The notes under the pieces are model-generated. The model worked only from the letters and a program-made list of their open reading frames with translations, was not told the origin of the DNA and did no database searches. The position numbers were made by a program, and so were the translations under genes. A DNA stretch of 64,000 nucleotides from contig JAPOOG010000097.1 in assembly GCA_026713545.1 (NCBI GenBank), forward strand, positions 1 to 64,000. Direction: 5' to 3'. Shown one piece after another: positions 1 through 64,000 of this stretch; within the stretch, counting starts at the first letter, position 1, and each line of letters opens with the position of its first letter. The stretch comes from Bryobacterales bacterium (GTDB taxonomy: Bacteria; Acidobacteriota; Terriglobia; Bryobacterales; UBA6623).

Positions 1-494
1 AAAACTTCCGTCTTGACAACGCCATAGCACCTCTCTCCGATCACTGTAAAAAGATGCTTAGCTACTTGTCTCATTTTTGGGGTCCACTCCGAACCTCTGC
101 TACCGCCCAGCAGCCCGTGGCAAAAGCCCCGCTGCATTCAAGCGGCGATGCATCCCGGCTGAACTGTGTTGCTCCTCGGTCGAATATGTCCAATATGCTC
201 CCTCGTCACGCCTTGTCAGCCGGGCGCTTCGCCGCTCTCGGTGCTACGCCGGGTTTCACCACGGACTGCAAGGACCAGCCTCGTTTCGACCAACTGTTCC
301 AGCATGCATATGTCACCTTGTGGCGTGGCGAGTGCCCGAGAGGGCCATCATGACGTGACGCGGGCCGCATGGCGCTTGGAGGCGTACCTGACCCTGCATT
401 GAGCACGGAGAGCAAGCGCAACGAAGCCATCGCTGTCTGCATTGCGTGCTTCGCCCGTCAGACAGGTAGAACGGCAGGCTAGACTTGAAGTGCG
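1..494. other. gene-free left edge
   Basis: No reading frame in this stretch has convincing protein-like composition or a recognisable motif in either strand. The only structure seen is a degenerate copy, near 311-359, of the hairpin-type repeat that recurs at 8.8, 46.7 and 63.7 kb. It may contain the promoter of the TPR gene that starts at 495, but I see no clear boxes. Confidence 0.5.
311..359 (+). repeat. degenerate hairpin-type intergenic repeat
   Basis: TGTCACCTTGTGGCGTGGCG, then AGTGCCCGAGAGGGCC, resembles the 46694 copy position by position but with about one change in four and without a good hairpin. Confidence 0.35.
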
Positions 495-2162
495 GTGGCA
501 TACGAGGAATCGGGGCGCGCAGGCATAGCTCACAGCAGCGAATTCACGCCGTTGCGCATAGGCATCGTCGTGATCGCGCTTGTCTGCCTGGCGCCGTCAG
601 CAGCGGCGCCGAATGAACCTGCGGCTGAAACCGGACCGCTCTTCGAACAAGACCCGCGCGACAGCCGCCTGTTCGAAGCGCTCTACCGCCAAGCGCTCGC
701 CGAGCGGCGAAAAGAACTGGGTTCGGATCACCCCAAGGTGGCCGACAGCTTGCTGGCGCTAGCCGGCGTTCTCGAATCCCGTCAGGACTATCAGCAGGCA
801 GAGCCACTGTTGCGCGAAGCTCTCGCGATTCGCGAAAAGTCATTCGACGCTACCGATGCTTCGGTACAGGAATCCCTCGTCCGTCTAGCGGATCTGCTGG
901 TTGCGAGCGGCGATACACGGGAAGCCGTCAAGCTGTACGAGCGGGCCATCAAGACCCACGGGGAAGCAGCTACGCCGGTTGCCGCCGCTTTGCTCAAGAA
1001 GCTCGCGGACGCTCTCGAAGTCCAGAGCGATCTTGCGGCAGCCGAGCCTCACTATCGGCGAGCCCTGACCATCCGGCGCAAAACGCTGACCCCCGACGAT
1101 CCAAACCGAGCCGCCAGCGCCCATGATCTCGGCTTCCTGCTGGAATCGCGGGGCAGACCGGCCGAATCGGCGAAGCTTTATCGCGAAGCCCTGGCCGGAT
1201 ACGAGCAATCCTTTGGTTCAGAGCACCCTGAGGTCGCCTCGACGCTGAACAATCTCGCGGGTGTTCTGCGTGAGCAAGGGAAATACGAAGAAGCCGAAAG
1301 GCATCTGCGGCGCGCACTGGAGACGTTCGAAAAGCATCTTGGCTCCGAGAATCCCTGGCTCGCAACGACATCGGCGAACCTTGGCTCTTTACTTCTCGAA
1401 AAGGGCGATCTCAACGCTGCGGGGACCTTCGCCCGCCGAGCGCTCTCGCTCCAAGAGAACGCCGCAACGAAGGATGATGCCGCCCTTGCCGATACGCTGG
1501 TGTTGCTGGCCCGGTTGGATGAGGCCCGGGGCGACACGGCGGCTGCCCGGATGCAGTACAACCAAGCGTCTTCTCTTCTGGAACGAACTCTCGGCCGCGA
1601 GCATCCCCGCTATGCCCTCACCTTGAACCGTCTCGGCTTGCTAGCCGCCGCTCAGGGCGACTTCGGAGCCGCTGAACCTCGACAACGCCAAGCCGCCGTC
1701 TTGCTCGAAGGGACGCTGGGAGCGGAGCACCCCGCCACGGCTACGGTCCAGGACGATCTCGGTGTCACTCTACGCGAACTCGGGCGTCTCGATGAATCCG
1801 AGCGTTTCGGCCGCCGAGCGCTGGCGACCCGAGAGAAGACGCTCCCCGCCGACCATCCCGGCGTGGCCATGAGCCTCCACAACCTGGGCACGGTCCTGCT
1901 GATGCGGGGCGACTTGTCCGGCGCCGAGCCGCTGTTCCGCCGCTCATTGCGGATCCGAGAGGGCGTGTTTGGCGAACATCACCCCGATGTCGCCGAGTCA
2001 GTGTACAGCCTTGCTTACGCCGCGCTTCAAAGAAACGACTACCCCATGGCCAGGCAACTCCTTCGGAGGGCTCTCACCATCATAGAAAGCACCCTGGGAC
2101 CACTGGACCCCTTCGCACAGCAGATCCGCACCAATCTGCAGGAGTTGGGAGGGGATCGATAG
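495..2162 (+). CDS. secreted tetratricopeptide-repeat protein (kinesin-light-chain-like TPRs)
   Basis: A 555-residue protein made almost entirely of about 42-residue tandem repeats. Each carries a version of the motif A-x-x-L-x-R-R-A-L followed by a G/S-x-x-H-P stretch, the pattern of TPR_10/TPR_12 (kinesin light chain-like) repeats, from about residue 60 to the C-terminus. A hydrophobic stretch near residues 20-38 ending in APSAAA looks like a signal peptide, so the protein is probably periplasmic and acts as a protein-interaction scaffold; no catalytic domain is visible. The listed start is GTG. A TTG at 552, just before the hydrophobic stretch, would give a more standard signal peptide and is a serious alternative. 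The next gene follows after 11 bases, so the two are probably co-transcribed. The partner is unknown. Confidence 0.85.
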   Translation: MAYEESGRAGIAHSSEFTPLRIGIVVIALVCLAPSAAAPNEPAAETGPLFEQDPRDSRLFEALYRQALAERRKELGSDHPKVADSLLALAGVLESRQDYQQAEPLLREALAIREKSFDATDASVQESLVRLADLLVASGDTREAVKLYERAIKTHGEAATPVAAALLKKLADALEVQSDLAAAEPHYRRALTIRRKTLTPDDPNRAASAHDLGFLLESRGRPAESAKLYREALAGYEQSFGSEHPEVASTLNNLAGVLREQGKYEEAERHLRRALETFEKHLGSENPWLATTSANLGSLLLEKGDLNAAGTFARRALSLQENAATKDDAALADTLVLLARLDEARGDTAAARMQYNQASSLLERTLGREHPRYALTLNRLGLLAAAQGDFGAAEPRQRQAAVLLEGTLGAEHPATATVQDDLGVTLRELGRLDESERFGRRALATREKTLPADHPGVAMSLHNLGTVLLMRGDLSGAEPLFRRSLRIREGVFGEHHPDVAESVYSLAYAALQRNDYPMARQLLRRALTIIESTLGPLDPFAQQIRTNLQELGGDR

Positions 2163-2173
2163 AAGCCTGCCGA

Positions 2174-3160
2174 ATGCCGGTTCCAAACATCGCCGTACTC
2201 CGTGCCGCCGCGTTCCTGCTCGCTCTGCTGCCGGCGAGTCTCGCCGCACACATCATGAGCATGAGCAGCGGGCAACTCGAAGTCGAAGGTACGCATGCCA
2301 GCTACGAACTGCGCATGCCGCTTTACGAGATTGTACATCTCGAAGAGCCCGAACGCTCGCTGTTGGAAAATTTCCGTCTCTATGACGATGGCCGCGAAGT
2401 CGCGGCGAGCAGTGGTTCCTGCAAGGCGAACGCCGACGAGGGCGTCTACCGCTGTGAAGCGACGTTCGAGTTCCCGCGGCCTGTCGAACGGCTCGAAGTG
2501 GCATGCACCTACGCCGCCGTTACCGTGCCCAATCACGTCCACGTCTTGAAGGCCGTGCGCGGGGACATCGTCAAGCAAGCCATCTTCGATTTCAGTTTCA
2601 GCCGCTCGGAGATCCGATTCACGCCGCCGACAACGACCGAACTCTTCTTCTCTCAAGCAGGAGCGGGCGTGGTGCGGGTCATCGTGGGACCGTTTCAGAT
2701 ACTCTTCCTGCTGGCCCTGGTTCTGGCGGGACGGTCCCGCAAGGAACTGTTTTCCCTTGCCGGCGCGTTCATCGCGGCCGAACTGATCGCGGCCATCATC
2801 CTGGCCTTCAAGCCGTGGCAACCACCGCCCCGGTTCATCGAAGCGGCCGCGGCCCTTACCGTCGCCTACCTCGCGGTCGAGATCCTGATCCTGCCCGAAG
2901 CCGGCTACCGCTGGCTGGTGGCGGCGGGTATGGGCGTCTTCCACGGAATCTACTTCGGAAGCTTCCTGCAGCGATCGGAGATGGACTCGCTCTACGTTCT
3001 GAGCGGTGTCGTGACCGCCGAAGCGCTGGTCCTGTTGCTCTTCGCCTACCTGGTGTCGCGGCTCATCGCCGGCGCACCCGAACTGCACCCCACGAAGATC
3101 GGAGCCGTTCTGCTGTTCATTGTGGGGATCGTCTGGTTTGTCCTGCGGATCAGGTCTTAG
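2174..3160 (+). CDS. HupE/UreJ_2-like membrane protein
   Basis: A 328-residue protein with an N-terminal signal peptide (about residues 1-24), a soluble extracytoplasmic domain of about 150 residues with two cysteines, and a C-terminal half with about six or seven hydrophobic segments. The C-terminal half has the look of the HupE/UreJ_2 family, including glycine- and histidine-containing segments such as GMGVFHGIYFGSF. Members of this superfamily are linked to metal or hydrogenase/urease accessory functions, but the two-part form seen here is common in bacteria without either enzyme, and neither enzyme occurs in the window. It is 11 bases downstream of the TPR gene, probably in the same transcript. 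Function beyond an integral membrane role is not known. Confidence 0.8.
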   Translation: MPVPNIAVLRAAAFLLALLPASLAAHIMSMSSGQLEVEGTHASYELRMPLYEIVHLEEPERSLLENFRLYDDGREVAASSGSCKANADEGVYRCEATFEFPRPVERLEVACTYAAVTVPNHVHVLKAVRGDIVKQAIFDFSFSRSEIRFTPPTTTELFFSQAGAGVVRVIVGPFQILFLLALVLAGRSRKELFSLAGAFIAAELIAAIILAFKPWQPPPRFIEAAAALTVAYLAVEILILPEAGYRWLVAAGMGVFHGIYFGSFLQRSEMDSLYVLSGVVTAEALVLLLFAYLVSRLIAGAPELHPTKIGAVLLFIVGIVWFVLRIRS

Positions 3161-3285
3161 ACAGGTCCGGAGATTCAGTGGAGGCGGCACAGCGAGACTC
3201 TGAAGGCCTGTGCCGCGCCTTGCGCCGCCGGCGCGCTGGTCGACGCTCGCGCTTCTCTCCCTGGATAAGAACGAAGGAATGCAGG

Positions 3286-3645
3286 CTAACCAGTTTCATC
3301 GTCAAACCATTCGTCCGCGGGATCGAACGCGGGGATGGGGATGTTGACAATGCGCATGCGCCCGACCGCGCGGTGGCGGCAGCCCGGCTTGATGAACACC
3401 GCGGTCATTGGACGAACGGGCCGGCGCTCACCGTCGAGCTCGATGTGGCCCGCGCCTTCCAGCACGAGGTAGATCTCGGTCATCTTCTTGTGATAGTGGA
3501 CCCGGGAATCGGCGCTGATATCAACGACATGCAGCGTGGCGACATCATTGTCCTTGTCGGCGAAGGCTCGCCGCGCCGCGCCGCAGGGACAGGGAATCGA
3601 TTCCAGCTCATCCAGTTGCGCAATCTTGAAGTTGCCCATGGCCAT
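3286..3645 (-). CDS. cupin-domain protein
   Basis: A compact 119-residue single-domain cupin. The first cupin motif is visible as HYHKKMTEIYLVLEGAG, with two histidines and a glutamate placed for metal binding, and the second as a later GCRHRA segment after a short beta-rich stretch. Small cupins of this type bind a divalent metal and either catalyse a simple sugar or acid reaction or act as binding proteins; nothing here specifies the substrate. It is convergent with the HupE-like gene and divergent from the giant cytochrome gene, so it is probably a single-gene transcript. Confidence 0.8.
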   Translation of the reverse strand: MAMGNFKIAQLDELESIPCPCGAARRAFADKDNDVATLHVVDISADSRVHYHKKMTEIYLVLEGAGHIELDGERRPVRPMTAVFIKPGCRHRAVGRMRIVNIPIPAFDPADEWFDDETG

Positions 3646-3740
3646 GATCGTAGCTCACGGTTCAGGAAGGACGCCGGAAACGGATGATGCTGCGCCGCTG
3701 TCAGGCTTCGCGACGGGCCGGGTTCCGAAGGCCCCGCGGC

Positions 3741-3746
3741 TATAAT
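3741..3746 (+). promoter_or_regulatory. TATAAT -10 box of the giant cytochrome gene
   Basis: A perfect TATAAT lies 11 bases before the ATG at 3758, so transcription would start only about five bases upstream of the start codon. No good -35 is seen at the usual spacing and no Shine-Dalgarno sequence separates box and start. Confidence 0.5.
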
Positions 3747-3757
3747 GGTCGCCAAGA

Positions 3758-6700
3758 ATGACTACCGGTTCGGGAGTGCCCTTGTTCAGGTTGTCTGCTG
3801 GAATGGCCGCCGTTGTCGTGCTCGCCGCGGCGGTGGCGGCGGGAAGTTCGGCTTCGCCGCCCGTGAGCTTTGCTTCGTTCGAGGAGAGCCTCTCGTTCGA
3901 CGGCGTGTGGACACGCTCCTGGACGCTGGATGAAGGCCAGGCGCTGGAGATTCACGTCAGCATCGACGACCCCGAGGAGTTGCCGGCGAACGGTCGGATC
4001 AAGGTGCGGTGGGAAGGGCCGCACCTGGCGGAATGGGCATTCGAGGGCGACCGTGGAGACCTGTACTCCTCGTCAACAGCAGATTGGCAGAAGACACTTC
4101 ATGAACTGGATCCGGATGTTTCCCTTGTCTACCGGGCGCCCGCCGCAGGCTCGTATCGACTCACTGCAGAAACCGTCACGGAGGGCGGTGTCGAAGTATC
4201 GGAAATCCCGCGCGATCCGGGCTTGGCGCAGTTGGCGACGCCGATGCCCGCCAGCACGCCCATCATCCCGGATGTGGGGATCACGGTCTCACTGCGTCCG
4301 ATCGATGCCTTGCATCAGGACGACGTCGTTCTCGAAGCCGAACCGAACAGCACGCCGGAACTGGCGATCCATTTACCGTTCGAGGCGAGGAACGAGGACC
4401 AGGTATTGCGAGTCTTCGGCGGCGCCGATGAGCTGGAGTATTACAACAACACGGCTTCAGGCAAGTCGCCCGACGACTGGTATCGGATCGAGTACCAGGG
4501 GACGCAACCGAAGATCTTCACCGCGAACCTGCAGTTGATCGAGCCCGTGGTCAGCGCACGGATTCGGGTTTATCAACCCGGCACGCCCGGTCCCGAGGAC
4601 CTGGAGCCCCGTGAGCTACCCGACCGCAAGAACTTCGGCAACGCCAACCCGATTCCGTACGTGCATCCGCCGGCGCAGGTGATTCCCGGTCCGGTTGCCG
4701 TCTTCAGCTACTACGAAGGACGCGACGTGAACGAGCGCATTCATCAGCAGGACACGAACTTCCGCTCGTTCGCCACCCGCAAGATCGAGCCGGGCGGGGT
4801 GTACTACTTGCGGGTGGAGGCGAATCAACCCGGCTATGAGCTTGAGGTGCGGCTGATCGATCCGGCGCCGTACGACGACCCCGTTCGCGCGGTCGAAGAA
4901 GCGATCTATTACCATCTCGCCGAGATCGATGCCTGGTTGATCCATCGGCCGCGCAACATCGCCGTTGACCGGCGTGTACGCGACGGTACGAGCCTGTTCG
5001 GCGAGAACTGCATGAGCTGCCACACGCAGAGCGGCGTGTGGGGCGTGGCGGACGCCTTACGCAGCGGCTATCGGCCCTCCGGCACCGTGCAGAACTGGCG
5101 GCGGCTGGTGAACACGATGTACGAGAGCTTGCGGCCGTCGATCAAGCTCAAGGACGCGGCGGTGAATACGAGCCTTGCCCCCAACGATCTGGGCGATGCC
5201 CCGGCAGGGAGCCGCGTGGCGGGACGGAACATCGTTCTGCACGAGCGGACGGTCCGGCCGAAGCGACTGCACCGTTATCAGCAGCGCCGCACCGCGAACT
5301 ACGTATTGCAGACGAATGACCCGAAAGGCATCAATGCGGCGGGCAAGGGATCGAACTTCGGCCCGAACGTGGTGTTCAAGTTTTCGGCCGAGATTCTGGA
5401 GCGGGCCTGGCGGGATACGAATGATCCGCGCTACTTCTTCGGCTTGCAGGAGAAGGCGAAGAAGATCATGGCGACCGGCAACGACGGCATGAAGGTCAGC
5501 GACGACCTGGGGCACCGGATCGAATTCTTCCATCAACTTTGGCCGGAGAACTATCCGGAGATCGTCAGCGAGCTGACCGGGTCGAAGGCGCGGGCAGCCG
5601 AAGCCCAGGCGTTTCAGGCCGCGTTCACGGCGCAAGTGAAGACGGATCTTGAACGGCTCAGCGCCTTGCAGCAGGAAGACGGCGGCTGGGGGTTCGATCT
5701 GGGGACTCTGCTGGATGACAGCAAAACCTGGAAGCGGCTGGATGAGCCAAGCGACCCGGCTCCTACGGCGGTGGCCCTGATTGCGCTGGAAGCGGCAGGG
5801 TTTGGAGCGGATGATCCACGGGTCCAGAGGGCGACGAAGTGGTTGCTTGATGATCAATACGAGTACGGGCTTTGGAACCACTCGGCGCAGACAGGATTCG
5901 TAACCACGGCGTACGTGATCCGGGCGCTGAGCCGGCTGTACCCCGTCGAGGCGCATCAAAGCGAGCAGCCGACGGAGGAATCGATCGCGGAGCTGACCTT
6001 GCTGGAAGCGCTGAGCCGCGTCCGACGGCATCAGGTTTCGGGAGACGCGGCGTGGACGGACGAGCTCATGGAGGCGGCGGAGAGCGAGCACGCTTACGTG
6101 AGGTATCAGGCGCTGCTGGGGATGGGCGGTTCGTTGGCGCCGGAGAGCGCGCCGACGCTGATCAAGCATCTCGATGATCCGGTGAAGATGTGCCGCGAGG
6201 CGGCGTTCTGGTCGTTGCGGCAATTGTTGCTTGATGACATGGGCTGGCGCGAGACGTTCGAGGCCTATGTGACGGCCGGCGCCCGGGGAAGGCAAGCGAT
6301 CTTGCAGGCTCTGGTGACGAGGGTTGACCTGGCGGGGCCGCAAAGCAAGGTGGACCTGACCGAGATTGCGCGTCTGCTGGCGGCGGGGATGTCGGATTCA
6401 TATGCGGGCGCCAGGGCTTTCGCTTTCAAGGCGGCGTGGCACTGGTGGGTTTGGAATCCGCCGCTTCGAGAGGCGGTGAACCGCGCTTGGGCGGATGCGC
6501 TGGTGCGGGAGGAACCGAACGCGGCGGCGGAGATGGCGCTGCGTTACTCGACGGTTTCGATGCTGATCGTCAACGGGCAGATCGCAAACCAGACGGGCGG
6601 CAAGAACATCGATCAGCAGTATCCCGAGCTGTCCGACCTGTACGAGTCGTTGGCCGAGCGCCGCGAAGAGGCGAGTGACGAAGAGCGAGTGCTGTTCGAC

Positions 6701-8581
6701 CGCCGGCTCACGGCGGTGGCAGCATCGCACTTTCAGGAGCGCGGCAACGACGGCGGGCCGGGTCAGTTGGGATACTCGACGCCGGGGAGTACGGAGTTCA
6801 TTGGGAAGGTCATTCTCGACACCCACGATCGTGAGGCCGACGGAGCGATTCCCTGGAAGAAGATCTCGCTCGAAGCGGCGGCGAATGTCGCATATGCACC
6901 GCTCGAAGAGCGCCTGCTCGACTTGCTCACGACGGGCGACCTCGACATGGTGGCGGTCGCTTCGCGGGCTCTGGTGAATCCGCAATCGTTGTCGCTGCCG
7001 GGAGACGTGAATACGCTGCGGCAGTTGCTGGCGAAGATCGATCGTTTTCTCGCGGCCGGCCGGGACGAGGACGCGGAAGCGCTGACGAACTTCATGGCGC
7101 GGGTAAAGTGGGACTTTGACGGCGTCAGCGAGCGTGAGGAGCAGGAGTTCTACCGGCTGCTGATTTCGGGCCGACGGCAAGAGCGTCCGCGGGCATCGGC
7201 TTCGAGCGCCGGCTTCCTCGGGAGGCCGGCGCCGGATGAGGGTTCCACGGATTCGGCCGGGGACGACGAAAAGGCCGTTCTCCTGGGGCGCGTCCTGGGT
7301 GAAAACCGGACGCTTCATCGCAACACGGCATTCGAGCTTGTGGATGAGAATGAGCGCTTCTGGCTCCCTTCGACGGAGTGGATGGTTGTGTATCAGGAAG
7401 GCGGCCTGTCGATGGAAGAGGCGGTCGAGGGCGCCGTTGAAGCAGAGGATCTGAAGGTGGCCGAGTTGACCTTCGGCCGCACGACCGAGCAGATGGTCCC
7501 GAACGGGCTGACCAGCAAGAATACGATTCTCTGGTGGCGCGAAGGAGTGCCCGGCGCAAGGCTGACGCTGTTGCTGGACTCACCCGAGGCCGGTCCGCAC
7601 GAGATTCTCACGGCGTTTCTGTATGACCGTGAGATGGGCACGGTGCAGTTTGCATTGAACGGCGCGGAGATCGGCGAGCCGATAGATTTCTACAAGCCGG
7701 ACCTGACGCCGAGCGGCCCCGTGTCATTGGGCGTGCATGAGTTCAAGAAGGGCGAGAACCGACTGACGGTCAAAATGCTGGGCGCCAACCCTGAGGCCGA
7801 GCCGAACTACATTTTCGGGATCGACTATATCAAGTTGACACCCGACGACGGCAGCGGCTCGCTGTTTGCCAGAGACGAGCTTGGCGTCGATGTGATCGAC
7901 CCGATCACGACGACAAAAGACAAGATCATCCGAATGTTCAACACCTGGTTCGCTGCGGATCAGCCCGAAGAGGCCCGTGAGTTGGCCGTGCAGTTGGCGA
8001 ACAAGACGGCGCTGCGGCGCAATCCGGAAGTACGCAAAGCGCTCGCAGCTTATGTCGAGCAGGAGCCGCTTCCCCGATTACAGAGGCAGATCCAGAACAT
8101 TCTCAACAGCGATGACAAGGTCTACGGCGAGCAGCTCGGGCAACTGATCACCGAGCAAGGCCCGCCGCAGGGTTCGGACGCGCGGCGATTGGAATCAACG
8201 GAGAAGTTCATCGAAGACATCCTGCACTTTCGCGATTACGTCTTCGCGGAGATGACGAAGATCAACTCCTCCGACGCCAAGGCTTGCATCTCCTGCCATG
8301 GCGTGCCGGGGCGCGTGCCGACGCTGTATCTGGATCCGCCGGACGCGGTGGGGTACATCCCGCCGGACCAGTTGCTCGACAACTATCGCAAGATGCAGCA
8401 GCGTGTCGACCTGCGCGACGTGGAGCGCAGCAAGTTTCTGCGCAAGCCGCTGAACATCCAAACCGGGGAAGAGGACGGGCACCAGGGCGGACAGCGCTAC
8501 GAGGCCGAGGATGCGGGATATCAGGTGATCCGGCAGTGGGTGCTGAAGCAGGCGGAGCTGCAGCGCGGCGCAGTGAACTAG
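3758..8581 (+). CDS. giant secreted di-haem cytochrome c with alpha/alpha-barrel and HEAT-like regions
   Basis: A 1607-residue exported protein with a signal peptide at about residues 1-33. Order of parts: beta-rich domain with pre-peptidase-C-like features (about 34-400); a first haem-binding CMSCH at 418-422; an alpha/alpha-barrel-like segment (about 628-730) with the QQEDGGWG and WLLDDQ patterns of squalene-cyclase/prenyltransferase-type repeats; HEAT-like helical repeats (about 770-1000); a carbohydrate-binding-like beta domain (about 1200-1370); and a second haem motif, CISCH, at 1510-1514. It resembles the very large planctomycete/acidobacterial cytochromes linked to periplasmic oxidation of complex organic matter, but the exact substrate and electron acceptor are unknown. 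The ATG at 3758 is favoured by the signal peptide and the TATAAT just upstream. No partner enzyme is adjacent. Haem sites are seen directly; the domain names are inferred from sequence pattern. Confidence 0.8.
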   Translation: MTTGSGVPLFRLSAGMAAVVVLAAAVAAGSSASPPVSFASFEESLSFDGVWTRSWTLDEGQALEIHVSIDDPEELPANGRIKVRWEGPHLAEWAFEGDRGDLYSSSTADWQKTLHELDPDVSLVYRAPAAGSYRLTAETVTEGGVEVSEIPRDPGLAQLATPMPASTPIIPDVGITVSLRPIDALHQDDVVLEAEPNSTPELAIHLPFEARNEDQVLRVFGGADELEYYNNTASGKSPDDWYRIEYQGTQPKIFTANLQLIEPVVSARIRVYQPGTPGPEDLEPRELPDRKNFGNANPIPYVHPPAQVIPGPVAVFSYYEGRDVNERIHQQDTNFRSFATRKIEPGGVYYLRVEANQPGYELEVRLIDPAPYDDPVRAVEEAIYYHLAEIDAWLIHRPRNIAVDRRVRDGTSLFGENCMSCHTQSGVWGVADALRSGYRPSGTVQNWRRLVNTMYESLRPSIKLKDAAVNTSLAPNDLGDAPAGSRVAGRNIVLHERTVRPKRLHRYQQRRTANYVLQTNDPKGINAAGKGSNFGPNVVFKFSAEILERAWRDTNDPRYFFGLQEKAKKIMATGNDGMKVSDDLGHRIEFFHQLWPENYPEIVSELTGSKARAAEAQAFQAAFTAQVKTDLERLSALQQEDGGWGFDLGTLLDDSKTWKRLDEPSDPAPTAVALIALEAAGFGADDPRVQRATKWLLDDQYEYGLWNHSAQTGFVTTAYVIRALSRLYPVEAHQSEQPTEESIAELTLLEALSRVRRHQVSGDAAWTDELMEAAESEHAYVRYQALLGMGGSLAPESAPTLIKHLDDPVKMCREAAFWSLRQLLLDDMGWRETFEAYVTAGARGRQAILQALVTRVDLAGPQSKVDLTEIARLLAAGMSDSYAGARAFAFKAAWHWWVWNPPLREAVNRAWADALVREEPNAAAEMALRYSTVSMLIVNGQIANQTGGKNIDQQYPELSDLYESLAERREEASDEERVLFDRRLTAVAASHFQERGNDGGPGQLGYSTPGSTEFIGKVILDTHDREADGAIPWKKISLEAAANVAYAPLEERLLDLLTTGDLDMVAVASRALVNPQSLSLPGDVNTLRQLLAKIDRFLAAGRDEDAEALTNFMARVKWDFDGVSEREEQEFYRLLISGRRQERPRASASSAGFLGRPAPDEGSTDSAGDDEKAVLLGRVLGENRTLHRNTAFELVDENERFWLPSTEWMVVYQEGGLSMEEAVEGAVEAEDLKVAELTFGRTTEQMVPNGLTSKNTILWWREGVPGARLTLLLDSPEAGPHEILTAFLYDREMGTVQFALNGAEIGEPIDFYKPDLTPSGPVSLGVHEFKKGENRLTVKMLGANPEAEPNYIFGIDYIKLTPDDGSGSLFARDELGVDVIDPITTTKDKIIRMFNTWFAADQPEEARELAVQLANKTALRRNPEVRKALAAYVEQEPLPRLQRQIQNILNSDDKVYGEQLGQLITEQGPPQGSDARRLESTEKFIEDILHFRDYVFAEMTKINSSDAKACISCHGVPGRVPTLYLDPPDAVGYIPPDQLLDNYRKMQQRVDLRDVERSKFLRKPLNIQTGEEDGHQGGQRYEAEDAGYQVIRQWVLKQAELQRGAVN

Positions 8582-8626
8582 TGTGAAACATCTCCCCACC
8601 TGAGGGCCGCAGCACGCGATATAAAA

Positions 8627-8656
8627 GGCCGTGTTTCGTGACTCGTGATTCGTGAC
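8627..8656 (+). repeat. TTTCGTG/ATTCGTG tandem tract, copy 1
   Basis: Short imperfect tandem units of the type TTTCGTG-ACTCGTG-ATTCGTG preceded by GGCCG. The same tract recurs at 8726-8750 and, in reverse complement, at 46800-46820 and 46880-46915, always in gene-free DNA. Confidence 0.6.
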
Positions 8657-8725
8657 CCAAAAACCTGGGCAGGCGGTACGGCCGTTGCTCCAGGGCGGCT
8701 TGCATTGAGGCCGAGGCTCGTGAAA

Positions 8726-8750
8726 GGCCGTGTTTCGTGATTCGTGAAAA
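8726..8750 (+). repeat. TTTCGTG/ATTCGTG tandem tract, copy 2
   Basis: A second copy of the preceding tract, again with GGCCG in front, about 100 bases downstream and about 40 bases before the hairpin-type repeat at 8788. Confidence 0.6.
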
Positions 8751-8787
8751 ACATTTCAGGCCATGTTGCGCGCGCTCAGCGGCGCGC

Positions 8788-8837
8788 GCCTCGTCCTGAC
8801 GGCCCTCTCACGCACTTCGCCTCGATACGCGGGGAGA
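8788..8837 (-). repeat. hairpin-type intergenic repeat (REP-like), inverted copy
   Basis: Bases 8788-8821 are the exact reverse complement of 46710-46743 (34 of 34 positions by eye). The element has TCTCAC at 8806-8811 and a partly matching GGGGAGA at 8831-8837, so it can fold as an imperfect hairpin like the other copies. It lies between two convergent genes. Confidence 0.7.
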
Positions 8838-8864
8838 AATGCAGGCAACACGGGCGGTATTGCG

Positions 8865-9623
8865 CTACGAACGGGCCTCAGCGCAGCGCACCATGACGGG
8901 CTCGCCCTCGATAGCCACACAGGCCGCGAAGGCCGGGTCGGTACGCAAGGTCGTCAGAGTCCAGCGGGAAGGTTCGTCGGGATTATCTCTTACCCACAGC
9001 AGTTCGGCGGGAGCGTCGGGCGCGAGGGAGACGGCGAAGGAATCAAGCGGGATGGACATGCCTGCGCCTTTCGCCTTGATATAGGCTTCCTTGCGGGTCC
9101 AGCAGCGGAAGAAGGCGGCGGTGTATTGATCGCCGGAAAGCGCAAAGAGGGCGGTAACCTCGCGCGGGGCGAAAAAGCTCTCGGCGATGCCACGAGTGGA
9201 GCGTTCGGGGCGGATGCGTTCCAGGTCGATGCCGATGTCGCGGCCCACGGTGAAAGCGAAGAGGGCGAGTTCGTCGGAGTGGGAGAGGTTGAAACGGAGA
9301 TCCGATTGGTTTTGGCCGGGTGCGAGGTTGGGTTTTCCGTGCTCGTTGTGGCTGAAGATGATTTCGCCAGGGGATAGGGCGAGATATTTTCCGAGCAGCG
9401 AGCGCAGCAGTCCGCGGCCGGCCGTAAAGCGGCGCCGGTGCTTCTCGGAATGGAAGCGAGCCGCGCGTTCGCATTCGTCATGCGACAGGGATTCGCTCAA
9501 GCGGCGCTGCGCCAGCGGCTCGACATCGAGGCAGGCTCGCCAAATGTGCAGGTGACCATCCTGGAGAACCTGCCTGCCTTCCTCGATGCTGTCGCTTGGA
9601 AAAACACCCATCAGGGGCTGCAT
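8865..9623 (-). CDS. 4'-phosphopantetheinyl transferase, Sfp type
   Basis: A 252-residue enzyme of the Sfp/Gsp class, which moves the phosphopantetheine arm of coenzyme A onto the conserved serine of carrier proteins. The magnesium-binding motif is GIDLERI at 131-137 (D133, E135) and the second signature is WTRKEAYIKA at 175-184. The N-terminal LHIWRACLD stretch is typical of the group. Length matches Sfp-type enzymes rather than the shorter AcpS, so it is the natural candidate to activate the PKS carrier domain (S2536) and the free ACP at the far end of the window, 43 kb away; this pairing is inference. It lies about 100 bases downstream of the acyl-CoA synthetase gene on the same strand and may be the last gene of that operon. 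Confidence 0.92.
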   Translation of the reverse strand: MQPLMGVFPSDSIEEGRQVLQDGHLHIWRACLDVEPLAQRRLSESLSHDECERAARFHSEKHRRRFTAGRGLLRSLLGKYLALSPGEIIFSHNEHGKPNLAPGQNQSDLRFNLSHSDELALFAFTVGRDIGIDLERIRPERSTRGIAESFFAPREVTALFALSGDQYTAAFFRCWTRKEAYIKAKGAGMSIPLDSFAVSLAPDAPAELLWVRDNPDEPSRWTLTTLRTDPAFAACVAIEGEPVMVRCAEARS

Positions 9624-9723
9624 GTTTCCGGGAAGGATCGTTCAGGACGATTGGGGCCGCGGGCACGGCTAGCAGCGCCCCCGCGTCCTTGGGAGGTGAT
9701 GCGCCCCTTATGGTACATGCCCT

Positions 9724-11280
9724 CTATGCGAGGCCGAGTTTTTGGGCCAGGCCGATGCGTTGGAGCTTACCCGTGGGGCCCTTCGGGATTTCGTCAAGAA
9801 AGACGACTCGGCCGGGCACTTTGAACGGGGCGAGACGTTCAGCGGCAAAGTCGCGAATCTCCCGGGCGTCGGCGGTCTCGTTTTCGGCCAGGACAATGGC
9901 CGCCGCGACATCCTCGCCGAGCATGCGGTGGGGCATCGCGAAGGTGACGGCTTGTCGAACGGCAGGGTGGTCGAGCAGGACTTCATCGACCTCGCGCGGC
10001 GAAACCTTCTCGCCGCCGCAATTGATGATCTCCTTCAAGCGGCCCGTGATGAAGAGGTAGCCGTCGGCGTCAAAGTATCCCTGGTCGCCGGTGCGGAACC
10101 AGCCGCCGCTGTAGGCTTTCGCGTTCGCATCGGGATTCTTGTCATATCCTTCGGTGACGTTCGGGCCGCGAATCACCACTTCGGCGGTCTCACCCGCAGC
10201 GAGAAGGTCGCCCGCGTCGTTCATGACGGCGATCTCGGGTCCTGCGGGCAGGCCGACGGAACCGGGCTTGCGAGGGGCGGGGGGAAGAGGGTTGCTGGCC
10301 ATCTGGTGCGCTGCCTCCGTCATGCCGTAGCTCTCGATGACGGGGGCACGGAACGTGTTCTCGAGGGTTTTCATGACCTGCGGCGGCAGCGCTGAAGACG
10401 ACGAACGGATCAATCGCAGCTTCGAGCGCCGCACGATGTCCTCGTTTCGTCCGGCCCGGGCTAGGATCGCCTGATGCATGGTGGGCACGGCGGTGTACCA
10501 AGTGGGGCGGAAGCCGCCGAGCCAACGGAAGAACCTCATCGCATCAAAGCCGGTCGTGGCGACGAGTTCCGCTCCGGCGGCAAGCGATGACAGCACCGCT
10601 CCCATCAGGCCGTGGATGTGAAACAACGGCATGATGTTCAGGCACCGATCTTCGGACGTGAGGGCGAGCGTGTGGGCGATGTTGAACGCTGACGCGCAAA
10701 CGTTGGCGTGGCTCAACGGAACGATCTTGGGCCGCGACGTCGTGCCCGAGGTGTGGAGAACCAGAGCGATGTCACCGGATTCGGCGAAGACCGGGTCTGT
10801 TGCCGGAGGTCGATCTCCGGAGCGGCATGCGAGGGTAAACGCGCCGGCGGGTCGATCAGCACCGGTCGCGAGGAAAAAGACGGGGATGTCGAGCGACTGG
10901 GCTACCTCGGCAGCGGGGGAGTCGAGGGTCGGATCGACGATGAGCGCTTTGGCATCAAGGTCAGAGAAATAGAAGTTCAGTTCGTCGGTTTTGTAAGCCG
11001 GATTCAAGGGCGCGGCAGTGGCGCCGGCGGCAACGGCGACGAAAGCGACCGCCATTTCGGGTCCGTTGGGCAGAACGACGGCAACGCGGTCGTTGCGTTG
11101 AATTCCGTGAGCGTTGAGGGCCGCAACCGTATCGTTCACTTGTTGCAGCAGGACCTCGTAGGAAAGGTCCGGTCGGCCAAGTGCGAGAAAAACGGCGCGC
11201 TGGCCGCTGCCGGTTGCTCTTGCCGCCAGCAGGTCGGGGATGCTGCGAATCGAAGCGTCGTTGGAAGCGGTTGCAGCCAT
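9724..11280 (-). CDS. acyl-CoA synthetase (AMP-forming, ANL superfamily)
   Basis: A 518-residue adenylate-forming enzyme that activates a carboxylic acid to its CoA thioester via an acyl-AMP. The P-loop-like A3 motif HTSGTTSRPK is at 176-185, the A5 motif is YGMTEAAHQM, the A7/A8 region is GWFRTGDQGYFDADGY followed by GRLKEIINCGGEKVSP, and the C-terminal catalytic lysine motif is PKGPTGKLQR. Substrate is not certain; overall pattern recalls the FadD3/oxalyl-CoA-synthetase-like branch. It starts 15 bases after the acetoacetate-decarboxylase-like gene and sits in a run with acyl-CoA dehydrogenase and thiolase, which supports a role in feeding an acid into beta-oxidation. Because a phosphopantetheinyl transferase follows, use in lipid or polyketide metabolism is also possible. 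Confidence 0.9.
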   Translation of the reverse strand: MAATASNDASIRSIPDLLAARATGSGQRAVFLALGRPDLSYEVLLQQVNDTVAALNAHGIQRNDRVAVVLPNGPEMAVAFVAVAAGATAAPLNPAYKTDELNFYFSDLDAKALIVDPTLDSPAAEVAQSLDIPVFFLATGADRPAGAFTLACRSGDRPPATDPVFAESGDIALVLHTSGTTSRPKIVPLSHANVCASAFNIAHTLALTSEDRCLNIMPLFHIHGLMGAVLSSLAAGAELVATTGFDAMRFFRWLGGFRPTWYTAVPTMHQAILARAGRNEDIVRRSKLRLIRSSSSALPPQVMKTLENTFRAPVIESYGMTEAAHQMASNPLPPAPRKPGSVGLPAGPEIAVMNDAGDLLAAGETAEVVIRGPNVTEGYDKNPDANAKAYSGGWFRTGDQGYFDADGYLFITGRLKEIINCGGEKVSPREVDEVLLDHPAVRQAVTFAMPHRMLGEDVAAAIVLAENETADAREIRDFAAERLAPFKVPGRVVFLDEIPKGPTGKLQRIGLAQKLGLA

Positions 11281-11295
11281 GAAAACAGGGCGCGG

Positions 11296-13032
11296 TCAGG
11301 AGCGCGTGACGGGCGCGCGCACCACGCCGAACGTCGGAACGGCAGGGTTCACCGGCGAGTCGATCCCGGGAATCGCGCCGTCACAACGCTCACGATAATA
11401 CGGCTGAAGGTCCGGAACGGGGGCGACGACACGGCCTGGTGTTCTCTGCATCGAGCCGTTGGTCATCACGGAGACAGAGGAGACACGGATCGGGTTGAAC
11501 TCGAACCACGGGTCAAAGGCAGATCCCTTTCCCGCAGGTTCCGGGAACGAGATTCGGACCGTTGACCGATCGACGGAGAAATGGCGTCCCTGGAAGTACC
11601 AGGGCTGCGCGACGATCTCACCGCTGGTCGAATCCGACGGATCGGCAGCACTCCGCCGTAGTCCCAAGACAGGAATTTGCGATAGCGAGGTGCCTGTCGG
11701 GATGCCGCGGAGTCTGCCCTGCGCGTTCAGCAATTCGCGGCCACGCCGGACGCAATGCGCGGAGAAGTCGTTAAAGCTCACGCTCAGGTCGGATGTCCCG
11801 AGCTTGGAAGGATAACCGAGAACCTCGCGCCCGAAGGTGAGATCACCGCCTTCACTGACGATATGCGACAGGGCGTACCAGCCGCGCTCACGCTCGACCA
11901 CTGCGAAAGCAAACAGCCAGACCTCGCTGAACGGAACGGGCGAGAGGTCGCTCTCCTCAACGCGCAGGACGAGCAACCGGAGGGCGGGCCGGAAGCCTGC
12001 TCGACAGGGCGGCGGGAGGATATCGTTCTTGATCTGTCCGGTCGTCGTCAGCCGGGCGTCGAGCATATCGACGGGGCCAAGCCGCACTTCCCTGCGTGAT
12101 CGGTAGCGTTCGATCTCGGCGCCGGAAAGGCGGAAAGCAGTCGCCTTGTCAGGCCAGTCTTCGGGCTGCCAGGGCCTCCGGGAGGTGTGCGGTCGGTCGT
12201 AATGCATGAGGTTCCAGGATTGGAACTCCGAGGCGTCGATGCCGCTGACGAACCGCGGCTTGCGGGCATTGCTTGGGGGAACGTGTTCGGCAGTACCTTC
12301 CTCAAAGATTGCCGCAAGGATCTCGAGAGCAGGAAACTCCACGATGGGGTCGAGCGGCGATGCGTGCGGCAGTTGGAGCGCCGCGCTTTCAATGTCACAG
12401 GCGCGAATGAGGGAATCGGACGGAGCGGCCGGTGCCGGAATACGCCAGATGCCGGTCGATCGACCTGCAGTTGCTATTTGCCAATCAGGTCCGAGGCCGT
12501 AGCGGTAGCAGAAGAGGTCGCGGCCGGCGGAAGGGCCGCTCGATGAAACGCTGCGGTCGGTGCGAAGGGTGGCGACGCGGAGAAGTCGAAAGCCCTTGCT
12601 GTCGAGCGACGCCTTGACGGAAGCGCCTTCTACGGTGAGATCGATTTCGGCAGGTTTCGTGTTGAAGCCGAGGTGTTCGCGCTCCCAGAGCCGAAGCCAC
12701 TCGTGAGTTGTCCAGCGGATGGGCTGGAACCAACCCGGTCCAGAGCCGTGCTCGACGGCCAGGCGGACGCCCGCGGCAAGGTAAGGGCCTTCGAATAGCG
12801 GCCCTGCGGATTCGGGAATGATCCGCACGCATTCGAACCAGGCCTCGCCGCTCCGGTCCGCACTCAGGGCGGGAGGGAGCGCGCGTGCGATGCGGTTCGG
12901 GTCGGTGCGATATCGGACGAGCAGCTTCTGATATCGCGTCTCGCCGCTTGCCGGAGCGGCATCGCGGGGCCAGAGCAGACAGGATCCGGCACCGAGGCAC
13001 AACCGCACGAAACCGCGGCGGTGCAGGGTCAA
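11296..13032 (-). CDS. Tat-exported tandem acetoacetate-decarboxylase-like protein
   Basis: I place the start at a TTG (13032-13030) that overlaps the dehydrogenase stop codon as TTGA and has an AAAGG eight bases upstream; an in-frame ATG at 13107 would add 25 arginine-rich residues. From the TTG the protein is 578 residues and begins with a twin-arginine signal (LHRRGFVRLCLGAGS). Two halves each resemble the acetoacetate decarboxylase (ADC) fold: an N-terminal VRYRTDPNRIARALPP element, and a later GREVLGYPSKLG element corresponding to the active-site region, where the classical paired lysines appear as Ser-Lys. The catalytic lysine may therefore be lost. Function is unknown; position in a beta-oxidation operon suggests a substrate-binding or modifying role in the periplasm (inference). 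Confidence 0.75.
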   Translation of the reverse strand: MTLHRRGFVRLCLGAGSCLLWPRDAAPASGETRYQKLLVRYRTDPNRIARALPPALSADRSGEAWFECVRIIPESAGPLFEGPYLAAGVRLAVEHGSGPGWFQPIRWTTHEWLRLWEREHLGFNTKPAEIDLTVEGASVKASLDSKGFRLLRVATLRTDRSVSSSGPSAGRDLFCYRYGLGPDWQIATAGRSTGIWRIPAPAAPSDSLIRACDIESAALQLPHASPLDPIVEFPALEILAAIFEEGTAEHVPPSNARKPRFVSGIDASEFQSWNLMHYDRPHTSRRPWQPEDWPDKATAFRLSGAEIERYRSRREVRLGPVDMLDARLTTTGQIKNDILPPPCRAGFRPALRLLVLRVEESDLSPVPFSEVWLFAFAVVERERGWYALSHIVSEGGDLTFGREVLGYPSKLGTSDLSVSFNDFSAHCVRRGRELLNAQGRLRGIPTGTSLSQIPVLGLRRSAADPSDSTSGEIVAQPWYFQGRHFSVDRSTVRISFPEPAGKGSAFDPWFEFNPIRVSSVSVMTNGSMQRTPGRVVAPVPDLQPYYRERCDGAIPGIDSPVNPAVPTFGVVRAPVTRS

Positions 13033-14816
13033 ACCACAAACCTTTCGGCGGCGATCAGGCGCTCGGCGATGCGTCGGCGAATAGCGATGGCGTCGAGAGC
13101 GGGGCAATCGGTGAGACGCCGGAGCAGCCGCTCGGTGTGAACGAGAGCCTCGCCGTCGAGGGATGCGGCCAGGATGGTCGATCCGAGACGCCGGACTTCC
13201 GTGAGAAGGTCGAAGACCAGTAGCCGCGCCATGTCGCGCGCGTTCTCGCCGCGGCCTCGCGCTCGAAGCTTCTCGGCGCGCAGCAGAGCTGATTCGGCGG
13301 CATAGATACCGATGACCATGCCGCTGACCGCGGCGACGACTTCCTGCTGCTGCTCAAGCCGGTCTCCGAAGCGTTGATAGGCGGCGCCGGCACAGATGTG
13401 CGTCGCTTGCTTGGCGCGCCGCAACAGCTCCCGCTCGGGCGCGCCGGCCCAATCGACGTTGCCGAGAGCGTCGCTGACCGCCTCGTTCATGGCGTTTCTT
13501 GCGGCTGTCCCAAGGTCAAGGCGTTTCTGCGCGGCGCGCTTGAGGAGCATGCCGGTGATGAGCAGACGGTTGATCTCGTTGGTGCCCTCGTAGATACGGT
13601 TGATGCGCGAATCACGATAAGCGCGCTCGATGCTGTAGTCCTGGTGAAAGCCATAGCCCCCGTGGACTTGCACGCCTTCATCGACCAGGTAATCGAGCGA
13701 TTCGCTGGAGTACACTTTCACGATCGAGCACTCGACAGCGTATTCCTCGATGGCCTTCAGATGCGCGCGCGCCGAATGCTCGCCGGTCCAGTCGAGGCCG
13801 GCCGAGCGGGCGTCGATCATGCCCGAGGTGCGGTATACGATCGACTCGGTGGCAAAGAGATAGACGGCCATCTGCGCGAGCTTGTGGCGGATCAAGCCGA
13901 AATCGGAGATGGATCTTCCGAACGCCTGACGCTGTTTGGCGTATTCGATCGTGGCGGCGATCACGTCCTCGCCGCCGCCGATGCAAGCCGCGCCTAATTC
14001 CAGGCGGCCGATGTTGAGGATGTTGAAGGCAATGAGATGGCCGCGGCCGATTTCTCCGAGCACGTTCTCGACCGGGACAGCGACCTCGTCAAGCACCAGG
14101 GGCGTCGTCGAACTCCCCTTGATGCCCATCTTCTTTTCTTCCGCGCCAGGCTTGACGCCTTCCCAACCTCGTTCGATGAGGAAGGCGGTGAACTTCTCAC
14201 CGTCGACTTTGGCGAATACGGTGTAGAGATCCGCCCAGCCGCCGTTGGAGACCCACATCTTCTCGCCGTTGAGGATGTAATGCTTGCCGTCGGCAGCCAG
14301 CTCGGCTCGCGTGCGAGAGGCCAACGCGTCGCTGCCGGCGTGGGGTTCACTGAGGCAGTAGGCCGCGATCCATTCTCCGCTGCCAACTCGCGGGAGATAG
14401 TGCTGCTTCTGGTCTTCGGTACCGAAGAAAACCAGCGGGAGCGTACCGATGTGCGTGTGCGCGCCGTAGGTGGTCGAGAACGAGGCGTAGCGTCCGATGC
14501 GCTCGGCAACGACCTGGCCGCTGGTCATGTCCAACTCGAGCCCGCCGTATGGCTCGGGAACTCCGACCGCCAGCAGGCCGAGGTCGCCGGCCTGCTTCAT
14601 GAGCTTGCGGCAGAGGCCGGGCTCTTGCGCCTCGAATTGCTCGATCCGAGGGAAAACTTCTTCGGTCACGAAGCGGTCGGCTGTGGATTCGATCTGGCGC
14701 TGCTCTTCGGTGAAGTCTTCCGGGGTGAAGGCGGTCTCGGCGGGAAAGTCTTCGAGAAGAAAACCGCCGCCGGCAGGGGCTGCGCCCGTTATGGGAATGG
14801 ACTCGGTAGTGGCCAT
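13029..14816 (-). CDS. acyl-CoA dehydrogenase
   Basis: A 595-residue FAD-dependent acyl-CoA dehydrogenase that introduces the alpha-beta double bond in acyl-CoA. Visible family signatures are AYCLSEPHAGSDA (FAD/substrate loop), the middle-domain KMWVSNGGWAD stretch, and RIYEGTNEINRLL near the C-terminal part of the catalytic domain. It carries about 150 extra C-terminal residues compared with short-chain enzymes, matching the very-long-chain/ACAD9-like architecture, so long-chain substrates are likely. It is 24 bases downstream of the thiolase gene, and its stop overlaps the proposed start of the next gene by four bases, so these genes are almost certainly one operon. Confidence 0.93.
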   Translation of the reverse strand: MATTESIPITGAAPAGGGFLLEDFPAETAFTPEDFTEEQRQIESTADRFVTEEVFPRIEQFEAQEPGLCRKLMKQAGDLGLLAVGVPEPYGGLELDMTSGQVVAERIGRYASFSTTYGAHTHIGTLPLVFFGTEDQKQHYLPRVGSGEWIAAYCLSEPHAGSDALASRTRAELAADGKHYILNGEKMWVSNGGWADLYTVFAKVDGEKFTAFLIERGWEGVKPGAEEKKMGIKGSSTTPLVLDEVAVPVENVLGEIGRGHLIAFNILNIGRLELGAACIGGGEDVIAATIEYAKQRQAFGRSISDFGLIRHKLAQMAVYLFATESIVYRTSGMIDARSAGLDWTGEHSARAHLKAIEEYAVECSIVKVYSSESLDYLVDEGVQVHGGYGFHQDYSIERAYRDSRINRIYEGTNEINRLLITGMLLKRAAQKRLDLGTAARNAMNEAVSDALGNVDWAGAPERELLRRAKQATHICAGAAYQRFGDRLEQQQEVVAAVSGMVIGIYAAESALLRAEKLRARGRGENARDMARLLVFDLLTEVRRLGSTILAASLDGEALVHTERLLRRLTDCPALDAIAIRRRIAERLIAAERFVV

Positions 14817-14840
14817 GAAAGGGAGGCGTGGAACCAGCGC

Positions 14841-16019
14841 CTATTCGATTCTCTCAAAGATGCCGGCGGCGCCCTGTCCTCCGCCGACACACATCGTGAC
14901 CATGCCGTAGCGCGATTTGCGGCGATGCATCTCCTGGAGAAGCGTCGCGGTGAGCTTCGCACCGGTCGCGCCGAGCGGGTGGCCGAGAGCGACGGCTCCG
15001 CCGTTGACGTTGACACGGCCGGGGTCGAGTCCGGCGAGCTTGATGACGGCCAAGGCTTGTCCGGCGAAGGCCTCGTTCAACTCGATGAGGTCGATCTGTT
15101 CGAGCTCGAGCCCGGCGAGCTTGAGAGCTTTGGGAATGGCGGCTACCGGACCGATGCCCATGATCTCCGGCGGGACGCCAGCGGTGGCGAAGCTGAGAAA
15201 GCGGGCGAGCGGCTTGAGCCCCAACTCTTGCGCCCGATCGGCGGACATGACCAGGGCCGCCGCCGCGCCATCGCTCGTCTGCGAGGAGTTGCCGGCGGTG
15301 ATCGAGCCGCCCACCCGGAAGACCGGCCTGAGCGTAGCGAGCTTTTCGAGGCTCGTGTCGAAACGGATTCCTTCGTCACGGGCGAACACGGCTTCGTGGG
15401 TGTGGACGCCGCCATTGTCGGCCGCGGTGACCTTGACGTCGAGCGGTACGATCTCTTCGTCGAACTTGCCGCCTTGTTGGGCGGCGGCAGCCTTGCGATG
15501 GCTGCCGAGCGCGAGCTCGTCCTGGGCTTCACGCGGGATACCGTACTTGCTGACGACTTTCTCGGCTGTGAGACCCATGTTGATGTAGAGCTGCGGCATG
15601 TGTTCCATCACCCAGGGGTTGGGGGCCAGCTTGTGTCCGGCGCCGGGAATGAGGCTCATGGATTCAGCGCCGCCGGCGATGATGGCTTTCGCCCCTCCGC
15701 CGCGGATGCGATCGGCCGCGAGCGCGATCGACTGCAGGCCGGAACTGCAGAAGCGGTTGATCGTCATGCCGGGCACGGAGTCCGGCAGTCCGGCGCGCAG
15801 GCCAGCGATGCGGGCGATGTTCATGCCCTGCTCGGCCTCGGGCATCGCGCAGCCAAGGATGACGTCCTCGATCTCGTCCTTGGGCAGCTCCGGAGTGCGG
15901 TCGACGATCTCACCGATCACGGCGGCGGCCATGTCGTCGGGGCGCGTGGTATTGAGCGAGCCACGGGGCGCCTTTCCCACGGCGGTTCGCAAGGCATGAA
16001 CGACAACCGGTTCCTGCAT
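14841..16019 (-). CDS. acetyl-CoA C-acyltransferase (thiolase)
   Basis: A 392-residue thiolase from the ATG at 16019, the normal length; a longer frame extending to 16196 has no family similarity in its first 59 residues. Thiolytic cleavage of 3-ketoacyl-CoA, the last step of beta-oxidation, is the likely role. The acylated nucleophile is C91 in NRFCSSG; NEAFAGQ, GGAVALGHPLGATG and the C-terminal catalytic MCVGGGQG are all present. It is the first gene of a run continuing with acyl-CoA dehydrogenase, the ADC-like protein and acyl-CoA synthetase. A TACAAT box on the same strand at 16060-16055 is placed for a promoter. Confidence 0.93.
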   Translation of the reverse strand: MQEPVVVHALRTAVGKAPRGSLNTTRPDDMAAAVIGEIVDRTPELPKDEIEDVILGCAMPEAEQGMNIARIAGLRAGLPDSVPGMTINRFCSSGLQSIALAADRIRGGGAKAIIAGGAESMSLIPGAGHKLAPNPWVMEHMPQLYINMGLTAEKVVSKYGIPREAQDELALGSHRKAAAAQQGGKFDEEIVPLDVKVTAADNGGVHTHEAVFARDEGIRFDTSLEKLATLRPVFRVGGSITAGNSSQTSDGAAAALVMSADRAQELGLKPLARFLSFATAGVPPEIMGIGPVAAIPKALKLAGLELEQIDLIELNEAFAGQALAVIKLAGLDPGRVNVNGGAVALGHPLGATGAKLTATLLQEMHRRKSRYGMVTMCVGGGQGAAGIFERIE

Positions 16020-16092
16020 GCTCTGTCTGCTGCCTCCCGAAGATCGACATCCCGATTGTAGCGGGTGCCGTGGAAAGTTCCGTCGTGTGGAG

Positions 16093-17541
16093 TTACCGCT
16101 TTGCGGCGGCGAGCTCCTGTTTTCGCTTGAACAGGCCGTCCTCAATACCGACGGGATAGTGGGCGGTAGAGGCCGGCCACTTGAGTTCGGGGCCAAGCGA
16201 GTCGAGTTGATGCAGGCAGCGCCCGCGCATGTCGTGGATGGAGGGCATTTCCATCTTCAGTGCGCCGGAACGGAATACGGGTTGGAGCAGGTCCTCCGAA
16301 GCGCAGTCCGGTGGAAGGGCAATCTTTGTATCGGGGTCGCCGAACACGTGAGCTTGCCATAGGGCCTCGGGGGGCGCAGCTTCGTCGTATACAATATCCG
16401 ACTGGAAGCGCCCGTTCCTGGAGAACCGGCGGACCTGTTGGATGCCCGGCGTGGATTGCTTGTGCGGATCGTCGGACAGCTTGATGCAGTGCTTCCATTT
16501 CCCGCCCGGCTCGCGGATGGAGGAGATTTTGTAGACGCCGGTGAGGGCTGGATCGTCGTAGGCGGTGGCGAGCCGCGTGCCGACGCCCCATACGGCGATC
16601 TGTCCGCCTCTCTTCTTGATCTCGCCGATCTTGTATTCGTCCAGATCGCTTGATCCAACGATCGCGGCATCGTTGAAGCCCGCATCGTCAAGCAAATACC
16701 GCGCCTCGATGCTCAGACCCGCAAGGTCACCGGAGTCGAGCCGAATACCGATCATCTCGTGGCCCGCTTCTCTCAATCGGCGGCCGGCGGCGATCGCGTG
16801 CCGGACGCCCTCGATCGTGTCGTACGTGTCGACGAGGAAGATGCAGTTGTTGGGCATGGCTTGGGCATAGGCCTGGAACGACTCTTCCTCGCTGTCGAAC
16901 GACATGATCCAACTATGGGCGTGGGTGCCCTTGACGGGGATGCCGTAGACCTTGCCCGCCAGCACGTTGGAGGTGCCGGCACAGCCGCCGACGTAGGCCG
17001 CGCGGCTCGCCGCCAATCCGCCGTCCATGCCCTGGGCCCGCCGGAGACCGAATTCCAGGACCGGCTCTCCTTGCGCCGCGAGGCAGACGCGGGCGGCTTT
17101 TGTGGCGATAAGGGTTTGGAAGTTGATGATCGTCATCAGCGGCGTTTCGAGAAGCTGACATTGCAGCAGGGGCCCTCGTACGCGCAGCAACGGTTCCTGG
17201 GGAAACGCAACCACGCCTTCGGGAAGGGCGTCGAGGTCGCAAGCGAATTCGAGATCTCCGAGGTAGTCGAGGAAAGCGGGTTCGAAAAGCGGCTCTCCGT
17301 CGTTTCCCCGCAACGTAGACAGATAGGCGCGGTCCGACTCGTCGAAGCCGAAACCTCGCAGGGATTCAATGGCCGGGGCGAGGCCACAGGCGACGGAGAA
17401 GGCGCCGCCGAAGGGATTCCTGCGAAAGAACAGATGGAAGACCGCTTCATGCTCGTCTTTAGCGGTCTTCCAGTAGCCCTGCGCCATCGTGATCTGGTAC
17501 AGGTCGGTGAGAAGACTGAGAGAGCTGCTGTTTCGGGTCAT
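16093..17541 (-). CDS. pncB: nicotinate phosphoribosyltransferase
   Basis: A 482-residue enzyme that joins nicotinate to phosphoribosyl pyrophosphate to form nicotinate mononucleotide, the entry step of NAD salvage. It begins with the family hallmark LTDLYQITMAQGYWK and has EFGLRRAQGMDGG, GTSNVLAGKVYGIPVKGTHAHSW and later GIRLDSGDLAGLS, which bind substrate and phosphate; H in GTHAHSW is the candidate phosphorylated histidine. Length is typical of the longer bacterial form. It starts 11 bases after the CehA-like gene and is probably co-transcribed with it. Confidence 0.93.
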   Translation of the reverse strand: MTRNSSSLSLLTDLYQITMAQGYWKTAKDEHEAVFHLFFRRNPFGGAFSVACGLAPAIESLRGFGFDESDRAYLSTLRGNDGEPLFEPAFLDYLGDLEFACDLDALPEGVVAFPQEPLLRVRGPLLQCQLLETPLMTIINFQTLIATKAARVCLAAQGEPVLEFGLRRAQGMDGGLAASRAAYVGGCAGTSNVLAGKVYGIPVKGTHAHSWIMSFDSEEESFQAYAQAMPNNCIFLVDTYDTIEGVRHAIAAGRRLREAGHEMIGIRLDSGDLAGLSIEARYLLDDAGFNDAAIVGSSDLDEYKIGEIKKRGGQIAVWGVGTRLATAYDDPALTGVYKISSIREPGGKWKHCIKLSDDPHKQSTPGIQQVRRFSRNGRFQSDIVYDEAAPPEALWQAHVFGDPDTKIALPPDCASEDLLQPVFRSGALKMEMPSIHDMRGRCLHQLDSLGPELKWPASTAHYPVGIEDGLFKRKQELAAAKR

Positions 17542-17552
17542 GCCGGCGCCGG

Positions 17553-25754: not shown

Positions 25755-27814
25755 CTCCTGCGCCGGTTCGGGAGGGAGGAGTCCGGGTCCCATACGATCT
25801 CGCATTCCGGCAGCGCGGTCTTCAGCCTCTGATGACCCTCGGCGCTGATCAGGGTGTGGTAAAGGTTGAGCTTTTCGAGTTTGGACAGTTGCGAAAGGTG
25901 CGGAACACTTTCATCGGTGACGAGAGTGCTGTCGAGACTGAGCGTTCTCAATTCCCGCAGTCCTGTGATCTGCGAGAGTCCCTCATCCGAGACCTCGGTG
26001 TAATCCAGGTCGAGATCGGTGAGCTTCGTCAACTTCCCGATCGACTTCATCCCGGCGTCACTGAGGCGCGTTCGGACCATCGCGAGTTGCCTCAACTCCG
26101 TCAAACCTTCCAGGTTCACCAGCCCTTCGTCGGTGAACCGCGTGTAGCTGAGCGAAAGCCACCTGAGGCCGGTCAACCCCTTCAGGTGAACCAGTCCCTT
26201 GTTCGTCAGATCGGTCGCGGCCACGTCGAGCAACGCGAGTGTCCGCAAGTCCGCCAGGGCCGACGCCCCCTCGTCCGTGATGTCGGTTTCAGCAACCCAT
26301 AGCCTTGTCAGCGACTTCAGGCCGGCTAGGGGCGGCAGGCCGATGTCGCGTAGCGGCGCGCCGACCACACTCAGCTCCTCGAGTTGCTGGAGCCCCCGGA
26401 TGTGCTCCAGCCCTGGTCCTTCGATCACGGTCTGGTCGAGACGAAGGTTCCTGAGACCACGCAAGCCCTTGAGGCGCTGTAGCCCGGCGTCCGAGACGAG
26501 GGTGCTCGTGAGGTCCAGCTCGGTTACTCCCGGCAGGTGCTCCAGGCAGCGCACGCCCAGATCGCCGGTCTCGGTCGCCGCCAAGGAAAGGCGGCGTAGA
26601 TTCGGCAGACCCTTGAAGCTCTCCAGAACCCTGTCGGTAACCGCCGTTCGCGCAAGAGAAACCTCACGCAGCACGCCGTTGACGATCTCCGCCTCCCCGC
26701 CCATGCTTCGCACCCACCGAGCGATCGCCTCCTCACTACCGCCCGCAGGGAAGGGCACGGCGCTTACCTCCGGGTTTCGAGGCGAGACGTCAAGGAAGAT
26801 CAGTCTCGCCTCCGGCAGGGCGGCTTGCAAGGCTTCCACGCCCGCTTTGGTCACACGTGAATAGCGCAGGTCCACTTCTCTCAGGCGCTTCAGGCGTGCA
26901 AGCCGTTCCAGGCCGGCGTTCGACACTTTCGTGTTGTAGAGATTGAGGACCTCGAGTCCCGTCAGCCGAGCCAATCGTTGCAGTCCGTGGTCGCTGATAC
27001 CGGCGCTCCGCAGATTGAGCGTCTTGAGCTTGACAAGGCCTTCGAGATGAACCAAGCCGGCATCGGTGACCCGATTGCCCTGTAGATGCAGCTCCTCGAG
27101 ATCGTGCAGGTCCCGAATGTAGGCCAGACCCTCGTCGGTCACCCGCGTGTCGCCGATCCAAAGCTTCTGAAGGGCCTTCATGTTCTCGATGTTCCGCATG
27201 CCCTCGTCATCCAGCCGGCAATAGGTCAGATCCAGGGATTTCAGGTTGCGAAAAGGTCCCAGTGAATGCCCGCGGACGGCGGCCCTTCGCACCCGGAACT
27301 CCTCGAGATTCGTCAGTGCGGCAATCTGCTCGATGCCCTCGTCCTTGAAGCGGCCGTTGAACTCTCGAAAGAAATAGCTGAAAGTGAGCCTCCGCAGGGA
27401 ACTGAGGGGTGCCAGGTGGCGCATCTGAGGGTTTTGATTGTCGTCAAGTTCCGGATGGCGAATCCACATGGGCTGAGGGAGATGGAGTTCCTCGAGGTGC
27501 CTGAGCTTGCTGAGTCTCGCCAGGTCGGGCGGCTTCATGTTCGTTCCGACAAGGTTCAGGGTTTCCAGCTTGAACTCCCCGTCAGGTAGTTGATTCACCG
27601 ACCTGACGGGTTCTCCTTTACCGGCCAGAACGACCGTTCCACCGGTTCGCAGGACCCATTCAGCGACCCTTCGATCGGCAGGCTCTCCGAACAGTGACCG
27701 AGACGCCGCAGGAGTCAGAAGACAGAACAGAACAAGGACGGATGCGAACCGAGACTCTGCATGAAAGCTACTGACACGGCGCTGAGTCAGAGAACCCGTC
27801 CTGTTCTCGCGCAT
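25751..27814 (-). CDS. large secreted leucine-rich-repeat protein
   Basis: A 687-residue protein. I place the start at the ATG at 27814, which has GAAGGGA seven bases upstream and directly precedes a signal peptide (ASVLVLFCLLTPAASRS); the frame stays open to 27994 but the added residues have no support. More than twenty leucine-rich repeats with the VTDEGLxxLxxLxxLxxLxL pattern follow, interrupted at about residues 340-375 by a non-repeat segment that repeats the start of the mature domain (IARWVRSMGGEAEIVNG against VAEWVLRTGGTVVLAG), implying internal duplication. A TATAGT on the coding strand at 27856-27851 is a promoter candidate. Ligand unknown. Confidence 0.85.
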   Translation of the reverse strand: MRENRTGSLTQRRVSSFHAESRFASVLVLFCLLTPAASRSLFGEPADRRVAEWVLRTGGTVVLAGKGEPVRSVNQLPDGEFKLETLNLVGTNMKPPDLARLSKLRHLEELHLPQPMWIRHPELDDNQNPQMRHLAPLSSLRRLTFSYFFREFNGRFKDEGIEQIAALTNLEEFRVRRAAVRGHSLGPFRNLKSLDLTYCRLDDEGMRNIENMKALQKLWIGDTRVTDEGLAYIRDLHDLEELHLQGNRVTDAGLVHLEGLVKLKTLNLRSAGISDHGLQRLARLTGLEVLNLYNTKVSNAGLERLARLKRLREVDLRYSRVTKAGVEALQAALPEARLIFLDVSPRNPEVSAVPFPAGGSEEAIARWVRSMGGEAEIVNGVLREVSLARTAVTDRVLESFKGLPNLRRLSLAATETGDLGVRCLEHLPGVTELDLTSTLVSDAGLQRLKGLRGLRNLRLDQTVIEGPGLEHIRGLQQLEELSVVGAPLRDIGLPPLAGLKSLTRLWVAETDITDEGASALADLRTLALLDVAATDLTNKGLVHLKGLTGLRWLSLSYTRFTDEGLVNLEGLTELRQLAMVRTRLSDAGMKSIGKLTKLTDLDLDYTEVSDEGLSQITGLRELRTLSLDSTLVTDESVPHLSQLSKLEKLNLYHTLISAEGHQRLKTALPECEIVWDPDSSLPNRRRS

Positions 27815-28016
27815 GAGGATTCCCTTCGCAAAGTCCCCGTCCGACTCCCCACTATACAGGAGGCCTGCATCGATCCAACCCGCGGCACCTGGCGCCTGTG
27901 CAGGTTCGACTCCGCCAAGCGGCTTCGTTGAAGTCCGTCCGGGTACGGATGAGGGAGGGCGGCGGCCAAGATACCCGTGCCGGAACCTCCGCAAGCTCCC
28001 CGCCGCGGCTCTCTGT

Positions 28017-28022
28017 TAGAAT
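28017..28022 (+). promoter_or_regulatory. TAGAAT -10-like box upstream of the MocA-type oxidoreductase
   Basis: GTTAGAATCGG occurs 70 bases before the ATG at 28093 in the divergent intergenic region shared with the large LRR gene. It matches the box used before rpiB and the metallohydrolase. Confidence 0.4.
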
Positions 28023-28092
28023 CGGAACGCGTTGGGAACCGCTCGGTTCCACGAGGCGAAGCGCGCCATTCCGGGGCGCTTGGAGAGGCGGC

Positions 28093-29244
28093 ATGGACAA
28101 GCAATCGAAGCAGGCTTCCACACGCAGAGAGTTCGTCAAGGATGCGGGTGTGGCGGCGGCCGGTTGGACGATCATTCAACCGGAATCGGTGTACGGGACG
28201 CCGGCGAACTCGAAGGCAAAAGTCGGACTGTTGGGCTGCGGCCGACGTGGATCGCGAGTCAGCAAGCTGTTCCTCAAGAACCCGGGCACGGAATTGACGG
28301 CTCTCGCCGACGTCTACGACGACCAGATCGCCGCGGCCCGCAAGAGCCTGCCTGCGCCCGGCGCGCAAGCCTACAAGAGCGCTCAGGCGATTCTGGACGC
28401 CGATATCGACGCGATCTACATCGCCACGCCGCCCTATCTCCACCCGGAGCACTTCGAGCTGGCGGTTGCCTCGGGCAAGCACATCCTGATGGAAAAGCCG
28501 GTAGCGGTCGACCCGGCCGGCGTGCGCCGTGTGGTCGCCGCGTCGAAGAACGTCAAGCCCGGACAGATGGTGATGGTCGACTACCAGCAGCGGTGGGGCA
28601 AGGACTATCGCCGCGCCTACGAGATGGTCGTGGGGGGCGAGATCGGTGAGATTCGCATGATTCGCTCCGCCTGGCTGGGCGGCCCCCTGCCGATCCGCAA
28701 AGGGCATCCGGAGTCGGAGGAGCGTGTTCGAAACTGGTTGTTCTACAAGGAGTTGTCCGGCGACATCATCGTCGAGCAGAATTGCCACAACATCGACGTC
28801 GTCAACTGGTTCACCGGAGTCCACCCGGTCAGCGCGACCGGCTACGGTGCTCGCGTGGTGCGCACCGACATCGGCGACGTCATGGACAGTCTGGCCGTCA
28901 ACTACAAGCTGCCCGACGGCCGCGTCTACACGCATTCGGCGAATCAGATTTCCGTGGGCGGCTACCGTGACGTGGGCGAATACTTCTTTGGAACCAAGGG
29001 CGTGATGTCAACTTCGCGCCGCGGCTACACGACCAATGTCGAAGGACGGAGCCCCTCGCGGCAAGCGACCAAATACAACATCACCGACGATGTGATCGAG
29101 CACTTCGTCAAAGGCGCGCGCGGCGAGATCCCGCCGGAGAACGCGGCGCCGTTCGCGGCCGAGAGCACGATGACCGCCATCATGGGCCGCCTCGCGATCG
29201 ATCTGAAGCGCGAAGTGACGTGGGACGAAGCCTACAACATGTAG
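28093..29244 (+). CDS. Gfo/Idh/MocA-family oxidoreductase with Tat signal
   Basis: A 383-residue NAD(P)-dependent oxidoreductase. From the ATG at 28093 it begins with a twin-arginine-type leader (STRREFVKDAGVAAAGW), then a Rossmann fold with VGLLGCGRRGSRV, the conserved MEKPVAVD motif, and the C-terminal alpha/beta domain. Family members oxidise or reduce sugars and inositols; Tat-exported ones usually carry their cofactor across the membrane. A frame upstream to 27898 has no support. It could belong with the sugar-acid genes at 40-44 kb, but no neighbour specifies the substrate. Confidence 0.9.
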   Translation: MDKQSKQASTRREFVKDAGVAAAGWTIIQPESVYGTPANSKAKVGLLGCGRRGSRVSKLFLKNPGTELTALADVYDDQIAAARKSLPAPGAQAYKSAQAILDADIDAIYIATPPYLHPEHFELAVASGKHILMEKPVAVDPAGVRRVVAASKNVKPGQMVMVDYQQRWGKDYRRAYEMVVGGEIGEIRMIRSAWLGGPLPIRKGHPESEERVRNWLFYKELSGDIIVEQNCHNIDVVNWFTGVHPVSATGYGARVVRTDIGDVMDSLAVNYKLPDGRVYTHSANQISVGGYRDVGEYFFGTKGVMSTSRRGYTTNVEGRSPSRQATKYNITDDVIEHFVKGARGEIPPENAAPFAAESTMTAIMGRLAIDLKREVTWDEAYNM

Positions 29245-29521
29245 GCCAGGCGGTACTCAACCTGGACTTTGTCGAGCCTGGCAACGCCGGGATGGGCTCC
29301 GGTTTGTCGGTGCTTGATGCGCCAACGGCCTCCGCGGTCTGGGCCGGCAGAGAGGTTCCCGTTTCGGCGATACTCCGCCCACTCCATAGTGCTATTCTCT
29401 AGTCGTCTGGGAAGAGTGGCCCCGGGGTTCCCGACGAAGCGATGACCCGCATTCGGATGACCTGCCGGTTCGCCGCTCGCCGGTCACCCTGTTAGCTGAC
29501 AACCCCGTTCGAGATCCCACC

Positions 29522-29791
29522 ATGAGCGAAAACGAACGCCACGAGATGCTCCGTACCGTCTCCGAGGCCCATGCCAGCCTCGAAGAACTCGCCTTACGGC
29601 TGCGCCGCCGGCTGGGGTCGAAAGCACCGGCCCTGCAGGCCGCCGTCAAGGCCGAACAGGAGATGGTTCGTCTCCGCCGCGAACTGCAGCAGCTCGTTGT
29701 CGATGAACCGGAATTTCCCAGCCGGCGCGGGCCTTCCCGCGAAGGTCGCCGCGGCGGCAAGGCGGTCGATACCGACCGGCTGCGGCGGTAG
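29522..29791 (+). CDS. small helical protein of unknown function
   Basis: An 89-residue frame with an even, protein-like composition: an N-terminal amphipathic helix with heptad-like leucines (LEELALRLRRRLG), a second helix (VRLRRELQQLV) and a basic, disordered tail (RRGPSREGRRGGK). No known family is recognised and no strong ribosome-binding site precedes the ATG. It stands alone between the oxidoreductase and the broken formylglycine-generating gene. The basic tail would suit nucleic-acid binding, which is speculation. Confidence 0.45.
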   Translation: MSENERHEMLRTVSEAHASLEELALRLRRRLGSKAPALQAAVKAEQEMVRLRRELQQLVVDEPEFPSRRGPSREGRRGGKAVDTDRLRR

Positions 29792-29974
29792 AAGCTTGCC
29801 AACGACGAGCCCTGAGCCGATCCGCGTCCCGTGAGCGGGGCAAATTTCCAGTTGTTTAAGATCTACCCCGAAGGCAGTAAACGCCTCTGCGGGCTTCGGA
29901 GTGCGGGGTTTTCGTCACAGGGCGTCCGGAGACAGAAAGCCGCCGGCGCGGTGGTATGTTTGGGGGAAGTTCCG

Positions 29975-30785
29975 ATGCTACGCGCCGTAGGCCCCGATAT
30001 GATCTCCGCAACGATGAGGACCTGCACCCTGGCTCTCCTGCTGACGGCCGTTGTTGTTCAGGCGGAGACGCAACCCGGGGAATCGCGGGAGTTCGACGGA
30101 ATCCAGTTCGTGTGGGTGCCGGCGGGGAGTTCCGGATGGGCTCGATCAGCGAGAGATCGATGGCCGACGAGCGGTTGTTGACGCGGGTGCGGATCAGCCG
30201 CGGGTTTTTCCTGGGCAAATACGAGATGACGCAGGGGCAGTGGGAGGCGGTGATGGGGAGCAACCCCTCTGAGTTCCACGAGTGCGGTCCGGATTGCCCG
30301 GTGGACAGCGTCTCCTGGGACGATGTGCAGGAGTTCGTCGGGAAGATGAACGCAGCCGTGGGAGAGAAGCGGTACCGTCTGCCGACGGAGGCGGAGTGGG
30401 AGTACGCGGCGCGGGCGGGGACGAGCGAGGACACGTATGCGGGAACTTGACGAGTTCGTTCGGTCGGGACCGGGCGTTGGAGAAGATCGCGTGGTACGAC
30501 GATAACAGCGGGGATCGCCCGCATCCCGTGGGTGGCAAGGCGCCGAATGCCTGGGGGCTCTACGACATGCTGGGGAACGTGCTGGAGTGGGTTGCGGACC
30601 GGGACGGGGACTATCCGGGCGGTTCGGTGACAGACCCGCGGGGTCCCGCGTCAGGCTGGACCCGGGTGTATCGAGGCGGCAGTTGGTTAGCCGGCGCCAC
30701 GTTCAGCCGTGTTTCGCGTCGCTACAGCCACTTCCCCGACCACCGCGATTACGATCTCGGATTCCGCCTGTTGAGGACGGAGTAG
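29975..30785 (+). pseudogene. formylglycine-generating-enzyme-like (SUMF1) gene broken by two frameshifts
   Basis: Three frames join into one SUMF1/FGE-sulfatase-type protein: a signal peptide and FDGIQFVWVPAG (frame of 29975), then EFRMGS...TRVRISRGFFLGKYEMTQGQWEAVMG...YRLPTEAEWEYAARAG, then NAWGLYDMLGNVLEWVAD...RVYRGGSW...GFRLL. The breaks are at a GGGG run near 30127 and at GGG near 30441; one added G at each restores a continuous protein of about 270 residues. Start is ATG 29975 with GGGGGAAG just upstream. Domains of this type install formylglycine on sulfatases or have other roles; a sulfatase follows at 31202. Either a recent pseudogene or homopolymer under-calling in the assembly. Confidence 0.75.
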
Positions 30786-31201
30786 CCCTGTTCGGTTTAC
30801 CCTCTTACCCTGTGCCCAGCGCCGCGAGAACGGGGGAAGTGCGAAGGCGGGCGTATCAGCGCCCATGACGAGCGGAGAACCGCCCGCTTGGACCGTGAGT
30901 GGCCGCGGGCTAGAAAAATTGCCCGAGCAATGTGGGGACTCGGGCGTAAACGACGATCGATCGGGGTGTCGTGGGCACGTGTGCCACAACTTGTATTTCT
31001 CTGTCGAGGCTAGAGAACAAACATGCGTCATGGCGTAAGTCCTGTTAAATCAACGAGGGAGCCGCTCCCACCTGTCTCCTCAGCCTCCCGAACGCCCCCG
31101 CCTCTCCCCATCGCCAGCGGCGGGATCACGCACATGCATTGACACCGAAATAGCGCTCCGCGAGAATGAACCTGCCGATAGTCGAGTCAAGGAGGATCTC
31201 C
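30786..31201. other. gene-free stretch before the sulfatase
   Basis: No supported gene in either strand. The right end holds the sulfatase ribosome-binding site (AGGAGG at about 31190). No terminator or repeat was recognised. Confidence 0.5.
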
Positions 31202-32725
31202 ATGTCGAGCAGCTTGCCGCGCGGCGGCTTTTTGAAGCGGGTCATGCTGTCGTTCTTCGCCGCGGGCATTCTCACCGCCTTGTGCGCCGCGGAATCGGAG
31301 CGGCCCAACATCCTGTTCATCTACACCGATGACCACTCCTACCGCACGGTCAGCGCCTACCCGCAGGCGTATCCCTGGGTCAAGACGCCGACGATCGACC
31401 GGCTGGCGCGCGAAGGCGTGCGCTTCGAGTCCGCCTACATCGGCACCTGGTGCATGCCGTCGAGAGCCACCCTGCTGACGGGGCATCATCAATTCGGCGT
31501 CGAGTCGATGCGCATGGAGGGGCCGTACCCCGGCAGCGCCTACGATCCCGACCAGTGCCCCTTCTGGCCCAAGACGTTTCGCGACAACGGATACTTCACG
31601 GCCCACATCGGCAAATGGCACACGGGCGTCGACACCGGATACGGCCGCGACTGGGATTTTCAGATCGTCTGGAACCGGCCCCGGTTCACCCAGAACCATC
31701 AGAACTACTACTACGACCAGCCCATCACCTATCAGGGCCGGGAGACCAAAGAGCTCAACCGCTACTCGACCGACCAGTACACCGATTGGGCCATCGACCT
31801 GATCAAGGGCGAGGGACGCGACGAAGAGAAGCCCTGGTACCTGTGGTTGTGCTACGGCGCGGTCCACAGTCCGTTCACCCCGGCCGACCGTCACATGAAG
31901 GAGTACGCCGGCATCGACTTCAATACACCGGCCGACATCTTTCCGATGCGGCCCGGCAAACCCGACTGGGCACAGAAAATCAACGCCTGGGAAAAGGGTC
32001 CCGGCGGCAGACCGGTGTGGCGCGGACGCAGCCTGATCTCATACGTCCGGCAGTATCACCAGGGGGTGCTGGCGATCGACGAGGGAATCAATCGCCTGCT
32101 CGCGACGCTTGAAGAGACCGGTCAGCGCAAGAACACGCTGATCGTCTTCACGTCCGATCAAGGCCTGGCCTGGGGCCAGCACGGTTTTCGCGGGACGAAG
32201 GTGGCTCCCTACGACGCGACGATTCGATCGCCGCTGATCGTGAGCTTCCCCGGCAGGCTGCCGCAGGGCGCGGTCTGCCCGACGCCGGTGGGCGGCGTGG
32301 ACATCGTCCCGACGTTCTTCCGATTCGCGGGCATCGAACTGCCCTGGGAGATGCATGGCAACGACCTGACACCGCTGCTCGAGAACCCGAACGCCGACTG
32401 GCCGCATCCCATGTTGCTTACGGGTACCGGACGTATGTACGGGTCCGACACGAACGTGATTCCGAAAGGAGAGGGGGCTTTCCACGGACCGGTGCCGTGG
32501 TACGTGATGCTGCGCGAGGGGCGCTACAAATATATCCGCCCGCTGGTCGAAGACCTCGAAGAGCTGTACGACCTCACGGCCGATCCGGAGGAACTCGACA
32601 ACCTCGCGGTCAAGGCTGAGCACCGCGAAACCCTCGAGCGCCTGCGCGCCACGGCCATCGCGGAGTTGCGCAAAGACGGCGCGGGCTTTGTCGACTCGAT
32701 GCCGCCGGTGCGGGAGAGCTGGTAG
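31202..32725 (+). CDS. secreted sulfatase
   Basis: A 507-residue type I sulfatase. The ATG at 31202 is chosen because AGGAGG precedes it and a signal peptide follows (MLSFFAAGILTALCAA). The first metal-binding motif is NILFIYTDDHS; the residue converted to formylglycine is C84 in CMPSRATLLTG, the classical C-x-P-x-R signature; further conserved elements are GKWHTG and FTSDQGLAWGQHG. It hydrolyses sulfate esters, probably on polysaccharides, in the periplasm. Maturation requires a formylglycine-generating enzyme; the candidate just upstream (29975) is frameshifted in this sequence. Confidence 0.93.
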   Translation: MSSSLPRGGFLKRVMLSFFAAGILTALCAAESERPNILFIYTDDHSYRTVSAYPQAYPWVKTPTIDRLAREGVRFESAYIGTWCMPSRATLLTGHHQFGVESMRMEGPYPGSAYDPDQCPFWPKTFRDNGYFTAHIGKWHTGVDTGYGRDWDFQIVWNRPRFTQNHQNYYYDQPITYQGRETKELNRYSTDQYTDWAIDLIKGEGRDEEKPWYLWLCYGAVHSPFTPADRHMKEYAGIDFNTPADIFPMRPGKPDWAQKINAWEKGPGGRPVWRGRSLISYVRQYHQGVLAIDEGINRLLATLEETGQRKNTLIVFTSDQGLAWGQHGFRGTKVAPYDATIRSPLIVSFPGRLPQGAVCPTPVGGVDIVPTFFRFAGIELPWEMHGNDLTPLLENPNADWPHPMLLTGTGRMYGSDTNVIPKGEGAFHGPVPWYVMLREGRYKYIRPLVEDLEELYDLTADPEELDNLAVKAEHRETLERLRATAIAELRKDGAGFVDSMPPVRESW

Positions 32726-32816
32726 CCGCCCGGCCCGCGCCGCGCATCGAAAACGCGGGGAGGGCTGCGGCCCGATCAGCCTCCTGATTTTCTCCGTGCA
32801 CCGGGAGAATGGCAGG

Positions 32817-34448
32817 TCAGTCGCCGCTGATGCAGAACAGTTCGTCCTGGCTGCGCAGGAAGAGATCGCCCCCGACGACGACCGGGGACGAGACGAACAT
32901 CTCGTCGCCCATCTCGTTGGTGGCGAGCACTTCGTAGGTCTTGCCGAGCTTCAACACGACCACGTCGCCCTGCTCGGTGGCGAGGTAGAGCTTGCCGTTG
33001 GCGGCGACGGGCGAGGCCTTGAACGAATAGACCTCGGGCAGCCGCTGCTGCAGATAGAACGGCTCGCCCGACTTGGCGTCCACGGCGCTCACCATGCCGC
33101 GGTCGGTGATGAAGTAGAGGATGCCGTCATGCAGCACGGGCGACGCGGTGTAGGAGTTGCCTCTCTGGTTGCTCCAGGCGATGTAGTCGGTGCTGTCGGT
33201 CAGGTCGCCCGAGCCGCCGAGCTTGATGGCCAGCGCATTGGCGTCGCGCCACCCGGTCATGGCGATCACCATCTCATCGTCGACGTTGACGACGGCCGGG
33301 ATGGCATTGCCTCCGAGGCCGCCGGCTTCCCAGATCAATTCGCCGGTCTCGAGATCGTAGGACCGAACGCGCGTGGAGCTGGTGACGAGTTGCTTCCGCC
33401 CTTCGTGCTCCACGACGATCGGCTGCGGCCAACTGCTCCTTTCTTCACGCCCTGCGCGCCAGATCTCTTTTCCATCCCGCTTGTCGAGGACCACGATGTA
33501 GGACTCACCCTCGTGGTCGTTCTGAATCACGAGATGATTGCCGTGAATGATCGGCGCAATGCCCTCGCCGAAGGCGAGCCTCATCTGTAGCTGGCCGAGG
33601 TCCTTCTTCCATTTCAGGTTGCCTTCCAGGTCAAAGGCGTACATACCGCGCGACCCGAAGTTCACATAGAGCGTTTCTCCGTCGGTGATGGGCGAGTTGG
33701 AAGCGAAGCTGCCGTACTGGGCGTGGTGGCCTTCATGGGGCCGCAGCTCGGTGGCGGTCTGCTCCCAGAGGACCTTGCCCGTATTCTTGTCGACCGCCAT
33801 CACGACGAATTTGTGGGCCGGAATGGCGCTGCCGCCCGCGGCAGGCCCGCCCGTTCCTCCACGCCGCCCGCCCGGTCCGCCTCTTTCGCCGCGCCGCCCG
33901 CCCGGTCCGCCCGGACCTGCTCTTTCGCCGCGCCGGCCGCGTCCGCCGGCGAAGGCCGACCGCATGATGGCGCGAAACTGCTGGCGCTCTTCGTCGCTCA
34001 GCTCATCCATGCTGCGGCCCTTGAGCAGTTCCTCGGCCTGCTTGCGCTGCTCCTCGGGAAGACGCTCCAGCATCCGGGCCGGATCGAAGCCCCGGCCCCG
34101 TGCTCCAGGGCCGCCCCTCTGCGGGCCTCCCGGACCTCCCGGGCCTGCCCGGCGGCCGCCGCCGGCCTGGGCCTGCGGCGTCGACTCGGTGGGCACGGCG
34201 GTGGTAAGAAAGATCGTGTCGCCCCAGATCACGGGCGTCGAGTTGCCCTTCCCGGGAATATTGATCTTCCACTTGACGTTCTCGGCGCCGGAGAAGTGCA
34301 ACGGCGCGTCGCCTTCCGCAACCCCGTTGTTGTGGGGCCCGCGCCATTGATGCCAGGAATCCTTGATGTTCGGGTCGGCGGAAAGCGCCAAGGCCGCGGT
34401 CAGGGCAAGAACAGCGGCAAGGGTTATGGTTCGGGGTCTCACGATCAT
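32817..34448 (-). CDS. PQQ-like beta-propeller protein with a Gly/Arg-rich insertion
   Basis: A 543-residue secreted protein (signal about residues 1-23) whose body is a seven/eight-bladed PQQ-like propeller; repeated blades show the GxLYxxxxxGxxxAxDxxTGxxxW pattern, as in DKNTGKVLWEQ and DLETGELIWEAG. Such proteins, unlike true quinoprotein dehydrogenases, often lack a cofactor and act as scaffolds. Residues 94-208 form an unusual low-complexity insertion between blades, rich in GGPGG/RRGERGG, with one short helical island (LPEEQRKQAEELLKG...SDEERQQFRAIM). GAGGAG precedes the ATG and a 16-base palindrome sits upstream (34463-34478). Confidence 0.85.
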   Translation of the reverse strand: MIVRPRTITLAAVLALTAALALSADPNIKDSWHQWRGPHNNGVAEGDAPLHFSGAENVKWKINIPGKGNSTPVIWGDTIFLTTAVPTESTPQAQAGGGRRAGPGGPGGPQRGGPGARGRGFDPARMLERLPEEQRKQAEELLKGRSMDELSDEERQQFRAIMRSAFAGGRGRRGERAGPGGPGGRRGERGGPGGRRGGTGGPAAGGSAIPAHKFVVMAVDKNTGKVLWEQTATELRPHEGHHAQYGSFASNSPITDGETLYVNFGSRGMYAFDLEGNLKWKKDLGQLQMRLAFGEGIAPIIHGNHLVIQNDHEGESYIVVLDKRDGKEIWRAGREERSSWPQPIVVEHEGRKQLVTSSTRVRSYDLETGELIWEAGGLGGNAIPAVVNVDDEMVIAMTGWRDANALAIKLGGSGDLTDSTDYIAWSNQRGNSYTASPVLHDGILYFITDRGMVSAVDAKSGEPFYLQQRLPEVYSFKASPVAANGKLYLATEQGDVVVLKLGKTYEVLATNEMGDEMFVSSPVVVGGDLFLRSQDELFCISGD

Positions 34449-34462
34449 GATGTCTCCTCGAC

Positions 34463-34478
34463 AACAGTATGTACTGTT
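34463..34478. promoter_or_regulatory. 16-bp palindrome upstream of the PQQ-like gene
   Basis: AACAGTATGTACTGTT is a perfect inverted repeat (AACAGTA / TACTGTT, centre TG) 14 bases upstream of the start codon of the PQQ-like propeller gene. It overlaps a TACATACT-like box on the minus strand, so it is well placed as an operator for a dimeric regulator. Confidence 0.5.
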
Positions 34479-34746
34479 TTGCTAAGGCGAAAACTCTTGC
34501 GTTCAGGTTAGCGGTATCCGTGAATTCTCGCGTGGGACAGTGACCATCTTCAGATCAGCAGCTTCCCCCTGGACGCGCAAAGTGCGAACGTCCGCAGTCG
34601 GAGGTGCTTTTAGCGGTGGATGATCAATCGAACAGGTCGGCATGGGTTCCGGTCCGCATCAGGAGAGCAGAGCGTCAAGAGGTTATTGTGGAGCTGCCCG
34701 GCAGTCGACTCCTCCTGACCGGAGAAAACCCGTTGAGGCGCCAAAC

Positions 34747-36411
34747 CTAGAAGGGGAAGGGACCATAGTCGGGCCGGGGCACATAACCCGGATAATATCC
34801 GGCTCCGATCAGCACCGGCAGGCCAAAGACCACCACCCTCTTGACGAACGTCACCTTGCTCTGCATCTCGCCGTTGCCGGGATTCCGCGCCATGTAGTAC
34901 AGCAAGGTTTCCCCGAACGCTTCCCCCACGCTCACCACGTCCCGCCCGCCGAAGGGGCCGTCCATCATGTCGTTCAACTCCGAAGCCCCGGCGCCGGGCT
35001 GTCCGCTGTCGGGATCGCCGCTGAACAGCGCGCTGCCGTACGTGTCCACACCGAACAGGTAGATCGAGCCATGCTTCCAACGCGGATCGGTCGCCAGCGT
35101 GATCGAGGCGAAATAGCCTTTCGATTCCAGTTCCATGGCGGCGCAACGGACGAACTCCCGCAGCCTCTCGTCGGAGGGATCGGCCTCGAGCCCCATGGCG
35201 TTGACCTCATCGCTCTCGCAGGTCCCCGGAATGTCGCGGTGGTAGATCCCGGCGCCGATCGCGGCCGGCGTCCCGTCCCAGTCGATGCTCTTGACGTAGG
35301 AAGCCTTCGGCTCGTCCCGGCCGGTCGCCGGATTGCTGAAGGCGTAGAAGAGCCACCCCTCGCCGAAGCTGCTGAGGATGCGATACCGTTCCTCGAGGAC
35401 GTCGCTTCCGAAGGCGTCGAGCAGTAGCTGTTGGTGCGTTGTTCCTTCCCGCGACGGGTTGGGCGGGAAGACGAGGCTTCGCGCCTGGTCGGTCATCGGT
35501 GTGTGTTCGGAGACGAAGACATAGGTCGGGCCGCTTTTCCAACGCTCGTCTTCGTGGAAGGCTCTGCGGGCCTCTTCGAACCCGGCTTCCTGGACGAACT
35601 CGTGGGCGCACTGGACGAACGCCTGAACGTCCTGTGTCGTGCGCACGGCCCTGGCGCTGACCGAGCGATCCGCGCAAATCACGCTCTTCCCGGCATCCAT
35701 CGGCGTAAAGGTGACCGTTGCTCTCGTGAAGTAGATCTCCGTCCGAGACTCGAATCCCGAGTCCGTGCCGAACAACAGCCAGACTCGTCCATCGGCGGGT
35801 ATCGAGATCGGTGATGAGATCGAGCCCTGTAAGGACTTGAGCTCCCACTGAAGCGGCTGCTCGCAGCTTCTGGAGTTGGCAATGTTGCCGAGCACTACCG
35901 CCTGTGCGCCGCTGCCGGATTGACGTCCGATGTCGATGTTCATACGCAGGTAGGAGCCGTCGCGGACCGGGAGCGGTTCCACGGCGGTCACGCCAGCCTT
36001 GATCCAGACGCTCTCGCCCGGCGAGCCACCGACACCGAAGCAACCGGAGGGCGTGTTGGTGGCGAACTCCAGGCTGACGGTGACCGTATGGAGCGCCCCG
36101 CGCTGCAGGCCGCTTATGGGTCCCTTGAAGAACATGAAGAGATCGCCGCTCCGGTTGACCCCGGAGAGGAACAGGCCCGACTGCGACTCCAGCGGAGGAG
36201 GAAGAGTTCGGTGATCGGAAGTCAACTCGTAGATTGCCGCGTCGCCGGGCGGATAGTCGGCGAAGCCGGCAACGAATCCCTGGGCTCCGCGATTGAAGTC
36301 GAAGGCGAACGTCGGCGCATCCGCAGGCTCACTCGCATGGCCTGAGGAACCACATGCGAGCGCACTGATCAGTAGCGTCACCGTCATGAAGTGGGTCCGT
36401 CGGCAACTCAT
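34747..36411 (-). CDS. lipoprotein with two Cache-like domains
   Basis: The ATG at 36411 gives 554 residues with a lipoprotein-type signal (LLISALACGSSG, lipobox cysteine); the frame extends upstream to 36480 without support. The N-terminal half is beta-rich with no clear family. Residues about 260-400 and 420-530 are two Cache-like sensory domains: VQAFVQCAHEFVQ...DERWKSGPTYVFV and LREFVRCAAMELESKG...DPRWKHGSIYLFG, each followed by a loop and a VKxxxxxGxPxxIGAGxY ending. Cache domains bind small ligands outside the cytoplasm. No transmembrane signalling domain follows, so it is a binding component whose partner is not obvious here. Confidence 0.75.
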   Translation of the reverse strand: MSCRRTHFMTVTLLISALACGSSGHASEPADAPTFAFDFNRGAQGFVAGFADYPPGDAAIYELTSDHRTLPPPLESQSGLFLSGVNRSGDLFMFFKGPISGLQRGALHTVTVSLEFATNTPSGCFGVGGSPGESVWIKAGVTAVEPLPVRDGSYLRMNIDIGRQSGSGAQAVVLGNIANSRSCEQPLQWELKSLQGSISSPISIPADGRVWLLFGTDSGFESRTEIYFTRATVTFTPMDAGKSVICADRSVSARAVRTTQDVQAFVQCAHEFVQEAGFEEARRAFHEDERWKSGPTYVFVSEHTPMTDQARSLVFPPNPSREGTTHQQLLLDAFGSDVLEERYRILSSFGEGWLFYAFSNPATGRDEPKASYVKSIDWDGTPAAIGAGIYHRDIPGTCESDEVNAMGLEADPSDERLREFVRCAAMELESKGYFASITLATDPRWKHGSIYLFGVDTYGSALFSGDPDSGQPGAGASELNDMMDGPFGGRDVVSVGEAFGETLLYYMARNPGNGEMQSKVTFVKRVVVFGLPVLIGAGYYPGYVPRPDYGPFPF

Positions 36412-36781
36412 CTCGGCGCATGGTATCAAAGGTTGACACATGCCCACGACAGAAACGAGGCCGCTGGAGAACGAGAACATCCGCTGGCCCGTCTCATGCC
36501 TGCAAACCGTATGCTGACGAGCGACTTTCGACGCAGTTCAACAAGATCGCCTGGGCTCTGCACCCAACTGCGATCCATCCCCGTGCACTCGGAGGGAACT
36601 TGTAGAAGGTTTTCGGTGTTCCTGTCAGCAGCAAGAGTGAAATGGTTCGGCGCCCATCATCACGTTCGCGGCGCGGCCTCGAGCGACTTGCGGCCGGACC
36701 CTGGGGCAAGGAGGTCTCGCAGGCCCCCTTTGCCGTATCCTGTCTTTCGCCGACAAGCGCACAGCGAATGTCTTCAACGGC
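36412..36781. other. gap between the Cache lipoprotein and higBA
   Basis: No supported complete gene. The last 45 bases (36737-36781) read in frame with the HigB toxin as ILSFADKRTANVFNG, the conserved HigB N-terminus, so the toxin coding sequence probably begins here although there is no ATG, GTG or TTG at the expected place. Confidence 0.5.
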
Positions 36782-37018
36782 GTGAGAGATGGATCTTTGC
36801 CGGCCTCGCTGATGAAACGTGCGGGAAGCAAGCTGGACCGGCTCAACTATGCGGCAAGCATCAATGACCTCCGGGCGCCTCCAGGCAACCGGCTTGAGCG
36901 GCTCCGGGGCGCTCGCGATGGGCAGTACAGTATTCGTGTCTCGCGCGGCTGGAGGATTTGCTTTGTCTGGAACGATGGAGACGCGTTCGAGGTGGAGTTG
37001 ACCAACCACTACGATTGA
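36782..37018 (+). CDS. higB: HigB-type toxin (RelE/ParE superfamily)
   Basis: The GTG at 36782 gives 78 residues carrying the HigB core: LDRLNYAASINDLRAPPGNRLERLRG, GQYSIRVSRGWRICFVW and the C-terminal FEVELTNHYD. HigB is an mRNA interferase that cuts ribosome-bound transcripts. Family members are about 92 residues and begin MILSF; here ILSFADKRTANVFNG is present upstream in frame, but no canonical start codon precedes it, so the toxin either uses a rare ATC/CTG start at about 36737-36740 or is N-terminally truncated. HigA follows 16 bases later, the usual toxin-first order. Confidence 0.82.
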   Translation: MRDGSLPASLMKRAGSKLDRLNYAASINDLRAPPGNRLERLRGARDGQYSIRVSRGWRICFVWNDGDAFEVELTNHYD

Positions 37019-37034
37019 AAAAGGGAGCAAGAGA

Positions 37035-37370
37035 ATGGTCCGTGTGCCCACGAATCGGATCGCCACGCATCCTGGCGCCCTGCTACTTGAGCAGATCAGG
37101 GAGATGGAGTTGAGCGTCAGCGGCGTGGCCCGGGATATTCACCTTCCCGCAACGCGTCTTCATGAGATCGTTCACGAGCGGCGCGGCGTGACGGCGGAAA
37201 CGGCGATCGCGCTGGGCGCGTATTTCGGCCAGACGCCCGAGTTCTGGATGAACGCCCAAGCGGCCTATGAACTTTCGAAGGAACTGGTCGAGAACGGCGA
37301 GGACATCCGCTCGCGGATCCGCCGTCATGCCCAGGACAGCACATCCAGAGAACCGATCGCACGAAGCTGA
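37035..37370 (+). CDS. higA: HigA-type antitoxin (XRE family)
   Basis: A 111-residue antitoxin preceded by AAAGGGAG. HigA features are the N-terminal RIATHPGALLLEQIREMELSV and the helix-turn-helix with VSGVARDIHLPATRLHEIV, then ALGAYFGQTPEFWMNAQAAYEL. It neutralises HigB and represses the operon. The C-terminal tail after the DNA-binding core is longer than in most relatives. Confidence 0.92.
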   Translation: MVRVPTNRIATHPGALLLEQIREMELSVSGVARDIHLPATRLHEIVHERRGVTAETAIALGAYFGQTPEFWMNAQAAYELSKELVENGEDIRSRIRRHAQDSTSREPIARS

Positions 37371-37419
37371 CCTTCACGCAGCGCCGATGCGGCAGCGCCG
37401 GTGCTGCTTGTCAATACGG

Positions 37420-37680
37420 AGTTTCAACAGCGCGAACTCAACGCTGCTTCTCCAAGTGAACCGGAATGGTTTCTACTACATTCTTGACCGCATAACGGGC
37501 AAGTTCCTGTTGGCCGAACCGTCCGTCGACGCAGCGACGGACGAAACGCTGTGGCGCTTCGAGGCAAACCGGATAGGGTAGGGCTCGCCGATGACCTGCA
37601 CCGTCAAGGAAAGCAGTTGTTCACCCTTGCCTTCGGCGCAATACCCTGTCTTTCGTCCTTCCCTACAAGGAACCGGCTTC
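37420..37680 (+). pseudogene. C-terminal remnant of a PQQ-dependent quinoprotein
   Basis: In one frame, from about 37438, LLQVNRNGFYYILDRITGKF continues to LWRFEANRIG; a TAG stop follows at 37579, but the same frame continues as GSPMTCTV and then, after a frame change near 37605, GKQLFTLAFGA. This is the series found near the C-terminus of PQQ-dependent dehydrogenases (NRNGFFYVLDRxTGKFL ... LWRFxT ... SSPMTYTVDGKQYV). Upstream blades and the catalytic part are absent. It is an inactive relic between higA and the DUF1080 gene. Confidence 0.6.
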
Positions 37681-37683
37681 CGC

Positions 37684-38868
37684 CTAACGCTCGGCCAGCT
37701 CGGAGGCGCGGATGTCCTTGAAATCGAGATTCGTCGTCGGGTCGTGGGCTTGCAGGCTGATGACTCCGGGCGCGAGGCGGGCCTGGCGGCGGGCGTTGTT
37801 GCCCGGAGGGCGCGGGTCTTCCCAGTCGGCGGTCTGGATGCCGTTGATCCAGACGGCAAGGTGGCGTTCGTAGGCGACCACGGTCTTATGGAAAAACTCG
37901 CCGTCGTTGGGGATGACGCGTCGAGCCGGCACATAGAAGTAGAGTCCGCCGGTGCCGAAATCGTGGGGCTGTGAGCGGTCATCGTTTCGGAACTCGTTGC
38001 GGATTTGCGACTCGTAGCCGCTCCAGAAGACCCCTTTCTCGCCGCGGAAGAAAACTCCGCTGTTGGGGTGATGGTCGGCCGAGGGCGGATTCGTCTTGAT
38101 CGCGAGCTGCAGCACGAGGTTCTCGAATTCCTTCATCGTTTCGAGCTGCCCGGCGCCCTTCTCGACATGCAGAATGCCGTCGCGGACCGACCACTCGTGG
38201 ACGTCGTCGCGGTTCGGACGGTCGACCTTCTGCCAGCCGCTCAGGTCCTGTCCGTTGAAGAGCGGGGCGAGGCCGAGCGGCCGGAGCTTGATGTTGCGAA
38301 ACTCGATCGGTTTGTCCTCGTTGTATTGCAGGCCGATCACGCCGGCCGCGTGGGACGAGTCGCTGGCGTCGAGCACCTCGCGGTCGTTGAGCCGCACGAC
38401 GAAGCGGCTGCCGACGGCGCGGACATGGTAACGGTTCCACTGCCCGCCGATGAACTGCGCGGGTTGCGCCTTGACGTAGAAAACGAGGCTTCCGGTGTTG
38501 TAGCCCTGCGGTTGACGATTGAAGATCTGCAGCTCATAGCCGGTTTGGTGAGGCTCGCCGCGGCGGGCCGAACGCAGGAACACTCCGCTATTGCCGTCGG
38601 CAGGCGTTCGGAATTCGAGGCTGAGCTCGAAATCGCCGAAGCTGCTGGTCGTGCCCAGCCAACCGTAGCCGCCGCCGTCGGACTTGAGGACGCCGTCCTC
38701 GATCTTCCAGCGGGCGTCGCCGTGCCATTCCCAGCCGTACTCGGTCTTGCCGTCCCAGAGCAGTATCCAGCCCTGTTCGACCTCCTGCGGGGTCAGGGTG
38801 TTGTCCTGGGCGATGAGCGCGGACGGAATCAGCAGGCCGAAGATGAGCGCCGAGGCAAAGAATCTCAT
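37684..38868 (-). CDS. secreted protein with two DUF1080 (3-keto-disaccharide hydrolase-like) domains
   Basis: A 394-residue protein from the ATG at 38868, chosen for its Shine-Dalgarno sequence (GAGAGGAAA) and signal peptide (ASALIFGLLIPSALIAQ); an open frame extends to 39630 without support. Two concanavalin-like DUF1080 domains are visible: residues about 25-205 (WILLWDGKTEYGWEWHGDARWKIEDGVL...) and about 210-394 (PLFNGQDLSGWQKV...WSVRDGILHVEKG). Each has the GNSGVFLR/NSGVFFRG core and a YELQIF or YESQIRNE stretch. Members cleave keto-sugar glycosides in bacteria degrading plant or marine polysaccharides. A TATACT on the coding strand at 38901-38896 is a promoter candidate. Confidence 0.9.
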   Translation of the reverse strand: MRFFASALIFGLLIPSALIAQDNTLTPQEVEQGWILLWDGKTEYGWEWHGDARWKIEDGVLKSDGGGYGWLGTTSSFGDFELSLEFRTPADGNSGVFLRSARRGEPHQTGYELQIFNRQPQGYNTGSLVFYVKAQPAQFIGGQWNRYHVRAVGSRFVVRLNDREVLDASDSSHAAGVIGLQYNEDKPIEFRNIKLRPLGLAPLFNGQDLSGWQKVDRPNRDDVHEWSVRDGILHVEKGAGQLETMKEFENLVLQLAIKTNPPSADHHPNSGVFFRGEKGVFWSGYESQIRNEFRNDDRSQPHDFGTGGLYFYVPARRVIPNDGEFFHKTVVAYERHLAVWINGIQTADWEDPRPPGNNARRQARLAPGVISLQAHDPTTNLDFKDIRASELAER

Positions 38869-38969
38869 GGGGTTTCCTCTCGTCGGGAAACGTCTAGTAT
38901 ACGCACTCCTGGATATCTCCCCATGCGCCGATTTGCGCGTGACGGCCCTCGGGCGGGCCGACATCCGGG

Positions 38970-40334
38970 TCAGCCGGCGAACTGCATGAGGACGGAGTAG
39001 CCGGTCATGACGGCCATGACCACCGCCGACACCCAGAGCGCCAACGTGAGCCAGCCTTTGGGCAGGATCTGCCTGGGCATGTGGCGGTAGCGCAGCCATA
39101 CGGCGACGAACCCGATGACGGGCAGCATGAGCGCTTGCGCGACGCCGCCGATCTTGACCATCAGGACCGGGGCCTTCAGAAACATGAAGTACACGGCGGG
39201 AACGAAGAGCAGGACCACGACGAAGATGCGCGTGTAGCGGAGGCGGAGGGCGTAGTTGTTCTTGTCGAAGACGCCCAGCATGGCGAGGAAGTCCGGGACC
39301 ATCCGGCAATGGGCCGCGGTGGACGCGAACAGGGTCGAGTAGAAGACGGCGAAAGCGCCCACCAGGAAGAGATAGAGCGACCAGTGGCCGAGCGTCTCGG
39401 TGTACATGTTCGACAGTGCCTTGACCATCTCCGAGCCCTGCGGCATCAGCCCCATGCCGTTGAGAATGCCCGCGCCCAGCAGGTAGAACGCGATGGTGGC
39501 GAAAGTGTAGATCACCATCGAGTTGAGGACGTCGACGCCCATCACCTTGATCCAGCCGAAGGCGCGCTGCCGCCAGGCCGGGGTGTCGTCGCGCTTGCCG
39601 GTGAACCGTGCGTAGCCCTTCTCGATGCACCAGTAGGGATACATCACCAGCTCGGTGGCGCCGACGCCGGTGATGCCGAATGCGGCGACGGCGGTGACGA
39701 AACCGCCCTGCGGCATCGAGAACATGAGTCCGCCGAGCAGGGCGTCCCAGGAGAAGAATTCAGGGCGCTTGATGAGCAGGAACGCGCAACTGACGGTGAG
39801 CACCGTGAAACTGACGACGAGTCCCATCGCGACGCGTTCCACCAGCGAGTAGCGGCCGGCGACCAGGAGAACCGCAGTTCCGGCGGCGACGATCCAGACC
39901 CAACCGGCGACGGAAATCGCCGGCATCAGGTCATGGAGGATTTCGGAAATGCCCCCCATCATCCCGCCGACCTGCATGAGCGTCATGGCAATCATCAGGA
40001 CCCACAGCCAGACGACCCACGACACGCCGAGCCGCGGCCCCGGGACGCGATTGAAAGCCTCCAAGGTCGTCTCGCCCGTGCCGATCGCGTAACGGCCCAG
40101 TTCGTTCTGGACGGCGAGCTTGATCAAACAGCTCACGATGATGAGCCACAGCAGGGTGTAGCCGTTCTCCGCCCCGAGGACAGTGGTCGCGATGAGCTCG
40201 CCGGAGCCGACGATGGAGCTGGCGAGAATCAATCCCGGACCGATCCGCCGGAAGATCGCGGCGAACCGGATGGGAGGAGTTTCGATGTCCTCGGGACGTA
40301 GTTGGTAGGGGTCCTGCAAAGAGGAAGTGGACAT
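38970..40334 (-). CDS. divergent Nramp-family membrane transporter
   Basis: A protein of 454 residues from the ATG at 40334 (an ATG five codons earlier is also possible) with about eleven hydrophobic segments. The start of TM1 (IGPGLILASSIVGSGELIATTVLGAENGY in outline) aligns with the Nramp core, but the canonical metal-binding DPGN is replaced by GSGE, and the TM6 MPH motif is not seen (the region reads GVGATELVMYPYW). It is therefore related to Nramp transporters but is unlikely to carry manganese or iron in the usual way. The neighbours concern sugars, so an organic or alternative-cation substrate is possible (inference). The sugar-isomerase gene ends 18 bases upstream, so the two are probably co-transcribed. 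Confidence 0.85.
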   Translation of the reverse strand: MSTSSLQDPYQLRPEDIETPPIRFAAIFRRIGPGLILASSIVGSGELIATTVLGAENGYTLLWLIIVSCLIKLAVQNELGRYAIGTGETTLEAFNRVPGPRLGVSWVVWLWVLMIAMTLMQVGGMMGGISEILHDLMPAISVAGWVWIVAAGTAVLLVAGRYSLVERVAMGLVVSFTVLTVSCAFLLIKRPEFFSWDALLGGLMFSMPQGGFVTAVAAFGITGVGATELVMYPYWCIEKGYARFTGKRDDTPAWRQRAFGWIKVMGVDVLNSMVIYTFATIAFYLLGAGILNGMGLMPQGSEMVKALSNMYTETLGHWSLYLFLVGAFAVFYSTLFASTAAHCRMVPDFLAMLGVFDKNNYALRLRYTRIFVVVLLFVPAVYFMFLKAPVLMVKIGGVAQALMLPVIGFVAVWLRYRHMPRQILPKGWLTLALWVSAVVMAVMTGYSVLMQFAG

Positions 40335-40351
40335 GAGCGATTCCAGCAATC

Positions 40352-41242
40352 CTACTTCAGGGCGTCCATGAACAGCAAGAACCGCCGTGCGTAGGAGTCC
40401 AGGTTTTCAACCGATCCGCCGCCGAGGATGGGCGAGCACATCTCGTAGGCGACCGAACCGCAGAATCCGCCGTCGCGCAGGGCGCCGAGAAAGGCCTTGT
40501 AGTCGATGAACCCTTCGTCGATCGGAACGGCTTGGGCATAGGGAACGCCCGCGCGGTAGTTGATGACGTCGGGCTCGTAGAGAAATCGCGGGCGCTTCTG
40601 ATAGTTGGCGATGGTGGTGTGCGGCATGAGGGGCGCCATGACGCGCGCGGCCTCGACGATGTCGGTTCCTTGCAGCGCCGGCGCCCAGGCGTCGAAGAGC
40701 GGCCGGCAGTTGGGACGGCCGACGGCTTCGATGAGATCGCGTTGACTGCGGTAGTCGACAGCGATGTCGTGGTGGTTCTGCACGCCGACCGTTACGCCGA
40801 GGGGCGCGGCGCGGTCGGCGCATTCTTGCAGGACGTCGACGACGAGATTCCATTGCGGGATGTATCCGGAGGCGGGGTTTTCGTAGCCGGTGTAGATGCG
40901 GATCAAATCGCCGCCGATGTCGTGGGCGAGTTGAGCGAGTTCGGTGACGTAGGAGATCTGCATCTCGCGCATCGGGATTTCGGCGTGCTCCAGGTCGGCA
41001 GTGAAGTTGGAGTACCCGGCCAGGCAAACCTTGGTGAAGCCGTTCTGCCGGATGAGCTTCTGCAGGCCGGCGCGGGCCTGGGCGTCGTAATCGAGCACGG
41101 AAAGGTGGGGGCGCTTGGCCATGAGCATCACGCCGTTGAAGCCGAGCGCGGCGGCCTTGCGGACAAAGTCGTCGACGCGCAAGAGGTTCTGGCCCCACGA
41201 ACCGGAATAGCTGACGGAATGCAGGAGGGTCGGGAATGACAT
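40352..41242 (-). CDS. sugar phosphate isomerase/epimerase (AP-endonuclease-2 superfamily)
   Basis: A 296-residue TIM-barrel protein from the ATG at 41242. Acidic and histidine residues in the expected metal-binding positions are seen in the order GFNGVMLMAKRPHL, YTGYENPASGY, VGVQNHHDIAV, FDAWAPAL, GFCGSVAYEMCSP. The family isomerises or epimerises sugars and inositols (IolE/IolI-like). It is the first gene of a run with the Nramp-like transporter, divergent from the SDR gene. An open frame reaching 41836 antisense to the SDR gene is a shadow. Confidence 0.9.
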   Translation of the reverse strand: MSFPTLLHSVSYSGSWGQNLLRVDDFVRKAAALGFNGVMLMAKRPHLSVLDYDAQARAGLQKLIRQNGFTKVCLAGYSNFTADLEHAEIPMREMQISYVTELAQLAHDIGGDLIRIYTGYENPASGYIPQWNLVVDVLQECADRAAPLGVTVGVQNHHDIAVDYRSQRDLIEAVGRPNCRPLFDAWAPALQGTDIVEAARVMAPLMPHTTIANYQKRPRFLYEPDVINYRAGVPYAQAVPIDEGFIDYKAFLGALRDGGFCGSVAYEMCSPILGGGSVENLDSYARRFLLFMDALK

Positions 41243-41467
41243 GGAAGCTCCGATTTGCAGAGCGAACGGGTCCACGGCCGGTGAGCATCCGCTGGACGAG
41301 CCGTCCAGGGTAGCAGTATTTTGGAGCCGTCGTTCTCTTGCTCCGCTTGGGATCCAAGGGCAACAATGTATGACGCGCGGCCGGGGCCGGCGAATTTGCG
41401 AAAAAGGCGATCGTCGTTGGCTCGAGGCAGGATACTCCTCGGGAACCCGTCGAAGGGAAGTTGATCG

Positions 41468-42202
41468 ATGAAACTGGAGAACAAGATTGCTCTGGTAACC
41501 GGCGCCGGCAGCGGTATTGGCCGAGCGGTCGCAGAAACGTTCGCGCATGAAGGCGCGCACGTCGTGAGCGTGGGCAGAACCCGCGAGAAGCTCGATACCG
41601 CGAAACAGGAAGCGGGCGAGCCGTGCGTCCGCATTCATCCCCGGGCGCTTGATGTCTCGGACCGCACCGCCGCGAAGGCGCTGGTGGCGTCCACGGTCGC
41701 TCAATTCGGCGCGATTGACATTCTTGTGAACAACGCCGGGGTCAACGTGCCGCGCCGGGCTCTCTCGGAGTTGTCGATCGACGACTTCGACAAGATCGTT
41801 CAGGTGAATCTCAACGGAGCGTTTTATCTGATTCACGAGGTGCTGCCGATCATGCGGAAACGCCGCGACGGGTTGATCATCAACGTCTCGTCGATCGCCG
41901 GCCTTCGGGGTAGTGACCTTGGAGGTGCGGCATACTCGGCGTCGAAGTTCGGAATGGCCGGCCTCAGCAAGACGCTAGGACTGGAGGAAGGCGAGAACGG
42001 AATCCGGTCGTGCCTGATCTACCCCGGGGAGGTCAACACGCCGATCCTGGACTCTCGCCCCGTAGTCCCCGACGCCGATCAACGCGCCCGGATGTTGCAG
42101 CCGGAAGACCTCGCGCAGGCCGCCTTGCTGGTGGCGGCCCTCCACCCGCGGGCCACGATTCCCGAGTTGGTGATCTCGCCGACGATTCAGAAGTTCTCTT
42201 GA
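41468..42202 (+). CDS. short-chain dehydrogenase/reductase
   Basis: A 244-residue classical SDR with the cofactor motif TGAGSGIG at 11-18, the NNAG motif at 88-91, catalytic S141-S142, Y156 and K160 in YSASK. It oxidises or reduces a sugar, alcohol or keto-acid with NAD(P). The surrounding isomerase, IolB and KDPG aldolase genes suggest sugar-acid or inositol metabolism rather than fatty-acid synthesis (inference). Confidence 0.92.
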   Translation: MKLENKIALVTGAGSGIGRAVAETFAHEGAHVVSVGRTREKLDTAKQEAGEPCVRIHPRALDVSDRTAAKALVASTVAQFGAIDILVNNAGVNVPRRALSELSIDDFDKIVQVNLNGAFYLIHEVLPIMRKRRDGLIINVSSIAGLRGSDLGGAAYSASKFGMAGLSKTLGLEEGENGIRSCLIYPGEVNTPILDSRPVVPDADQRARMLQPEDLAQAALLVAALHPRATIPELVISPTIQKFS

Positions 42203-42234
42203 TTCCGCTCGGGTGGGGGCCTTTCAGGACCGGT

Positions 42235-43062
42235 TCAGCCCGTGGGAGCTTCCTTGATCCAGGCGTACTTGGGGTCGTCCGCCCATGCGCCGTACGTGCG
42301 GCCCTCACCCGCCAGAATCCAGGTGTAGTTCAACGTATAGGCAGGGAACGCCACGACCGGATGGTACCCGCGCGGGATGATCACCGTGTCGCCGTCTTCC
42401 ACCGCGTACGAATAGTCGAACGCCGGCCTCGGATCGGCGGGGTCGGTGTAGAGCCGCATGAATCCGAATCCCTCCTTGGGCTCGACCTGAAAGAAGTACA
42501 CCTCTTCCATCGGCACCTCGGAGGGCGGGTTGTTCGCGTCATGTTTGTGGGGCGGGCAACTTGACCAACTGCCGGGATCGTTGACCGTCTCCCCGGCAAT
42601 GAGGTGGTTGGCGTCTATGTTGTCCGCAATGTAGGTGTGCAGGGTCCGGTGCCAATTCTCGCGCCCGACAGGTTTTGTTTCGACCTGTTCGCGAGCCACG
42701 ATCCGGGGAACGACGCCGGGTTTGCCCTCGGCCCCGGCGATGCTGACACGGGCCGAACCGTCGAGCAGAGTCAACTTGAGCGTGGCGTCGCGGGGTACGT
42801 AGAGCATCTCGCCCGGCTCTTTGATCGAGGCCCGCGAGCGGGTCTCGGCCGTCAGATGGCCGCTCGACGAAGAAACCTCGACCCGGACCGCACCGGAATA
42901 GAAGTCGACGGCCAGTTCCTCGTCCCCGCTTTCGGCGGTGAACTCGCACAGCCCCCCGCCGAGCTCGACGACCTGGAACGATAGATACTTGAGGTCCCTG
43001 CCCCGCTCCACAATCGGATACACACCGGGACCGTCTATGGGACATTTCGTTTGGAAGCTCAT
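42235..43062 (-). CDS. iolB: 5-deoxy-glucuronate isomerase
   Basis: A 275-residue bicupin from the ATG at 43062. It matches KduI/IolB: SCPPHKHD with metal histidines, MEEVYFFQVEPKEGFGFMRLY, DGDTVIIPRGYHPVVAFPAYTLNYTW. IolB converts 5-deoxy-glucuronate to 2-deoxy-5-keto-gluconate in inositol breakdown. The other iol genes are not adjacent, but a sugar isomerase, SDR and aldolase are. It is divergent from the KDPG aldolase gene and convergent with the SDR. Confidence 0.92.
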   Translation of the reverse strand: MSFQTKCPIDGPGVYPIVERGRDLKYLSFQVVELGGGLCEFTAESGDEELAVDFYSGAVRVEVSSSSGHLTAETRSRASIKEPGEMLYVPRDATLKLTLLDGSARVSIAGAEGKPGVVPRIVAREQVETKPVGRENWHRTLHTYIADNIDANHLIAGETVNDPGSWSSCPPHKHDANNPPSEVPMEEVYFFQVEPKEGFGFMRLYTDPADPRPAFDYSYAVEDGDTVIIPRGYHPVVAFPAYTLNYTWILAGEGRTYGAWADDPKYAWIKEAPTG

Positions 43063-43147
43063 GGAGCGCCAAGGGAACTTTGTTATCGTTGGTAGGTTAC
43101 GCGCGATCCGGCTTCGATTCGCATGCCGCGCCCGCGCCCTCGTTATT

Positions 43148-43795
43148 ATGGCAAAAGAGAAAACACTGGCCGCGATCCTGAAGATCGGGATTGTTCCGAT
43201 CGTGCGGGCCAACAGGGCTGACCATGCCATCGAGGCCGCGAAGGCCGTCTACCGCGGTGGGGTCGGAGTTCTCGAGGTCACGATGACGGTGCCCGGCGCC
43301 GTCAAGGTCCTGGAGAAGGTCGCGGACGAATTCGGCGATCGGATTGTTCTGGGCGCGGGGACCGTCCTCGACCCGGAAACGGCCCGGACGGTCATGCTGG
43401 CCGGCGCGGAGTTCCTGGTCACGCCGGCTCTCGACGTGAAAACGATCGAGATGTGCCACCGCTATTCGAAGCCGATCATTCCCGGTGCGCTCACTCCGAC
43501 CGAAGTCATGAACGCTTGGGAAAACGGCGCCGACATGGTCAAGATCTTCCCCTGCGGCAACCTGGGAGGCCCCCGCTACATCAAGGCCCTCAAGGCGCCG
43601 CTGCCACAAGTGTTGATGGTGCCGACAGGAGGAGTGAGGCTTGACAACGCGGCCGACTTCTTCCAGGCCGGCGCGTCGGCGATCGCGGTGGGTTCCGACA
43701 TGGTCAGCAGGAAAGCCCTGGAATCGGGTGACTATGCATCCATCGAAGAAAACGCCAGGCAGTTTCTGAAAGTCGTCGAGGAAGCGCGGGCTTAG
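43148..43795 (+). CDS. eda: 2-dehydro-3-deoxy-phosphogluconate aldolase / 4-hydroxy-2-oxoglutarate aldolase
   Basis: A 215-residue class I aldolase from the ATG at 43148. The general base is E43 in GVLEVTMT and the Schiff-base lysine is K132 in MVKIFPCG; PGALTPTE lies between them. It cleaves KDPG to pyruvate and glyceraldehyde 3-phosphate (Entner-Doudoroff pathway). It is divergent from iolB with an 85-base intergenic region that may hold a shared promoter. Confidence 0.93.
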   Translation: MAKEKTLAAILKIGIVPIVRANRADHAIEAAKAVYRGGVGVLEVTMTVPGAVKVLEKVADEFGDRIVLGAGTVLDPETARTVMLAGAEFLVTPALDVKTIEMCHRYSKPIIPGALTPTEVMNAWENGADMVKIFPCGNLGGPRYIKALKAPLPQVLMVPTGGVRLDNAADFFQAGASAIAVGSDMVSRKALESGDYASIEENARQFLKVVEEARA

Positions 43796-43839
43796 GCCGG
43801 CCTGCGCCGGTTTCGCAGGGCATTCAGTGCCTCTCTCCT

Positions 43840-44871
43840 ATGCCGACCGACGTTGTTTCCGAGCTGCCAGAGGGCGCGAACGTCATCGTCATTCGATTGC
43901 GGTCGCTGGGAGACATCGTGCTCACGACTCCGGCGCTCTCACTGCTCAAGAAGGCGCGGCCGGATTTGCGGATCACCGTCGTGCTCGCCGCTCCCTTCGC
44001 CGGACTGCTCGCCGGCAACGACGATGTAACGAACGAGCTGATTCATGAAAGCTCACGGCTGGCGCCGTTCAAGACGCTGCGAGCGATTCGAAAACTGCGG
44101 CCGGCGCTCTGCCTCGATGTGTACGCCAAGTCATGGACGGCCCGTTGCACGGCCCTTTCCGGCGCCCGGTTCCGCGCCGGGTATGCCCATGCGAGGGAAA
44201 GTTTCGGCTATGGCATCAAGATTCCGCGGGCTCAGGGCATCCTGGGGCGTGCCGGCGACGAGCCCGTGCACACCGCCGAGCACCACGCCTCGGCGATGTT
44301 CCACCTGGGCGTTCCCGTCTCCGCGGTTCCACGGGCAAAGCTCCGCGCCGAACCTCCGCATCGTGATCGCCCGTACGCCGTGCTCCACATCGCCGCTCTC
44401 TTTGCCACGAAGGAATGGCCCCTCGACCGCTTTCGGAGCATCGGGCATTTTCTGGAAGGCCGCGGCCTCGAACCGGTCTTCATATCCGCTCCCGGCCGGG
44501 GAGATATGTTCTCCGGCCTCTCGAGGTTCACCTGCCTCGAAGACCTCACCCTGAATGACTTGAAGTCGTTGATCGCCGGCGCACGGCTTTTTGTCGGCAA
44601 CGACTCGGGACCGGCGCACGTGGCGGCGGCCTTCGCGATTCCCACGGTTGTCATCTTCGGCTCATCGAACTCTGCCGCCTGGGGGCCGTGGCGCACCGTA
44701 AGCGCCGTCGTGGAGACGGCGTGGGACTGCAAGCCCTGCAAGGGGGACCGCTGTTACGAGTTCGACGAGCCGCGCTGTATTCTGTCGGTGGAGACATCGC
44801 AGGTCGAGAGGGCGATTGATGAGGTCCTTTCGCGAGCCGCCGCCGGTGCGAACAGCGAAGTCGGTCGATGA
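43840..44871 (+). CDS. glycosyltransferase family 9 (heptosyltransferase-like)
   Basis: A 343-residue GT9 enzyme with the N-terminal VIVIRLRSLGDIVLTTPALSLLKK, the ADP-heptose-binding region FVGNDSGPAHVAAAFAIPTVVIFGSS, and a C-terminal cysteine-containing stretch (CKPCKGDRCYEFDEPRC). GT9 enzymes add heptose to lipid A core. Its stop overlaps the start of the MsbA-like gene as ATGA, indicating translational coupling and a role in lipopolysaccharide assembly. Confidence 0.92.
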   Translation: MPTDVVSELPEGANVIVIRLRSLGDIVLTTPALSLLKKARPDLRITVVLAAPFAGLLAGNDDVTNELIHESSRLAPFKTLRAIRKLRPALCLDVYAKSWTARCTALSGARFRAGYAHARESFGYGIKIPRAQGILGRAGDEPVHTAEHHASAMFHLGVPVSAVPRAKLRAEPPHRDRPYAVLHIAALFATKEWPLDRFRSIGHFLEGRGLEPVFISAPGRGDMFSGLSRFTCLEDLTLNDLKSLIAGARLFVGNDSGPAHVAAAFAIPTVVIFGSSNSAAWGPWRTVSAVVETAWDCKPCKGDRCYEFDEPRCILSVETSQVERAIDEVLSRAAAGANSEVGR

Positions 44872-46685
44872 AGCAACTGTCCCAGCTACTGCGCTTCACG
44901 CGGCCTTATACGCCGCGGCTGATCCTGTCCGTCTTGCTGATGGCGATAGTCGGGGCCTGTCATGGCCTGGTTGCGATTCTTGCGGAACCCGTCTTTGACC
45001 GCGTCCTCGATCCTGACGCCGAGACCGCTCCCGTTCCCTTGTATGAGATCCCTTTCGCGGACTCTCAGCTCTATCTCAACGACCTGTTGCCGGATGGCAT
45101 CGAGGATATCTGGGCGCTGGTGGCGGCCGGCGTCATTGGAGTGTTTCTGGTCAAGGGAGCCTGCAACTACCTGGGCGGCTACCTGGTCAACTACGTCGGT
45201 CTGGCGGCGGTGCGCGACCTGAGAAACGAAGTCTACGGAGTCGTCCTCAACCAATCACCCGCCTTCTTCCAGAAGACACACACCGGCCGCTTGATTTCAT
45301 CGCTCGTCAACGATATCGAAAAGGTCCAGGTCGCCATGTCGCACATCCTGGCCGACCTGCTGCGCCAGGGGTTCGCCCTTGTCGCGCTGCTGTGGGTGCT
45401 GGTTCAGACCGACTGGAAGCTGGCGGCCGTCAGTCTGACGGTCCTGCCCTTCGTCGGGTGGCCGACCACCCGGATCGGCCGCCGCATCCAGAAGACGACC
45501 CGCAGCGCCCAGGACCATCTTGCCCGCCTGACCCAGATTCTTCAGGAGACCATCAGCGGTAATCGCATCGTCAAGGCCTTTGGCATGGAGCGATTCGAAA
45601 TGGGCCGCTTTCATGAAGTGGCGCAGAGCGTTTTCCGGGACAGCCTGCGCTACGTCAGGCAACAGGCGATCGCCACGCCTCTGATCGAGATGTTCGGCGC
45701 GGTGACGATCGTCTGCCTGCTGACGTACGCCCGCAGCCAGATTCTCGCCGAGCAGATGACGCCCGGCCGCTTCACCACGTTCGTCATTGCGCTGCTGATG
45801 CTCTACCAGCCGGTCAAGAGGCTGGCGGGCATCTACAACATCTTTCAGCAGGCCCTCGGCGCCGCCCAGCGCATCCTCGAATACCGCCGTCATCCCCACG
45901 ACGTGCGAGAGGCGCCCCAGCCCGTCGAAATGTCGCCTTTCTCCGAGGCGATCACTTTCAGCGACATCAGCTTCCGATATCCCGAGAGCTCCGAGAGAGC
46001 GCTTCGAAATGTTTCCTTCACGGTCCGGCGCGGGGAAGTGCTGGCCCTGGCCGGTCCGAGCGGGGCGGGCAAAAGCACTCTGATGAATCTTCTGCCTCGC
46101 TTCTTCGACCCGTCTTCCGGGGAGATCCGCATCGACGGACAGGATCTCCGGGCGCTTCGACTTCGCTCGCTGCGGGACCAGATCGCCATCGTCACCCAGG
46201 AAACGTTCCTCTTCGACGACACGGTGTTCCGGAACATCGCGTACGGCCGCCCCGATGTCTCGAGAGAAGCGGTCGCCGGGGCCGCCGGGGCCGCCATCGC
46301 CGCCGACTTCATCGCGGCGTTGCCCGAGGGCTACGAGACCCATCTCGGCGAGCGCGGCCACCGCCTTAGCGGCGGGCAGCGCCAGCGCATCGCCATTGCC
46401 CGGGCTTTGCTGAAGAATGCTCCCATCCTCATCCTCGACGAAGCCACGTCGCATCTCGACAGCGAGTCGGAAATGCTCGTTCAGCGCGCACTGGCCAATC
46501 TGATGAAGGGGCGCACGGTGATCGTCAGCGCTCATCGGTTGTCCACGATCCGCAACGCCGACAAGATTCTCGTGATGGACGCGGGAGCCGTCGTCGATCT
46601 GGGCGCACATGAAGAATTGCTGGACCGCTGTGCGCTCTACCGGCGTTTGTCGACGTTGCAGTCGGCGGGGCAAGTAACCAGCTAG
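44868..46685 (+). CDS. msbA: ABC exporter, MsbA-like (lipid A-core flippase)
   Basis: A 605-residue fused exporter half-transporter: six hydrophobic segments in residues 1-330, then a nucleotide-binding domain with Walker A GPSGAGKST (396-404), signature LSGGQ and Walker B ILILDEATSHLD. The fold and length match MsbA, which flips lipid A-core from the inner to the outer leaflet of the inner membrane. Coupling to a GT9 glycosyltransferase supports an envelope role; a general multidrug exporter is possible. Confidence 0.88.
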   Translation: MKQLSQLLRFTRPYTPRLILSVLLMAIVGACHGLVAILAEPVFDRVLDPDAETAPVPLYEIPFADSQLYLNDLLPDGIEDIWALVAAGVIGVFLVKGACNYLGGYLVNYVGLAAVRDLRNEVYGVVLNQSPAFFQKTHTGRLISSLVNDIEKVQVAMSHILADLLRQGFALVALLWVLVQTDWKLAAVSLTVLPFVGWPTTRIGRRIQKTTRSAQDHLARLTQILQETISGNRIVKAFGMERFEMGRFHEVAQSVFRDSLRYVRQQAIATPLIEMFGAVTIVCLLTYARSQILAEQMTPGRFTTFVIALLMLYQPVKRLAGIYNIFQQALGAAQRILEYRRHPHDVREAPQPVEMSPFSEAITFSDISFRYPESSERALRNVSFTVRRGEVLALAGPSGAGKSTLMNLLPRFFDPSSGEIRIDGQDLRALRLRSLRDQIAIVTQETFLFDDTVFRNIAYGRPDVSREAVAGAAGAAIAADFIAALPEGYETHLGERGHRLSGGQRQRIAIARALLKNAPILILDEATSHLDSESEMLVQRALANLMKGRTVIVSAHRLSTIRNADKILVMDAGAVVDLGAHEELLDRCALYRRLSTLQSAGQVTS

Positions 46686-46693
46686 CCTGCCTT

Positions 46694-46743
46694 TCTCACC
46701 ACGTGGCGCGGCGAAGTGCGTGAGAGGGCCGTCAGGACGAGGC
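46694..46743 (+). repeat. hairpin-type intergenic repeat (REP-like), direct copy
   Basis: TCTCAC at 46694-46699 pairs with GTGAGA at 46720-46725, forming an imperfect hairpin followed by a GC-rich tail. Bases 46710-46743 match 8788-8821 exactly in reverse complement, and the hairpin half matches 63658-63689 in sequence and arrangement. Confidence 0.7.
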
Positions 46744-46799
46744 CCGAGCCGCTTGGCGCGCGCAGGCGTAGCGACCTTATCTCCTCCTTGCGCCCTCGG

Positions 46800-46820
46800 G
46801 TCACGAAACACGAATCACGG
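46800..46820 (-). repeat. CACGAA tandem tract, copy 3
   Basis: TCACGAAACACGAATCACGG is the reverse complement, with small changes, of the TTTCGTG tracts at 8627 and 8726. Confidence 0.55.
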
Positions 46821-46879
46821 TTTTTTCCGTCCTCCAGGAACTCCAAGGAGAGCAACCCCAAGCCCGACTAACGGGTTTT

Positions 46880-46915
46880 CACGAAACATGAGACACGAAG
46901 CACGAGACACGGCCT
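46880..46915 (-). repeat. CACGAA tandem tract, copy 4 (degenerate)
   Basis: Further imperfect units (ACGAAACATGAGACACGAAG and on to GGCC) lie 60 bases beyond copy 3, again ending in the GGCC that begins the copies at 8.6-8.7 kb. Confidence 0.5.
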
Positions 46916-47057
46916 TTTCCGACCTTTCTTCTGGAGCGACCCAGGCCCCACCAGAGCTTTTCACTAATAACCAACCACCAACAACGAATTACTGATCACC
47001 GCCTTTCCGCGTGCTTCGACCGTCGGGTGGTGAGAAAATGCAGGTCTGGGTGGGTTT

Positions 47058-47957
47058 ATGGCCAGGAGCATGACCGGATACGCCCGCGTCAGGACCGACG
47101 CGGACTCGCTCTCGATGATCGTCACGATCAAGAGCGTCAATCACCGCTTCGCGGACATCCAGATCCGCATGCCGCCCGATCTCGATCCGTTCGAGCCTGG
47201 GATGCGCCGAATGGTCAAAGAGCATGTCCGGCGCGGACAACTGCAAATCACGATCAACGTGGAATGGAACGCGCCCGCGCAGGAGACACGCCTGAACCGC
47301 ACCCTGGTGGAAGGCTATCTGGCCGCGTTTCAAGAGATCGCCAGGGACCGTCGGCTCACGACCCCGCCCGATCCCAATATGCTGTTGCGGCTCCCGGGTG
47401 CTGTCACGGTCGTCGCCGCCGAACTCGATGATGAGAAGCGGACCCTCCTGGAGAAGACTCTGAACGACACTCTCGTCAATGCACTCGAGACTCTCAACGA
47501 GAGCCGGCGGGCCGAAGGCGAGGGGATCGTCGAGGACTTGCGCAAGCGCGTGGAAGCCATCGGACGAGCCCTCGAGGAGCTGCGGGCCGTCCGTGAGGAT
47601 ACCGTGAAGCACTTCCAAAGGCATCTCGAGAGAAAGCTGACCGAACTGCTGGACCGCTTCGGCGCCGATCCGCAGAGAATCCTTCAGGAAGCCGGGGTCC
47701 TGGCCGCCCGAGCTGACGTCAGTGAGGAGCTGCAGAGACTCAGGTCGCATCTGCAACGCCTTGTCGAGGTCTTCGATGGTGACGGCGAGATCGGAAAGCG
47801 AGTCGATTTCATCGCTCAGGAACTGAACCGCGAGACCAGCACGATTCTTTCGAAGAGTTCGGTGCTCGGCCAGGGAGGGATCGCTGTCAGCGAGCTCGGT
47901 GTCCTGCTCAAAGGAGAGATTGAGAAGATTCGCGAGCAGGCTCAGAATCTGGAATAA
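47058..47957 (+). CDS. yicC: YicC/YloC-family endoribonuclease
   Basis: A 299-residue protein with the family start SMTGYAR and the YicC N-terminal domain followed by the C-terminal DUF1732 part (EELQRLRSHLQRL...IGKRVDFIAQELNRETSTI). YicC proteins are endoribonucleases involved in small-RNA decay. It leads the conserved cluster yicC-gmk-rpoZ. The ATG at 47058 gives the normal N-terminus. Confidence 0.92.
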   Translation: MARSMTGYARVRTDADSLSMIVTIKSVNHRFADIQIRMPPDLDPFEPGMRRMVKEHVRRGQLQITINVEWNAPAQETRLNRTLVEGYLAAFQEIARDRRLTTPPDPNMLLRLPGAVTVVAAELDDEKRTLLEKTLNDTLVNALETLNESRRAEGEGIVEDLRKRVEAIGRALEELRAVREDTVKHFQRHLERKLTELLDRFGADPQRILQEAGVLAARADVSEELQRLRSHLQRLVEVFDGDGEIGKRVDFIAQELNRETSTILSKSSVLGQGGIAVSELGVLLKGEIEKIREQAQNLE

Positions 47958-47966
47958 TTCTAGGCT

Positions 47967-48659
47967 GTGAGTGTCGTGCTGATCATTTCGGCGCCCTCGG
48001 GTTCCGGCAAATCCACGCTCGCGCGCCGCCTGATCGAAACCGACTCGCAACTCGACTTCTCCACCTCGGTTACCACCCGAGCGCCGCGCCGGGGCGATGA
48101 AGAGGGCAAGAGTTATCGTTTCGTGTCCGAAGAGGACTTCCTCGCGATGCGCGACCGCAACGAGCTTCTCGAGTGGGCCAGGGTTTTCGGCAACTATTAC
48201 GGGACTTCGAAAGACGTGCTCGATAGCGCCCGAAGGCGGGGTCACGATTTACTCCTGGACATCGACGTGCAAGGTGCGGCATCATTGATGAAGAGGCTTC
48301 CGGAAGCAGTCACCGTCTTCATCCTCCCGCCATCGCCCGGAGAACTGGAATATCGGCTCCGCAACCGCTCGTCCGACTCGAACGAGGTGATCGAGCACCG
48401 CTTGCGAGAGGCCGCTCAGGAAGTGGCGAACTACGGGGACTACAACTACGTCTTGATCAATGATCAGGTCGACGAGACGGCGGAACAGCTCCGGAGCATC
48501 CTCGTCTCAGAGCGTTGCCGCCGAGAACGAAGAACAGGCCGGCCTGAGACGGTGGAGCAGCTTCGGAATATCCGCATCGCGGAGCGTTGCAAACAGGAAC
48601 GAATGGCGGAACGCATTGAGCCGATCGTGGAGAGCTTCCAGGCAGGAACCAGAATATGA
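47967..48659 (+). CDS. gmk: guanylate kinase
   Basis: A 230-residue guanylate kinase that phosphorylates GMP to GDP. The P-loop is SAPSGSGKST at 8-17; the GMP-binding region TTRAPRRGDEEGKSYRFVS and LLDIDVQGA are present. The start is GTG at 47967, nine bases after the yicC stop. The C-terminus carries about 25 extra residues, rich in charged residues and containing two similar RxxxRxER stretches, absent from most Gmk proteins. Its stop overlaps the start of rpoZ as ATGA. Confidence 0.94.
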   Translation: MSVVLIISAPSGSGKSTLARRLIETDSQLDFSTSVTTRAPRRGDEEGKSYRFVSEEDFLAMRDRNELLEWARVFGNYYGTSKDVLDSARRRGHDLLLDIDVQGAASLMKRLPEAVTVFILPPSPGELEYRLRNRSSDSNEVIEHRLREAAQEVANYGDYNYVLINDQVDETAEQLRSILVSERCRRERRTGRPETVEQLRNIRIAERCKQERMAERIEPIVESFQAGTRI

Positions 48660-48961
48660 GCAAAGAAATTCAGTTAACACCGGGCGGCAAGGGTCGAGAG
48701 AAACCGCCCGATCAACCGTGGTTCATCCCGAACGATGAGGAGCAGGGCGTCTACCGGTTTATCATTGCCGCCGCGCGGCGCGCCCGCCAGCTCCAGGTCG
48801 GTGCGCGGCCAACGATCTCGACGACATCGCGCAAGCCGACCAAGATCGCGATGGAAGAGATCCGGACGGGTGAGATTGCGGTCGACCTTGATCCGCAGCC
48901 TCCGGAACCCCTCGAGGAAGTCGAGGAAGCCGACGAAGAATTGGAAGACGCCGAGGAATAG
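48656..48961 (+). CDS. rpoZ: RNA polymerase omega subunit
   Basis: A 101-residue omega subunit with YRFIIAAARRARQLQVGARP and KPTKIAMEEIRTGEI, the conserved core, and a glutamate-rich C-terminal tail. It assists assembly of the beta' subunit. It overlaps gmk by four bases, a conserved arrangement. Confidence 0.92.
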   Translation: MSKEIQLTPGGKGREKPPDQPWFIPNDEEQGVYRFIIAAARRARQLQVGARPTISTTSRKPTKIAMEEIRTGEIAVDLDPQPPEPLEEVEEADEELEDAEE

Positions 48962-48995
48962 CGCTCCGGCTCTCCAGCCGGGTCTCAAGAGTACC

Positions 48996-49490
48996 TTATC
49001 GAGGGTACCGTTCCAGATAGGTTGTCCACCAGCGCAGGCGGTCGGGTTGGTCGAAGGTCTCGTTCCAGTACGAGATGAATGCTTGCGTTCTTGTCTGACT
49101 CAGCGCTTTGAGCTCCTTCCGCAGGACCCGTCGCTCGGCAAGCTCTCGATAGGGGCGCAGGCGGAGTAGTTGCAAAGTCGTTTCGCAGTCATTGACCGCC
49201 CCCAGATGATCTTGCAACTCCTTGAGTTGTTCCAGCCGCCGCAACAGGGCAGGGCCATAGCAGGGCTGAAACAGCTCCAGCTCGTAGCGGAATCGCTTCA
49301 CCTCCAGCCGGAATCGATGCAGCCCCTTGGGAGTGGCATCGGCGGAAACCATCTTGCGCCCCACGGCAAAGAGACGCTCCGCCAATCGCGGTAAGACAGC
49401 CCGCGCGTTTTCCGCGGCGGAGCCCTCCTCGATCCATGGAAGAGACTTTCTAGCCCTCTCTCTGCTCACAGCCCCAACCTGCCGCGCCAC
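48996..49490 (-). CDS. CHAD domain, C-terminal half (split gene)
   Basis: 164 residues corresponding to the second half of a CHAD domain: GLHRFRLEVKRFRYELELF and LKELQDHLGAVNDCETTLQLL. CHAD domains bind inorganic polyphosphate. The frame overlaps that of the preceding half by 25 bases; its own GTG start would give a protein without the N-terminal half, so independent translation is doubtful. One extra G in the GGGG run at about 49471-49474 would join the two frames into one protein of about 300 residues. It is adjacent to ppx, which supports a polyphosphate role. Confidence 0.75.
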   Translation of the reverse strand: MARQVGAVSRERARKSLPWIEEGSAAENARAVLPRLAERLFAVGRKMVSADATPKGLHRFRLEVKRFRYELELFQPCYGPALLRRLEQLKELQDHLGAVNDCETTLQLLRLRPYRELAERRVLRKELKALSQTRTQAFISYWNETFDQPDRLRWWTTYLERYPR

Positions 49491-49897
49491 TTCTCAGTCA
49501 TGCCGCGCCTCACACTGTGCTTCAACAGGAGACGCAAGCGGCGGGCCGCCTCCGTCCGCTCCCCTGCCAGCTTCGCAAGCAACTCGCTCTCCTTGGAAAG
49601 TCCGGCTTGACGGCCGAGCTCGATGGCGATATCGCGGTCTCGCACTTCGCCCGCAAGGGCCATGATCTCCCGCAACCGCCGGCGCACCTTCCTCTTGCCT
49701 GCGGACGAAAAGAACTCGGGGAATGCCTTCAGACAGCTCATCAGTCTCCGAATGGATACCCGTAGATCATGCACCGCCTCGACGTCCGCGCTCTTGCGGC
49801 TCCGGCCCATCTCGTAGGCAAGCCGATCGAGGCGCGCCGCTCCCTGCCGCCTCGCGTACGGGCGTATCTTCTCCGCAGACGGTGAGGCGGCTGTCAT
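49466..49897 (-). CDS. CHAD domain, N-terminal half (split gene)
   Basis: 143 residues corresponding to the first half of a CHAD domain: VHDLRVSIRRLMSCLKAFP and AGEVRDRDIAI, containing the basic residues that bind polyphosphate. It ends early at a TGA, 25 bases into the frame that encodes the C-terminal half. It starts four bases after the ppx stop region, probably in the same transcript. Confidence 0.75.
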   Translation of the reverse strand: MTAASPSAEKIRPYARRQGAARLDRLAYEMGRSRKSADVEAVHDLRVSIRRLMSCLKAFPEFFSSAGKRKVRRRLREIMALAGEVRDRDIAIELGRQAGLSKESELLAKLAGERTEAARRLRLLLKHSVRRGMTEKWRGRLGL

Positions 49898-49901
49898 TGC
49901 A

Positions 49902-51434
49902 TCATGCGCCGTTCTGCAGCACGATCAGCGAGCAATTATACACCTGTCGGAAAGCGTCATCGACCTGCTGTGCGGCCCACTGCTCGAGATCCACTTCCTG
50001 CGAGGAGACAAGCTGCAACTCGACTCTCGACCGGCGAATGCGCACTCGCACGTCCGAGACCCTTTGCTCGCGGCTGCGGTCAAGGCTGTCCGCGAGACGA
50101 AGCGGCGGAATCAACCGCTCGACGAGCTGCTGGTCGTTGTCCGAGAGGGCTCTGAAATTCTCCTGGTTCGGCGACGGGAGCGCCTTTCGATGATAGCGGC
50201 AAAGGTTTGCCACCAACATCCGCTCTCGCGCCGTGAAACCCGCCAGGTCCGAGTTCGCCACGAGATAGAAGGAATGCCGGTGATGGCGCGTGTCGCTCAC
50301 GAAGTGCCCGATATCGCGCAGGTAGGCGGCAGCTTCCAGATAGCGTCCCGCCGACTCCGGCAGGTTATGCAGCGGTTGCAGCGACACGAAGAGCGTGGCC
50401 GCCATCGCGGCCACTTTGTCGGCGTGGGGAAGCGGCACGCCGTAGCGCTGCGCCAGGTCGCGTACGACTCGGCGCCGATCTTCGTCGAGCCGCGAGGAAC
50501 GAGCCTCCGTATCTCCCTGCGCCAGGTCAGCGATCAACCCGTCTCGTACGCCCGCCCGAGAATAGTAGAGCGACGGGAGCCGGAAGTCTTCCAACACCCG
50601 GCAGAGGACCGCGCACCCCGCGATGATCACCTCCGCCCTCCGCGGGCCGATGCCGGGCGCCAACCGCCGTTCCCTCAAGCTGCGGCGCGAAAGGTCCTTG
50701 TACAGCCGCCGCAGTTGCGCCCGAGAGATTCGTATCCGATCGATCAAGTCGCGGCGCGCGCGGGGAACGCGGTGCGCTGCACACACCAACGATGATGCCG
50801 TCGCCGACGTTGCAATCGTGCGCCTGGGCCGCACGGATCCGAAGCTCCTCAACACCGCTCGCAGTTTTTGCTCGATGTACTCGTCGAGTTGGTGGAGTTG
50901 GCGCTGGGTAGGCGGGTCGTCCTTCATGAAGGTCCTCGTCAAACGAACCGCACCGAGAGGCTTCGAAAAAGCGGCCTTCAGATGTCCGCGGTGAGCTTGT
51001 ATCAGCTCGGCGCTGCCTCCGCCGATGTCGAAGATGAAAATGTCGTCCGTCGGATGAGGCCAACGGCTCTCCACGCCCAGATGGATCAGCCTCGACTCTT
51101 CCTGTCCCGAAATGATCTCGACGTCAATGCCCAGGACGTCCCGGGCCTGTTCGAGGAACTCCTCCTGGTTCCGGGCGTCACGAAGCGCGCTCGTCGCCAC
51201 GGCCCGGACATGATCAACGCCTTCCTTCTCGAACGTCCTTGCCATGCGTCCGAGAACGTCAGTCGTCAGCTTGAGCGTTTCGTCGCTGATCCGGCCCTGG
51301 CGGAACACCGAATCGCCCAGCCGCGTGACCTGCCTCTCCTCCGCGAGAATGCGAACGGGACCACCCGCCACGACCTCGGCCGCCTGCATCCGCACCGAGT
51401 TGCTACCGATATCGAGGGCGCCGTAGCTAGGCAT
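49902..51434 (-). CDS. ppx: Ppx/GppA-family phosphatase (exopolyphosphatase-like)
   Basis: A 510-residue protein of the ASKHA fold with the ALDIGSNSVRM start, the second phosphate motif IFDIGGGSAELIQA and a C-terminal HD-like domain (ISRAQ...KVAAMAATLFVSLQ...HFVSDTRHHRHSFYLV). It releases phosphate from polyphosphate chains and/or hydrolyses pppGpp. The full-length, HD-containing version is the Ppx type. A CHAD protein follows immediately, so the two form a polyphosphate unit. Confidence 0.92.
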   Translation of the reverse strand: MPSYGALDIGSNSVRMQAAEVVAGGPVRILAEERQVTRLGDSVFRQGRISDETLKLTTDVLGRMARTFEKEGVDHVRAVATSALRDARNQEEFLEQARDVLGIDVEIISGQEESRLIHLGVESRWPHPTDDIFIFDIGGGSAELIQAHRGHLKAAFSKPLGAVRLTRTFMKDDPPTQRQLHQLDEYIEQKLRAVLRSFGSVRPRRTIATSATASSLVCAAHRVPRARRDLIDRIRISRAQLRRLYKDLSRRSLRERRLAPGIGPRRAEVIIAGCAVLCRVLEDFRLPSLYYSRAGVRDGLIADLAQGDTEARSSRLDEDRRRVVRDLAQRYGVPLPHADKVAAMAATLFVSLQPLHNLPESAGRYLEAAAYLRDIGHFVSDTRHHRHSFYLVANSDLAGFTARERMLVANLCRYHRKALPSPNQENFRALSDNDQQLVERLIPPLRLADSLDRSREQRVSDVRVRIRRSRVELQLVSSQEVDLEQWAAQQVDDAFRQVYNCSLIVLQNGA

Positions 51435-51888
51435 GGAAAGTGATGGAGCCTGTCACGGCTACGGACGTTTCTGTCTTGAATGCACCCGAAGTTCTCAATG
51501 GATCATGAAGCTCCCGCTGGGGCCCGGCGTTGAACCGCCGTTCGCATTGTTTGCTCCACGAACCGGAAGCTCCGGCGCGGAATGCCCTTTCGAGCACCGC
51601 CGATGTAGTTCTCGAACCCCTCGACTGGGGCAAGAAACGATGAGCCCGTTTCCCTGGTGTTGAACGATCAACATGCGAAGCCGAGTGTAGACGAGGCCCT
51701 CGTGTTGCGGCGCATTGCCGGAATTCGTCACCGTTGCCCACGTTTCGAAAAGCGGTCTCGGCGTCATGCAAAATCACCGAGGCGGCCAATCCAACGAGAT
51801 TGAAGAATACCGCGGGACGATGCCCCCGTGCTTGGCGGGCACCCTCTCGATGACCTCGCCAGACTGTCCCTCGGGTCCGTCGTTCCGC
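51435..51888. other. gene-free stretch between ppx and the toxin gene
   Basis: No complete gene supported. On the minus strand about 51495-51767 a frame reads VTNSGNAPQHEGLVYTRLRM and has a moderately protein-like feel, possibly a relic, but no family is recognised. No repeats or terminators were noted. Confidence 0.4.
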
Positions 51889-52311
51889 TCATGCGCCGTC
51901 CCATGGGTTGAACAGGTCGATTCCCATATCCTCGAAGTCCCGAACGTTGCGCGTCGCCACCGCCATGCCGCGCGCCCGGGCAATCGCGGCGATCTGGCCA
52001 TCGGATTGCCCGATCGGACGGCCAAGAACACGGCGCCCCGCCGCGATCTCTGCATAGGCGTGGGCCGCGTCGCTGTCAAATGGCAGAACCCGCCCGGCAA
52101 ACAAGCTGCCGAAAGCACGCTCGCAAGCCTCCGCAAGGCCTCGACGGCGTCTACCCTCGGGCAGAAAAGCGATGCCGGTGCGGACCTCTGCCTCCGTCAC
52201 CGCCGTCACGAACAGCTCGCGCCGCAGCCGGTCGTCCATCCAGGCCAGAACCTCCACGCTCGGCTCGGCGCTCATCAACTCCGAAACGATATTGGTGTCG
52301 ATCACCACCAT
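51889..52311 (-). CDS. FitB/VapC-type PIN-domain toxin
   Basis: A 140-residue PIN-domain ribonuclease from the ATG at 52311. Acidic catalytic residues are in VIDTNIVSEL (D), AVTEAEVRTG (E), SDGQIAAIA (D) and ATRNVRDF (D). The pattern is closest to FitB. The start is 10 bases after the antitoxin stop. A frame extending to 52377 overlaps the antitoxin and lacks support. Confidence 0.9.
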   Translation of the reverse strand: MVVIDTNIVSELMSAEPSVEVLAWMDDRLRRELFVTAVTEAEVRTGIAFLPEGRRRRGLAEACERAFGSLFAGRVLPFDSDAAHAYAEIAAGRRVLGRPIGQSDGQIAAIARARGMAVATRNVRDFEDMGIDLFNPWDGA

Positions 52312-52321
52312 CGCTGCTGCC

Positions 52322-52567
52322 TCACTCGAAGCGCGGCGGATCGCGCATCGGTTCGCGCGGCGGCAACTCCAGTTCAACGCCGCCGAAGGGTTTGAACAGT
52401 TCGTGGATCGCCGTCCCTAGCCCCTCCGCCGGAGCCGGCTCCCGATCAACTGCCTCGGCCAGGATGATCCGAGCCTCCTCTTCCATCGACCGGCCGTTAC
52501 TCGCCGCACGTACGCGCAGCCTGGACTTCACGTCGTCGTCCAGATTGCGGATCGTGATGCTTGCCAT
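52322..52567 (-). CDS. FitA-type ribbon-helix-helix antitoxin
   Basis: An 81-residue antitoxin with the N-terminal SITIRNLDDDVKSRLRVRAASNGRSMEEEARIIL, a ribbon-helix-helix DNA-binding motif, and a C-terminal part for toxin binding. The ATG at 52567 is preceded by GAGAGG. A perfect 17-bp palindrome lies just upstream (52598-52614), the natural operator for autoregulation. Confidence 0.88.
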   Translation of the reverse strand: MASITIRNLDDDVKSRLRVRAASNGRSMEEEARIILAEAVDREPAPAEGLGTAIHELFKPFGGVELELPPREPMRDPPRFE

Positions 52568-52597
52568 CGTTGCACCTCTCATTTCAATTCTATAAAA

Positions 52598-52614
52598 TGA
52601 TTGCATTGCAATCA
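52598..52614. promoter_or_regulatory. 17-bp palindrome upstream of the FitA-like antitoxin
   Basis: TGATTGCATTGCAATCA is a perfect inverted repeat (TGATTGCA / TGCAATCA about a single T), 30 bases upstream of the antitoxin start. On the minus strand a TTGATT and a TATAGA, about 15 bases apart, overlap or follow it, so a bound repressor would block the promoter. Confidence 0.65.
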
Positions 52615-52850
52615 AGACTGCTGCCTGTATATCCCATTCCAGAATGGCAATCGCAGGTGTTGCATCATCCTCATCGGCTCGGCCGTCGGCACGGTCGCCG
52701 GCTCGGACTCCACATGATTCCGGTTCTGACTTGGAAGCCGGCGCCACTCCTGGGGGCGGGTCATGCCTCCTTCCTGAAATCAGAATCCCTGACTCTTCAC
52801 CTGGACTCGTTTCAGGGGACAAGACCTGAGACTTGTTGCACACGATTCGA

Positions 52851-52856
52851 TATAGT
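52851..52856 (+). promoter_or_regulatory. candidate -10 box of the PKS gene
   Basis: TATAGT lies 20 bases before the ATG at 52876 and just before the ribosome-binding site. No convincing -35 hexamer is present at 16-18 bases, so the call is tentative. Confidence 0.35.
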
Positions 52857-52875
52857 CCCCTAAGGGAAGAACCTG

Positions 52876-55800
52876 ATGAAAGCAGATGGATATTCCGATC
52901 CTTCCGGAGAACTGCCCTCCGAACCTGAGGTTGGGCAACGGGAAGTTTCTCGAAATGCGCGGCCAATAGCAATCGTGGGTATGGCGTGCCGGTTCCCTGG
53001 TGCGGAGGGACTTGAGGCTTTCTGGCGCCTGCTTGCAGCCGGCGAGAACGCTGTGACGGAGGGCGTTCCCGGTTCCGGCGCTGGGCGAGTGGGCGAGCTG
53101 TTCCCCGACGCTGCCGTCAAGAGCGAGGCCTGCAGGTTCGGGGGTTTCATCGATGGCATCGATCAGTTCGATGCGGAATTCTTCCGGATATCGCCGGTCG
53201 AGGCGGATCTGTTGGATCCGCAGCAGCGAATGATGTTGGAGACGAGCTGGCAAGCCCTCGAAGACGCCGGGGTGGATCCGGAGCGGCTGAAGGGTAGCCG
53301 CACTGGGGTGTTTGCAGGGATCAGCAACAACGAATACCGAGGCCTGATCCTGAGTTCCAGCGACACCTCTGAGCCGGCGGCAAGCCTCTATTCAGTCACC
53401 GGCACATCCCTGAACACCGCCATCGGGAGAGTTTCCTTTGTGATGGGTCTGGAGGGACCGGCGCTGTCAATTGATACTGCCTGCTCTTCGTCGCTGGTCG
53501 CGGTGCATCAGGCGGCCGTCGCCTTGCAGCGGGGTGAGGCCGATCTGGCGCTTGCGGGGGGTGTCCACGCCATCCTGTCCGGGCGGCTGTTCGAGTTGCG
53601 TGCCAATGCCGGGATGTTGGCGCCCGATGGGCGCTGCAAAACGTTCGATGCGGCTGCAAACGGTTATGTGCGGGGCGAAGGCTGCGGAATCGTGGTCCTC
53701 AAGCGGCTAAGTGAGGCGGAGGCGGACGGCGACCGGATATGGGGCGTGATCCGAGGTTCGGCGGTCAACCAGGATGGGGCGAGCGCCGGCCTGACGGTAC
53801 CTAACGAGGCGGCACAGGAGCGGGTCATCGAAGAGGCGTTGTCCCGGGCCGGGGTGCTGCCCTCGGAAGTGGATTACGTGGAGACGCACGGGACGGGAAC
53901 GGAGGTGGGAGATCCGATTGAGTTGCGCTCGACTGCGGCTGCTTACGGCAAGGGGCGCACCACGGACCGCCCGTTGCTGATCGGCTCGGTGAAAACGAAC
54001 CTCGGCCATCTGGAGTCGGCAGCGGGGGTCGCCGCTCTGATCAAGGTAATGCTGGCAATGAAGCAGGGCGCGATACCAAAGCACCTGCACTTCCGGAAGC
54101 CCAATCCGAAGTTGGACTGGGAGCAGCTACCGTTGCGAGTCGCTTCTGTACCGATGGACTGGCCGCTCCATCCCAATCGCCCCGCGATGGCGGCCATGAG
54201 TGGATTTGGGTGGTCGGGCACGAATGCGCATGTCGTGGTCGAGGGGTACGGTGCCCCGGATGGCGATTCCGAAGCAAGCAGCGGGATGCACTCGCCCGCG
54301 GGTTCCGAACGGCCGGTTGAGGTTTTCATGCCGGAGACGGTTGCAGACCTGCTTCCGGAGAAACCATTGCTTCAGGCTCGAGAGACGCGCTTCTTGCCTC
54401 TTTCGGGGAAGTCGGATCAGGCGCTCAAGGACCTGGCGGGGCGCTATCTGTCGTGGCTCGACGAACGCTCCGCCAAGCCTTCTTCGCCTGATGCCGAAAA
54501 GGCCCTGCTTGCGGATATGGCCTGGACGGCGGGCGTGGGTCGCAGCCACTTCGGGCATCGGGCGGGCTTGGTGTTCCAGGACGCCGAGTCCTTGCGCGAG
54601 GGCCTGTGCGAGCTTGCCGCGGCGGACGCAGGGCCTGTGTCGCAACCACCTTCCAAAGTGGCGTTCGTCTATACCGGGCAGGGTAGCCATTGGGTTGGCA
54701 TGGGCGAGAGTCTGTACCACAACGAGCCGGTGGTGCGGGCGGTGTTGGACCGCTGCGACGCGATGCTGCGGCAAGATCGTGGTATTTCGTTGCTGGATGT
54801 GATGTTCGGTCGGCCCGGATCGGGAGCAGATTTGTCCGATCAGGCTTGGACACAGCCGGCCGTTTTTGCACTGGAGTGCGCTCTGACCGCACTGTGGTCG
54901 AGCCTAGGTATCCGTCCCAGTGTAGTGTTGGGGCACAGTTTCGGCGAGATTGCCGCTGCGCAAGCGGCAGGAGTGTTCAGCCTGGAAGAGGGATTGCGGT
55001 TTGCAGCGGCAAGGGGGGCGTTGACCGCAAAGCTGCCGAGTGGGGCCATGGCTGCGATTTTTTCGGACGTGACTCGGGTGGAAGCAGCGATAGATGCGTT
55101 GAACGCAGCCTCAGCAGGGGCAGGTCTGAGCATCGCGGCATACAACGGAGCCCATCAGGTTGTGAGCGGCCCGGAAGGAGATGTCGAGGCGATCTTGGAG
55201 CGGTTCCTCGCGGAGGACATCCGAGTCAGCCGCTTGCACACCAGGAACGCCTTCCACAGTGCCTTGGTGGAGCCGATGCTGGACGAGTTGGAAGCCGTTG
55301 CCTCTAGGCTCAAAATTGCGCCGCCGGCGCTGACGCTGGTGACTAATGTGACCGGGCAGGTGCTGGAATCCGGAGAACTGCTGGATGGAGAGTATTGGCG
55401 CCGGCACACGCGGGAGCCGGTGGCTTTCGGCCCAGGTATTGAGACACTGGCGCGTTTGAAGGTCGATCTGGTCGTTGAGATCGGTCCGAACGCGGTGCTG
55501 GGCCCGATGGCAAGCTTGGCGTGGCCGGAGTCGGCAGACGGCTCCGGGCCGCCGGTTGCGCTGTCGAGCTTGCTGCGACCCTCGGCCAAGGTGTCGCAGG
55601 CGGAAGCGGACCGCGCCTTCATAACGGCGGTTGCGAAAGCCTACCGGACGGGTCTCCCGGTGTCCTTTGCGGGGCTGTTCGCCGCTGAGACTCGGCGCCG
55701 GATCGCATTGCCGAGCTACCCCTTCCAGCGCCGGCGCCACTGGCTCGAAGCACCGAAGCGGCGGCGATTGAGCGCTGGTCACCCGTTGCTGGGCGACCGA

Positions 55801-58800
55801 CACGAATCAGCCAGCGGGGAGATTGTTTTCGAGACGGAACTATTTCCCTCCGATCCGGCTTGGCTGAATGATCACAAGGTGTTCGGCCGGTTCGTGGTGC
55901 CGGGCGCGCTCTACGGGGTCATGGCGGCATCGGCATGCCCCGGTGCTGAGGATGCCGGATCAGTGGTGGTGGAGGACATGCAACTGCACAACCCCCTGAT
56001 CTTCCCCGAGGAGGAATCAGGAGACGATGCTAGTGAAGCAGGCCGTAAAGTACAGGTGCTGCTGGATGCGTCCGGGGCTGCGCAGGCGCGCCAAGTCCAG
56101 ATCCTCAGCAAAGGTCGAGGCGATGAGGGCTGGACGCTGCACGCGGAAGCCCGGGTATCGTCAACACCCGGTGTCCGTGCCCGGGAAGTGGAGGCGCCGC
56201 TGGACTTGGCAGGTCTGAAGGCGGATCTGTCTCCAGTGGACATAGCGGCCTTCTACCGTGCCAAAGCCGACGTCGGGATTGGGCTCGGTGCGTCCTTCCG
56301 CACGCTGGAAGGAGTCTGGGCCCGGCCCGGCGAGGCGGTGGGAGAGTTGGCGTTCCCGGCCGGCCTTGGTCGGAACGGGCTGCATGTCCATCCGCTTCTG
56401 CTCGACGGTTGCTTTCAGGTCCTGGCGGCGGCCCGCAATCCTGGCGGGAGCGAGGACGGCGTCACCTATCTGCCGTTCGGTTGGGAACGGTTGTGGCTGA
56501 CGAACGGACTGCCGGATCGACTGATTTGCCATGTGCGCCTGAAGGAGGACCCTCGAAGGGAGCAAGCCGATGAACCGCCGGAAGTCCAGTCCGGGGATCT
56601 GCGTATCTACGATTCGAACGGGGTCCTGATTGGCGGATTGAGCGGCTATTCGGTGAAGCGGGCGACTCGGGCGTCGCTGCTCGCCGCGGTAGAAGGATTG
56701 AAGGATCTCCTCTACGAGGTGGTGTGGCGGGACAAGGCCCTTGCGCCGGGAATGCCGCCCGCAGACTTCCTCCCGAGTCCGCTGGCCGTCGGGGCGGAGT
56801 CGGGATTGTTCACCCGGTACCTTGCGGCCGAAGGCGTCGGGGCAGAGGACAGGGCAGCCCTGCTTGAGGACCTGGAGCGCTTGTCGAGGTCTTACGCGCT
56901 TGCAACCCTGGACAAACTGGGTTGGGAGCGCAAGGCGGGTGCGGCTGTGGTTCCTGAGGACTTGCGGCGCCGGCTGCAGGTCATCGATGATCACAAGCGC
57001 CTCTTCCGACGGATGCTCGAAATGCTGGCCAAGTCGGGAGTGCTTGATGAGGCGGGCGATGGCTTTGTCGTGGCTGTGGGGTCCGGAGATCCGCTGCCCG
57101 AAGGAATGCCGGGCGACCCCGACCGGTATGCCACCCGGATGGCCGGGTTATACGCGCACGGTTCGAACGAGATCGGGCTGTTCCGGCGCTCTGGCGGCGC
57201 CTTGGCGCAGGTGCTTCGCGACAAGGCGGATCCATTAACACTCCTGTTCAGCAGCGGAGAACCGAGCGCGGCCGATTTGTATCTCAAGGCGCCGGTGGCG
57301 CGCGCGGCGAACCGGATGCTGAGCGATGCGATACAGGCGCTTCTAGCCGGGTTGCCGGATGGCCGCCGGCTGCGGGTGCTCGAGGTTGGGGCGGGTACCG
57401 GATCGGCCACCGCGTCCGTATTGCCGGAACTCCCGAAAGGACAGTTCGACTACACCTACACCGATATCTCAGCTGGCTTCTTTTCGGAAGCCGAGACGCG
57501 TTTCGGGGACGGAGCCATCGAATACCGCGTGCTGGACATCGAAAAGGACCCGTTGGATCAGGGTTTCGAGTCCCACGGCTACGACCTCGTGATTGCGTCC
57601 AATGTGCTGCACGCGACGCGGTACCTGGAGGAAACGCTGGCGCACTGTCGGGAGCTTCTGGCGCCCTCCGGGCATCTGGTGGCGCTCGAGAACCTGCGCG
57701 GCCAGGGTTGGTTGGACCTGACTTTCGGACAGTTGGACGGCTGGTGGCGCTTTGCCGACAGCTACCGCCCACACCATGCCCTCGCCAGCCCGGCGGTATG
57801 GCGGCAGGCCCTGAGGGACGTGGGTTTCGGAGAGGTTGTGGTCCTGGGAGTCGATGAATCGGAATCGGCCGGAACTCCCGACCGCGGGGTGATCGTGGCT
57901 CAGGGTCCGGCGGAGGTGACCGAGGCTCCCGGGGTTTGGGTGCTAGCGGCCGACAAAGGCGGTATGGCGTCGGAACTGGCGGCCGAACTGGCGTCACGGA
58001 ACCAGACGGTGGTGCTGGCCGTCCGAGACGGGAAGTCGGAGGAGAGCGTCTCCGGAGTCCTTCGTACGACCGTGGACATGGAGCGGCGCGAGTCGTGGCG
58101 ATCACTCCTGAAGGGTCTGGCGGATGATGTACCGCTCAGCGGCGTCGTTCACCTCGCAGCACTGGACGGACACGGACCGCAGGCAACGACCGGGGAGATG
58201 GCGGAGGATGTGAAGCGGGCTGCTGCGAGCGCGCTGTCGCTGGTACAGGGCCTGACCGACTCCGACCGTATCCCCACCCACGGCGTTTGGTTGATCACGC
58301 GTGGCGCGCAGATGCTGGAGCGGGAACGTGCCGGGCAGCTTGCCGGCGCCACGCTGTGGGGTCTTGGCAAGGTGTTGGCCCGGGAAGCGAGCCATCTGCA
58401 GCCGAGGATGATTGATCTCGACCCCGGAGAAGCGGCGCCTCTGTCCGACGTCGTGAACGAATTGCTCTATCCCGATCTCGAAACGCATATCGCCTATCGC
58501 TTCGGCCACCGCCAGTGCGCCCGGTTGGTTCGGGCTGCGGCCGTCACGGATCGGCTGGCCCTGCCGGACGAGCCGGGCTGGGCGCTGGAGCCCGACGCAG
58601 GCGGCTCCCTCGACGGCATTCAGGTCATGCCCTTGCCGGAGCGCAGCCTCGAACCGGGAGAAATCCGTGTCGCGATTGAGGCCTTCGGGCTCAATTTTCG
58701 GGACGTATTCATCGCGATCGGCCTCGTTGATGACTTCATGGGCGGGGAATTCTGCGGCCGCGTGCTCGAAGTCGGAGCCAACGTCTCCAGCGTCGCCGTG

Positions 58801-61800
58801 GGCGATCGCGTTGTCGGAATGACGTTTCGCGCCTTCGCATCGGAGACGGTGACACTGCAAGATCTGGTCACGCCTGCGCCGCCCGGATTTTCCGTCACCG
58901 AGCTCGCGACAATACCTACGGCATTCGTTTCCGCAGCGCTGTCGTTCGACCTTGCGGGGTTGAAGACCGGCGATCGCGTGCTGATTCACGCCGGTGCCGG
59001 TGGCGTCGGACTGGCAGCCATCCAGTTGGCGCAGGCGGCTGGCGCGGAGGTGTTCGCCACGGCGAGCGCTCGCAAGCAGGCCTACGTCCGCTCACTCGGT
59101 GTGGAGCATGTGTTCGACAGCCGCACGACGGCCTTCGGGAAAGAGATTATCGACGCTACAGACGGCGCCGGAGTCGACATGGTGCTGAACAGCCTGACCG
59201 GAGAGGGCTTCATCGAGGCCAGTCTCTCCTGCCTGGCGCGCGGCGGACGGTTTGTGGAAATGGCTCGGGTGGACATCCTGAGCGAGGAGGAGATGGCGGC
59301 CGTCCGGCCGGACGTGACTTACGCCATCCTCAAGATCGATGTCCTGAAGGAAGAGGATCCGGCGCATGCCGGAGACATCCTGCGGCGAGTGATGAGGCGG
59401 TTGGTGGCCGGCGAGTTGACCCCCCTCATCCACGCAAGATGGCCCCTGGCGGAGACGGGGTCGGCGATGAAGTGCATGCGCGCGGCGCGGCATGTGGGCA
59501 AGATCGTGCTGACGAATTCGCCGCTCGCCCGAGGCTGGTTGCGCGACGACCGGACCTATCTGGTTACTGGAGGCCTCGGCGGGCTTGGGTGCGTCCTGGC
59601 TGACTGGTTGGCGGATCGCGGTGCGGGCGCAATCGTGCTGAACGGTCGTCGGCCACCAGATGCCGAGGCGGAGGAAGTGATTCGCGGATTGAGGGAGCGC
59701 GGCGTGACCGTGCAGGTGGAACTGGCGGACGTAACGGAAGCGGACGCGGTGGACGCGATGTTGGCCCGCATGGACGCGACGCTGCCGCCGCTCGGGGGGG
59801 TGATCCACAGTGTCGGTGTGCTGGCGGATGCTTCGCTGGCAAACCAGAACTGGGATCGATTCGAGCAGGTGCTATGGCCGAAGGTGTTGGGCGCTTGGCA
59901 TCTGCACCGTGCGACTGCGGATCGCGATCTGGACCTCTTCGTCCTGTTCTCGAGCATAGCCGGCATTTTGGGTAATCCGGGCCAGGCGAACCACTCATCG
60001 GCCAATGCCTTCCTCGATCAACTCGCCGCTCACCGTCGAGCGCGAGGTCTCCCCGGACAGGCTATTGCTTGGGGTGCGTGGTCGGGGCTGGGCGAAGCGG
60101 AGGAACAACGGGAACGGATCTCCCGGCGGCGGGAAGCATATGGCAGCGGCTGGTTCACTCCGCAGCAGGGTCTCCGGGCCTTCGACCAGTTGGTGCGCCA
60201 GGATGCCGCGACTGCCGTGGTGATGGCGATGGACTGGTCCCTGTTCGGAGAGGCTGCTGATACCCGTCCCTCCCTGTTGGAGGATCTGCTGTCTCCGGAC
60301 GAAGACGGCAAAGCCGATGCCGCTGCCTCGCCGGAAGATCTGATGTCCGGGCTGCGGGAGTCGCCGCCGGCCGCCCGGGAGGAGTTGCTGGTCTCCTTTC
60401 TGCAGCGAGAGGCGCAGGCGGTGCTGAGAATGCCGTCGGTCCCCGAGCCCACGGTGGGGGTTTTCGACCTGGGCATGGATTCGTTGATGGCAGTGGAGTT
60501 TCGGAATCGGCTCAACCGGGCGTTGGACGGGGAGTACGCCGCACCGAACACATTGGTCTTCGACTACCCCGACATATCAGCTCTGGCCCGCCATCTGGCC
60601 GGGAAACTGGGCGGGCTCGGCAGTAGCTCCGCCCCTCAGGTGCTGCCCGTGCCAGCGCAAGCTCCGAAGATGCAGCGGGAGGCCGACGGGATTGCGATTG
60701 TGGGCATGGCGTGCCGCTTCCCCGGAGCACCGGATCTGCCGGCATTCTGGAGCCAGCTCGAAGCAGGTTCAGACGCCGTCACGGATGGACGCGGAAATTC
60801 CGGTTCCTGGGGCGAACTTGCCCAAGACCTTCCAGCCGAGTATGCCGCGTACCGCCAGGGCGGGTTTGTGGAAGGAATTGAGCAATTCGACTCGAGGTTC
60901 TTTCGGATTGCGCCGATTGAAGCGCGCATGATGGATCCGCGGCAGCGAATGCTGCTGGAGACGAGCTGGCAGGCTCTTGAGGATGCGGGGATGGATCCCG
61001 ACCACTTGCGGGGCAGCCGAACCGGGATATATGCCGGAATTTCCACCAGTGAATACCGGGAGCTGATGGCGGGCCCGAACTACGGCCTCAGTTATCTGGG
61101 CACCGCCGGAAGCATGACGGTCGGGCGGGTTTCCTTTGCGCTGGGTCTGGAGGGGCCGACCATGCCGGTGGAGCTCAATTGCGCATCGTCTCTGGTTGCA
61201 GTGCATCATGCGGTCGCGGCCTTGCAGCGGGGTGAAGTGGACATGGCCCTGGTTGGAGGTGCGCACGCAGTCCTGTCACCTGATGTAACCAGAGAGATGG
61301 CGGAACTGGGGATGTTGTCGGCGAACGGGCGGTGTAGGGCCTTTGATGCCTCTGCGGACGGTTTCGTGCGCAGCGAAGGATGCGGCATGATCGTCCTGAA
61401 GCGGTTGAGCGAGGCGGAGGTTGACAGCGATCGCATCTGGGGCGTGATCCGCGGGTCGGCGGTCAACCAGAACGGAGCGAGCGCCGGACCGACGGTGCCG
61501 AACGGTCCGGCTCAGGAGCGTGTGATTGAAGAGGCGTTGACACAGGGGAGTATCGCCCCCGCGGAAGTGGACTACCTGGAGGCGCATGGGGCCGGGTCGG
61601 CGTTCGGCGACCCGATCGAGGTGCAGGCCGCGGCGGCGGTTTACGGCAAGGAACGTAAAGCCGACCGACCGCTGTTGATCGGCTCGGTGAAGACCAACAT
61701 CGGTCACTTGGAGCCGGCTGCCGGAATCGCCGGCCTGATCAAGGCAGTGCTGGCGATGAAGCGCGGAGTGATTCCGAAGAATCTGCATTTCCGGGACCCG

Positions 61801-63180
61801 AACCCGCACTTGGACTGGAACCGGCTTCCGGTGCGGGTAGTATCGGCCATGACCGACTGGCCGTGCCATTCTGGACGCCCGCCGCGTGCGGGAGTGAGCG
61901 CCTTCGGGATATCCGGAACGAATGCCCACGTCGTGGTCGAGGGCTACGGAGAAGCGAACGGCGCCGGACCGATTGAGGGGTCCCTGCCTGTGGGTCCCTT
62001 GCGATCTGCGGCCGTTTCCCTCCCGGAATCGATGGCGGACCTGCCGCTGTCGGAGCAAGGAGAGTTCCGGACGCGAGCGACGCGGCTTCTGCCGCTGTCG
62101 GGGAAGACCGACAGGGCGTTGCGGGAGTTGGCGGAACGCTACCTGTCCTGGCTCGACGAGCGCGCCGAAGAACTTGCTTCCGAGACCGTTCTTGCGGACA
62201 TGGCATGGACCGCGGGCGTGGGGCGGAGTCATTTTGATTACCGGGCAGGCGTGGTGTTCCGAGATGCCGTGTCGCTGCGGGACGGGCTGAAGGCGCTCCT
62301 GAACGCGGAAGAACGCCCGAAACCGGCGCCAGCGCCCAAGGTAGCGTTTGTGTATGCCGGGGAGGGCAGCCAGTGGGTCGGCATGGGTCTGGCGCTGTAC
62401 GAAAGCGAGCCGGTGGTGCGGGCAGTTCTGGATCGCTGCGACGCGATGCTGGGGAAAGAACGGGGAGCTTCGCTGTTGGATGTGATGTTTGGCCGGTCCG
62501 GTGCTGGGGGAGCTTTGAACGACCCGGCGTGGGTGCAGCCGGCCATTTACGCACTGGAGTGCGCTCTGGCGACGCTGTGGTCGAGCGTGGAGATTCGGCC
62601 CAGCGTGGTGGTCGGACAGGGCATCGGGGAGCTTGCGGCAGCGCAGGCGGCGGGAGTGTTCGGTTTGGAGGAGGGGCTGCGGATTGCCGCGGATCAGAGC
62701 GTGCGGGAGCATCCGGAGGGTATCTCGGCTGTACCGCCGTCGCTTGCTTTCGTGAGCAGTGTCACAGGCCGATTGGTGGGATCGAGGGACGCATTCGACG
62801 AGGCTTACTGGCAGAGGCAGGAGCGTGAGCCGGTCGCGTTCGACCGATGCGTGGAGTCGTTGTCCGATCTGGGCGTGCAGGTCGTCGCGGAGATTGGCCC
62901 GCGTGCGGTGCTCGGTCCGATAGTAACTTCGGCTTGGCCGGAGTCTCCCGGCGGCGCCGCAGCGCCTGTTGTACTGTCGAGTCTGTGGCGGGACTCGCAG
63001 GGAAATGACGGCTTCGTGGAGGCAGTTGCGGGAGCGTACGAGGCGGGGCTGGCGGTTTCCTTTGCGGGGTTGTTCGCCGGAGAGGAGCGGCGCCGGGTCT
63101 CGCTGCCGAGCTATCCGTTCCAGCGCCGCCGCCACTGGATCGATGTGCCGAAACGGACGGCTTCAAGCCCCGGGCCTTGA
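52876..63180 (+). CDS. type I polyketide synthase: KS-AT-DH-cMT-psiKR-ER-KR-ACP-KS-(relic AT)
   Basis: A 3434-residue PKS starting at ATG with AAGGGAAG upstream. Domains: KS1 30-456 (C203, H338, H378); AT1 594-905 (S688 in GHSFGE, H794 in NAFHS, a malonyl-type signature); DH 970-1270 (H1000 in HKVFGRFVVP, D1177); C-methyltransferase with VLEVGAGTGSAT at 1501-1512; structural KR-like region about 1675-1890; ER 1915-2215 (LIHAGAGGVGLAAIQLA); KR 2225-2420 (TGGLGGLG; S2360, H2373 where Tyr is usual); ACP with S2536 in LGMDSLM; KS2 2604-3026 (C2769, H2904, H2944 retained); AT2 3155-3390 with catalytic Ser changed to G3249 (GQGIG) and about 85-90 residues, including the catalytic His, absent. It ends LPSYPFQRRRHW... 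without an ACP or thioesterase. One module would make a fully reduced, methyl-branched chain; the use of KS2 is unknown. Confidence 0.93.
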   Translation: MKADGYSDPSGELPSEPEVGQREVSRNARPIAIVGMACRFPGAEGLEAFWRLLAAGENAVTEGVPGSGAGRVGELFPDAAVKSEACRFGGFIDGIDQFDAEFFRISPVEADLLDPQQRMMLETSWQALEDAGVDPERLKGSRTGVFAGISNNEYRGLILSSSDTSEPAASLYSVTGTSLNTAIGRVSFVMGLEGPALSIDTACSSSLVAVHQAAVALQRGEADLALAGGVHAILSGRLFELRANAGMLAPDGRCKTFDAAANGYVRGEGCGIVVLKRLSEAEADGDRIWGVIRGSAVNQDGASAGLTVPNEAAQERVIEEALSRAGVLPSEVDYVETHGTGTEVGDPIELRSTAAAYGKGRTTDRPLLIGSVKTNLGHLESAAGVAALIKVMLAMKQGAIPKHLHFRKPNPKLDWEQLPLRVASVPMDWPLHPNRPAMAAMSGFGWSGTNAHVVVEGYGAPDGDSEASSGMHSPAGSERPVEVFMPETVADLLPEKPLLQARETRFLPLSGKSDQALKDLAGRYLSWLDERSAKPSSPDAEKALLADMAWTAGVGRSHFGHRAGLVFQDAESLREGLCELAAADAGPVSQPPSKVAFVYTGQGSHWVGMGESLYHNEPVVRAVLDRCDAMLRQDRGISLLDVMFGRPGSGADLSDQAWTQPAVFALECALTALWSSLGIRPSVVLGHSFGEIAAAQAAGVFSLEEGLRFAAARGALTAKLPSGAMAAIFSDVTRVEAAIDALNAASAGAGLSIAAYNGAHQVVSGPEGDVEAILERFLAEDIRVSRLHTRNAFHSALVEPMLDELEAVASRLKIAPPALTLVTNVTGQVLESGELLDGEYWRRHTREPVAFGPGIETLARLKVDLVVEIGPNAVLGPMASLAWPESADGSGPPVALSSLLRPSAKVSQAEADRAFITAVAKAYRTGLPVSFAGLFAAETRRRIALPSYPFQRRRHWLEAPKRRRLSAGHPLLGDRHESASGEIVFETELFPSDPAWLNDHKVFGRFVVPGALYGVMAASACPGAEDAGSVVVEDMQLHNPLIFPEEESGDDASEAGRKVQVLLDASGAAQARQVQILSKGRGDEGWTLHAEARVSSTPGVRAREVEAPLDLAGLKADLSPVDIAAFYRAKADVGIGLGASFRTLEGVWARPGEAVGELAFPAGLGRNGLHVHPLLLDGCFQVLAAARNPGGSEDGVTYLPFGWERLWLTNGLPDRLICHVRLKEDPRREQADEPPEVQSGDLRIYDSNGVLIGGLSGYSVKRATRASLLAAVEGLKDLLYEVVWRDKALAPGMPPADFLPSPLAVGAESGLFTRYLAAEGVGAEDRAALLEDLERLSRSYALATLDKLGWERKAGAAVVPEDLRRRLQVIDDHKRLFRRMLEMLAKSGVLDEAGDGFVVAVGSGDPLPEGMPGDPDRYATRMAGLYAHGSNEIGLFRRSGGALAQVLRDKADPLTLLFSSGEPSAADLYLKAPVARAANRMLSDAIQALLAGLPDGRRLRVLEVGAGTGSATASVLPELPKGQFDYTYTDISAGFFSEAETRFGDGAIEYRVLDIEKDPLDQGFESHGYDLVIASNVLHATRYLEETLAHCRELLAPSGHLVALENLRGQGWLDLTFGQLDGWWRFADSYRPHHALASPAVWRQALRDVGFGEVVVLGVDESESAGTPDRGVIVAQGPAEVTEAPGVWVLAADKGGMASELAAELASRNQTVVLAVRDGKSEESVSGVLRTTVDMERRESWRSLLKGLADDVPLSGVVHLAALDGHGPQATTGEMAEDVKRAAASALSLVQGLTDSDRIPTHGVWLITRGAQMLERERAGQLAGATLWGLGKVLAREASHLQPRMIDLDPGEAAPLSDVVNELLYPDLETHIAYRFGHRQCARLVRAAAVTDRLALPDEPGWALEPDAGGSLDGIQVMPLPERSLEPGEIRVAIEAFGLNFRDVFIAIGLVDDFMGGEFCGRVLEVGANVSSVAVGDRVVGMTFRAFASETVTLQDLVTPAPPGFSVTELATIPTAFVSAALSFDLAGLKTGDRVLIHAGAGGVGLAAIQLAQAAGAEVFATASARKQAYVRSLGVEHVFDSRTTAFGKEIIDATDGAGVDMVLNSLTGEGFIEASLSCLARGGRFVEMARVDILSEEEMAAVRPDVTYAILKIDVLKEEDPAHAGDILRRVMRRLVAGELTPLIHARWPLAETGSAMKCMRAARHVGKIVLTNSPLARGWLRDDRTYLVTGGLGGLGCVLADWLADRGAGAIVLNGRRPPDAEAEEVIRGLRERGVTVQVELADVTEADAVDAMLARMDATLPPLGGVIHSVGVLADASLANQNWDRFEQVLWPKVLGAWHLHRATADRDLDLFVLFSSIAGILGNPGQANHSSANAFLDQLAAHRRARGLPGQAIAWGAWSGLGEAEEQRERISRRREAYGSGWFTPQQGLRAFDQLVRQDAATAVVMAMDWSLFGEAADTRPSLLEDLLSPDEDGKADAAASPEDLMSGLRESPPAAREELLVSFLQREAQAVLRMPSVPEPTVGVFDLGMDSLMAVEFRNRLNRALDGEYAAPNTLVFDYPDISALARHLAGKLGGLGSSSAPQVLPVPAQAPKMQREADGIAIVGMACRFPGAPDLPAFWSQLEAGSDAVTDGRGNSGSWGELAQDLPAEYAAYRQGGFVEGIEQFDSRFFRIAPIEARMMDPRQRMLLETSWQALEDAGMDPDHLRGSRTGIYAGISTSEYRELMAGPNYGLSYLGTAGSMTVGRVSFALGLEGPTMPVELNCASSLVAVHHAVAALQRGEVDMALVGGAHAVLSPDVTREMAELGMLSANGRCRAFDASADGFVRSEGCGMIVLKRLSEAEVDSDRIWGVIRGSAVNQNGASAGPTVPNGPAQERVIEEALTQGSIAPAEVDYLEAHGAGSAFGDPIEVQAAAAVYGKERKADRPLLIGSVKTNIGHLEPAAGIAGLIKAVLAMKRGVIPKNLHFRDPNPHLDWNRLPVRVVSAMTDWPCHSGRPPRAGVSAFGISGTNAHVVVEGYGEANGAGPIEGSLPVGPLRSAAVSLPESMADLPLSEQGEFRTRATRLLPLSGKTDRALRELAERYLSWLDERAEELASETVLADMAWTAGVGRSHFDYRAGVVFRDAVSLRDGLKALLNAEERPKPAPAPKVAFVYAGEGSQWVGMGLALYESEPVVRAVLDRCDAMLGKERGASLLDVMFGRSGAGGALNDPAWVQPAIYALECALATLWSSVEIRPSVVVGQGIGELAAAQAAGVFGLEEGLRIAADQSVREHPEGISAVPPSLAFVSSVTGRLVGSRDAFDEAYWQRQEREPVAFDRCVESLSDLGVQVVAEIGPRAVLGPIVTSAWPESPGGAAAPVVLSSLWRDSQGNDGFVEAVAGAYEAGLAVSFAGLFAGEERRRVSLPSYPFQRRRHWIDVPKRTASSPGP

Positions 63181-63266
63181 GTAAATGGATTGACTTGACG
63201 CACTCCTCTTGCTATTTTGCCTGTTGCTTCAAGCTATTCCCAAACCATTTTGAAGGGATACAGAAT

Positions 63267-63512
63267 ATGTCCTCGACCGCAGATCGCCTCAGAAAACTCG
63301 TCGGCGAAAACCTTGAAGTAGATGGGCAGCCGATAGATCTGCCCCAGGATCTGAACATCAGCCTCCTTGAAGCCGGTGTGTCCTCTATGGATCTCGTTGC
63401 GTTCGCGAAATTGGTCTCTCAGGAGTTCGACATTACGTTTTCTCCCGAAGAATGTACGCGGCTTGGCAGCGTACGGGAAGTGGCCGAGTTCATCGATTCA
63501 CAAGCTGGATAA
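63267..63512 (+). CDS. stand-alone acyl carrier protein
   Basis: An 81-residue carrier protein from the ATG at 63267, which has GAAGGGA eight bases upstream. The four-helix outline is visible and the modification site is the serine in EAGVSSMDLVAF, equivalent to the usual GxDSL/M motif (which of the two serines is modified is not certain). It starts 86 bases after the PKS stop, in the same direction. The PKS ends in KS-AT without a carrier domain, so this protein is the natural in-trans partner of KS2 (inference). It needs the Sfp-type enzyme at 8865 or another for activation. Confidence 0.85.
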   Translation: MSSTADRLRKLVGENLEVDGQPIDLPQDLNISLLEAGVSSMDLVAFAKLVSQEFDITFSPEECTRLGSVREVAEFIDSQAG

Positions 63513-63877
63513 ACCCCTCGTGGGCTCGTCCGCTGATCTTGTGGAGCGGTGGTGTTCAGCGCTGCTGCTTCTGTGTGATTCGTTCAAGATCTCGACATGC
63601 ATGCCTGGCTTCGTTGCCGAGTGCTGGTGGTGTCCTTTCAGAAAACTAGCGTGCATGTCTCACCACGCGGCGAAGTGAAGTGCGTGAGAGAGCCGTTGGC
63701 GTAGGGCTTTCTTTGGATATGTCCCGTTTGAGATCCCTTCGGCCACGCGCCACGGCACGATGACGAGCACATTTCGGTTTCTTTGCATGCCGGCAGTCGG
63801 ATTGCGGCTGGATGATCTTGGCAACGGGAATTTCTCTGTCGCCATCGCTCATGAATTGAAACCGAATTCCATTGACC
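63513..63877. other. gap between the ACP and hydrolase genes with repeat
   Basis: No gene is supported. The stretch contains one copy of the hairpin-type dispersed repeat (63658-63706) and a following degenerate CACGCGCCACGGCACGATG stretch. Confidence 0.5.
63658..63706 (+). repeat. hairpin-type intergenic repeat (REP-like), direct copy 2
   Basis: TCTCACCACG at 63658 and GTGAGA at 63684-63689 form the same imperfect hairpin as at 46694-46725, followed by AGCCGTTGGCGTAGGGC, a changed version of the tail of that copy. Confidence 0.6.
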
Positions 63878-64000
63878 ATGACTTCAGAAACCGTATGGGA
63901 AATACCCGAGCCGCTTTCCACCTGCGATGTTCGCACGGGAGATGACACCGTCATCACCCTGCGCCGTCATGGCAATCCGGCAGGACCACGGCTTGTTCTG
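63878..64000 (+). CDS. alpha/beta hydrolase, N-terminal fragment (cut by window end)
   Basis: Forty-one codons from the ATG at 63878 to the end of the window, with no stop. The sequence ends TLRRHGNPAGPRLVL, the strand that precedes the oxyanion-hole HGN motif in many alpha/beta hydrolases, so the gene probably encodes an esterase, lipase or thioesterase-like protein. The catalytic residues lie outside the window. Its position after the PKS and ACP makes it a candidate for product release (inference). Confidence 0.65.
   Translation, partial: MTSETVWEIPEPLSTCDVRTGDDTVITLRRHGNPAGPRLVL

Follow-up and report, generated by a model that had tools for sequence, protein, structure and literature searches.

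The gene at positions 3758-8581 of the window, as we call the whole stretch of 64,000 nucleotides analysed here, belongs to a real and conserved family of Acidobacteriota proteins of unusual architecture, whose constituent modules are individually recognisable. Our best explanation of its product is a c-type electron-transfer protein with two haems that is secreted to the periplasm or the cell surface and likely acts in carbohydrate or alcohol oxidation outside the cytoplasm, and we judge the chances for and against this explanation to be about even. If a c-type haem does sit inside a terpene-cyclase-like toroid, this would be an unexpected use of a fold that to our knowledge otherwise serves to cyclise isoprenoids or to bind sugars. 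Moreover, a single chain with both a PSCyt-related cytochrome domain and a haem toroid offers something definite for expression and assay, and it shows which modules belong together. No description of the family was found in the literature searched and no Pfam, NCBIfam or PDB match spans the entire protein, so that the opinion of an earlier sequence-only reading, that no characterised enzyme has such a domain order, still stands.

The intact reading frame starts with ATG and has 1607 codons, and the gene is single-copy in its 5.6 Mb genome (G000). No lipobox cysteine was detected by a pattern check within the first 60 residues. The protein has five cysteines in total and two CxxCH sites, CMSCH at residues 418-422 and CISCH at 1510-1514, confirming the placement of haem sites near the first quarter and the C-terminus of a 1607-residue protein by the sequence-only reading. 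Among 20,000 composition shuffles at least one CxxCH appeared in 5 and two in none; both sites are kept in all 34 full-length copies, which have 19-95% identity. The genome encodes c-type cytochrome assembly (three PF01578 matches over the cut-off). The features of the gene are as follows.

3758-8581, + strand: whole gene, 1607-residue protein, predicted to be secreted and di-haem (ORF call)
3758-3859, + strand: probable Sec signal peptide, about residues 1-34 (read by eye)
3863-4327, + strand: N-terminal beta domain, about residues 36-190 (AlphaFold model)
4328-4870, + strand: second beta domain, about residues 191-371, similar to pre-peptidase/collagen-binding beta-sandwiches (VIA-align)
4871-5950, + strand: haem toroid, an alpha/alpha barrel with a QW-type motif, residues 372-731 (SQHop_cyclase_C, VIA-align, hhalign)
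5009-5023, + strand: haem-1 attachment site CMSCH, residues 418-422 (34 of 34 copies)
5951-7411, + strand: HEAT/ARM-like alpha-solenoid, part one, about residues 732-1218 (Pfam HEAT_2/HEAT, Foldseek, VIA-align)
7424-7861, + strand: inserted beta-sandwich, carbohydrate-binding-like and lineage-specific, about residues 1223-1368 (7ehg, DUF2961 proteins)
7904-8158, + strand: HEAT-like solenoid, part two, about residues 1383-1467 (helices in the AlphaFold model)
8180-8578, + strand: C-terminal PSCyt-type cytochrome domain, residues 1475-1607 (hhalign)
8285-8299, + strand: haem-2 attachment site CISCH, residues 1510-1514 (34 of 34 copies)
8480-8491, + strand: invariant H1575-x-G-G, candidate second axial ligand of haem 2 (34 of 34 copies; ligation inferred)

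The 34 copies comprise that of the window, 17 close relatives and 16 more distant ones. The close relatives are full-length proteins from a scan of a contig database (53-95% identity to the window protein), in which all the records hit were named Bryobacterales, Terriglobia or Acidobacteria. Matches at E 1e-20 or better occur in 65 of 257 whole genomes of the order and in 16 of the 18 genomes of the window's own taxonomic family. When the phylum was sampled evenly, 97 of 396 genomes gave some match at E 1e-3; most of these are single-domain matches, either to the QW stretch or to the beta-sandwich, and long co-linear ones were found in G000, G235, G275, G291, G188 and G147. Two versions of the family exist in the order: one of about 1600 residues with the beta-sandwich insert, in the window's own family, and one of 1315-1352 residues without it. 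Remote copies (1389-1494 residues, 19-22% identity) retain both the domain order and the two CxxCH sites. Exactly four histidines are invariant across the 34 copies, namely one in each CxxCH site, H1575 and H115; H329 is found in 33. The locus L064 (5210-6127, - strand) encodes a 305-residue protein in which just the C-terminal cytochrome domain and some helical sequence are present, a stand-alone version of the haem-2 end.

For the layout of the chain we have employed two AlphaFold models built from an 18-row alignment; their quality is moderate overall (mean pLDDT 70.4 and 71.5) and poor around haem 1. K112, H115 and D118 of the N-terminal beta domain are invariant in all 34 copies. Residues of about 187-366 resemble the collagen-binding beta-sandwich 4hpk (VIA-align Z 12.3, 100 residues, rmsd 2.2). 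From residue 733 on the chain aligns structurally with HEAT proteins (VIA-align), Pfam HEAT_2 reaching 24.4 bits at 768-821, below its cut-off of 27.7. Matches of the models to complement C5 and to importins were set aside as low-TM resemblances of helical rings and solenoids.

Set into the solenoid, in the second half of the protein (model, Foldseek), is a beta-sandwich. The carbohydrate-binding-like domain that the sequence-only reading had proposed here, a putative sugar binder, gains some support from its fold: the solved sugar-binding module PDB 7ehg, "MiXBM", matches at a target TM of 0.67, an rmsd of 4.9 and 20% identity (Foldseek), and by sequence it matches residues 1276-1361 weakly (E 0.009). 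Judged by region length, the window copy and its 17 close relatives all have the domain (18 of 18), as against none of the 16 distant copies; to go by these sequences, it is not part of the core architecture of the family. The same beta-sandwich occurs in Acidobacteriota proteins with DUF2961, a domain linked to glycosidase family GH172, where it lies beyond the Pfam domain. The domain order given by the sequence-only reading is thus correct as far as it goes, except that the solenoid resumes after the beta-sandwich (1383-1467) and that the first CxxCH falls inside the span of the toroid.

An isoprenoid-cyclase-like helical section had been proposed from the sequence and is indeed recognised by Pfam SQHop_cyclase_C (PF13243), at residues 624-720 with 38.4 bits against a cut-off of 26.1. 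Model residues 337-696, which are residues 372-731 of the protein, align with the class II terpene cyclases (VIA-align); with the drimenyl-diphosphate synthase 7xru the Z is 12.1 over 265 residues at an rmsd of 3.0. Similarity to the GH88 and polysaccharide-lyase toroids is weaker. Since such Z values are middling for helical rings, the sequence evidence weighs more. Around the haem site itself Cytochrome_CBB3 scores 26.0 bits (406-454), just below its cut-off of 27.

The window's genome also encodes small secreted-looking proteins in which CVSCH stands ahead of a single QW toroid, one of 360 residues at C155 and another of 392 residues at C22. Matches to the C155 family turned up in 29 of 61 genomes of the order; most of them lie in longer frames, and those of the longer frames that were scanned carry ankyrin repeats. 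The alignment of this CVSCHHQ family has 8 rows: the protein of the window's own genome plus those among 29 loci (L126-L154) that passed a filter on C..CHH and length. Compared by hhalign with the window toroid it gave 98.4% (E 8e-15, 257 columns), with CxxCH falling on CxxCH, and 97.3% when CxxCH was masked. Taken by halves, the haem half gave 86% and the QW half 97.9%, and five column shuffles gave E 0.1 or worse. With the CxxCH sites in register, this alignment assigns haem 1 to the toroid. Haem 1 and the cyclase-like section, which the sequence-only reading had made two neighbouring domains, are therefore better read, on these sequence comparisons, as one haem-bearing toroid than as a toroid with a separate cytochrome.

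The haem-1 site lacks the CHH of the small family, having CHT in the window protein and CHT, CHA or CHP in the relatives shown. Across the 34 copies no invariant His or Met inside the toroid is available as a sixth ligand. A PDB search with the toroid profile returned 25 distinct chains at E up to 1; the best stretches of these 25 listed chains all start after the haem site and none reaches haem 1. A separate class I cytochrome around haem 1 was considered and judged less probable, as the 360-residue relative can hold hardly more than a signal and a single toroid; since the model is poor there, this judgement is a cautious one. Nor is the haem-1 segment related to the PSCyt domain (0.8%). The second small secreted-looking haem toroid (G000:C22:14500-18500, L118) carries CVSCHTTGW instead of CVSCHHQ and is nearer at the haem site to the CMSCHTQSG of the window protein. 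The small toroid also matches FtsH, at E 6e-5.

Some of the DUF1549/PSCyt2 proteins open with a cytochrome domain to which, by sequence comparison, the C-terminal haem domain of the window protein is related. The initial comparison relied on 6 segments chosen by a motif that includes HxGG; the final one used all 7 CX4CH segments of 13 stretches, out of the 62 PSCyt2 places of the genome. With these CX4CH cytochrome domains of its own genome hhalign gave 98.6%, and still 97.6% with both CxxCH and HxGG masked, as against 20.8% with the other non-MPP CxxCH segments of PSCyt2 proteins and 43.5% with the MPP type. HxGG is found in all 7 of the CX4CH segments, and its invariant histidine in the window family, H1575, is likely to be the second ligand of haem 2. 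The landmarks S-x-LL-x-KP, HxGG, R and W are shared with the PSCyt2 subset (CX4CH, SLLLxKP..HGGG); the window family differs in having CxxCH rather than CX4CH and in carrying the domain at its C-terminus rather than at the opening of the chain. PSCyt2 itself (PF07583) is absent from the Pfam matches of the window protein at E up to 1. A search with the domain against PDB sequences gave a best E of 0.083, which is unconvincing.

The three modules fused in this family are also found separately elsewhere in the same genomes. In other chains (L168, L169 and L172, of genomes G596, G566 and G410) PSCyt1 is followed by ankyrin repeats and then by a haem toroid; at C155 in the window's genome the same parts are split over two adjacent genes. 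As far as the sequences can tell, the window protein is the same trio of PSCyt cytochrome, repeat solenoid and haem toroid, with HEAT in place of ankyrin and in reverse order. The CVSCHHQ proteins (e.g. G000:C155:29736-30815) resemble the window protein in looking secreted, in the CxxCH that starts a single QW-type toroid and in their fusion, among relatives, with repeat solenoids and PSCyt1 into one chain. They differ in that their repeats are often ankyrin, their open frames are mostly of 360-981 residues and the haem site has CHH; moreover, their cytochrome domain, if any, is an MPP-type PSCyt1 at the N-terminus, whereas that of the window protein is C-terminal.

Two other kinds of secreted haem protein invite comparison. 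RoxA/RoxB, MauG and CcpA are di-haem oxidoreductases and have, as is predicted for the window protein, two c-type haems in one secreted chain, but the window protein differs from them in size and domain content, and no di-haem peroxidase, RoxA or MauG family is among its 7 Pfam matches at E up to 1. The PVC-type CxxCH proteins TIGR02603/TIGR02604 combine a beta-propeller, HEAT repeats and a cytochrome. They share with the window protein a large size, probable secretion and the joining of HEAT repeats to a cytochrome, but where they have a propeller it has a toroid; they are not among its 7 NCBIfam matches at E up to 1.

We clustered 38 gene neighbourhoods and recovered the family protein in 34; outside this count are L064, L065 and L066, with partial C-terminal matches, and L074, where a family match was reported. 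No cluster spans the family, so that the search for co-occurring genes proposed by the sequence-only reading turned up none adjacent to the family gene across the 38. The commonest neighbours are DUF1501-like proteins (8 of 38) and PSCyt/PSD1-like proteins (7 of 38), the names DUF1501 and PSD1 being our own assumption from the appearance of the sequences. As operon partners both were rejected, their counts being near chance given 62 PSCyt2 matches per 5.6 Mb and 10 kb on each side (61 of these PSCyt2/DUF1549 matches in G000 have E below 1e-29). In one genome, G550 (L067:3882-6595, - strand), a short family version divergently adjoins a gene for a molybdopterin-binding protein of the molybdenum hydroxylase type; by sequence appearance, the iron-sulphur subunit of that protein is adjacent too.

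The toroid relatives, as distinct from the window gene, do have oxidoreductase-type neighbours in 4 of the 11 neighbourhoods read, a small count: at L169 and L178 a PQQ dehydrogenase, at L177 a GMC oxidoreductase and at L172 RoxA-like di-haem proteins. With 13 long PQQ-dehydrogenase matches counted in the 5.6 Mb of the window's genome, one would lie within 5 kb by chance in a few per cent of cases; this association is suggestive only. G410:C23 (L172:178-10686) carries a repeated two-gene unit: haem-toroid genes, three in number, alternate with three genes whose products, of about 500 residues, each have two CxxCH and weak matches to RoxA-like cytochromes.

PMC5615132 ties PSCyt genes to carbohydrate use, through their CBMs and sulfatase neighbours, while calling their function unknown; passages of PMC3174227 give gene counts for HEAT-repeat proteins and cytochrome c peroxidases in Solibacter and do not describe the window protein. 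The overall context points to carbohydrate or alcohol oxidation outside the cytoplasm. On the electron-transfer explanation, the toroid haem would take electrons from a partner dehydrogenase of PQQ, flavin or molybdenum type or else from some small substrate that the toroid binds. Docking of partners and positioning of both haems would fall to the solenoid, and passing the electrons to the respiratory chain to the C-terminal cytochrome; the beta-sandwich that is inserted in the window's own lineage may tether the protein to glycans. The anatomy and the relatives fit the "electron-transfer scaffold for periplasmic oxidation" suggested by the sequence-only reading. The gene itself lacks a conserved neighbour that would point to a partner, and because the haems lie some 1,090 residues apart, with no model holding both in one frame, transfer between them is an assumption.

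It is possible, though we think it unlikely, that the window protein is itself an enzyme. The substrate, a sugar, polyol, phenolic or lipid, would then bind in the toroid cavity; haem 1, with one side open, would act as a dehydrogenase, peroxidase or oxygenase, with the C-terminal cytochrome draining or supplying electrons. In favour of this, the toroid offers haem 1 no conserved sixth ligand, the gene stands alone, with no conserved dehydrogenase partner, and in one relative haem-toroid genes alternate with those for RoxA-like di-haem proteins. Terpene cyclases, GH88 and polysaccharide lyases are moreover enzymes whose toroids have this fold (VIA-align Z 9.7-12.1), but similarity of fold does not show function and no catalytic motif is recognised in the window protein. 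Furthermore, the beta domains might supply the sixth ligand through H115 (34 of 34) or H329 (33 of 34). A wider and somewhat more doubtful proposal would make a c-type haem in the wall of an alpha/alpha toroid a general catalytic or substrate-binding module, the "haem toroid", which Acidobacteriota would join in either order to HEAT or ankyrin solenoids and PSCyt-type cytochromes as self-contained oxidoreductases for extracellular organic matter; PSCyt would handle the electrons, and H115 of the N-terminal beta domain would complete the coordination of haem 1.

A redox-sensing or structural scaffold, in which a large solenoid would organise envelope complexes and have its conformation adjusted by the haems, with no net electron flow, seems improbable. 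The very long HEAT solenoid does match scaffold proteins (Foldseek) and an operon partner is absent, but the C-terminal domain groups with the PSCyt cytochrome domain and two strictly conserved haem sites exceed the needs of a scaffold. Like the squalene-hopene and other class II terpene cyclases, the window protein has an alpha/alpha toroid with a QW-type motif; unlike them it has one toroid, a c-type haem site and no DxDD, which we take to be their catalytic motif. DxDD is missing from the toroid of all 34 copies (two have it outside, at 1359 and 1496), and the NCBIfam squalene-hopene cyclase TIGR01507 scores 36.7 bits against a curated cut-off of 431.1. A squalene-hopene-type cyclase or other isoprenoid enzyme with cytochrome additions is hence rejected as very improbable, even with SQHop_cyclase_C over its cut-off and class II cyclases among the best structural matches, in view of the single toroid without DxDD, a sequence similarity confined to the QW part and the secreted look of the protein.

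Elsewhere in the window there are a 3-keto-disaccharide hydrolase of DUF1080 type (37684-39630, - strand) and a sulfatase (31166-32725, + strand), a pair consistent with a glycan-degrading lifestyle. At 11296-13107 (- strand) lies the gene for a protein in which a signal-like N-terminus is combined with two acetoacetate-decarboxylase stretches, and at 8865-9623 (- strand) that for a phosphopantetheinyl transferase. Finally, the frame at 52876-63180 (+ strand) has 3434 codons, and the first 1000 residues of its product are the ketoacyl synthase and acyltransferase of a polyketide synthase.
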